Assembly (NCBI GenBank): GCA_947561715.1
Contig: OX387200.1
Location: 19,718,501 to 19,782,500 of the forward strand
Direction of reading: 5' to 3'
DNA length: 64,000 nt
DNA from: Ascidia mentula
Taxonomy: Eukaryota > Chordata > Ascidiacea > Phlebobranchia > Ascidiidae
Below the pieces are notes generated by a model. The model was given only the letters and a program-made list of their open reading frames with translations, searched no databases and was not told where the DNA came from. The first letter of the stretch is position 1, and every line of letters starts with the position of its first letter. The translations under genes and the position numbers were made by a program. This document shows, piece by piece, positions 1 through 64,000 of the stretch.

Positions 1-51
1 TTCGTCAAAATCCAAAGTGCCAAAGCACGAATTTAAGTCTTGAAACTCCAT
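1..51 (-). CDS. Possible N-terminus of a gene running off the left edge (partial)
   Basis: Reading the minus strand, an ATG at 51-49 opens a frame of 17 codons (MEFQDLNSCFGTLDFDE) that is still open at the window edge. The residues are acidic and look like ordinary protein, and DNA on the 5' side (52-300) contains a perfect CRE palindrome TGACGTCA near 219-226, as a promoter might. The fragment is too short to assign a family. It could also be chance, since no splice site or homology is available to confirm it. Confidence 0.3.
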   Translation of the reverse strand, partial: MEFQDLNSCFGTLDFDE

Positions 52-3000
52 TGCTACCAATTTTGTAGCAAAAATTGTTTTATTAGAGATCAAATCCACC
101 TGACCTAAAACGCCGAAAAGAACTATATGAGAAACTTTGTTGTGGTGACGTTGCGCTCAGGCGAAAAAGAAAAAAAGGAAATCATGTGACGAGCGACTGT
201 AGCTCCAGCGAAACACTTTTGACGTCACAGACTCGCAGTGGGATGATGTAATAAGACGGTGCATTGATTTCCCCGGGTGATGTTTACAGGGATTTTAACA
301 CCAGAAAATGTCGCAAGAACTTGAAAGAGCATGAGCAATAAATTTTACAATACTTTGTTACGTCACACTGTGTCTTTAATGTCGTTTTTGATAGAATGGA
401 GATTTGGCGGAATAATGTTTCTATGGCAAAGAAACTCAAATTATGAAAACATTTGCTTCTGTATCAAAAAACGTATCCTAAAAACAAAGGCAAGTAGGAA
501 ATTGCTTAGCAGACCTGTCATCATGCAACCTATGATGCAAAGAAATCCCAATTAATAATTGTTTACTTATTTTTTTTCTCCGTTACGGATGAATGATCAC
601 ACAAAAATCCCCGTGTGCTGAAAATCACAAAGGAAACTTCCAACGTGTTCTTACGTTTCCCTCTGACGTGCTTGCAATTTTCTTCACGATCTGTGTATTT
701 TTATCAGGCTGAACTGAACATAAATTCTGAAGTAATTAATATTTTAATTCAGTAAAAAATAATTAGAGCAAAATACAGTTTGTTGCTGGCGCAGCTATGG
801 GTATATTACCAATGCAACTCAAAAAGCTCTTCTGGTAATCGATAATAATCATGTTTTTTTTTTAGAGTAAGCACACTTTTGTTTTTGACCGGATAATTGG
901 TTTGCCCCAGATCCATAATATAGGCAAACTTTTTTATGGCCGTGAAAGTGGCTGAGTTAGGTGTATGAATGTATTTGTTTTTACAACTCATCTAACTCTT
1001 GGGACTGCCATGCTGTCCTCGTTTCTGAGATTTTTTCTTATTTTCGACATGTGACCAAAGTTTTTTGTGATCTTCATATCCGAAAAAGGTCACACAAATT
1101 CTCATGGTTGGCCTGAATAAATATTGAATCAAATATAATACAGAATGCAACATATTTGGTCAGAGTTAAAATTAAAAAAACAAATTCTTTTAGGAACGAT
1201 TGAGTTATCAAGAAAAAAGTAAGCCATTGTGTTTTCGCATATTTGGTGAGAATTCTTGCATTAAGCGAATAAATTTACCAAATTTAAGTTTCTTGTAACT
1301 ATTTGGGAAATACCAGCCGTTGAATTCTTACCGAACAGCGTACCGGCCTACTTTCAGCACTGATTGCGGGTGAAGGAAATGACGCTAATTTGAGAGGAGG
1401 TGAACATAACCCCAAAAAACAAAAACCCTGCACCTATAATGACCAACAAGAAGCACCGCAGTTACGCAGACGTTAACCACTAAATTGTATCGACTCCCGT
1501 GCATTTCCTGCCTGGACAATTACGTGACAGCCAAAGTAAATGGTGAGCGATGAGGTGGCCCCAGGTTTAATTATGCATGCAATTTCAACCGCAGCCTCCG
1601 TCCCCTCTGGATTTAACCACATTTTGCGTCGTTGATCTTGTTGCAGTAAATAGCCTGGACATTTAAATCTGTTCAATATTTTATGTTTTCGTCTCTGGCA
1701 ATTGTTTGATTGCGAGGCACCGCAATGTTTGTGCAAGATTAAGATGTTTTTCGAATTTTTTCTGTTAAAACCGTTTCTGTTTTATCATGATGGTATATAG
1801 CATTTCCAGTTTATTTGTATGTGTTGCCTTTATTGGCAGTTAATACTTTACTTCTAAATATTTTTACGGTGGAAAATCGAAATAAACCTAACCTTTAACT
1901 TCTGTAAATAATCTTAAGTCGTTTTTTTCTGCCAGATATATGTATTTTGTGTGCTTGCAGGTATCATCAGAATCTGGGAATATTTACAGGAGTTGTTCAA
2001 AAAATATTCTACTGAGTCTTTCTTGTGCACAAAGATAACAGGATATTCCGATAATACAAACTTTCATCAAACCTAATGTAGATTTAGTTTTTTGATGACC
2101 AAACAGCGGTAGAAGGGCTGTTAAATAAATGATCGTGCTTTGACGATGCAATCAACTCATTAATGCCGCTTGTTAAGTTGATCAATATTCGATTTACAAC
2201 GAAACGTCTCATTTTGGACCAACTTCATCAGATTCAGTCGCCCGCTATTCGTAGTCTTTATTTTTAATGATGAGTTTGATAATCAATATTGTTGCCCAGA
2301 AAAAAAGGAACGCCGCACTAACTACCAAACTACCGCACAAACTGTCACAACCAAATGTTCCTTGTTTATGCTCTGTAACGGCAATAATTTTATAGCTCAT
2401 AAACAAAAGTCATAAAAATGATGCATGAATATTTTATGTACAAACGTTCATGACAATCACAACCACATTTCTTTAAACATATTCTAATTTTTTCTCTAAT
2501 TTTTTCCTGATCAGTTTTCTTTACTTGGTTTGTGGGTCAGTGGACCAATATTGCGAAAACGAACGGGCGGACGACACGCAGGAACAGATTCGTGGCCTTG
2601 CAATTTAAACCAAATTACACCCATGGCGACTGAAGGTGAAATTACGAAACAATCAAGCTTTCCCAGAGGACGCACTATCCTGGATCTCTGTAGTAGCATT
2701 CATTTGACGTTTACAATCATGGCAGATGCAGGCAACTAAGTGTTGAGACGCCAGACTTGATTCGATGAGATCTTAAACCCATAGAACGTAGTGCAACGAA
2801 TAGTTTGAAACAAGAAAAACGGCAGCATTGAACATAAACACTGCATGTTTTAGACATGTCTACATATACGCAACGATGTGTAATTGCGTCTCTGAATATG
2901 AACTATACAGTTTAGCGCGGCTGTTTCCAGCATCTATGAGCTTGCTCCCAGATTTTTAATGACAATATACTGACAAGGACCAGTATGAGATATTGAGGCA

Positions 3001-4305
3001 ACTTTTTTAGACCTTGATGAGATTTGTTTTCATCGTTGGTTATAGTTTTTAAAATATGCGCTAACTTTGCGCCTTAACTTGTGTTTTGCAGCCATTCTGA
3101 CAAAACTCGCGCACCACAGTCCCATTCACCGCGACGTAGAAATCAATATAGCTAACCATGAAACATTTTATTTGAACGCAATACATTTGCCAACACGCTT
3201 GGTCAGAATTTCAAAGTCAAACAAAAACTTCTATGGAAAACGTCATGGGTAAATGTGACAATAACTTATCAGCTCCTGGCATAGGTTTTTGTTTGCATTA
3301 CAGCCAAAAATACAGGCACAAGATGGGAAGAGGGGGCTTTGGTATCGCAGTCACCGGGAAACCCAGCTTAGAGTGCGGCTTTGTCACCACTGGTCACTTT
3401 AAGTTCCATTTAAAACCGATTTAAAACACACTCACGTTATTTTAATTTATTACATTCTCCAGATCCCAGTCCACAACTTATTAAGAGTTAAAGTTCAATC
3501 GAACAGCTTAAAGCGTTGCATACGCGATATATGTTTTCTAGTTTGAGGTATTTATAGTTAAAACTTCTAACCAGTCACTAATGTGGATGTGGAATGTTGT
3601 TCCACAAACCCAACGTTAAAAGTGCAAATGAATACTAGTTGAATGTGTTATCATCCAAACGTGTTTACGCGCCGATGAATTAATCATATTCGCCTGGACG
3701 GGAAGAGCGAAGCATGACAATGAGTTGCTTGTTACTTGTGCCTTCCCCGCTCTTGAATAATTAATTTCAAAGCGTCGAGCATACCTTGGGCTCTATGTGT
3801 TATGACGCTCGGGCCGCCTCGGTTATAAAATGTGCCGGGAGACTCGTTGTTCTAAAGCTTGCGGGATTAATGCGACTGGGTCGTGTTTCAGAGATCCGCA
3901 TTTCGCTTTTAGCCAGGAAATGTATACAGCGGGAAGCATTTAAGTATTGCTCTGAGTTCAGTTTTATTTGCTCTGTTTTCTAATCGTGCAACAAACAGTA
4001 CAGAGAATTTTTGTGAATGTTTAAATTACTTCTTTTTATAGAAAACCAAGAAGGCATCATAACGTGATCGACAACATACTAGACAAGTCAGATAATATAG
4101 TTACGAAAGTATTACTTTTTATTGGCTTTCTAAATGACCAGAACAGTACAGAAATGGTACACAAACTTAATAGTTACAGGTTTTAGGTTGCTATGAATAA
4201 TGTGTTGTGATTTAATACTATTTAACATTTAGGAAAAACTTAATTATCCTCACCAAAATAAGTACAAACGAATACAAAAAATTTTTTAAAAAGATAATTT
4301 TAAAA
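52..4305. other. Intergenic region upstream of the netrin-G-like gene
   Basis: No coding exon is supported on either strand here. Open frames are short and scattered and lack convincing splice signals or recognisable domains. A CRE palindrome (TGACGTCA) lies near 219-226, closer to the possible minus-strand gene at the left edge. Promoter elements and any 5' untranslated exon of the netrin-G-like gene should lie within this stretch, but I cannot point to a start site. Confidence 0.5.
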
Positions 4306-7300
4306 ATGTGCGTGAAAGCATGTTCTTGGCAGAGACGAATCGTTGTATTGCTTACCCTTTATGTCAATCTTCTGATCTACCCCTCTCGTGGCCAGCTTAC
4401 GCAATGCTTCAATACCCGTCAATGCAAAGTACAAGCACCAACTTTCAACGTTGACAATGCCGGTATGCTTTCTCCTGAATTTTTGTTAATATTTTAGATT
4501 TGCGTTTTCGTAGATGCTGAGAGTAATTTTTAATGTTCGGAAATAATATCTGGTAAACTTGCCATTTTAAGATTAATTTATGAACCATTGGTATAAGCGT
4601 AATGTTTGAAATAAGTTTACATTTTCTGGGCAGATTTAAATGCCTATTTCATAGTTTGGGGTTTGTTCTGTTTATTCTCAGAATTATGAGTAAATCTGTT
4701 AATAGTGTTCCAAAGCAGGAACCATGTCGTACTTTGATATATTTGTCTTAATTTCTCGATGGTACCTCGGCGTTTAATTCTCGTTTTATAAATATTTAAA
4801 TCTTGTCTTCATTACGGTCATTGTTATATGAAGTTACGTAGCATTATGGTCACAACTTTAACGATCCGCAATACGTGTTGCACTGTTGGGTTGGTCTCAG
4901 AGTGGCTTTTGTGTTTAAGTCCAATTAACATTTTGTGTTTATATCGCAAATGTATCGGCACTAAAATGCCGAAAAAGGTTGGAATTTAACATAATAAATT
5001 TTGCCAGCTTGCAGCACAAAACGAATGAGAGGAAGATAAACTAAAATGTTTAAACCTCAGCACAACTATAGCTCGTATTCATATTTAAGTGCAAAAATTT
5101 CGTTAACCGAAGTATTTGCTTGCGCTTGACAGGAACAAGGTTAACCAAACCAATAGCGTGCGAACCCCGAAATGAACGGGGCGACGTTGCTTCCTTGGGA
5201 AGAATCAGTGTTTCACCGGAGAATGCAACCTGTCGAACGCCGGACGTACAAATATGCAGCTTGGTGAGGAAAAGCTTTGAATTTTTTATGCAAGCCACGT
5301 TGGGTATTCGTGCGAAAGCAGCAGATTAATATTCAACAAATTCTTTACTGTGGGAAAAGGGGTACAAAGAGTTCAGTAATATCAATTTTTAAAAGGCTGA
5401 TACATATGCATGACCAAACTTTTTCGATTCACATTTTGTTCACACCAGCATTATCGCCTTTCGCAAAGATAGCCTATTATATTAGATGGTGATTGTTACG
5501 TATGGGTTTGGGGATGCAAGTCAATATTTAATAATAGCATGGTGAACCTTAAGTTATTTTATATGCACAATGTAATCCAAACTCACCAAGGCGTTCTGTA
5601 ATAACAGAATTCTGATGGTAAAAAGCGCTGTGGATATTTGAGTTGGTGTTTTTGAATAAAACTATAACATTCAACAATTAACGTTACGATAACTTTACCG
5701 ATGTTACAGAGCAGAAATTAATATTATCCAGGATGATAGCACCAATAAATCCTAAAATAGCAACAGCGCATCGCTTAACATCGGAAATAGAACAGAAATA
5801 TTTGAAGTGGAGATTTTCCTTTTTAATATCCATGACAGAAAATCGAAGTGTTGTAGATTTCAAACCACGAAGTGCTTCACTATTGGTTTACATTAAGTGT
5901 CAGCAAACTTTTTTATATGGCAAACAGCCATATGACTGTGAAAGCAGTGACGATCGGGGGCAGATACCCGTTCAAAGCAAGATTAGTTTTACAAAAATAT
6001 TCTCCTTGTACTAGTCAAATTAATCTTGCCCTGAACGGGTATTCTACTCGTAATTAGAAAACTATTTTCCTCGTATTTTACAAGCAATAATTCCTGATAT
6101 CAATTTCCAAAAGCAGAACACCAAATTGCCTGCAACATGTAGTGACGTACAAAATTAAATCGAAATGTAACGGTCAGTACATATAGTGTGAATGTATTTT
6201 CTTTTTTGTGGGACCAAACCCGATGGGTCGGATAAACCAGCCGTGTGGAACGGGTCCGGCCGAGAGCTGTTATTTGGTGACGCCTGGTCTACATTTGCAA
6301 GTAATTTCATTTTCAATTTTCCATCCGCAGCAAAACCGGATTTCGTGCTTCAAATGTGATGCATCACGTGATGACAAGCGTCACGAACCAGATCACATGA
6401 TCGACGGCATCTCATGGACTTGGTGGCAAAGTGTGACGTGGCCGGGACCGAAAGACAGCCGCCTTACTGTCAACGTTACATTGACTTTGCCAAAAGTATT
6501 TATTCTGACCGGTAAGTTTTGGCAGATTGAAAGCAGAGAACGTCGCCGTGTGGTTTCAATACATTTTCAACGTAATTGAAACAACACAACAGCTAATATT
6601 TTCAGTGGGGCAACAATGCTAGGCAAGTAAACTAACTTCAGGCCTTGCGTTATTATAAAGTACCTATCGCCTACTTTACTCCGTTAGGGGCCTGGTGTTG
6701 CCAACCTACATCCCTGCATCACTAATTTCTTTTTTTGTAATCTTTGTTTTCGTGAGTTTTTTCGTGATTTGAACCCAGGATATCCTGGCCACAATCCCCG
6801 ATCAGCTTTTCTTTTTGGTATATATGGGTCGGGCGCTTGACCAATGCTACCAGTCACCCGCCACTGCATTACTACATTTCAGATGACATCATGATCGAGT
6901 TCTACGAAGGGCGACCTCAAGCGATGATAGTTGATAAGTCGTCGGACTACGGAGTCACGTGGCAACCTCTGCAATATTTCGCCGACGACTGCGTGAATCA
7001 ATTCGGAATAAAACGAACGTAAGTTTTCGTCTTTAAGTTTGGATCTAATTGACAAGTTAGTATTTTTGTTCAAAATGTCTTGCAGATTGACGGCGCGGGC
7101 AGATGTTATCTTTGCATCGCGCGTGCATAATTGATAGATGAAAATGCGCTGTTTCCTTATCTCGTTTCTGTACGCTTTGCAGAGCCATCAACACGCCGTT
7201 CAAAACTGTTGGCGAGGCCCTTGCGCCTTTCTGCTCAGAAGACTACAGTAGGAACTATCAGTGGGACTTGACTGGCTTCGTTCCGGTTGCCATTGCCAAA

Positions 7301-10300
7301 CGTCTCAATGCACTCACCGCCATAGGCCTCGGACAGGTCAGTGTTGTTAGTAGATACCGGAAACTCTTTAATAAAGTACCAGAATCGCCAAATAGTCTTG
7401 TGGGCAACAAAAAGTTGTCATCTGATTTTTTCTCACACAACTTGTCAGTTACAGGAAATTAACGAAAAAACGAGTTTTGTGACAAGTCAAACCCTGACCA
7501 CTACCAATGCCCCGTGATAGTTAGGAAATATTGATTATTAGCAATTATATCGTGAGCTGGATTCTGGTGCGATGAATTACATTTCGAGATCTGTGTCCAC
7601 GCGTGGCCATACTTAAAACATGGCAGATCGAAAATGCTGAAAATCTTTGACTGGTTGTTGTTCTGCGTTTCGCAAAAGTCTACACGCATTCATGGGTGAT
7701 TAGGGTTTTTTTCAGGTGATTATATTCAAACAACGTCCGACCACAAGTAACACATTGTCACCAATGATGTTTTCCATGAGGCTGTCCCCAAGGAACAAAA
7801 ATAAATCGACTTGAAGTCACAAGGTCGTGATCTGTCTCCTTTTTTCTTCAAAAATATTGAACGAAGCAAAAATCAATGCGGTCAATAGTGCACAAGCGAT
7901 AGACTAATGCGTTTGCCCGTGGCATTACCAACTTTCTGTCATCGCGTCAAAATTGCAGGAATATTTTTGAACAAACAAACGTAAAAACCACAGGAAATGA
8001 TGGAGATTCATAAATGTGGAACGAATCCGGATAATGCGCAATAGTCAATATATTAATACTTCGTAATGCATTTTTTATAAACTTTTTGTTTGAAGATTGC
8101 ACCCTCCTTTTCTTTCCAATAAAGCGTGCAACTTCCAACCGTAACATAATACCCGAGTTTTCATATTTGCGCTTTTTTAAAACTCTTGAGTTCCTTTATG
8201 TTTTATGCATGTCTGGTCCGTTCCCAACATAATTACGCCTTGGTATGCTTCTCACGTAGGACGAAGTGTGCTCAGCGATGTGGAACGATACGATCGGCCT
8301 CAAATCGTTCCTTGAGATCACGGGACTCCGCATCAGACTTCTTTCTCCCGCTGTCCTCCATTCCTCTTCGAAGAAATCTTTGGATGATCCGGACACCGAG
8401 AAAGAAACCGTTCTCCCTAGATCTGATCATTACGGAATAAAGAAGATTGAAATATCTGCTAGGTCAGGAAAATGCAAAAGTTAATGGTTCGGAGGGCGTT
8501 CTTCGCAAATGCGTCTGACAACAGTTTGTCATGTTGATAACGTTAAAGATGGCCAACTGTTTACAGTGACGTAATGCGAATTTACAAACCTGAAATGCGC
8601 AATGAGGTAGTTGTAACGTAATATGAGGGTTCATGTAGTGATTACAAGGCAATAAGTGGAAAGGAATTCATTGTCTGATATCCTATTTGAAGATTACGCT
8701 TTGCTGATAGGCAAAATTCACAGAATCGCAAACTTTGCTGGATGTTCATTTACATTCTTTCACACATTTCGTCGTATTGTGCCATAAATTTTGAGCCAGA
8801 TAAACAAAAATTATAGTCGAACTGTTGACTTTGTGGCTGTAGGCTAAAGAGCCACCTAGAGAAAATGTCAAAAATGACGACAGGATCAGCCTGTGCAGGT
8901 CTGTGACCGGCGGATCTGTCTTTACGAATCAATATATTACATTTCCGAGATTCCAAAAGGAGTAAAGGACGATCAGCGCCAGTGTATGATCTTTATTTTT
9001 TAACAAAAATATTAATTTCGCCTATCAGACTCTGGTGCTGATCGTCCTTTATTCCTTTTGGAGTCTCAGGAGTAGCTATTTAATCATAAAAATTTCTTCA
9101 TCTTGCCAGTTTGCTGTAAGAGACGCAAACTACACTAAGAAAAGCGGAAAGGCCGGCTCGGTGTACTGTTTGTAGCTGGAATGTTATGATTACAACTCTT
9201 ATACTATTACTAATACAGGTGCCAGTGCAACGGTCATGCCAGCACGTGTACAACTGGCACAAAGACAGCAAGGTGTGATTGTCAACACAACACGATGGGA
9301 AACGAGTGTGAAAAATGTGAATCGCTGTTTTGGATTGAGAAGTGGAAACCTGGAATGTATGTCGCAGGCCGATCACAAGGAAAGGGCAACCCGTGTAAGA
9401 CACAAGTGACGGGCGGTAACATTTGCTTGGCAAGCACGAAATTTTCTTAAGCGAAACTTAATTCATAAAAAAATAAACCAAAGCTAAAGTTTAAGTTAGA
9501 AAGTTCTTGGATTTTTCATGCTTTTTGAAAGACATTTTGGGCAACAGCTCGATGACGTTTGTTGTGCCTTTAGGCTTTTTGCACTACGGACCAGTTAAAT
9601 ACTGTTTTTCGTAGCGGCCTTCAAGGTGCTTTCGCAGAAGATCCTAGCATAAATTATAACTCTACATGAGGCTGATTGGGTATCTTGGATCATACAATAC
9701 AATGATTTAGTTTGCAACCAGTTTTCTTTAAAGCGTGCATAAAGTTCCAGCAGTTTCTAAATTATGGTCTATAATTTTTCCTTCTGTACGAACCCGTCCA
9801 AACTGCCTCATGGACCAATATAATCTCTCTAGTGTAGATTATTGTAACGTAATTTTACGTTAAATAGCAACGTTTGCATTCTTGGAAATATGAACTATGG
9901 TCACATAACAGCAATCGATAAAATACACCAAAAAAACAAACGCATTGAAAAAATTGAGTCCAGACAACCCAACAACCCTTAAATTTCAGGTTTGTCATAC
10001 TTCTCAGCATGGTATCGTGAGAAGCTCATTAGAGAAGGGCGCCATCGTCCCGGTGATAGAATTCCTCCCACTAAACTGCCTGCTCCTTGTCAGTGCAACA
10101 AACACAGCCACAGATGTGAGATCATTGATAAGATGGGAGTTGTATGTGTTGACTGTCGCCACAACACCGAAGGCCAAAACTGCCACAACTGCCGTCAGAC
10201 TTACTTCAGAAACCCGGATATGAGTCTGCACGACCGGAATGTTTGTCAACGTAAGTTTTATAACTATTTTTTTTTATATTATGTGGTAACCCCGATGTCG

Positions 10301-11485
10301 TGAACAGGACGTAAGATTGTTAAACAGGGCCGTTTCAGTGGCAGGTGTGTATGTCTGATAACAATTCTTTGTCAAGTCGTGAAAGGCATGCGCTCTTGGA
10401 TAATTTATTTTCTTGTGGCAATATTGGTTCTACTCTACTTATAAGTTCTTCTTAAACTTGGTCGGGACGTGGCGCACTTAGATCGTTTACTAAAGAAATC
10501 ATCGCGACACACTTGGGTTCGTTCCGCGCACACAAATAAAAATCCCTTCTCTACTTTAAACAATGTATCACGCTAAAACATGACGAACATGTTTTTACGG
10601 TTAACAATACACCTTTATCCTTCACCATCTTGGTCATTACGTTTTCCCAAGATAGTATTCCGTAACATATATCGAAATGTGTTGCTGAGTTTTCTAAACT
10701 AAATACAACCGTCGATGCAAAATTTGTTCAACAGGACACCATTGTGGCGTTGAAATGCAAATACTAAACAAATACTAAACAATGAGAAAAAGTCGGCATG
10801 CCGCAAACTAAAATGTTTGAAAAACAATGATTTCGGGTCATATTTGCGCTAACAATTAGGCTGCATGATTTCAATAAATTACGCTTAATCGCATTTAATT
10901 CTTCAGGTTGTAACTGCAGCCGTCTTGGGTCTTACAGCAGATGGTGTGGAGTCAATGGTCAGTGCCATTGCAAGCATGGTTTCGGAGGCAGAACGTGTGG
11001 AAAATGCAGGGAAGGATTTTACATGTATCAGAATCACTGTTATAGTATGTTAACCCTTTTGTCGTTGTCTATCAACATGGTTCGCATAAACCTGAATTAA
11101 AACATTGAAAACAATTAAAATCATTTCTAATGTTTGGCTTTACTAAACAAAAACAAAAACGCTTTCGTGCCGCCAGAAGCAACTCAGTCATAGCAATAAC
11201 TTTCATTCAGAAATTAAAAGTGGATGCGTTGAATTATGGACCAAAAAGTGCCGCGAATCCTTCAAGAATGTAGAAACCTGCACAGCGAGCGCCACCCAAT
11301 GGTGCGTCTGCAAAACATTAAAAACGGGGGAGTGCGATGAGCTGCCTTCCAGTTTCACCAGACCGTCGCCAAGAAGAGCGAGCAGTACACAGTCGCCAGG
11401 TGGCGCCGCGAATTCACTTCGCGCATCTTTGCCTGTCTGTACCTGGCTTCTTTTTGTGGCGAATCTCTTCGCCAGATTGCATTGA
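4306..11485 (+). CDS. Netrin-G-like GPI-anchored protein, complete (10 exons, 603 aa)
   Basis: Exons: 4306-4462, 5133-5263, 6331-6511, 6883-7018, 7183-7336, 8260-8462, 9219-9394, 9990-10250, 10907-11044, 11211-11485. All junctions are GT-AG and phases are consistent. Exon 1 encodes a hydrophobic signal peptide. Exons 2-6 form a laminin N-terminal domain whose core (CDAS, WQSVTW, EFYEGRP, SSDYGVTWQPLQYFA, GLRIRLLSPAV) follows vertebrate netrin-G1/G2 more closely than classical netrins. Exons 7-9 give three cysteine-rich LE (laminin-EGF) modules. Exon 10 gives a short cysteine-bearing segment, a Ser/Pro/Arg linker and a hydrophobic tail (LPVCTWLLFVANLFARLH) ending at the stop, as expected for GPI attachment. 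There is no NTR domain, which separates it from secreted netrins. Known netrin-Gs are synaptic adhesion ligands of LRRC4-family receptors; that role is inferred here. Family members are about 530-540 aa, so this one is slightly long. Confidence 0.88.
5962..6043. repeat. Short foldback in netrin-G intron 2
   Basis: The left arm (atacccgttcaaagcaagat) and right arm (atcttgccctgaacgggtat) are imperfect inverted complements separated by a few tens of bases. This would form a hairpin. It is probably the remnant of a small non-autonomous DNA element; no coding capacity is seen. Confidence 0.55.
6682..6870 (-). repeat. tRNA-derived SINE-like element in netrin-G intron 3
   Basis: On the minus strand there is an A-box-like run (TGGTAGCATTGGTCAAGCGC) and, some 70 bases downstream, a B-box-like run (TGGGTTCAAATCAC). 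An A-rich segment follows. This order is typical of a tRNA-derived SINE promoter. No clean acceptor stem is visible, so a functional tRNA is unlikely. Confidence 0.5.
8947..9067. repeat. Inverted-repeat (MITE-like) element in netrin-G intron 6
   Basis: Two arms of about 33 bases, starting gagattccaaaaggagtaaa at the left and ending ttccttttggagtctc at the right, are near-perfect inverted complements around a spacer of some 55 bases. The structure is typical of a short non-autonomous terminal-inverted-repeat element. Confidence 0.65.
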
Positions 11486-14400
11486 CGTTATGGTTGTCAT
11501 TCCTTCTTTAAAACAAATCTTTCACGCCGAGAGGATCGGAGGTCAGAAGGGCGGTACCAACTATAAAGTGCCCCGGGATTCAACTTGACTCATATATCCG
11601 TGATTTCGCAATCACATTTTTTTAATTCCTACGACATAATTCGTACAGAACGAATGCATTGATTACAAACCACACGACAACCATTTTTCATTGTAAGGGC
11701 AAAGATGGCATTGGGAACACGGGGCATTTGAATGGCGGCGGAAAGGAAATTTAGTGATGTTAAATTATATTCAAGCCACTTTCACCGACCTTTAAATAGT
11801 TTAAATTGTGATTCCAATGTATGTTTCATTATGAAATGTAAGGTTTATTTTTCTTTGTTAAAGTCGTAAAGATGTAGTGTTTGCGACAAAATGCATGTAA
11901 TTTGCAAAAATATTTAGTGCAATCATTTTCTGTGTCAGATTCGTAAAGTCAGGTAAACAGCCCCAAGACCAACGTAAACTGTAGATCCGGTATTTTTCGT
12001 ATAATATACCAGTCCACACACAATATTGTCGACCCTATCTACGTGGTTGATACATTTTACTACGATCTGTGCCTACATGATTGTTCGAGGCATGTGCTTT
12101 GTATAGTATTTGTTTTACCCTGTGCGTTTTTAAAGCGCCTTGTTTAAAATCTTTGCCCCCAATTTTACTGCTGAATCGTATGCGTTTGTTCTTATCTTTC
12201 CCATATCTGCGCGTGAATACGCATTTTGTTTACGATTATGTTCGTGCACATGCAACCCAAAAATAAAACTTATGCGCGCCATTCCTTACTGTTGCTCGCA
12301 AGTCAATGACTCAACTATCGTGTAAGTAACGTGTCCACGTTAGCTTTCGGACAAACAACTTCAAGGCGTAAAATGAAAGAAACACAAAAGTACAAGACAT
12401 GCCAACGACCATGTATGTCGCTGATTTAATGGAATCAAATCGATTGGCGCGTTACGTAATTGCCCAGGTGTGTTTCGAGTGCGCATTGCTTTTCTCTCGG
12501 CGCAAACAGGCTTTTCTGTTTTGCCAAATGGACGATGTATCATAATCGAATTACACTCGCCGTTTCCAAGCGTCTTCTTCGAGATTTGTAAGAAAATGTT
12601 CACGGGATCCTCAGGGGACGCGGCGGGTGATTGAAAACTCGAATCCGGGCAACTTCGGAGGTCAAGCTGGAAATTCAACCCCCTTCCCGGACTTGCTGAC
12701 TGGATGACTAAGAGGTGCGGTTACAGATAGGAAGTATTGTAACAATAACATCACGCGGTATTTGGTTTAGGAGAAAGAAATAACGCAAAATTGAATGTTT
12801 TGCACAGCGTTTATTTAAAAACCTGCAATCAACGGCGCAACTTTAGACAGTTTCTCTAGACACTAGCTTAGTAGTTCAAAATTGTGCCAGAGATGAATTA
12901 TAATACCTTTTAGTCATTTATTCATAATTTGTCGGTACGTTCAGTACGTGGTGAAAAGCCACTTCGATCTTTAATTTAAGACTTTCATCCGTGTTTTAGG
13001 GTTTTATCGGTCACACAAAATGACGCGAAGGACCGCATTTCGAATTTGCAAGGGATATAAAGTAAACAGAAAGTTTTGCCAGACGGTAAGCTTGATTACG
13101 CAATAAACTTGTTTAAATTAACTTTTACACAAAATCAATAACGTCATGTGCTTTTGGAAAGTGTTTAATAAAAGAAATGATCATTTAATATATTAATATC
13201 CAGGGTTTTCGTTATTACATATTTACAAGCATTTTGGTCATCCGCTTTGAAATGTTCTTGCTTAATATACACACATACATATTAAATAGCATTTATGCAC
13301 ATTTATTTGTCTGTCTTTGGATTGAAGAGAAAATATAACTTGGCCATGACAGCCTTGAGGTATTAATACAGAGCCAGATTTTCTTCAAATATATATTTCT
13401 CCCTATGGACAGCTTTAGTTTCTCTGTGGAAATAAAAAGAGGTGGTGAAAATTGTCGCTCAGGCCTAAAAGGCTCCTTGTGAAATGTGGTTGTGAAGGGG
13501 GAGATTTTTAAATTAATGTACTTTACAAATATCACCAACAATCACCGTTCTTCGGAAAAAAGCATTTTCCAGTTCGCAAAGAATTTTTCGCCGCCCACAC
13601 ATATATCTCTCATACAAAAAACATGCCATCACAACGAAAAGGAAGAAAGGTGTTTTTTATAGGTTGTTGGATTTTAATGACTTGCTTGAAAACGCGTAAA
13701 CTGTCGACAATGTTTGTTGTTTTGACTTTTATGAATAAGTGTAACGACCAAACTATGACATAAGTTAATGTTGTAAAAACTAAATGTACCGTGGTCTAAC
13801 ATTAGGTTTATACCTGACAAAGCGTAATAGAACACATTTATTCATGTGTATTACAAATAAGCGTTGCCCGGCCAGTGGCCGCGAAGCCCATATAGGTCAG
13901 TTGCATACAGTTTGTGTGAACTCACCTTTCGAGGTAGCTGACGACCTAATATCCGAGGGGCAAGAAAGGTTGAAACATCATATCCATTTATAAAAATATA
14001 TATAAAACAAATCTCATCGTAGCGGAAATAACCTGTGATATCAGTCCCCGAAAGAAGTGTTATTAAACGTGGGTCGTGAAATAAAAATCTAGGAAACCAA
14101 TGTTGTAAATCACAAAGATCATGCAGATCGTAGTAGACATTTCTTCAAATTGGTTGCACCCGACGCGGGAAATGTGGCGACTTTAAACGTTTTCACAGAC
14201 GGTTTATTTTGCCACAAGTCGTGTTTATCGTCACGCTAGGGCAGGTGTAACTGGATCACCTATGGTAATGGATCCAGTGCTTAACGCGGTTCGGTGCCAT
14301 TCCAAAGCGCACAAAACGTCACACACTAACTCTCCCTGGTTCAATGAGCTCTTATGCGGTCAAAATAAAAGCCCTCCTTAAGCCCCAAGCAGCTAATGGT

Positions 14401-16439
14401 GACACCTTAGCTGCCCCACAACAAGCACTAAATAGGTTAATAATGTTTCTATTATATTACAAAAACCACATAAGATAATGTCGTATAAAGTAACCATCAG
14501 TGGCGTCGTTGCGTTGGGAAACACAAGTGCGTGCATGCAATCATCGATTTATCGTGCGTGGCTCCAAGTCGGGTATTGCCTTGAGCGCATTATCGCCCAC
14601 ACTGCGGCACTTCGTTTGCGAGGGTCGCTTATTATGAGTGATCGGTGGTCGCGGGGTTGTAAGTTTGGAAGTGGAGGCGTGGACAGGAAAGTATGTTTTA
14701 ACCGCCGAGGTTCCGACTCCGAGGAATTCTGCCGATTATGGCTTGATTTTAGCCCAGAATAGGAGTTGCTCAAGACGTTAAGCAGCAAAAGAACACAGGA
14801 AAAGAGTGCATTCTGTTGCATAGCTTGTTTTTTGGCTCAATGTCGTAGCTGGATTCGTTGAAGTAATCGTCATTGCAATACTGAGCTTGACTGACGACGT
14901 TTTTCTCGAGGTTGCAGGCAAAAGTCAAGGGACATGGTAAAAAGTGAGAAACGACACCGTGATTTTAGCTGTCAGGCACACGGCGTTGTTGCAATAAATA
15001 TTATCAGTAAAACTAAAAAAATATTCGATTTATTTTCCATCGTGGTTCGTATTAACGATGATTGCTTTATTAGAATTTGCCACAACTTCTTGTGTAACGC
15101 ATTGGTGCAGCAATTATCGTCAATTGATCGATCGCACTTAAACGTTGGACGTACGGGAGTATAATTTATAGATGAAGATTGCTGCATATTGCTCCCATGG
15201 GAAAATAAATATATTGTTTTAGAAAAGGCGCCAAATTCGTCTGTTTGAACATTGCTGTAAAACACAGGGGGCGTATATTACCTTGTGTCTGAAAGGTATT
15301 TTATAACCAACTCTTTTTAGTAGTCGTCATTTTTTTGGACTGATATTTTAGCTCTGTACAACGTTTTGTTTCGGTTAAATGTGCCCTGTATGATTTGCCA
15401 TTTGAGGCCATCAGAAAACACGGTTTGAAGGTCAAACCGCACATGCACTAACCACGAAAGCAGTAAAGCAAATCGCAGCAGCACCTGAAATATTTACGAG
15501 AAAATATGCCAACCGTTTTTCTTGCGTATCCATTTTTCATGCGCCCGGCTTTCTTCCGATGTTGTGGCGTTTTAGGAGGTTGTGCAAATAGCGTTTTGGC
15601 GTGAGGACGTTAACGCTGTAAAATGTTAAGGTGAGTGCTTCCGTTGTGATTCTGGCAGACCGCAAATACGTACAAGGATATCTAAGTATGTTCAAAATAG
15701 TTTGTTTATATGGACAGGAATACGTAGGGGTTGAAGAAATAAAAGAAAAGTGTGTTCATCGGAAATAGTGTTAATGTGGGGATGTTTTCCGTATTCCCTT
15801 TTATTTCATATGTTAGGCGCTGGACGGAGTAAACACGCCAGAAAACGCGCAGAAGATCGATCCTAAATGATTTACCGCTTGACGATGGGACAATTCGCAG
15901 CTGAAAATGTGGGACTTGAACTGGCAAAAGGTTTTTTCTTACTCGCCCTGTATGCGTGTTTTTTGCCAATTGATCGTGTGTTAGGAACACATAGCGTAAA
16001 TAGCCCTTTAAATGCATATAATTTCACGCACTGTTCCACAAGTCAAGTCTGACAACCTATGGAATGGTGGAGATGTTATCTATGATCAATAATAACCAAA
16101 TAGCCGCCAGCGTTCGTCGAAAGGGCGCGAGTCTAGCGAAACATTTGCCGCAAGTCTGAAACCATAACCTCCCTGTGTCACGCGACAGAAAACTGAGTGT
16201 ATCCGGGCGTTACATAATATTAGGCACTGGGAAAATTTACTGTTGAGATCCGATTTGCTTTTCTATCCGTGTAATTGCCCGAAGAGTGAAGAAAGCAGGA
16301 CGTAATGTCGCGAAACACTGTCGTTGTTACGTGAGCGGCAGCCACCGACGAGCAGCTGTTGACGTTGCACGAAATTACGTCTGTCAAGTCCGATTGCGGA
16401 TACCTTCCAGCTGGAGTGTAGACGCACCAAATCGTCGTC
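11486..16439. other. Intergenic region between netrin-G-like gene and sodium channel
   Basis: No coding exon could be supported. Open frames of up to about 100 codons occur on both strands (for example near 12.4-12.7, 14.5-14.8 and 15.7-16.0 kb), but they show no recognisable domain, signal peptide or phase-compatible splice chain. A potential polyadenylation signal AATAAA lies near 12262, which would give the netrin-G-like gene a long 3' UTR. The last part should hold the sodium-channel promoter. Confidence 0.5.
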
Positions 16440-19400
16440 ATGGCGATGATACGGGGACGTAAAATGAAAGTCGCCGAAAAGAAGCAGTTTGCTGGCGCAA
16501 CACCATACAAGGTATATATTTATTTGCACTTGTGTGACTTTGCACCTTTACATGCTTCGTGAACACCTTTGTATAAATTCTCGTATGATATGAGATATAT
16601 GGTGGAACGTCAAGCACCTTCCAAAATGCTAACATGATACGTTGTTACCATTTATTTATCAGATATAATAACACTAACAAAGCGTTACATGAAGTTATAT
16701 GGCTTACTGACAAATAGAGTTCATGTCTCTTCTGTAAAAGAACGGACGTTATACAAGTTGACCTAATTGTGTACATATTTATGAGTGCATTTTGTTGTTA
16801 TGTTTTTTCGATGTAAGAAGAGCTCTTTTTGTTACTGCTTCAGTGAACGCTATTCATTTACCGCAAACTTATCTTTAATGTTTTGATGAACAATTTTCCA
16901 AGCTTTTTACTTTAACTAGCTGGGGTATTGAGTCGCATCGTAGGTTGATCATCATTTTATTAGAGGTGTTTACGTTTTCAGAAAACCCTGGTCTCACACA
17001 AAACGCGTTTCTCAAAGGCACTAGCGAATGCGGTTGTAGTTAACACAATCTATTTTAACTGTATCAGACGAGACTAACCGCGAGTTCACAGATCATGATT
17101 TTGTGTAAACCTTGCAGTGCAAGAGGTGCGCAAAATAGTTTTAACGTTGGTGGCTGAAACCTTGTTCACCCATGCTGCAAACCCAAAGATCACAGGTGCT
17201 TGTGGTCGCCGCTGTTCCTTCGCCGAACCGATTAATTTGCAATCATCCCCCAAGACAAGTGGTCTCAATAGGATTTAGAAACAATTGAGTGCGTGCGACC
17301 TTCTTAACAAAACGATGTTTTTTACATGTTTACGGTAAGGGTAATGGAATTTGTAGTAAGCGGAAAATGTCACAGCCAGTGAGTCGCGCAATGTAACGGT
17401 TCACCAGCCCTCAGTTTAACGCTGATCTAGTCGCACCACGGTCCTTGCATTAGGAGAAGATATTATCCAACGGTTCGCCGTACTTCACTTGGTGCAACTG
17501 ACAAAGCAGAGCTATTCACAACTTCCTCCAAATTATTCCGTTAGAACTGACACGCAGTTTTCTAGCCAGAAAAGTCAGACCAGTGACTGGAGATGATAGT
17601 TTTTCGGCCAGCTGGGTAGCTTTTGGCAGGCGATCGAAGGCGAATCGTTAGCTGCGGTTAACTTTGGCCTGTTGACTAGTTTACCATCAGGAAAAGAGAA
17701 GTTCAAAGCGTGTCGCCAAGGTAAAGGGAGAAAAGTGTGGAAGGGTAATGAGCTTTATTCCCGACAACGCGCTGTTCGTTGGATGGTACAGAGATCGAAG
17801 CCGGAAGGAGCTGAAACCCGTGAGTGTTTGTGACGTTGTACAGAACAACAGTGCACAAGGTTGTGACGCTGTACTTAGCAACCGTGAAAAAAGTGCATAA
17901 ACTCTACTGGTTGCCTGCTTTGGGACCAATCTTGTCAACACCGTTAATAAAGTACCTTTGCAACGTTTGTTGCACTCTTCACACATAACCGAGCACATTT
18001 CGCTGGTACATTTGCATTCGACGTAACTTTGCAAGACCAGCAACGTGTCGATATTATAAGTCAGATATTAGAGAATTTAATTGAATCCGTGGCAGTTACA
18101 GAAACACTCAATTGTCGCACGAATTTTATCTTTATTTGGTCAAGGTAGTAATTGTAAGTTATTCAGTGCGCGTAATGTGTGGGCGATATAGGTGGAAGTG
18201 ACGACATGTTATTAAAAGATATCCTGAACTGTGTGCTATGTCCTATTTTGCCTGCATGGCAAAAGAGCAGCCAAAAAAACGGGACAACCATGTGTGCCAA
18301 CTAAGCCCCAATTTAGAGCCGCTATAGAACAACAACCTACAACACATAATGTTGATTCTATCCATCTGGATAAATACTGATTCAATTCACAATCTTCTTC
18401 ACATTTGACTAACTGGTTACATATGCAACACTTGCAGTTAATGCCTCTGGCCAGACTGAAGGAACAACGACGTCTAACCATTGGCTATTCGTCCTCACCT
18501 GAACAAGTTCTGACGGCCATCGATGACCCCGACCCTTACTACAAGGACAAGAAGGTATCCACTGACTCGTAACACAGACCCTACGTGGCGATGACGTAAT
18601 GCGTCGGCGGGTGCGCGTTTTTGCTTTGAAAAGACTTTTGTTTAGCCGGACAGAGTCGATCAAGCCTTACCGTATTGTTGTAAGGTGAGCGCTGGAGTTT
18701 GGTCACTTTTCAACAAAGTGCGGACATTTGTAACACGTTCGGGTGTTCTACTTTAAGGAATGGAGTCCAATTTCAACGAATGCGTTTCATAAATCGCAAT
18801 TATACGCAAAGCATTGATATTAATTATTGCAAAGAAATCATATTTATTTATCGACCCAAATACTGATTGTTCGGCCCACTATGGATTTATTTGTATTTCA
18901 AATTTAAGATACAAAACCTGATAATCTGTTTCTTTAAAAACGGTGATATTAATGTGTAAAGTGGTAAATTTGGTGATTAAGGTATTTTTCAGTCATCGCT
19001 TTATGTATTCGAAAAACCGTAAAAAAAGCAAATTAAAAAAAAAATTCAAATAACTTTTTTGGGGTAATTAATTCAGATGTTAAAGACTTGTGGTCGTAAA
19101 CCCATTAGATACAATACTATAAACTTTAACAAATTGTTTTCTTTTAGTTTCAAACAAGTAAGTGATAAATTGTTTGAGGTTTCTGTCATGTTTTCAGACC
19201 TTCCTGGTGTTAAACCGAGATCGTCAGATATATCGTTTCAGTGAAGAAAAATCCTTGTTTTTGTTGGGAAGAAGTAGCAGAATACGAATGACTTTCATCA
19301 AAATTCTTATCAACAAATATCCTTGTTTTGAACTTGTACATTTCTTTAAGTTTATCACAAACCGTAGTTTATCATGAAACTTTTAGTAGCAATTAAGCCA

Positions 19401-22400
19401 TAGTAATCAGTGATCTACAGGCAGTGTACACGCTGGCAAGACCGTTCTCAGTCACCAGCTGCACTAATGAGACCCGATATGTTGAAAGAGTGTGCACTGT
19501 CTGCAGCTCTGAATGATCACATTTTTTTAAATTTGTTTCTGTATGGTGGTAGAATTTTCATGTGCACAGTAATCAACTTTAAATTGTTTTGTTTCACGAG
19601 ATCGTTGTCGATTGATCGTTGCGTGTGCAAAAAAAAATCCTTAGCATTTTGCGTCACGTGGTTCAATGGAATCGTTATAACGACTATCCTTCTAAATTGC
19701 CTGGTGATGATGTTAAATGGAAATGAGAAGCCGCAGTGGTCGGAAAAATATGTCGAGTAAGTTTCAACTAGCTATTTATCTTTTACTAACTTATCTTTTT
19801 CTTTAATTTACATGTTTGAATGTATCTGTGTTGAAACACTACTATACGCACTCAAACTGCTGAAATCTCGCAGCCCGGGCGATAAATCAGCGACCTAAGG
19901 TTATAAGTGGACCAAAGTACCACACTGACTCACGCTCCTGATGAGATTTGAACTATAAACCTAGAATACCCAGGTTTATAAGTTCAAATCTTACCAGGAG
20001 CGTGAGTCAGTAATAAGTAACTTTGATCCAGTTTAGGCTGTGAAGCCTTGAACAAACATTTAACACGGATCCATAAGAAATTGCCAGTTGTGCGATCATT
20101 TCTTTAACAAATATAGAAAAACTCATGGAAATAATCGTCAACTTTTTGCAGGAATGTATTCACGGCCATTTACACGATAGAAATGATCGTGAAGATTGTG
20201 GGTCGGGGATTTGCTCTGCACACTTTTAGCTACCTGAGAGATCCCTGGAATTGGATTGACTTCGTTGTAATTATTGCCGCGTAAGTTCTTTCATTATGTA
20301 AGTTCTTTCAAACGATTTCGGGGCGAGGTCGTATTTGTTTGTGACATAATTAGGGCAACTAAATTTAGTTTATTCTGTAAGTAAGATGCTCGTTTTCGAA
20401 ACGAAAATACAGCCTTCCAGCACTCTTAGTTGGTTATTGGACAAAAAATTAGTATTTAAAAGCATAAGTCATGGGTTGCGACTTTGCTTCTTTTGCCTTT
20501 GAGTCCAAAAGTTGCAGAAGCTTTTGTATTGCAAGCAGATATGCAATATTTATGCATGTTTCTGCGAGAGTGAGGGCAAACTACTCTCTGGCGGTTATAT
20601 CGCACGCATGCTTCCAATCGTACAAACGCTTTGTAACAAATTCTGCGAAATCGAAAACAAACGTCCTGGAGCAAAAAGGCGTGAATAATTCATCGTTGCG
20701 TTTTGGACGAAACCGCACACAGCACAGTTAGGGCGAGTACGTACCAATTTCGACTACAACCCGATGAATGTGCATATTATTTGTGAATATGTTCGCCGCA
20801 TGTTATGTAAAATATAGCATAAAAGATCTGGTTGCATTGTATATAGCGTCCCAGATGTTAAACACGCCGCTAAAAACCGCGTAATCGTAAAAGTGGGAAT
20901 AGTTCCAACGATAAATAAGCCCCAAAAGGCCAAGTATTGAACATTTTGTCGCAGTGTAAGCATGACTAGCGCTGTTTATGTGATGCCCAGCAAACTTATC
21001 TGTTTATCTTTTGTGAAGATACGTGCTCATTTTGCTGAATCAACTTCCCACTACGGGCTCCTCTTCATTGAGCAGCCTGACATTCCTCCGCGCCATTCGA
21101 GTCCTCCGGGTTTTCAAAACTGTCTCAGTCATTCCAGGTACTTTAGTATTGATTGAAATTTGTCGCATGTCCCTCACGCCGATGGTAAACTGGTTTCGCT
21201 TCAAGTCAGGGGAGTCAGGGGAATCAGTATCGTATATAAGTAAGCAGAGTGCCCAAGAAGTAGTGACGCACAGAAAAAAACAACATTAATCTGGCAGTAC
21301 AAAGCAAACAACATTTTTTGTTTTGGGAGCCAGACACGGCTTGCTGGATGAACTAGCTTTGCGGGTCTGAACCAGACCGCAGGCCATAGATTGGTGACCC
21401 CTGCTTTTAAGTCACACGAGGCAAGATAAGCGTAGTACACAACACACGTTGTTACTAATGGCCCAGTGGTTTGTGATAAATATACACCTTGTGAAGGCAC
21501 CTCAAACCTTTGTTTTGAACTATGGACATTGTTAATGTCACTCGTATATTGTTGATAATCAGCGAAAATTCAAATGTTGAAAACTACGAGAAAACATTTC
21601 CAATAAATTAGTTTCACTCACACAATACTGCGATTCTCAATCTAAAAAGAAAACAATATCTCATATTTTAACCGTTCCTTCGTGCAACAGGGCTTCGAAT
21701 GATTGTGTCGGCTCTCGTCGCTTCGACCAAGGCACTGAAAGATGTGATGCTGCTCAGTCTCATGGGTTTCTCCATGTTCTCGCTGGTCGGTATTCAGGTT
21801 TTTCGCGGCACTTTGAGACAAAAGTGTGTCCTACTACCCCCGTGGATGTTTCCTCCACCTCCAAATTGCACGGATGCCAGGTGATAATAGTTGTACCATA
21901 AAAACAAATAAGAGCCCCAAATATCCCAATGAACTTTACTCTTATATGTTTTGCTTTTTTCTGTACAGCCTTTCTCAAAATACAAAACAGAAATAATGGA
22001 AACGTGCTGAATATGAAATTATATGAGACTGTTTAGGCTGTTGTGTTTTGTCATAGGAATCATTATAACCGCGTTAGGTGTTTCATTTTGGGGCAAATAA
22101 AGTTTATCTATTGAACAACTGTAGTTTATTGAAATGTTTTATAAGACATACCAATGTTTTGGGGTTGGTTTTGCTCATTAATTTATTTTACCCCAGCTTG
22201 TAATTGGTGGATTTTTTTTGTCATTTGTAGTAATTGGACATTATCTGAGAACCCTTCGTGCTCTTTGTCGAATTACTACGGAGACGAAGTCCTGACTTCT
22301 TTCGGAATCGCCGCCCATGGTGAAATGCAATACCTTTATGATCAGATTCGAAGGTAAGAAAATGTAAATTGATTGTTTCCCTGAATGTTTTTTGCGTGAA

Positions 22401-25400
22401 ACCAAACCTAGCGTTCTTTTAAGAATATTTAATTTCTTTGAAAAGTTGAACGAAATTATTAGCGCAGTTTTAAAAATATTTTTTGCCAGTGCTTACCATA
22501 AAATTCTCAGTCATGCAACAATGAATTCAAAGACTTTTGTATTGCGTTTTTTTTAGCGTATTAAGGTTTGCAGTAGAACATTCTAATGCCACAGCCGGCA
22601 CCGAAGCCTACCTACAGGATTCGAAACTGCGTCTTTTTTCAAATTTTGAACAACATGACGATGTGGTTGTTAATACTTATTGTTGATAGGAATGATGTTG
22701 TGTATTCTGCAAACTTCTGCTCTGGCTGTACTGTACATGGTAGTGAGCTCTCTAGAATAATTTATTTTTAAATACGTATAAGGCAAGCGAAAAATAAATA
22801 AATAAATAGGCACAAAATATATGTTAGGGTGGCAGCAGTACAAAGAACTTGGTTCACAGTCAGTACGCGAAAGTGCGACCTCGTAGCAAAATAAGGAACT
22901 TAATAATTATTTAGCGATCATAAATAGAAATATAAAACTGAGCAGGTAGGCGAAAAGAAGTCGGCAATGTGTTGCGGTTATTGAGTGTCGTAACTGTAGA
23001 GTCGCCCCCTGATCCCGTCTTCGAATATTGCGCATCCGACTCGCTTTTGTTTTGGCAGTTCGATATCAACAAGATCTCTGAAGTGGCAATTCATTGCAGC
23101 GTCGATCTCCTTTAAAAAACATTTGCGATAATAATGTCATGCTGTTCTGTTACAAGATTGTGTTGTCGCGGTAAGGCATGCTGTGGCGGAATTTTTTTGT
23201 ATTTCTGAAAGGGGGCACTCTGTATAAACAGTGTTAGGCCCTGATCGATAATACGAAGGTTAACTGGGTATTTGCAAAGGTCGCGGTTTGTCTATGTTTG
23301 GTATTTGAACTGCCTCAGTTGACTATGCGTGAAGCTTACTTGCCGGAAAATGCGCATGGAAATCATTGTGGCATAAAAATTAACTTACGTCGTTTGAAAG
23401 CGTGTTTTGAAAGGCGAGTACCCGCAACAGACTGTAAGCATCGCTTTCCAGGGCGTCCATACATTGGACGCTAAGTCGAAGCGGGTCGCAGAGATCTGCA
23501 GATTCCTACACAAACAAATACGCCTTCATTGCAATAACCTTTTAAAGGTGACAAATGAATTAATTCTTATGGCGACTATGAACTAATTTCTTGTCATAAA
23601 CAGAGTTTTTCTCCATAAAAAGCAAGGAAATTGGGTCGCCCATACCTTGTCGCTTTTGACGTGGTGAATCCAGGGTTGGGTGGGACACCTTCTGGGTCGT
23701 TTCTACGAAATAAAAACGAAAGCAATTAAATTTGCCGCCCACAAACTTTTAAACCATGCCTTTGTGCAGTGACAGAACTTACGATGAGTCCCAGTCTGGC
23801 GTTTTGAAACCAGAGAATAATTCTGTAGAGCTCCACAGCCATGGTTGGGCCTTCGTCGTCCCAGAGGTTTTCAGTCAGCCATAGGTTTGAAATGGATTCA
23901 CTGAAGTTCATCGGGATCTGTTTTAAACGCACGTTCGTGTCAATACAGTGTCATTTCCTCACAGCCTTGTTTTTATCAGGTTGTCCAGTAAACGTATAAA
24001 CTTTCAATAGACAACTATAAAATGATCATTCGGCGTGGGACTGCGTTTTGTTCGCCTATTTGTCGGTTATCCGCCCCCAAATGTTGTTGCTTACATGGGC
24101 CTCAGTGAAAAGGTTTGGTGGCCCATGGTTTAGACAAACTTGGCCAAAACTGTTCCTATCTGACGTAACGTTGCAGGGGCCTGGTACGAAACCTTTATAT
24201 GCTTCGTGCGTGTTTAGCCTCGGTCTGAAATCACAATGTGGCGGCTTTAAACTTTGCCGCATACAAGTATTCGAAAATCACTTTCACTTGCATCAGACTT
24301 TTTCAAATATTTACCGGACGTGATGTAAAGACTATTTGTTACAAACCAAGGCCGTGGGTTCGCAGCAATAAAGCCGTGTGGTAAGTGGTGGTAATCTAAT
24401 ATTGCTGTGCAGATACGGTTAAAAACTTGTTTGTAATGTGTCAAGAAAATCACAGACTAAACTTTAAGGCCTTGTAACTTTCACTAAAATTGTTTACAAT
24501 AACATTTAATGACAAAAAGAGAAAGTAAAATAAGGTGGATTGTATAAAATGTTGTAGAAGTTATAAGCGTGCAAAAAAAGCCATAATAATATTGGTAAGC
24601 TGCAGACAGGGTGTGTACCTTTAGCGCTATCGGTTATTCGTCTCTGTTGTTTGGTACTCAGTATAGGGTACCCAACAGATCGACGTTGACCGGACAGGTA
24701 CCACAAAGTGGAATCTAGTGTGCCTGCTAGTCTACCAGCTAGCACAGTGCCACTGCAACAGCTGCACTGATAAGACCTCACAGGTCGAAACAGTGCGTGT
24801 ACACACCCTGTCTGCAGCTTACCAATAGTTATAAGCGCTTATTCAATTGAACAACAAGATAATGTTAATATTGTAAGATTAGATATATTGTCTTACCAGA
24901 ATCCGACCGTCGCTGCGGTCTTTCATTAAACCTTCAAGAGTCTGGTCCCAAATTGCGTCCAGGAAGTCGTCCACGTTGTAGTGCAAAGGAGTTGCGCATT
25001 CCAACACAGGACGGGATGATACACGAACGACACAAAGTAGAAGTCCGATGACCGACAAAAGCTTGGCTGACATTTTTGCAAAATTTCTTCTCTAAATCGT
25101 TTTTATTCTTATTCGTCGATTTACTGATTCTTTGCTCTCGTGGGGTTGTTGTCGGTGTTGGTAGTTCGCGATGCAGTGATAATTCCACATGGTTGTCCTG
25201 TCGCTTATATAGCAGAATCCGGTGATATTTTCCATCGTCACATCTAAAAATTGTCCCAAGTATCCAAGACGGAAAGTGCAATGATGTAACCGACGATCAG
25301 CGCCACCGACGCGCTTTGTATTTACAAGCCTGAATTTAGTTCGGAAGTCCTGGCACGTCGAGAAGAGGTCCACCCAAATTTAGTTGTGATTAGTCCGGAT

Positions 25401-28400
25401 GCGGCTGCCGACCGCCTGTGTGTTTCCGTTGCCCCGAGATAGACACCTGATTTCGTTACTCTCAGCTGTATTTTCAGGTTGCGTAATGAGCTGTACACAA
25501 ATCAATAACCGCCGCTGTGTGCTTAACCAATCCATTTCGGTTTGTTTGTGGGTATTTCTGGGGATGCGCTTGTTTGGTTTAGATAAGATACACCTACTTT
25601 GAGAAGCTGGTGTTAGAAGCCCGCGCGTTGTTTTTGGAGTAACACAAGGTTATTGACCTCACAGACGAATTCCTTCCGTTTTGTGCTTTCCAAACAGTGT
25701 TTTTCGCGGCTTCGGTTTTATCAATGGCCTCCTGCAGCGCGTCACCACACGGTGCTTTCCCCTTGAATTCCTAGTAACGATATTAGCATACTCCAGCCAG
25801 GCAAAATATTTACTCTCTCTGATCTTCTCTGCCAGGCAATCAAGTCGAAACGTCACCTCGAAACCGCAAGTACCGGACGGCCTGATAGCAACGACCACAG
25901 CGTTCGCGTTGGGCACCACGGAACTCACCGAAACCACGCAAAACAACCTCTGCACGTCGTATAGCAACTTAACCTCCAATGACTGGACATTCGCTGTACG
26001 CGACTCGACCGTGTTCAACAGCAGTGGTTACGTGTTCGACTGGGGTCGGTGGATCGACGATTCGCACCATTATCTTAAAAACGGCGACATTTATCGACTC
26101 TGCGGCAATCAGAGCAGCGCAGTGTAAGTTCACAAATACTTGTTCCCAAAATTTATTCATTTTCATTCTGTGCAAGGCTCTATTCAACAATAATGAAATA
26201 GGGCCCAAAGCAATTCCAGACGATCTGTACGTAACAATAACTGTTTTTATGCAATATACACCAAATACCAAACTGATCAACATTATTTCTGTACATGTTT
26301 TCATTGAATAGGAAAAGGTACAATCCCGTTTATATCGTTTACTTTCGTTATATTATCAATCGAGCCTCCCACAATTTAAGTGTTTATTACACACAAAATT
26401 ACCAGGAGCTGCTTCGACCAAGTCAAGCATAAGCTAATACTTTTTCCGAGCCATATGTCATTCCTAATTCGTGGAAACTCTCGCGAATACTTCGAATTGG
26501 GCATACGACGAAACAACCACTGTTACAAACTGTTTCGATTCTCATTTTAGGAAATGTCCCGGAATCACAACGTGCGTTCAAGCCGGGGGAAACCCCAATT
26601 TCGGATATACGAGCTTCGACAACTTTTTCTACGCCTTTCTTTCCGTTTTTCGACTCTCACTCCAGGATAATTGGGAGGAATTGTATCTTCAGGTCATGGA
26701 AACAAACGGTGAGTGCGAGAGTTTATTGGAGAACGTTTGCGATACATCCTTGCGACGTTAGTTGTAGCGCGATTGAGCCGAAATACAAGAAAACAAACCA
26801 CCGAACTCATTGATTTGATGGTGAATGAAAAATGGCTTTTAAATTATTTTATTTGCGTACAATGCAAATGTAATAAAAGCAGGCATTGCATGCAATATGC
26901 TTTCTGTTCCAAAATTGGACAAGAAAATATTTATGTGTTTATACTTGAAAAAACAAAGTTTCATGGATTTGCATTTTGGAAAATACCTTTAACCAGCGGA
27001 AGTCCCTGCTTTTGCTACATTTGTGAAATGCTTGGTTCTATTGTATTGCCAATTTAAGGCCTGCAAGAAAATAACAAATCGAATCCATTTCGCCAGTTTT
27101 TCTACCTACCTGTTCAGTTTGTTCGTGCCTAAAATTTGCAAAATCAATCGAAAATCAAATCACTTTTAATTCCCCGCAAAGTTACTACGCACATAACCAT
27201 CAACGCGAAACAAAAAAATGGCGTGGGCACCGGAAAAATATCGAGTCAGGCGCCCATGTAAAGGTGATTTCCTCAATGAGAATCACCGTCTGTCGTATAG
27301 GATCGCAGTTAGTCGCACTGGAAGGTGGTGGGTGCAGTTCACATACCCATTTATCAATGTATATATCGTCAGACCAGATTAATCCGTGACATCAGGAAAC
27401 CCCACTATCCGACACAAACGAAATTCGTTTCATCATCAACCCTGTTATTGTTTAATTTCGTAAATCTGAATACCCCGACATTATGTGACGAAACAAAGTC
27501 CGGAATTACGTGGTCTGAACTTACACAACAATCAGCAATGCAAAGAAGGGTTGCAATACAATGTCAGGTATATTGCAGGACAACTGGCGTTTGTTTTTTT
27601 CCTCGTCATCATCTTCCTGGGGTCGTATTACCTCGTCAACCTGATCCTGGCTGTGGTGGCATCGGCTTACGAGGGACAGAGGAAGGATGTGGCCAACGCA
27701 CTGGAAGAAGAAAAACGCGAGCTGTTGAGCGAAAAGGTGCCAATAAGTAACAGCGCGGTGCCGCCAATTTTGAGTGTGTAAAAGTTTGATGAGATGTATC
27801 CAATGGCAATATAAAGCGTTTATGCAGCGCGTAGGGTTACACTGTTCCTTTAAGAGCCTCATGTAAGGTTACACTTTGAAGCACCGAGGCCTTTAATTGT
27901 TCATGTCCAGAGTGCGTTTTGCCATTTAAGTCGTCGGTTTAAACCTCACCCAGGGCCGTTTTCTTTTCGTCTTGCAAGTTACGTAAACTTCAGATTAACA
28001 ACGTTTTTTTGCGGAATTCTTGGTGTCCCGGCATTGTGACCTCGTATTCACTAAATGTTGATTGTTTTATTTTTCAGGAAATTCTGAAAAAGCGAAGAAA
28101 CGCGACGCGTACAATGAGCGAACTCACTCGACAATCCCAACAAATGAAGCAAAATGAAAGTTGTTTTTCCAAATGCTCATGTTACGAATCCTTCAAAGAG
28201 ATCTTTCTGCTGTAAGTCGTAAATATAGCGGTCTGGTCAAAAAAAAATTCTGTGAAATTTCCTAAAAATTTAACTATTTAGGTTTGTTTGGGGGTTGAAA
28301 CAAAAAAAACTGTTGGTATGAGGGACCCTCTTTTTTAATGCGGGGTCTGATTTAATAAGATCGGTCAAATGTGCCAAATACTAGATGACCTTTGATATTT

Positions 28401-31400
28401 ACAAAGCCTAACCCTTGGCATTGCAAGACATAAATAGCTAAATTCTAAAATGTGTGTAAAAGTATGGCGGTCCCAAAATTACCTCAAAACATTTGTTTTG
28501 TTTCAACTCAGGTGGTCCTGTTGTATCGGCGAGAGTGTCATTTGCAAAATACGCGAGAAGCTGCACAAGTTTTTCTCCGCCTCTGTGGCGGAGATGCTCA
28601 CAGTTTTTCTGGTGATTCTCAACACATTTTTCATGGCATTGGACGGACAACCTATGGGTGAAACACTGGCGAAAGTCCTGGTCGTTTCAAACATTGTAAG
28701 CAATAGAGCAATTAATGTTTTCTTTATAGTGCGTTGCAGACAGGAACACTGTTCGTTTTAGCTTTAACTTGGTTACAGTGTTTCCACCTTTGTTTGTTTC
28801 CGGCGGGTTACACCTAAATTGGCACCCAATGCTGGTCAATGGTGGCTGTATAGTCACCACAAAGTGGAGGTCTTTTAGCTCACAAGATAGTTGTAAGTTA
28901 CACCATAACTTGCACTATGTGACCTATAGGTCGAAACATTGGCCCTGTCTGCAGATCACTATTGTAAGGTTTATATTATGCTTGTTTTTGATGTTTAACG
29001 ATGAATGTTTTTTGGCCGACAACAGTGTGTATGAAGCGAATTTACGTTGTTTAAAGAGCGAAGTGGTAATGCCGTGTAGCTTGCACTGTTGTGGTTTTTC
29101 TTGGTGGTCGGGCGAAAAAGCGGTAATGTTCATGGCACAAACCGCATTGTTAAAAGTAGGTTTGGGTTCATTAACTGCATACCCGGAATCAAATCCCGGT
29201 CTGGCGAATAATTAATATTTCCCATCTTGTTCAGGTTTTCACAATGCTCTTCGCGGTCGAAATGGTGCTGAAAATTTTCGCACTGTCGCCTTACAACTAT
29301 TTCATTGTGAGTTGGAATGTGTTCGACTTCGTAGTTGTGTCCCTGAGTCTCATGGAGCTGGTTCTTTCTGACAAGCTCCCCGATGGCTTGTCGGTGCTGC
29401 GAACTTTCAGGCTCATCAGGCTGGTACGTGTAACAATATTGTATCGGGCAGTGTTTTTTATTAAACATAGTCGTCACAAATAATATTTGACCATTATACA
29501 CAATTTATAACCACAACCTTGTAATTAAAAGATGACAATTGTGACTTTCCTGTCGTATATATACCGGAAATATATTGTATTGTTTGATCTTCGTAATTAT
29601 TCATGTAATTCCTTCAACAGGACTATAACGAAAATTGGTGTAAAACGTGCAGATTTGTCCACGTACTTGTTTGAATTGTGGGTGCGCTTTACCGACATAA
29701 ACATCAATTTAACGCAGCATTCTAGTCATTTTTAATGCTCTGTCAGAAATAGAGATAACCGGAGTCATTTTTTCGTCCAGGTTCGAATATTGAAGCTCGC
29801 TCGGTCTTGGCCTACGCTGAGCAAGCTTATGCAGATGATCGGCGACTCCTTGAGTAAAGTTGGATACCTAACACTCGTCCTACTCATTGTGCTGGTGATC
29901 TTTGCACTCGCAGGCATGCAGACCGTCGGACCGCAATTCTTCATGAACAGAGATCAGGTGTGGGGCGAGTTTTGTTTAACAGTCCGCTTCAATTTTCCGC
30001 CTGATGCTCCCACTAAACTGTTTGGTATCACAAGAATCTGTCAAGCCGTGCGTCGTTAGCGCTAATTTACCTCCGATACTCTTGAGAAAGGTTAGGACAG
30101 TGCATGTTTCGTCGACTGTGCCATGACCTCGGTCAATATTCTGTTTGCAAGTCCAGCAACAAAGGACCGTAAAAAGGTTTTGAGCAAAAACACTGCGCGC
30201 AGCTTCGCAAACACAATACCGTCATCGTACAAACCAGCGCGGTGTTCCAAAATTACTTTTGAAGAGCAAGTTCCACCTACCGAAACATTTCCATAACATA
30301 GTTTAAAATTGAATTGTCCAAAACAAAACACAGATTTAATTTAAAAGTTTCATTCTGTCAACCCCGTTATATTTTCTCGCCCACGCCCGAAAGGTCGGCG
30401 CATTGCTTTATAAATGACCTGGCTGCAATTTCTTGCACAAGCAAAAGTTTCAAGGGTTTGCTCAATGCAAAATGCATGCCGGGTCAGCGGGTGGCTTCGT
30501 GGCTACCAGCATTCATCTCGTTCCGTTTAACGTCGCGAAGAAACAAAACTGTCGACCCCCCCGCTCGAGCCCGCCTAAATATTTATAACGCCTCTCCCGC
30601 AGCCAAGTCATTAATTATTAACGCGAAAAGGGAAACTTTATCTTGAGATAAGTGCGAAGTAAAGCGGGTTGAGTTGCCGTGGGGAATAGCGGATTTTATC
30701 TTTTGTGTTGGATGTTTGCACGTCGCATCCACGCTACTGGCCCGGAACGTCGATTCTTTAGAATAAAACACTTGTGTTTGTTTTGAAAACTAAATGTGAA
30801 GAAATGACATTAAACAATTGATTCAGTAACATTTAGGAAATGTTTTTAAAATTGTAAACTGTGTTAAATGAATATTTGGGCGAAACAAACACATTGCACG
30901 AAGTGGAATTTCAAATGTATGTAAATTGTCAACGGTAAATATAATCACTGGGTTGCGACGGGCTGCAGTGTTTTGGGCACTTAGTATTCACAAAAACTTC
31001 GTAAGCACATGTTTTTAAAAAACAAACACCTGAATGTTTTTGAGCAGATATAAAACTTGCGCATACAGAAATGACGTTTTTGTTACCACGCCGGGATTCG
31101 AACCCGGGTTGTCCTGGGCACGAAACCCGACCAGGTTTTCTGTATACGGGATAGAGGCTTAACCGATGTCGCTTGTTGCATGCTCACTTGACCTAAAGGG
31201 CGCTCTGGCACCGCTAGCGGCAAAGTTCCGTCAAGAGGAATTGTTCAGAGCAAATTTTCCTCGTCGTCAGAGCTGCTTTCTCCAGCAACCGACATATACA
31301 GAGTCTCTGTTTCATCTCGGAAGCGGACGCTTCTCTTCCTCTTATTCGATCCTTCCTCCTCTTCTCCTGCTTCCTTCTCTTCCTCCTCCGATGAGGAAGA

Positions 31401-34400
31401 TGTTGCGGAGGAGTCGGAGATTCCGCTCGATTCCAACAAGATGTCAGCCATGGTGTCATGAGGATCATCACCTTCCACTCCAACACTGCTTCTGCGTCTT
31501 TTCCGGATTTCGCTGCTTTCTTTCATCAGACAAACGACGCACAATCTTTGCAAGAATATTTGTCAGCGTTGTTATTACGCGTGTGAGGTTTTAAATATTC
31601 CCAAATTATACTTAAAGATCTTAAATCAAAACGTGTCACTGTGGAGATTGATTTCTTTGGAGATAATGTTAGTATTGTGATCGCGTAATACTATAGAGTC
31701 ACGTGCAAGTCGCTACAGCACACATAACGTGGATTTTCAAACGCTCCACTGCGTCTTGCACCAGAAGTACATGAGTTTTGATTTGTTTTCGCATCAAATA
31801 ATTTTAAATACCTGTGAAGATCTTCGAAGCATTCCACACAATATTGCGCCTTGCATCCGAACGTCGCACAGCTGGTAAAGAGGTGGGAGTGCCTTTTCCC
31901 ACCAGCTAGTTTGCATACGTTGCAACGGTAGAACGTTCTTCGACCAAGACAACGCGCGAGCCACCCAATGACCTGTGCGGACCTTGCAACTAATAATTTC
32001 AAGATCGATGCAATATTTCGTCGGTTATTGACTAACGCACATTATTGACTGAGGCTAAAATTACACATGGACTCAAAACCACGCAAACTTCTTTCTTTAC
32101 TTAACGAAATTAATTTTTTTTGTATTAGTACGACTAATACTATTAGTTTCTTTTCTATCTCAGCAATTTTACAACTTTAAACAATTATCGGGAATTCTAG
32201 AACTTTAAAACGCTTTAGTACCAACCCCACGACGATGGGAGAGACGTCCTAAAAAGTCGTAACGATCTTCTTCCTTACTCTGCTGCACTTTCAAGCAGGC
32301 TTTTTTTAATGCGTTCGCCAGGCCCGTTCCCAAGCCTACATATCACCATGTTTGAGCGCAGAAAGCATCAGGTATATCAACACGACCTACTTAACCCTCT
32401 CCCAGAAAGGATCTTCGCTCTGAGAAAAAGGATTCTGGCTCGCTCGCGTTTCGGATGATACCTTGCCATGATCCTGCGCCGAATGCGGAGCACGTATGCC
32501 TCGGCAAAGCAAAATGTGTAGAGAAGGACGTACAAGGAGGTGATGAACGCGTAGAGGTAGTAGTCGGGTGGTCGCGGGTTTGGCAAGCATTTTTCAATGG
32601 AAAACTCGTAGCCCTCCGAGTTGGCCAACCTCTGCATTGCGCTTGCAATTGACCTGCCCGGGTGTGTAAAGTGCTTTTTGAGTTTGCTATGGGCTTATGA
32701 CGTTTGAAATGCAGGAATGTGCATGACAGTTATTTGCAAAAAGTTTTACTTCCGATAATGGAAAACCCTAGTAGTTTTTTTTGAAATGTAGATTTTTTTG
32801 AAAGAATTGCCCACAAAAAGTGAATTTGGTATACCTTAACTGAATGCCAGTAAAAAATCTCATGCACATCCCTAAGAAAACGTTTTCGGTGTATATCAGT
32901 TAACACGTGTACAAAAAGTCGCAGAAAAGTACCCACATTAGTTCACAATATACCTGTAGATGATAGAAACAAATCCTATTCCGCCGACAGACAAACTGAC
33001 CAACTTTGCCACGATCTCTTTAGCCTTTTCGTCTGCCACATTCCCCATAACGGAATCTGCCCCTTTCGTTAGAACTTCCTCCAAAAAAGTGGCAGCTTCC
33101 TGGCGCAGGGAGAGCGACACCGCCATCTGGTGGAGAAGCCACCAGAGACTGTAGTCGACGAAGATAATTGCAACGGCGTAGATGAGGTGGAATGACATGG
33201 AACTTATACCTTTGGAGAACTTCTTTAGCTCAGCCCGCGACATCCAGATCCTAGTGATCGTTAAAAACCGAATAAATTTGGACCAGAGGAGTTGGTAAAC
33301 GGGCTTCGGTTTCAATAGTTTACAAAAAATCAAATTATTTTTTCCAAACCTTCACAAAAAGGAACACAACTCACGGGTTTTCTTATAATTCTGAGTATAA
33401 AGACGTCTTCCTTTAAACATGACAGTGTTAATAGCAATATGGGTCTCTTTATATTCACAAAAAGGATTTAAAATTTACTCATTCTGTGTAACGTTTACTG
33501 TGTAGGATGTTTATTGAAAACATAAAGGTGAAAATATTTGCGCTAATATAAAAGCCTCCGAATTCGCGGGAACTATTTTATTTAACCTGTTCGGACTGAT
33601 GTATTTCGAGTTTTCTTTGGCTCTGAGAGGAAAAACGGAAACACCCCCACTCTTCTTCCTCTTCTTGTCGAGCTTGTCCAATTGATCAGTGACGTAACAA
33701 TTGTCGAATTCGTTTGAAGTCAGATATTTATGTCTATGAAAATTAGGCCTGAGTGTTATACCCAGGTTGCTAAAACACAATGCAATTTAACTTTAAACGG
33801 ATAAGAGTTATACGAAGTCAATGTGGATGTTACGGTAGTACATGAGCATAAATGCAAAAAAGCCCACCTAAATATCTGTAGTCATTTTTTGCAGAGGGTA
33901 TTTCGATCTGTTTGTATGGACGAAAGGAGCACAACCAACATAAGGAAAATGAGTCATTCTTTGCATATTACCTGTACTTTATGGCTTTCAGGATCACAAA
34001 GGCTGTTGAAAACCCCATGGCGAATCTGACCCACTCAAATACATCGGTGACGCCCGAAATCCTTTCCTTGATTTCACTCAAAATGTCACTGGTTATATTT
34101 CCCACGGTTTTCGACGCGTTAACTTTGTAGGTGAACTCGTGTGAGAAGGACATTTTAAATTCGAATTCCTCCTAAATAAGCGATAATCGATAAAAATAAG
34201 AGTTTTGCCACAAAAGAAACTTTGAAAAGAGTCTGTCTTTCTACCAGTTTCAAAATTCTCTGCGAATTCAACACTAAAGCAACGAAAACATAAAACTTTT
34301 GGGCGCACCCACTGCTAAAAGTAATTGCACCAAAATTAGAGTGCACACAAAACCTTTTCAGAATAGAATCAAACAGCAACACTTTAACAAGACAAACCTT

Positions 34401-37400
34401 TATCCGACGGATGGCGTCACGGACAGGATCTGTGATCAACTTCTTCGCTTGCTTGGCCACGAAGTTTGGAATGATGCAAAGAAAGGCGCCTAGTTTGTCG
34501 TTGCAAACCGAGCCCATGTTACGAATAAAGTCGTTCATATGACGAACTACATCGGAAATCGACTGAACCTTCTCCGCAAACTCCTGAAAAACTTCCTCCG
34601 CCGTCTGCATGTTGTGAAACACCGAGAAGTTTCATCGCAGAAAGAAACAGTGACTTAATCTCAATGGAAGCATGAACAAAAAAATTCAAAATAAATAGAT
34701 TTTTTTGCTGTCATTGCCATAAGAAAAACGCACGTGACTAGAACTAAAAATGATTTATTGTCACGCTATGTTCTTACGAATACATACATCATTATCACAC
34801 TATGAAAGAGTGAGTTTGTTGGAAAAAAAAAAGTTTGTTCGGCAAAACTACCTCCACCGCATCCACAATCACATCCACCGTATCTTCCATGGTTGCAAGA
34901 ACAGCATTTTGGCCCTCGTGGACAAGCGAGCTGAGCCCTTGCGTCATATTGTAGCCCAGCTCATCGCCGCATGTCAGAGATCGTGAGATTTCTCTATAGT
35001 TGTGAGCAACGTTCGCAGCCGGTCCAGTAACGAGCAACATCAGCGTGAAAGCCAGGATGATGGCTCTATGAATAATTCAGCTTAGCAAAGTTTGTATAAA
35101 TAGCAATTCAGGTGCAATAAAACAATTGGCGACGCCCCATGCGTGGCTGCGTATAATTGCATTTAGACTCGCGTAGATGTAAACCCAATGGACGATTAAT
35201 GGTGGTTTTGAATTCTCAAGGGTTAAGTTTTGCGGTACAAGAAAAACACTTTAATGAAAATAACTTAACAGCTTCATTGAATTTGTATTTGTCTTTCTAT
35301 CATGGGGACATACGCAAAAAAATGTGTCAAACGCAAAAAAAATTACTGGACGTTGAACCGCAGAAATTGTGTAAAGCTTAACCCACGTACCTTCCTTTAC
35401 CTGTACAAAACGTCGGCAACAAAAGCGTTACCACACAGCGCACTGATTTGGAAAATGCCATTCCAACAGCCACAGGAAAACCAATGAAACCGCTCCACCA
35501 AATTGCCTCCTCGGCTTTCCAACTGCTATGATACGTCAGTAGGAGGTAAAAGCCTTGACTAAGACCCAAACCACATAGGAAACGTATGATCAGCACTATT
35601 AGCCAATCACTTTGCTCTGGTTCTTCTGAAACATCGGCATCTCGCATGCCCCAGGAACGCTTTCTTAACAGCAGTCTTCTACATATGGTTGAACAGTAAC
35701 TTGGTATGTTTTACAGGCAGTTGGTAGTTACAAGTCATAGGTTTATGTCTGAACTTACTTTTTTATGCCATGGTCGCTTTCGGAAGTCCAGCTTGAAGAA
35801 GAAGAAAGCGGCAAACTTTCCTCTGATTCAATGTCAGCACTTTTCTTTCTGCCTGTTATACTTCCCCATATATCGCTGAAAAATGCTTTTATGCCGCCCG
35901 CCTGGCCCAGTGCAGCTGATGCCTGATCGTGGGTATTAAGTAAACCGCGCTGAAGGTTAGCCATCTAGTTTACAGCAACAAAACAGCAGAAACATATGTT
36001 GTAATAGTTCATGGCGCCAGTGTTTTTTAGGTTACAAAGCGATCTATAGTTGTCAGCATTGTTGCGTAATAATAGTCATTGTTGACAAAGGGCTGTAATT
36101 TGAAGGTTTGACTGTGTTGTTTCTGCAGGGCTTGCCTCTACGATGGCATATGAACGATTTTCCTCACGCCTTTTTGGTCGTTTTTCGGATTCAATGTGGA
36201 GAGTGGATTCAAAGTATGTGGCGATGTATGCATTCGGTGACAGAAGAGGGCGCTGTTGGCCTATTTCCTGTCTGTTTGTTCATTTTTCTCGGTGTTGTTG
36301 TGGTTGGAAATCTAGTGGTGAGTATTAAAACATAAGAAAAAAATATTTTTACCGTAGATTATATAAATTGAATTTAAAAAAAAGTAAATATATAAAATAA
36401 ATTGCCAACTCTATAACTCACTCCACAGAGTTACGTTGTAGAAAATTTTCACTTTTTTTCGAAATAAGTTTTGTCAAACATGGCCTTACATTGCTATTTT
36501 CTACGTTAAGGTACTTAACCTGTTCCTCGCCCTTCTACTCAATTCATTCAGCGGTGATGCGTTGAAAAATGGCGGAGGGAAAAAAAGAAGCGCGAAACAG
36601 TTTCTGACGTCCATCAAACACGCAGGAAAAAAGGTTTGCTTTCGTTATTTCTGATATGTGCCAAAGAGAAATACCTGAGGTTGCATCGTTTTACATTTTC
36701 AAAGCATTCGTCACAACTAATTAGATATATTGTTTGTTATTTTGTATCAATGGGATATCATTGACTTGAACATGGAACGAGATATCATTGCCTTGAAGTT
36801 GTATTTTAATAAACTTACAGGCATTTCCGAAGTTGCAATCAAACTCGAAACGAAAGGTGGCGCCAGAGCGCAACAAAATTATCTCGGCAAAACACAGCAG
36901 TGAGAAGGAATCCGCGAACGGGCACACAGAGAACGAACAGAAACTTGTTGACACATCAAAGGTAAGTTTCAATGTTGACGAGTCTTCACTGGACGGTTAT
37001 CATGAAATTTATTTATTAATTCCGTATTGCCACTGTGGTGACACACCGAAAAATCGCTTGTTTTAATTTCTTATGTTGTGATCGGTGTAGCGTGCCACAT
37101 TTTTCGTACTCTGTGTGATTATGATTTCGCACCCTGTGCCACATTTCCGAGTGGTTGCCTCTATGTTTTCAACATAATTTGGGGCCGTCTGTTGTGTGTT
37201 TACTTTTCATGTTGTGCTCTGCGAGCAGACAACACATTGTATACTATTAAACGTAAATCAAGTCGAAACAAATTACAAACGATCATATTTTGGTAAGGAT
37301 TAAACATTTCCGGCCATTTTCCTTTCAGTTTGTGGTAAATTCCGGTTTAAATTTTGGTTAATCCGACCGGTATTCCATTTATTGCGCAGCACGACGATGG

Positions 37401-40400
37401 CACAAATTCGAACGTTGAGGAACGAAGTTCGCGCATCGAAAGTTCAACCCAACTAAATCACGTGAACGGAGTAAGAAGCGAGACGGCGGAAAGAGCACAA
37501 ATGCCCAACATGTTGATGGGTCACCCAGTACTGCGTCGAACTGACAACGGTTCAAACAATGTAAATTTTTATGATCCAACACAGTGGTTCCCAACCTTTC
37601 TTGTCTTGCGGCACCCCTATGTAGTTTATGAAGATTTGTCGGCACCCAACGGCTGCAAAGTCTTTCTATCTGATTCTAGATGGGAGGCTTTTAATCATAA
37701 TAGAAATTTGTACCCTCGATATGGTATTATCGTCAAACCGCATGGTGAAAAATTTCCAGAGTGAAATATAAAGAAATGCTAGAGGCACCGGTGAAAGTTG
37801 CAAATGGTGCGACAGAGTGCCGCGGTTGGGAACCACTGGTCTAATTTCGCTGCCTGGATGTCCATAGGTGCTGCGTACTTTGTTGGTGTAGCAAGCATAT
37901 TCATGTGGGCATTTTTAAGTAGGTTCGATGTAGGTAGAACAGCGGCATGGTTTTATTCGTGGCAACAGACTTTCGGTAACGCTTTCCATACTGCAATAAA
38001 AGCTTAAACCATTTATACAAAATATGGTTATGAAAAAGATTTCCACCTTGTGGTGACTATACATTATTGACTCTTTTGCTTATGGAAACGTGGGTATTTT
38101 GTGACAGAACTCCAGTCTCAAGCCGAATTCGGTGAAGGTGCTCACCAAAACCACATCCCGTTCTTCACACGGCTCAGACAGTTGTAACCTGACCGATGTC
38201 ATGCAGTCTCGACGCGATGCGTGGTCGACTCTCTTCGGAAAGTTCTGCGATACCAAACCTTCGACGTTCGGGAAGAAATGGTCGTCATTTCGTTCCACAA
38301 TGAACCGCGTCGTCCAACACAATATCTTCGAGTCTTTCATCATATTTGTGATTTTCCTCAGCAGTGCGGCGTTGGTAAGAGTTGAGTAAAGTAAAATGTG
38401 AAAAAGGGAAACAAAGTTTAAATTATTAATTTCCCATCAAACGACAACAAAACTTTTTATTTAAGTATTTTTAATGTTGTGATGACTTATTTATTAATTT
38501 ATTTTGCATTAAACAAAGCTTGTCCGAACACATTTTGTAAACCTTTCGTCGCTCTAAAATCTATATTTTAGCGATTAAAAGCCGTAATAATCTTACAATC
38601 TTTCGTACCCAGGTTTTCGACGACATCTACTTGCCACAGAGGCCGAAGTTGCAACAGGTTCTGATGGTTTTCGATCGAATTTTCACAGCAATATTTTTTG
38701 TGGAAATGATTATGAAGTGGATTGGATTCGGACTCAAGAAATACTTCACTAACGGCTGGTGTCTCCTGGATTTCTTTATTGTGCTCGTAAGGAGGGACAT
38801 ATTTTTATTGCGGTATACGCGCGGCATTTAAGCTTCACTTTTCCCATTTATGCACTTTATTTGCAAAATATACTGTAAATACGAAGCGTTATTAACTGGC
38901 ACGTACATTGGCAACTTTTACCACTAATGTATGAAATGTGTTCATTAAAACGTTTAGTCTGTAAGTTAGGTCAGTTGATAATGACTTCAGTTTCTTTGGG
39001 CTTTAAACTGTTACGCAGTCGCGCAAAAACAGGTCAAAACTACGTTACTAATCACAACCTATTCATTCCATAGGTCTCCCTGGTTTCGTTGACCCTGGAA
39101 ATTGTCGCCTCACAGACAGGTCTCAACAATGCGGATCTGTCCTTCCTGAGAGTTTTGCGAAGCCTGCGAGCTTTTAGACCGCTTCGAGCCATGTCCCGTT
39201 TTCAGGGCATCAAGGTTAGCTATTGGTGGCATCGTATTTTTCGATTCAGCTCAGCCCGTTTAACTTGCTATTCACACACTACAGAGCGGAACTAAATAGC
39301 AGGACAACGGTGATCGGTCGATTGCAACCAAAACCAAACCTTTACACATAATATATACTAGAGCTATGTACCTTACAATTTTATTCCGTTGGTCAACTGA
39401 TGCTTGTACAATTGACGTTCACGCATATCAATGTGTAATTGAAAGAAATGAAATCCTGTTCATTTTGCGCAAAATACCACAACGTAAATGAACTATGGAA
39501 GCAAAACATTTAAACAGCATGGACACCGATAAAACCTTAGGATCAGAAAGCTAACAGATTTAAACCTACTGAAAATAAACGTCTCCTGCTATTAACTAAC
39601 AAGTTTGTTCAGGTGGTCACTGATGCCCTGTTTCGTTCTATCCCTTCCATTCTTAACGTGTTCGTGATCTGCCTCATCTTCTGGCTTATCTTCGCAATCA
39701 TGGGAGTCAATTTCTTCGCGGGAAAAATGGCGTCGTGTCAATGGAAGGAAAGCGGCGAAAAAGTTTGGCATCCAGAAGACTTTGAGCGGTAAAGGCTGAG
39801 CTGTAAAACAATCTCTTGTTTTAGGAAAACATTCATTCGTTTTTCTGCAACAACTTTTGTGCTAGTAGAATTCATTTGATTTTTTTACTCCGCAACCAAT
39901 TCCCTATTCAACTGTTATGTTGTTGGAAAACTGACAATAAGGCACAAAAGAATAGAGTTGCACTCATGCATTTTAGGAAAGTTTAATCAGCATTCGAACA
40001 AACCGCGCAACGTTGCTGTTTTGAAGATCTTATATTTTATTACAGGTGGCCTGATCTATTGAACTATTACGAAATGCCACCGATCAATGTGACGGATAAG
40101 GAGAGTTGCAACTGCCTCGCTGAACTCACCAATCACAAGGTTTACTGGAAAAACTTGGAGGTCAATTTCGATAACGTCATGATCGCCTATGTGTCACTGC
40201 TCCAGGTCGGCTAACTTATTTGTTTGTTCTATATTGCCAAAAGGTTTAATTTGGAATACAAACTGCTAAAATTGGGTAAACGTTAAAAGTTTGTGCCTAA
40301 AGTACCTTGCAAAGTAGCAGGGCTTCTAAACTATTTTGTTCTACGACCCTGTTTACAAAAATTTGTAAACCATGTGTGCATTCATATCAAATCGTGTACC

Positions 40401-43400
40401 TCAGGTGGCCACGTTTAAGGGTTGGATGCCAATCATGTACGCAGCAGTGGATTCGCCAGACAAAATCGGCGATCAACCAATCAGAGACAACAACGTGGCA
40501 ATGTATTTCTTCTTTGTCGCTTTCATTATCTTCGGGGCTTTCTTCACTTTGAATTTATTCATCTCCGTCGTCATCGATAACTTCAACCAACAGAAGAAGA
40601 AGTTTGAATTAGCCGGTGCTGAACTCTTTCTCACTGACGTAAGTTTGCTCAAAAAGTAGGAAAGTTTATTCTTTAAAAGTCCCAAAAACTATTTTCACAA
40701 CAACAATCAATTACATGGCAACAATTAAATTGTAGCCTAGGTTTTGTTTCTATTTGATTTTGCAATTTGTACCGATTTTTGAAAAGTATGACGTGTTATG
40801 CGGAGTGCTGGACTTTTGACAACAGATCGTTACTTTGTTAATTGTATAATTGTACGAAATGAAGTGACGTAAAAGTGAAGATTTTCAATTGCTACAACTT
40901 TACACAAATTAGAGCCAAAAGAGAATGTACAGTGCGATGAAAAAGCTGAAGGACAAGTTTCCCCGCAAGCTGTTGCCAGTGCCGAAATCACGCTGGAGAG
41001 AGCGCCTGTATTTGTTTGTAACCGGTGACAAGTTTGAACTGGCAGTGATGGTGATCACCATTCTCAACCTTGTTGCCATGGCAGTAGAACACGACGACAT
41101 GACTACGGGTAATGCCTTATCATTGTGATTTTTATCCATGGCTTGGCTGCAGCATTGCCAGCAACCAGTTTTATTTAATCATGGGAAACACTGTTTGCCA
41201 AATTTTTGCAACACTCATTATGATGATAAATGTTTTGTAGCATATGTGAAACTGTAGTTAGTATATCAAAATACATTGAAAGTCACTTCACATGAAATTA
41301 TTCGAACGGTTCGATCAGTTATTTAACTAACAGTCACCCTCGTTTGTCAACTAAGCCAAAGCCACGAGTTTGTATCAGTTGATTTGTATTATCAGAGTCG
41401 GTCAACGCCCTTCAGATAGTAAGCTACGTTTTCCTCGCCATTTTCACTGTGGAGATTTTACTGCGGATTGTTGCCATGGGTTTGTCCTACTTCATGGTAC
41501 CCTGGAATATCTTTGACTTTCTCATAATATTTGGATCACTACTAGGTAAGTTGTGTCAACATAATGCAGGCAATTGTCCATGGACAATCGCTCTTTTTTT
41601 TAATACCATTTTTTAAGACACAAAAGTCAATATTTGAAGGCTATGGCAGTATCGCAGCACATAACTAAACGAATAATCGAGTCATAAGTTTTATATTATA
41701 ACAATCGTTATCATAAGCTGGTAGCAACAAATATTCTTTATAAACTTGATATTGCACATCGTAACTTTTTGCAGCCAACATTATTTCGCTGGCAATCCAA
41801 AAAACCAGCGACGGTGATGTGCCCACAGTACCCACGTCGCCATGGTTGCCCATGCTCCGTATGATCCGGATCGCTAGAATCCTCCGCATCGCAAGAGTTG
41901 CGAGTGGCATCCGGACTCTGCTCTTTGCTCTCATGCTTTCAGCTCCCGCTCTCTTCAATGTTGGAAGTCTCCTCTTCTTGTTCATGTTCATCTATGCCAT
42001 ATTTGGGATGTCGCAATTCAGTCACGTGGAAAAGAAGGGGGCACTGAACGACGTGTTGAATTTCGAGACTTTCCCAAACACTTTTCTGTTGCTCTTTCAG
42101 GTAAGTTCGACTGCGCCAGTGTTGACGTTGTGATTATAACAGTGGTGAAAGTAAGCAGTAAGGGTCCGGACTGCTGTTCCCGTAAGAATTCAACGGCAGG
42201 TGTATTATAAGAAACTTCAAATTGTAATCACTTGTATAAGAAAATTTTAACCGGTATACCAAAACGCAATGGTTCTTTTTTCCTCTAAATTAAATCGTTC
42301 CGGAGGGTGTTTTTTACTTTCAACCCTGATTAAAAATCAAATGAATAAAGGTAAAAATAATATCTGGTGATGACGTATAATGATTCGTAGTCGTAAGAAA
42401 TATGTACAGCGTAATTTTTTACTTCTGTTTGTTCGTCGATTAAATTTTCTGCAAAATCGTCGCCACAGCACTTGTAACGTATCTCGGTCTGCTTAGATGT
42501 CAACCTCTGCTGGTTGGGATGGTTTCATGGAACCGACTTTATACGTGGATGGTCCCGACGCAGAATGCACAGTGGGTGTGGACGGAGATAAAGGAACATG
42601 CATGACCACAACTTTCATCGGCTATTTCTATTTTGTCAGGTTGGTTAACATACAATTTTTTGGTCACGTTCACATGAATTAAGTTTATATTTTGTTGAAC
42701 AAAAAACGTTTAAGTTGCAGACAACATAACACTAGAAAGCATAGCAAAAGAAAACTTTCCTAATTCACTAAGATTTTATGGTTTACAACGCAAATTTGTG
42801 TGTTTGTGATTTACGTGGAATGTATTTTACCAACCGTTTTTTTAACAGTTATCTTCTGATAACGTTTGTGATCGTCACCAACATGTATATCGCCATCATA
42901 TTGGAAAACTTCGATCTCGCCACGAAAGATAATGAGGAGGCTCTGACAGCAGACGATTTTGAGCATTTCTTTGACATGTGGCAGCGATATGACAAGAATG
43001 GAAACGGAAAGGTTGACATATAGTATTGGCAATTACAATTCTTGTTTTATGTTTGTGTCGGTAATTTTATTCGCAAATAGACTCGACAAACACTCGACTA
43101 CCGAATTCCTTCTGTAAAAATTTGCGTCAAGAAATATATGTTTTTGTCGTGTCAAACCTTGCCAAGTATCGATCGATATATTCCACCCAGTGCCACTAAT
43201 ACGTTTTAGCATAACATTGAATGCGTTGCAGTTAACAATCGACCAACTTAGCGAACTTCTGCACAACATAGACCAACCAATCCAAATCAGAAGACCAAAC
43301 AAGCAGCATATCGCCACCATGCGGATACCGATGTGCGAAGGATGCGAATTACAAATACTTGATGTTGCGGCGGCTCTGCTTAAGAAAATTTTAGGTTGGT

Positions 43401-44721
43401 GACACTTTGTGTAATCTTTTGTACATCTTTTATATACGGTTTTGTCGTGCAAATATTACCGCAACAAAATACTCTGATAATCTTAACTTTGTTTGAATAG
43501 GACGGGGTCAAAAAAGTGCGATGCAATTAATCCAAATGCAGAATGCAAACGACAGGCAAAATAATTAAAGCAAAATGCATGAATGTCCCTGTGTATAACT
43601 ATTACCATGCTTACAAATAGAAGGGCAGGATGGCCCCACTGCCCACTACAATGCCTAGGCTGCGAAAACTTCATTTCCCTGTGTAATGCACTTACATAGT
43701 TATTACTTTTCTAAACTTATAACTAATTGGAAATAAACTGATCAACTGTTCAGGTTCGGAAGGTTTGTCACCTGATATGGAGGAGGAATTAAAATCGTAC
43801 TATCAACGAAAACACATCGCACCCTACGACTCAAATCACGTGAGTGACACGTTTGCGTATATCGAGAAGTTGAAAGCCAACAAAACAACGGACGGAGGCT
43901 TCGGGGTCACTAGCAGCGTTATGCGACTTGCCAGACTCGTGCGAGACAACCTTGTCATGCCGCCAACGTCCAGGCAGCCTTCGCCATGCAACGAACTTCG
44001 ACGCGCGTGCGACAGTCGAGTGGAAAATGTGGATGTGAAAGACAGTCACGTGACTCGCGCTGACGTACATCGCGATCCGGAGTTGGTCCTGAATTCTGGA
44101 GGCGATTTCAGCAAAAGGGCGACGCTGGTGTTGACCTCATCGCCCGATAGTGTTTGTTTATTGCAAGACTCGACTCCGGGTTCTTCGGAGCGCAACTCCT
44201 TACAGACGTTACCTGAATCAGGGTCGAACTGTCTCACGAGCGGCTTCGAAGAATGTAAAGAGACTAAATCGCGAGCTCGTCTTTCCTGCTCGGAGGAATG
44301 GAACGATCGCTCGCAGCACTGTGTTGTTTCCACGCTGAGTTCAAGTTCACATATGAACGCTTCAGCGCCGGGTGAGCCCAAAGCTATTTCAGGGGACGTT
44401 GTAATTCACATGCCCGAAGAGGGGGGGTGTCTGACAACGGGAGTAAGTTAATGCTGAGTTCTTTTGTTTTTTGACTCGCGGATGCCTAATAAATAAATAA
44501 ATATACATGCAGTGCAGTGTATAATTACACTCCAAAACAATGGCATATAATTTGTCCATTGTCAGCCAGGTCAATTTAAGTTTGTTTATTAGTGTCAGTT
44601 GAGTTACATGTAAACATTACCAACATCTAAACACCTTTAGGAGAATCCTCGGCAAGCAAATATTATCGACAGGAAAACACAATCTAAGAAGCGAAACTTG
44701 GCGCGAAATAAATACCACTAA
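16440..44721 (+). CDS. Voltage-gated sodium channel alpha subunit, complete (33 exons, 1950 aa)
   Basis: Exons: 16440-16511, 18438-18554, 19198-19316, 19658-19756, 20152-20280, 21019-21137, 21691-21880, 22231-22353, 25836-26123, 26551-26708, 27579-27736, 28078-28211, 28512-28695, 29235-29423, 29781-29957, 36129-36317, 36511-36633, 36821-36961, 37390-37470, 38108-38374, 38613-38786, 39074-39214, 39613-39788, 40046-40205, 40405-40638, 40913-41108, 41396-41545, 41775-42100, 42497-42639, 42849-43011, 43232-43394, 43754-44442, 44641-44721. It is the pore-forming Nav of excitable cells, with four six-helix domains. Selectivity residues are D458, E777, K1241 and A1543 (DEKA, sodium-selective). All four S4 helices keep regularly spaced Arg/Lys. 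The III-IV inactivation linker has LFLT (1310-1313) where vertebrates have IFMT. The I-II linker is very short, and the domain I turret is long and rich in N-glycosylation sites. A pseudo-EF-hand (DKNGNGK) follows S6 of domain IV. An in-frame stop at 16419 supports the start. The last exon is less certain: reading through the donor at 44443 stops at 44451. Confidence 0.93.
19317..19657 (+). other. AT-AC (U12-type) intron 3 of the sodium channel
   Basis: The exon ends after 119 nt in ATC AAC AA and the next bases are ATATCCTTGT, a near-perfect U12 5' splice site. No usable GT donor keeps the frame. The intron ends gcgtcAC, with a U12-like branch sequence ATCCTTAGC at 19637-19645, 12 bases before the junction. 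Joining AA|G restores the reading frame into segment S1 of domain I. Vertebrate SCN genes have an AT-AC minor-spliceosome intron at the same place, after a 119-nt exon. Confidence 0.88.
19409..19520. repeat. MITE-like element, family copy 1 (inside the AT-AC intron)
   Basis: The termini GTGATCTACAGGCAGTGTAC and the inverted complement of TGTGCACTGTCTGCAG...GATCAC face each other. The right half (agctgcacta...gtgtgcactgtctgcag) matches the copy at 24591-24836, so this looks like an internally deleted member. Confidence 0.5.
19886..20044. repeat. Large foldback element in sodium-channel intron 4
   Basis: The inner arms (19924-19962 and 19972-20011) are almost perfect inverted complements of about 39 bases (left arm begins actgactcacgctcctgatg) around a 9-base loop. 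Weaker pairing continues outward (ggaccaaagt against actttgatcc). The structure is consistent with a foldback transposon remnant. Confidence 0.65.
22978..25073 (-). CDS. Small secreted, probably helical protein of unknown family (5 exons, 205 aa)
   Basis: Minus-strand exons: 25073-24897, 23917-23783, 23702-23646, 23505-23389, 23109-22978. Every donor is a good GT (gtaaga, gtaagt, gtatgg, gtaagt), every acceptor is AG, and all four introns are phase 0. Residues 1-20 ([20 protein letters not shown]) are a signal peptide. The mature chain has six cysteines (26, 110, 129, 138, 170, 188), one N-glycosylation sequon (N63-F-S) and a basic cluster KRPRR (105-109) that resembles a furin site. Four segments look like amphipathic helices: about 34-51, 85-103, 133-158 and 163-178. 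I do not recognise the family. The size, signal peptide, helices and uniform phase-0 introns recall helical cytokine or hormone genes, which is inference only. It lies antisense in intron 8 of the sodium channel and has its own TATA box. Confidence 0.75.
24591..24836. repeat. MITE-like element, family copy 2 (about 245 bp)
   Basis: Perfect or near-perfect 28-base terminal inverted repeats: attggtaagctgcagacagg at the left and cctgtctgcagcttaccaat at the right. There is no coding capacity. The copy sits inside intron 1 of the nested minus-strand gene. A direct repeat (agttataagcg) lies about 25 bases outside the left end and directly at the right end. Confidence 0.75.
25205..25211 (-). promoter_or_regulatory. 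TATA box of the nested secreted-protein gene
   Basis: The minus strand reads gcTATATAAgcg, a consensus TATA box, about 130 bases upstream of the ATG at 25073. That spacing leaves room for a start site near 25175 and a 5' UTR of about 100 bases. Confidence 0.55.
28734..28960. repeat. MITE-like element, family copy 3
   Basis: The left end (gttgcagacaggaacactgtt) and right end (cattggccctgtctgcagatc) form imperfect inverted repeats. The TAGGTCGAAACA and CCCTGTCTGCAG motifs near the right end also occur in copy 2. It lies in sodium-channel intron 13. Confidence 0.5.
31086..31172 (-). repeat. tRNA-derived SINE or tRNA pseudogene relic
   Basis: The minus strand contains a perfect T-arm (CCGGG TTCGAAT CCCGG), which includes an exact B box, preceded by CCTGG...CCCAGG pairing. 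A D-arm-like GGTTAAGCC lies about 50 bases upstream. The 7-bp acceptor stem cannot be closed at the 5' end and the putative anticodon loop lacks T33. A functional tRNA is therefore unlikely; a SINE head or tRNA pseudogene is the better reading. Confidence 0.5.
31245..35964 (-). CDS. DCST1-like (DC-STAMP domain) membrane protein, complete (10 exons, 811 aa)
   Basis: Minus-strand exons: 35964-35759, 35678-35391, 35065-34852, 34604-34398, 34171-33972, 33769-33587, 33349-32954, 32653-32391, 31989-31812, 31545-31245, with consistent phases. It encodes a multi-pass protein: a polar N-terminus, hydrophobic segments in exons 2-3 ([32 protein letters not shown]), heptad-like loop helices in exons 3-5, and the family block [21 protein letters not shown]. 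Further membrane segments follow in exons 7-8. The C-terminal RING-like cluster (exons 9-10) reads CNVC ... C-x4-C-x4-YC-x2-C-x6-CVVC and matches DCST1. An acidic Ser/Glu tail with a KRKR cluster follows. DCST1/DCST2 relatives (SPE-42/SPE-49 in nematodes, sneaky in flies) act in sperm-egg interaction, and mammalian DCST1 is also described as an E3 ligase. Length is a little above the usual 700-770 aa. The exon 7 acceptor (tttgtgaag) is the weakest junction. The gene is nested antisense in sodium-channel intron 15. Confidence 0.87.
37582..37838. repeat. hAT-type MITE (257 bp) in sodium-channel intron 19
   Basis: The element begins cagtggttcccaacc and ends ggttgggaaccactg, a 15-base perfect terminal inverted repeat of the CAGTGGTTC type seen at hAT elements. 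Internal subterminal parts (gcggcacccc, gtgccgcggtt) also pair. It has no transposase. The 8-bp flanks (atccaaca, gtctaatt) do not match, so the target duplication has decayed. Confidence 0.75.
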
Positions 44722-44744
44722 TGTTATTACATTTTTGTCGCAAA

Positions 44745-45703
44745 TCATTGGTCTTGCGTCGACTGAGTTTGATCTAAATGATGCGGAGCAGAAAATAACG
44801 CCCTTGTGAGTCGCTTTCCGGAATGAACTAGCTTGAGATTAGCTTCGACGAGCGGTGGTAAGATTAAACTTTCTTCCCCATCCTCACTCTCGGTGAAATC
44901 GTTATCGGAACGCCGGCGGACGAGCTGCTCAGTGGGGCGGATGTGCAAAGTCGGCCCCGATACCTGAATGCTATGCCGGCGGCTTGTTCGAAGCCCCTTG
45001 GGCGCATTCGTGGCAATCGGAGTGTCAAATGTTACATAATCGTCTGCGTCGCTCGATGGCGTAGGCGAAGTATTTCCAGATTTCAAAACATCGGTGTCTG
45101 TTTTGTCGTTGCCGAAAAATCCTCCCTGGGCCTCCAAAGTACCGATATATGAGCTTAGATTGCTAAAACACTGTCTTAACCGAGCGCGCTCATTTTGCAA
45201 AGGAGGAAAACTTACACTCTTCGACCGCGGTCGTTGCGCAGCTGTAACGTGCGGCAATCGTCTTTTTAAAGCCGCTTTCTCCGCATCCACGTTCCTTCTG
45301 TAGCAGAGCTCGTAAAGCTTTCGGTCGTAGTTGATCTGATCAACCCTGGCAAGACCTATGTTGATATCCTTCGTGGTTTTGGTCGCCAACGATTTGTCTC
45401 GCATTAGGACGGCGTCAAACCCCGTTCTTCTGCGCACCCTTGTCATTGCGTCGATGGCGTTCAAGATTCTCGGGTCGTCTGCCGCCACCGTGTGGTCGCT
45501 CAGAAACAGATCTGCATCGATCGGGCTTTTGTGCCAATTTCCGTTCCTATAGCAACAAACAAAATGGTTATTTTGAATAAATAATATTGCACCTCAAGCA
45601 ATTTCCTCGTGGTTTTCTTGAAAGCAGTCATATTTAAAAATTTAAAATGACATAGTTTTAACAGCAAACCGTGTATAGCTCGATTTAAGATGTCTTACCT
45701 CAT
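44745..45703 (-). CDS. Conserved-looking protein of unknown function (2 exons, 268 aa)
   Basis: Exon 1 carries only ATG AG (45703-45699) before a consensus donor gtaagac. Exon 2 (45546-44745) begins after ctatag with G AAC GGA AAT TGG, giving MRNGNWHKSPIDADLF as the N-terminus. The product is soluble, with no signal peptide or membrane segment. The first half is rich in Arg/Lys and contains DPRILNAIDAMTRVRRRTG and YELCYRRNVDAEKAALKRR, which look helical. The second half is Ser-rich and low in complexity, with possible phosphorylation sites (RRHS, RRRSDNDFTESEDGEE). I do not recognise the family. The stop codon is 23 bases from the sodium-channel stop on the other strand. A TTTATT on the plus strand near 44586 could serve as its AATAAA signal, which would put its 3' UTR across the last sodium-channel exon. 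Confidence 0.72.
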
Positions 45704-48700
45704 ATTGCTGTCACGTTACACAATTTGGCAGCAGTCTGTGCAGTCCAAGTTATTTATAAAATATTGCTCTATTAACGTGCATGCATATTCCTGATAAGAA
45801 ATACATGAGAGTAAAACTAAATAAACACACACTAAATGCTCAAAAAACTTAATTTCCGGGAACTTTCGAACCAGTCAGAGTAACTCTGGGCAATGTTGCT
45901 GCTGTCTTGAGTTGCCTAGCACTGATCTACATGGGAACACTTATGAAATCACTCTAACAATCTCCGCACTCGCACGACATCCGTTCCGATATGGCGACAC
46001 GACAATGCACATCGATTTATTGCCAAAAGCGTTATTGACCCGCAGGTGCGATGCGAGAGCTCAGTGCTGTTTATACAGCAGCCGGCCTGTTGTGTCGCAC
46101 GACATGTAGCGCCTTCGACTCACCATTGTATCCTTGACGGTAGCGCGCAAACTCCACCACGAACTTATGATAATGGCTTGCTATCGAGCAAATATCGCCC
46201 CGATCCGATTTACCGTAATATCGCCGACTCAAACGTGCTCATTGTATCGCACCGAAGCTCGGCATCGACCTTTTGCGCCGAGAGCCTAATTCGTTAATCT
46301 CCAGCTACTGCGGCGCCTTCACATTGACTTTGCGTCGGCAATTTCCGCATTCTATTCCGCCTTATTAAACCAACATGCCGCAGAGGCACAATGGCCATTA
46401 CGCGCAGCGATAGTCCTCGCTCCCGAGCCCGATCCTTTGATCAGCCGAGTACCTTTAGCCACTGTGTATGCTTAGCTTGACCACGCAAGACCCATGTCCA
46501 CAATTGCGGCAATCAGTACAATCGACTTTTAAATTAGAAAGGGACTCGTCCAGACAACGGGACGCGATTCTTCATTGTCGACAATGAGAGTTTGTACAAT
46601 TCCGAGTGTGTTTCTAAACCTTTTGAGCGGCCTAAAATAGCACTCCACTCTGACCGAGTCGGTCGTACCCTCTTCTCACAAACGTAAACTAACTTTCTCG
46701 GGCAGGTTTTATTCACATGTTGTTGGAAGAAGCTTCAGGGATTGGAATGTCAGAGTACTTGCCTCTGGTCACGTATATATTGATTACTGGTGGATGACGT
46801 ATCTTTACATGAAGTCATTGTTTCAGGCAGTGGACTGGTTAGTTTCACAGCTTTGGCCATATTTAAATCAATCAAAATATTAAAAATACTGAAAAGTTTT
46901 ACAATGTCCAGATTTTTTGACCTTAACGGCTTACTAAAGTAGGTTTATTGGCCCTTCGTATGCGCTAAAAATCGCATATATGCATTAAATTGATACATAA
47001 AAACATACCTATCGTCCGCAAGCTGTGCAAATTTGCTACTTTTTAGTGGGTGGTTTCTTAAATTTAGTAAAGAAGTGTACTTTTTTCGGAAAGTATTTTT
47101 GGTAAACGTTTCAAGGGAATAATTTGGCAATTAAAACATTCTGACGAGCTTGGAAGGGTAAAATTACTAAGGAGCCGTTTACGAATGGTTGTAAGCAGGG
47201 ACAGACTAAAACAATCAAACCGGGCTGTCACATTTGCATCGTATCAACACACTATTACATCAACATGCGTCCGATGACGTCACACCTTATGCTGAGCATG
47301 CTTGAAACAATTGATCTCGCACCGCAGAAATTGTGCTGTAATTTCACTTCAAGGTCTAATTTTAATTTTTGAATCAGGGCTGAAATGTTGGGCCCGCTTA
47401 CAACCTTGTACTAAACACATGTCAGACAACTGCGCGGTGCAATTCTTTGCCTTTGTTCACAGATAAGTTGGTCTGCGTTTTACGGCTTAGTGGCGCCACC
47501 TACCGGTGCACTTTTTTCAAACAAATGGCATGGCAGGGTTTGTGGGATATTTGAGGCTCGTATGCACTACATCCTTGTTTGTCGTTATATTCCCGTGTGC
47601 GGAGTTTGTGCGAGAATGGGATGCGTTAGGTCGTTTTCGACCCGCAAAAATACAAACACATTGCTGCGAAGTAAACAAGGATATTGTTTTAAATGTCGCG
47701 ATTCCTAACAACGCATTTGCAAACGTATCTAATTCAAGCAGATGTCGGCCAAGCGCATCAGCTGTGCGTGATTTACGGTGCGGCGGTACTGACACTACTA
47801 TTCATCTGCTGATGAGCGCTAGAGTTTAAAACAGAGAGTTGGTCTGCTAGATTTAATAGACCAGTGCATTCTGGATTATTCCTCAACGAGTGCAATCGGG
47901 CAGTATGATGAATTGTGCGCGTTTCCAAACGGATTTTTTAGAGTGGTTATTTGTAAATAACATTTAATTGATGTACGAGCAAGTTAATGTATTATTCACA
48001 CATAAAAAAAGGTTTCAAACCCTTTTTTACCCCTTAATAATCAAGAATGTTAATGGCCTGTCTTTCGATAAAGAGCACTTGTATAATATCACCACAGGAA
48101 ACCAATATACAAATGTTCGATTGCCAAGGTGAAAGAAAACAATACACTCGGTAAAAACAAAAACGATGAAAGTTTAGAAGAAGCCATTACAAAAGAACGT
48201 TTGTCACATGAACTGAACGACATTTATCCATATGCAAAAACTGTTTTTGAAAACAATGTATTTTCAGTTCTGAACAGACGTTAGTTTTAACATACAGTTC
48301 ATATGTACAAAATTTTCAGACAAGTATAGGCATGGAGCGATAAAGCATTTAGACACACAACTTACACGGAAATCCACAGGTCCACAAATTTTCAAGGCAG
48401 GGGTGGCAAGCATTGGTTAGGCTAAAATAAAATTTGGGGATTATTTACCAATGTTCTAAGTACACGTTTATTCGGTATATGACTACCGTATCATATACCG
48501 TACCTAGAATGATGGCTTTCTTGACCAGAACGTTGATGCAGCGACACCTGTGAAAATACAACTGCACAAGCAATTAGAATAAGGCTATTCTGGTATGTGG
48601 TTGTATGACATGTCGATACTGTTTATACTTCACTGTTTAGATATGTCGAGAGATGACAAGAAAACCAACAGATCCAAGATAACCTGCCGCAAAAAGACTA

Positions 48701-49126
48701 GTGTAAAAAGTGTTCTTGGATGGTATCAGGATGTATGACAAAAGTAACTTATATAAAACCTTTTTGAGACGTTTTTATGTCAAACTACACTTATGTTGAA
48801 ACATAACAGTATAGCAAAGAGTATAAAGAACTTTAACCGACATTTTAAGGTAGAAACAGGACTTTGCTTTGCGAAGTATCCAGGAATTGTCGTGTAAACC
48901 TAACAAAATAAAGAAAAGCATAATACGACAATTCTACAATGGAGCCTAGGTATACAATGCTTGCCACAAACCCCTGATAGTAAAGAGACATTCGAAAAGC
49001 TAAAGAAACTTTTTTTGACTTTTAACTACTGTAGAGTAGTAATGGTACATAGACCGACCATTTAGTTAGTAATCGCAGTTCCATTGGATTGTCCAATTCC
49101 CTCTGAGATCATCGCGTCATCATCCA
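45704..49126. other. Intergenic region between the 268-aa gene and the CREBZF-like gene
   Basis: No exon is supported. Frames near 47.5-47.8 kb are open on both strands but show no domain. The part at about 45.85-46.5 kb is more GC-rich than its surroundings and may be promoter or regulatory DNA. A TGACGTCA CRE occurs near 47275. The region from about 48.4 to 49.1 kb probably includes the 3' UTR of the CREBZF-like gene; a minus-strand AATAAA is present near 48467. Confidence 0.45.
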
Positions 49127-49963
49127 TTATGAACCCTTGGATTTGTGGTGTTTTTCATTGCATTTGTGGCACATTTCAAATGAAACAGTCCCATCAGCAA
49201 CATGCAAACAAATGCCACCTTTGCGGTCATCCTTTTTGGGGAGTGAAGGAACATCAGACTCCTTGGATTTTGAGTAGCTGTGGTCGGGAGCACTGTTACT
49301 CGTTTCAAAGTTGTTGCACATCTTGATTTTGGGAGAAGCAGCCACTGCCTGTAAAACACTGGCAAGGTCACTTTGGTTCAAAAGAACCTCCCGTAGGTAT
49401 TCCACTTCATTGTTCAGCTCCGTGACGTCACTTTCCAAAGTCTGAACTCTCTGTTTAAGCGCATCGTTTTCTTTATTTTGATTTTCAACCTTATTTTCCA
49501 AACTGTGAATGTATTCTTTCTTCTTCTCGCGATTTTGACGAGCTAACACAGCATTGCGATTGGTGCAAACTTGTTTGGCTTTTGTGGCAGTACTGGAATA
49601 AGATAATTTGTTTTTTTTGCTCCTTGTTTTAACTTGCACTTCAGCAGTAACATTGGCCCGCTTTCTTTTTGCAGGGTGATTAGTGGAAGTTGGCTCATCA
49701 ACCAAATCATTCACCTTGTCATCAGATGTTGGTGGTTTCAAGTCATTTAGTTCGGCAAAAAGTCCATCAATATCATTCATTTCGGTATCAGATTCATTGC
49801 CAGAAGACATCTCACTACCATCGTACGGAGGAGTTAGACTGGAGATTCTTCTCAGGCCATAGGATTGTTCCATACAGTTCATAATAACAGGGTCACTGTA
49901 AAAAAACGAGCGCTCAAAGTCACTAAATTCATCCAAAAGTCGGTAATTATCTTCACTAATCAT
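49127..49963 (-). CDS. CREBZF (Zhangfei)-like bZIP transcription regulator, intronless (278 aa)
   Basis: This is a single uninterrupted frame. The N-terminal half is acidic with an AELNDLKPPTSDD stretch, followed by a basic KRKR block. The bZIP spans about residues 130-200. The basic region contains NRNAVLARQNREKKKEYIHS and retains the DNA-contact Asn and Arg. The zipper follows (LENKV...ALKQRV...LESDV...LNNEVEYLREVLLNQ). After it come DHSY (227-230), which matches the HCF-1 binding motif D/E-H-x-Y, and a C-terminal block GGICLHVADGTVSFEMCHKC that closely mirrors the C-terminus of vertebrate CREBZF. Vertebrate CREBZF lacks the canonical Asn and acts mainly as a co-regulator of ATF4/CREB3 and stress responses. 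The Asn here suggests direct DNA binding, which is inference. The lack of introns is unusual beside its intron-rich neighbours and could mean a retrocopy or ancestral intronlessness. Confidence 0.88.
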   Translation of the reverse strand: MISEDNYRLLDEFSDFERSFFYSDPVIMNCMEQSYGLRRISSLTPPYDGSEMSSGNESDTEMNDIDGLFAELNDLKPPTSDDKVNDLVDEPTSTNHPAKRKRANVTAEVQVKTRSKKNKLSYSSTATKAKQVCTNRNAVLARQNREKKKEYIHSLENKVENQNKENDALKQRVQTLESDVTELNNEVEYLREVLLNQSDLASVLQAVAASPKIKMCNNFETSNSAPDHSYSKSKESDVPSLPKKDDRKGGICLHVADGTVSFEMCHKCNEKHHKSKGS

Positions 49964-50838
49964 TTTTAATAGTAAAAGTCACAACACTCTACAAACCACG
50001 CAAAAACGTGACAAAGGCAAACTTTTCCAATAACTTATATGTGCCAAAATTACGCACAGCACACAAAACTACAACAGATAGTTGAGTAATGTTTAGTTAC
50101 AAATAAAGCAAAATTATCACCCACCATATAAATTGAGCACAAAGTTTGTTCGGCAGCAAAGTTCTCAAAAAACAAAATGAATGAATCCGAAACGCAACCT
50201 GTACGTATTTCGTACCACTGCGCATGCGCAAGTTGCGCAACTAAATGGCTGGGGTCGAAGTTCACAAAATTACAGGGTATGCAAAATGAATACTATTATC
50301 CCAAAATATACTAAAAAACGTTTGTCCAAAATTATTTGGCATACACACAAATAAAAGAATCAAAGATATTGTAAGAACGTGATTGAAGAACTAGTCAATC
50401 TAGTTAGTTTTTGGTTACTGTCTATACCTAAACATTTTTACCCATTATCTGGTGGACTTCTTTCACTTAGCCACAAGGATGACGTAATAGGTTTGGATAC
50501 ATTTAGTTGAATGAAAAGTGTATAAAATTATAACGTTTGAAAGCTTTTTCTGTTAAATTTCTGTTAGTCCATCGACTGCATGATTTCCTCGAATTTGTGG
50601 AGACTGCTTTTTTAATAAACTGCACCGAAACTTGACCTATCTTTTTTTTAATAAAACTTTAATGTGGATTTTATAATTAAAATGCCAGAGCTTATTAGTT
50701 AAAAAAGAAAATTTTCCGTGGGAACAACAGCAACCATTGTCCGAAGATACCACAAATAGACTTAATCATTGGCCCGTGGAAGACCCTCAAGCCATTTGCC
50801 ATGACTCATAACTGCAAAGATGCCACTAAGTCTCCGCA
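49964..50838. other. Upstream region of the CREBZF-like gene
   Basis: No exon is seen. It should contain the CREBZF-like promoter. The segment 50326-50515 is repeated in diverged form at 52074-52265. Confidence 0.45.
50326..50515 (+). repeat. Diverged direct repeat, copy A
   Basis: This segment and 52074-52265 share a collinear series of words in the same order, including attatttg.catacaca, gtgattg.agaacaagtcaat, ttttggttactgtctata and gatgacgt.ata. It looks like an old segmental duplication or two copies of a short interspersed element. Confidence 0.55.
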
Positions 50839-51192
50839 ATGAGGGCGCGAAAAAAAAATTCGGCTCTGAAAGAAATGCTCACTTACTCCAATGCGCCAGC
50901 GCTGATTTTACCAAAGGAAGAATTTCAAAAAAGCAAACTTCCTTCAAACATCGTTAGCCAAACAACAATAGAGCCACCCAACGTATTAAGCCCTGCCCAC
51001 TTGACACTCAATCCTGCGCACCCCTTGAAGTACAGCGCAGGATTGTGGGTTTCAGCGCATCAAACGCTGTCCGTTCACGGCGAAGACCAAGTTTACGAGA
51101 TACCGGCATTCCCGAGTCAGTCCACGACGCGACGAGAAGTCGTTCTCACGGTAAAACAGTGCGACTTTCACGCGATTACCAATGTTAGCTAA
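50839..51192 (+). CDS. Hypothetical ORF (117 aa), possibly the first exon of an unrecognised gene
   Basis: The frame runs from ATG 50839 to TAA 51192 and encodes a polar chain without signal peptide or membrane segment (for example GEDQVYEIPAFPSQSTTRRE). Codon choice looks protein-like. A donor-like gtcagt inside the frame near 51116 could join in phase 1 to a frame at about 51477-51612 that also reads like protein (QNVQDYLNPRFPIVPRHFPG). A third open frame ends at 52000. I cannot complete a consistent model and do not recognise the product. It may be chance. Confidence 0.3.
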   Translation: MRARKKNSALKEMLTYSNAPALILPKEEFQKSKLPSNIVSQTTIEPPNVLSPAHLTLNPAHPLKYSAGLWVSAHQTLSVHGEDQVYEIPAFPSQSTTRREVVLTVKQCDFHAITNVS

Positions 51193-51439
51193 GCGTTTGG
51201 GAAAAAAGCATCAGGGAAAACAGTCCACACCACTTTGCCCAAAATAATGAATTGTGAATCATTTTGACGAATTTCTTATTTACAAAAAATTATTTTTAGG
51301 TGGTGGCTAGTCTACGATTTTGGTTGTAAAATCAATTGTAATTTAGCTACATTTCATTATTTTCCAAACGCAGAATACCAGTCACTTATACCACAGCGAG
51401 AATGACTGCTCCTCTTAAATATTCAACATCATAAACCAG

Positions 51440-51765
51440 GATCGGGATTCCAAGTGGTTACCATAAGATCCTGGAGTCGTATTTCCACAAGGGCAAAACC
51501 TCACCTTGGATCCTTTGACCCACAGAGCCGCGCCACCCAAACAGAACGTGCAGGATTACCTCAATCCCAGGTTCCCAATTGTCCCGAGGCATTTTCCAGG
51601 CGAGTTCGCGCAGTAACTTGGGGCGGTCACCGCGAAAACCCATCACAGCCCCGATGGTGAAACACGACACCCACTTAGGGTCAGGATAAACGGCTGGGCC
51701 CCGGCGGCCATGCGATGGGGACCCCGTCTTTGTAATCGGACGCTTTAAGTTCAAGATGTCCCGTC
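51440..51765. other. GC-rich block open on both strands
   Basis: This stretch is clearly richer in G+C than the flanking A+T-rich DNA. It keeps a 98-codon frame on the minus strand (51754-51458) and a roughly 45-codon protein-like frame on the plus strand. It may be an exon or part of an inserted element. Confidence 0.35.
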
Positions 51766-52000
51766 ACCCTGTGATACTGACTTTTTCATTGCTTTTCGAG
51801 CAAAAACTTTCAACGTTGTGGTAAACTGTTCAAAGTTTCCAAGCGATGAAAAGGAGCTGTTTGTTTTTAGCAAAGCGGTAGAGTCAAGCCGTGTGGCCTC
51901 TGCCATTTCCGACTCGTTGTCTATGGGAATATCATTTCAACGGGAAAGAATACTTGTCAAACGCATTTCCCACAACACTAAGTGTTACAAACAGGACTAA
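51725..52000 (+). CDS. Possible terminal exon of an unrecognised plus-strand gene
   Basis: A frame closed by a stop codon just upstream (near 51725) runs to TAA at 52000. It reads DVPSPCDTDFFIAFRAK then FNVVVNCSKFPSDEKE and onward. There is no ATG near its 5' end except internal ones, so it would need a 5' splice partner. An AG at about 51736 (ctttaag) would enter in phase 1. No homology was recognised; a chance open frame is possible. Confidence 0.25.
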
Positions 52001-52073
52001 AAGCAACCTTAATGGTTTTTTTACAGTTTGAGTAAAGAAGTTGTTGTTGACTCTGTTCAACACAATAGAGAAA

Positions 52074-52265
52074 ATTATTTGCCGAAAATTTATTTGTCAT
52101 ACACATAATGAAAATAATTAAACATATCGTAAGCAAGCATGTGATTGGAGAACAAGTCAATTTGGTAAGCTTTTGGTTATTGTCTATAAACAGTTTTAAC
52201 CATGATCTGATGAACTTGTGCGATTAGGCTGCAAGCATGACGTCATAAATTTTTATACTTTTCGA
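52074..52265 (+). repeat. Diverged direct repeat, copy B
   Basis: This is the partner of 50326-50515 in the same orientation, about 1.75 kb away, with the same order of shared words. Confidence 0.55.
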
Positions 52266-53207
52266 GGAGTCAATTCATAGAAGGTCTTGTTATCGGTACT
52301 TTTCAACACAACGAACGTTAGGGTTTATATAAATAAAAAAATGTTAAACGTGTTCGGACATTCATTCCTCAAGACTCATTTTTCAATTATCGCCTAATTT
52401 TTACTCGTTGAGGCCACGTTACTTCAATGGCAAACGAACTAACGGTTACGCGATCGCCCACGAAGCTGCGTTAAAAACTACAGAATCTGTTTGGCTCGTG
52501 ACCAAGTTGCTGAAACCTTGAAACCCTCCTGCCTCAGCTTCCCGGTTAATGTTCTGCAATCGAGACTTTTCATGCGAGGGTCAACTCAAGATAATTGTAT
52601 TTTGGCAACATCGGCGCGCGCCAGAAAATTGAGACGGCCGTTCACTTACAAGTGGCGTGTTTTCTGTTTTCGTTGAAAGTTTCATGCCTTGCAATGATGT
52701 ATACGAGCGTAACGGACCACACACGCGCAACACGCGTCCACGCACCTGTTATGAATTTACAAACAATGGGGTTCGGTTTCGTCGAGAAATACGAAAATAT
52801 GTCTATGTCATAAATATGGCGAGAAAAAACGGGGAACGGATTTGTACAAAACGAGGCATCGACATCGTGAACAAAGATAAATAACAGAGAGTTAAAGATG
52901 CTGATTGACACAACGTAATACTGCGAAATAGCACAGCGACTAGAGTTTCACGGCGCAACTCCGTATATAGGGACCCGCCCACGGATGGATCTTGTCGCAA
53001 AAGAATTCCATAGTTAATGAAAGGAATTGGAAAAAGTACACAGGGCAAAACGAAAACAGTTTCGGAACTAATCGGCATAAAAAAGACAGTACCCACGTAA
53101 TTACGTTCACTTTTATACAAAACTGAAAGAGTGCAGGCATGAATAAGCAGCACTTTGTTGGTTAATGTTATGCGATGTTGTAATGATATGCGAACATGTG
53201 TCACCGG

Positions 53208-53259
53208 CATGGCGCAGTGACATGTGGCAAAGACATGGCGCAGTGACGTGTGGCAGCAG
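53208..53259 (+). repeat. Tandem duplication, 26 bp x 2
   Basis: catggcgcagtgacatgtgg is followed 26 bases later by catggcgcagtgacgtgtgg. The two units are nearly identical and lie just beyond the ERG/FLI stop codon, probably in its 3' UTR. Confidence 0.8.
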
Positions 53260-53345
53260 CGGGCGTTCTCTGTCACAGTGAGGTTGCTTATTTGGCAACG
53301 TAACTCAGGGTCGTTTGGCGGACGAGGTACAAATCAAGAGGTTCA

Positions 53346-62329
<8,984 letters not shown>

Positions 62330-64000
62330 GACGTAATTGCAGAGAAGGAATAAAAGCTTCCGAACCCGTCGCACTTTGAACTTTAATCAACGAAAGCGTT
62401 CGGTTGATCCTTGCTACAGATCCACGGATAGGTGATAGAAATCAAGCGAGATCCGCTTCTGGTGATTTAACTGTTAAATGAGCTGACGGTAACCTCTTAG
62501 CTCTATCGAGTGCTATATCAACATCAACGACAAAGCGATTTGAAACTGACGCCACTACGCCGCATTCGCCTCCTTTTAAGCTGGGGCGAATAACTGGGGC
62601 TCACGGGGTATAGGCGAAGGCGCCAGAAAAAAAGCGCAACTCTTCGCCAGTGCAGTGGAGCAAGAAGGAGAGAAGAAAAAAAAATGTATTTGGGTTCTGG
62701 GGCAAAGCGCCACAAGCGCGAACCGCAGAAGCAACCAGTATGCGAATGGGGACTCCGGGGCGGTTGCCTTGCTCTGATCTGTCGTTATTTGGCATTTGCA
62801 TTGGCAGATGAAAGATGACGGGCAAACGGGCAAAGCATAGGTGCGGCGTGCCATTGGCAGTCGCCGCGGTTCAATGCGACCGAAGGCGGTGCAATTCCAA
62901 AATGCTTTCCCACACCCAGGTACCGACGTGCCGCCAAACCGATTTTACATTCGCGGTTGGCCTGGGAAAGATTGTGGCAGTAAATATGATACGACCCCGC
63001 CTATAAACGGCGACGGATTGTGAAAGATGGTCGCCAACCATTGCCATCTCTCAGTGACTCTATTAAAGCGAAACGGTTGAAATGTGCGCATGACATTGTG
63101 TCGGCGATTAGGGCTGTCCGCAAGCCTCTCAGGCGCTTTCGAAACATAACCCAGATCCTGTACAAAATTGGGGGGTATAAAAAAAGACCTAGGACATTGC
63201 CTCCTTCATGTCCCACGTCATCAGTCGCTTTGTTGAGGAAATAAAATGCCCAGTTGGTTGGAAACGTCATCGGCTGTGGGAAAGATTATGAGACTTATTT
63301 GTTTGCGTGTGGAACTACGCTGTTGAGCAAAAGTAACATGAACCGCTTTCAAACAACGCAACACCGACATTTTGGACAATGGAAATTTTGTATTTAGAAA
63401 ATAGTTGAAAACTGCTTCCAAATATAAAGTAAAGTAATTTTTTTTTTGATAAACCATGTTTCCATGTAGTATTTTGCAAAGCAAACAGCCGAAAAGTTTT
63501 CCCCCGTTGTGCTCAGTGAAGCGGCATGGAAATCCCTGCTCGTAAAAAACACATTTTATTGGGCGTTTTTGAAATGAAAAAAGGGAGCTCTGCTCGGGTA
63601 AACGAGCAATTCGGATACAGACAAATCTTTTCGTTCGGTTCCGTAATCGAATAGCAGGACCATTGCTCCTCTCGAAAGGTCCAAAGAGGTCGCTAATGTA
63701 TGAACTACATCATTCGCCAAACAATATCACTTACATAATAAAATCGTCACTTATTCCGGAGGAGAGTTTGGAGAAGATAAACTCAGGTGCCAGGCGTCCT
63801 GTTTGCGGTGGAAAAGGTCCATCCCAGGTCACGTGTCCTCATTGTTTGGGTCGGTGGCTTTGTTGTCGCACCCCCTAGATTGTTACTAATCCCTGCGGCA
63901 AATGGCCAGTTTGGCTATCGTGTGACAGTTTTTAGTGGCTTCTTGCGTCATTGCCAGGCGTTATTTTGCTTTAGACACAGTCTGCCTCTAAATCGCGATT
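62330..64000. other. Upstream region of the ERG/FLI gene
   Basis: No exon is supported. Several CRE-like half-sites (TGACGTA, TGACGTC) cluster in 62.29-62.34 kb around and in exon 1. An open plus-strand frame of 74 codons near 63.0-63.2 kb shows no recognisable domain. Promoter and 5' UTR of the ERG/FLI gene are expected just above 62330. Confidence 0.45.

What the first reader, a model, noticed from the sequence alone, without database searches (positions are those of the whole stretch)
22978..25073. Unrecognised secreted helical, cytokine- or hormone-like gene nested in a sodium-channel intron
Five exons with good splice sites, all introns in phase 0, together give a 205-aa protein with a clean signal peptide. 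The mature chain has six cysteines, one N-glycosylation sequon, a KRPRR site and several amphipathic helices. Uniform phase-0 introns plus four helices is the classic gene layout of helical cytokines, whose invertebrate members are hardly known. The gene has its own TATA box. I could not match it to any family.
Basis: partly seen in the sequence, partly recalled or inferred. Interest (0 to 1): 0.85.

Follow-up and report, generated by a model that had tools for sequence, protein, structure and literature searches.

The report
Candidate sea squirt interferon/IL-10-type signal gene
Inside a sodium-channel gene of a sea squirt lies what looks like a real, single-copy gene for a small secreted protein that matches no known family, is laid out like interferon and interleukin-10 genes, and sits in a genome that also has receptors of that type; whether it is truly a cytokine remains to be shown.

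Summary
The product is 205 aa, with a 20-aa signal peptide (by eye), six cysteines in the mature chain, one sequon and one furin-type RPRR site. Own-genome searches found only this copy; contig lengths point to Ascidia mentula. No Pfam match; no cytokine among PDB hits. New support: the predicted 3'UTR has the highest AU-rich-element score in the window, and the genome holds STAT hits, two tandem intronless JAKs and two class II cytokine receptors of IFNAR/IL-10R/IL-20R type. Exon number, intron phase, length and cysteine count resemble IFN-lambda, IL-10 and fish IFN. Against: structure models are unreliable (pLDDT 36 and 33), fold search was off, IL-10 and CAWE motifs are absent, exon lengths beyond exon 1 do not fit my recollection of IL-10, and the C-terminus looks short for the last class II helices. 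Verdict: a real secreted-protein gene by sequence evidence; candidate tunicate class II-like cytokine, not proven.

The parts
24897..25073 (-). Exon 1: start codon, signal peptide (residues 1-20) and first predicted helix; residues 1-59
   Evidence: donor gtaaga; helix 34-50/51 in both low-confidence models
25014..25073 (-). Signal peptide, residues 1-20 ([20 protein letters not shown]), cut predicted after S20
   Evidence: sequence read directly; cleavage site judged by eye, no signal-peptide predictor available
23783..23917 (-). Exon 2: residues 60-104, sequon N63, second predicted helix about 81-100
   Evidence: weak acceptor score -0.35
23646..23702 (-). Exon 3: residues 105-123, begins with KRPRRC
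   Evidence: codon score uninformative
23688..23699 (-). Furin-type site RPRR, residues 106-109
   Evidence: motif R-X-K/R-R found once in the protein
23389..23505 (-). Exon 4: residues 124-162, predicted helix about 136/142-156
22978..23109 (-). Exon 5: residues 163-205 and stop codon
   Evidence: C-terminus helical in one model, strands in the other
25204..25211 (-). TATA box TATATAAG
   Evidence: 0.75 TATA matches expected in the 700 nt on both strands, so not significant alone
22761..22766 (-). Poly(A) signal AATAAA
22795..22808 (-). AU-rich element TATTTATTTATTTA (three overlapping AUUUA) in the predicted 3'UTR; further ATTTA at 22925 and 22773
   Evidence: AREScore 9.5, highest in the window on both strands
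24590..24827 (.). Intron 1 insertion with perfect 29-nt inverted ends, MITE-like; not part of the gene

Best explanation
A real, single-copy protein-coding gene of a sea squirt (Ascidia mentula, inferred) encodes a small secreted, probably glycosylated protein that most likely works as a class II-type helical cytokine. Proposed mechanism: transcribed from its own TATA promoter, translated into the secretory pathway, the signal peptide removed after residue 20, disulphide-bonded (six cysteines) and possibly cut at RPRR; the mature protein then brings together the two class II receptors found on the same chromosome (14.63-14.64 Mb), whose bound JAK kinases activate STAT. The AU-rich 3'UTR would make the message short-lived, as for many cytokine mRNAs. 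Shown here by sequence: gene structure, coding statistics, signal peptide (by eye), AU-rich element, no second copy found, and presence of receptor, JAK and STAT sequences. Inferred: expression, helical fold, receptor binding, JAK-STAT output, mRNA decay, cleavage.
For: Five-exon model optimal with three training sets, 0 of 5000 simulations as good in each. Four phase-0 introns is what PMC4929537 reports for all teleost type I IFN genes (passages); five exons and four introns for IFN-lambda (PMC4034011, passages) and IL-10 (PMC4338397, passages). IFN-lambda3 of tree shrew: 194 aa, 21-aa signal peptide, six conserved cysteines (PMC3610868, passages); here 205 aa, 20 aa, six cysteines. AREScore 9.5; 4 of 5102 window stretches reach it and all four overlap this 3'UTR. 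Two class II receptors: R1 Tissue_fac 3.2e-8 and Interfer-bind 2.9e-5, R2 Tissue_fac 1.1e-9; PDB hits at E<=10 are class II receptors in 17 of 19 sequences for R1 (best IL-20RA 4.8e-4) and 8 of 12 for R2 (best IFNAR1 1.2e-8). Two JAKs; STAT_bind hits, 3 of 4 over cut-off. Both low-confidence models place helices near 34-51, 81-100, 142-156 and 161-168.
Against: No sequence link to any cytokine: Pfam 0 families at E<=10; PDB gives 7, 4 and 2 weak hits for the whole chain and two parts (best E 0.017, a nucleoporin), none a cytokine. AlphaFold pLDDT 36.1 and 33.2, and the second model puts strands, not helices, at 176-201. IL-10 motifs and the fish CAWE motif absent. Exon lengths 59/45/19/39/43 differ from IL-10 (about 55/20/51/22/30, recalled) except exon 1, so introns 2-4 probably do not lie at equivalent positions, although PMC4034011 says they do between IFN-lambda and the IL-10 family. 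About 30 residues after the 161-175 helix leave little room for class II helices E and F. The AU-rich element has three overlapping pentamers, fewer than the 4-7 of classic class II AREs (PMC3252268), and by the paper's own list Ciona is among the eight species in which scores of 10 or more are rarer than in random sequence. No NF-kB, GAS, ISRE, IRF or AP-1 site in 700 nt upstream, though only 0.02-0.61 of each were expected. Nothing links this protein to these receptors, which lie 5 Mb away on the same contig.
Confidence: 0.33

Rival explanations
1. A real secreted, fast-evolving protein of tunicates that is not a cytokine, for example an immune effector, a gamete or tunic protein, with a partly helical fold of its own. 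It would act by direct contact with a target, not through JAK-STAT.
For: No family match; AlphaFold gives strands at the C-terminus in one unreliable model; exon pattern unlike IL-10 (recalled) beyond exon 1.
Against: AU-rich 3'UTR, all-phase-0 five-exon layout, and receptors present whose ligand is unaccounted for (IL10 and IL28A families gave no hit in this genome, though those searches had no positive control).
Confidence: 0.4
2. A helical cytokine of another class: a class I cytokine acting through a GP130-like receptor, or a short-chain ligand of a receptor tyrosine kinase like CSF-1 or IL-34 (strand-like stretch 'RILIPMNF' between the first two helices).
For: Ciona has two class I receptors, one GP130-like (PMC1963337, abstract and passages); by eye the order helix - strand-like stretch - helix resembles CSF-1/IL-34 (recalled, not tested).
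Against: Two class I receptor families gave no hit over cut-off here; the predicted 142-156 and 161-168 helices are joined by only a few residues, unlike the long CD crossover of class I bundles (recalled), though the models are unreliable.
Confidence: 0.15
3. A prohormone cut by furin at RPRR into an N-terminal chain with one cysteine and a C-terminal 96-residue chain with five, held by a disulphide or released as a peptide hormone.
For: RPRR is the only furin-type site and lies at the start of exon 3; cysteines split 1 to 5 around it.
Against: The site may simply be a basic loop; one motif is weak evidence; no hormone family matched.
Confidence: 0.08
4. Chance exons or a decayed gene.
For: One weak acceptor (exon 2) and one uninformative short exon; no transcript data could be examined.
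Against: 0 of 5000 simulations reach the score with each training set; no frameshift or stop; TATA, leader without upstream ATG, poly(A) signal and AU-rich element in the right places.
Confidence: 0.04

Closest known systems
Vertebrate type III interferon (IFN-lambda), IL-10 family and intron-bearing fish type I IFN (class II helical cytokines)
   Same: Five coding exons and four introns, phase 0 as reported for fish type I IFN; about 200 aa with about 20-aa signal peptide; six cysteines as in tree-shrew IFN-lambda3; class II receptors, JAK and STAT sequences in the same genome
   Different: No detectable sequence similarity, no IL-10 or CAWE motif, different exon lengths after exon 1 (recalled), fold unproven; human IFN-lambda1 and -2/-3 are given 5 and 7 cysteines in PMC4034011
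Drosophila Unpaired (recalled)
   Same: Secreted invertebrate helical cytokine-like ligand of a JAK-STAT receptor
   Different: No sequence comparison made here; Unpaired uses a Domeless/GP130-type class I receptor
Oyster IFN-like protein CgIFNLP (PMC8218723, passages)
   Same: Reported invertebrate interferon-like cytokine with a receptor partner
   Different: Not compared by sequence; mollusc; about 15 kDa
CSF-1 / IL-34 (recalled)
   Same: Order of helix, strand-like stretch, helix by eye
   Different: No Pfam match; receptor kinase partner not examined

Membership tests
Class II helical cytokines (IL-10/IFN) | Five exons and four phase-0 introns (multi-exon members) | tested here: met
   reference layout PMC4929537, PMC4034011
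Class II helical cytokines (IL-10/IFN) | Introns at equivalent positions relative to helices | tested here: inconclusive
   Exon 1 fits (signal peptide + first helix); exons 2-4 lengths differ from recalled IL-10 lengths; helix positions come from unreliable models
Class II helical cytokines (IL-10/IFN) | Six-element bundle A-F | tested here: inconclusive
   pLDDT 36.1 and 33.2; fold search switched off
Class II helical cytokines (IL-10/IFN) | Disulphide from N-terminal region to end of helix D (most members, PMC4034011) | tested here: inconclusive
   C26 and C170 could do this if helix D is 161-175; not determinable
Class II helical cytokines (IL-10/IFN) | Sequence profile match | tested here: not met
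   Pfam: 0 families at E<=10; IL10 and IL28A profiles found nothing in this genome, without a positive control
IL-10 proper | Two IL-10 family signature motifs | tested here: not met
   motifs from PMC4338397
Fish group II type I IFN | CAWE motif near C-terminus | tested here: not met
   motif from PMC4929537
Class II helical cytokines (IL-10/IFN) | Binds class II receptor and signals through JAK-STAT | not testable with these tools
   Receptor, JAK and STAT sequences present in the genome; binding not testable
Class I helical cytokines | Up-up-down-down four-helix bundle | tested here: inconclusive
   fold not determinable
Class I helical cytokines | Family profile match | tested here: not met
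CSF-1 / IL-34 | Family profile match | tested here: not met

The most novel reading that the evidence does not exclude
This is an invertebrate class II-type cytokine, a tunicate counterpart of the ancestor of interferons and the IL-10 family, acting on the two tail-to-tail class II receptors found in the same genome. It would place a complete ligand - receptor - JAK - STAT system of the interferon/IL-10 type before the origin of vertebrates.
Probability: 0.25. Interest if true: 0.88.

Novelty: new variant of a known kind. Interest (0 to 1): 0.62.

Why it matters
[quoted passage not shown] A tunicate with two clear class II receptors, and a candidate ligand with the matching gene layout, makes the question directly testable by a binding assay. 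Even if this ligand fails, the receptors suggest that a class II ligand should exist in tunicates.

Tried and rejected
Pfam, PDB-sequence, own-genome and viral-contig searches found no relative of the protein (in one search, 8 stretches matched a pattern and 0 encoded a relative). The own-genome search scores only a few first-look candidates (5, 2), so a distant paralogue could be missed. The best PDB hit (Nup84, E 0.017) covers 62 residues of an intracellular nucleoporin and was rejected as chance. AlphaFold on the mature chain and on the precursor gave pLDDT 36.1 and 33.2, so I drew no firm topology from them. Two class I receptor families gave only sub-threshold hits (one, E 0.064; two, best 0.06, a search that also rang in 2 of 14 control genomes). 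The two Interfer-bind hits at C71:19.81 Mb lie among repeated fibronectin-III-like frames, by eye, not in a cytokine receptor. Of four Tissue_fac hits, two led to the receptors; C73:627800 lies in a 5810-aa open frame with fibronectin-III-like sequence by eye and was rejected; C1:20391938 (E 1.02) was not followed up. Promoter scan for immune sites was negative but expected few. IL-10 and CAWE motifs negative. Splice and Kozak matrices, promoter motifs, IL-10 exon lengths, the CSF-1/IL-34 likeness, Unpaired, and the phase-1 first intron of long-chain class I genes are recalled, not looked up. AREScore was re-implemented from the rules in PMC3252268. 38 had one training piece out of frame; one search repeats the test corrected.

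Full report
What is there. On the minus strand of 22978-25073 five exons join without a frameshift into a 205-aa protein; every intron is GT-AG and falls between codons. The gene lies between plus-strand pieces of a voltage-gated sodium channel: Pfam Ion_trans is met at 26468-26761, 40369-40659 and 41765-42133, and an S4-like stretch is visible by eye near 21.1 kb. It has a TATA box at 25211, an assumed 112-nt leader with no upstream ATG, an in-frame stop before the ATG, and AATAAA at 22766.

Is it more than chance. I wrote a small gene finder: codon log-odds from other reading frames of this genome (two JAK genes and window frames; this gene left out), splice and Kozak matrices recalled from memory, and a cost per intron. 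Checking the script, I found one training piece (about 88 of 3688 codons) read out of frame. The corrected repeat gives the same model: 16.74 (best of 5000 simulations 10.19) with all pieces, 16.07 (9.27) with JAK and Pfam-supported exons only, 10.59 (9.1) with JAK only; 0 of 5000 reach it each time. An earlier run with a stricter splice threshold had found only exons 2-5 (12.9; 0 of 300 simulations) because the exon-2 acceptor is weak. In a scan of 206 tiles, none of which held the whole model, its parts scored 12.9 and 12.8; chains scoring more than 15.89 lie at 49127-49963 (bZIP), 53346-55069 and 31245-33198, the first two partly in the training set. Among stop-free frames the stated one has the best codon score in 4 of 5 exons; exon 3 is too short to say.

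Which animal. The held genome has 195,842,439 bases; four contig lengths (22,722,200; 19,883,144; 19,871,177; 15,447,500) match chromosomes 4, 2, 7 and 9 of Ascidia mentula kaAscMent1.1 (22.72, 19.88, 19.87, 15.45 Mb; PMC11109543, passages). The species is therefore inferred, with high confidence. The same paper names an RNA-seq run, ERR10378036, which I could not read.

The protein. Signal peptide [20 protein letters not shown] (cut by eye), mature chain 185 residues, 21.4 kDa, pI 4.8, cysteines at 26, 110, 129, 138, 170 and 188, sequon N63, and one furin-type motif RPRR at 106-109. No Pfam family even at E<=10. PDB sequences give only weak hits, none a cytokine (7, 4 and 2 sequences). Own-genome searches found no second copy. 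AlphaFold on the single sequence fails (pLDDT 36.1 for the mature chain, 33.2 for the precursor). Both models place helices near 34-51, 81-100, 142-156 and 161-168, but the last 30 residues are mostly helical in one and strands in the other. Hydrophobic moments exceed shuffles (p<0.05) for 1 of 6 segments. So the helical-bundle idea is plausible and not shown.

The message. The predicted 3'UTR carries five ATTTA, three of them overlapping. By the published AREScore rules it scores 9.5; of 5102 stretches of the same length on both strands of the window, 4 reach that value and all four overlap this 3'UTR. PMC3252268 says that the vast majority of mRNAs of five animal species score below 4, and that clusters of 4-7 partly overlapping pentamers mark class II AREs such as those of GM-CSF, IL-3 and TNF (passages); here three overlap. 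By the same paper's list, Ciona is among the eight species in which scores of 10 or more are rarer than in random sequence (section 8), so the element's role in tunicates is unproven.

The pathway. The genome has STAT_bind hits, 3 of 4 over the cut-off, at C71:3.06 Mb (two) and C2:13.28 Mb, and two neighbouring JAK genes at C71:8.03 Mb, each one open frame (1155 and 1107 aa) with FERM and two kinase domains. A Tissue_fac search gave four sub-threshold exon hits. Two of them, at C67:14.634 and 14.641 Mb, open onto two class II cytokine receptor genes lying tail to tail. R1 (C67:14633558-14637680, plus strand) has seven exons, intron phases 1-2-1-0-1-0, a signal peptide, two extracellular domains, a transmembrane segment in exon 6 and a tail. 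R2 (14641373-14639926, minus strand, C-terminal exons not modelled) has phases 1-2-1-0-0-0. Both models were drawn by eye without transcripts. Spliced, they pass Pfam's cut-off for Tissue_fac (3.2e-8 and 1.1e-9); R1 also passes Interfer-bind (2.9e-5) and R2 is just below it (0.0017). In the PDB, 17 of 19 sequences hit by R1 and 8 of 12 hit by R2 at E<=10 are class II receptors, led by IL-20RA, IL-20RB and IFNGR1 for R1 and IFNAR1 (1.2e-8), IL-10RB and IFNGR1 for R2. Tree-shrew IL-10R2 has seven exons with the transmembrane segment in exon VI, and human IL-10R2 also has seven (PMC3610868, passages). A whole-genome search with R2 found only R2 itself.

How it most likely works. A secreted ligand for these receptors should exist, and this gene has the gross features of a class II cytokine gene: five exons, four phase-0 introns, signal peptide plus first helix in exon 1, about 200 residues, six cysteines (compare PMC4929537; PMC4034011; PMC3610868; PMC4338397). 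I therefore propose that it is a class II-like cytokine that brings R1 and R2 together and signals through JAK and STAT from a short-lived message. The gene structure, the coding statistics and the presence of receptor and kinase genes are shown by sequence; expression, fold, binding and signalling are inferred.

What speaks against it. No sequence similarity to any cytokine; IL-10 and CAWE motifs absent; exon lengths 59/45/19/39/43 do not follow the IL-10 pattern as I recall it after exon 1; the C-terminal 30 residues leave little room for helices E and F and may form strands; the 700-nt promoter has none of the NF-kB, GAS, ISRE, IRF or AP-1 sites I searched for, though few were expected; nothing ties this protein, rather than another unrecognised one, to the receptors. 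IL10 and IL28A profile searches of the genome found nothing, but had no positive control. Frog IL-10 itself has no ATTTA in its 3'UTR (PMC4338397), so such an element is not a requirement of the family. A non-cytokine secreted protein remains at least as likely as the specific class II claim.

Known or new. Tunicate literature seen here reports a TNF homologue, three IL-17 homologues and putative IL-1, TNF and IL-17 receptors in Ciona (PMC5465252, passages) and two class I receptors (PMC1963337, abstract and passages). PMC8218723 says the IFN response is not conserved in tunicates or amphioxus (passages). In the rows listed by my ten paper searches (one search listed 15 of 183 papers) I saw no title or abstract opening on a class II ligand or receptor in a tunicate; the library holds open papers only, and a 2003 paper on class II receptors cited in PMC3296744 (PMC179897) was not held, so absence from print is not established.

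Noticed in passing
G000 C67:14633558-14637680 (L025:4558-8680, +) and C67:14641373-14639926 (L026:3373-1926, -): Two class II helical cytokine receptor genes (IFNAR/IL-10R/IL-20R type) tail to tail in a tunicate genome, each with a transmembrane segment. Perhaps more important than the ligand candidate.
   Followed up: partly
G000 C71:8024632-8033005 (L013:132-3596 and 5185-8505, -): Two tandem JAK genes, each a single open frame of over 1100 codons; Ciona is reported to have a single JAK (PMC3296744, passages).
   Followed up: partly
window 32377-32694, minus strand, probably with more exons up to about 35.7 kb: A DC-STAMP-like gene (Pfam DC_STAMP 1.5e-20 on one ORF) on the opposite strand inside another stretch of the same sodium-channel gene; further exons judged by eye.
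   Followed up: no
window 24590-24827: MITE-like element with perfect 29-nt inverted ends in intron 1 of the candidate gene; identical ends suggest a recent insertion.
   Followed up: no
window 44745-45593, minus strand: A 282-codon open frame with no Pfam match just beyond the last sodium-channel exons seen.
   Followed up: no
window 56417-56728 and 53346-54080, minus strand: SAM/Pointed domain exon and a large serine/tyrosine-rich open frame without Pfam match nearby, perhaps one ETS-type gene.
   Followed up: no
G000 C71:19809240-19818481: Many fibronectin-III-like frames by eye; its Interfer-bind hits are probably not a cytokine receptor.
   Followed up: partly
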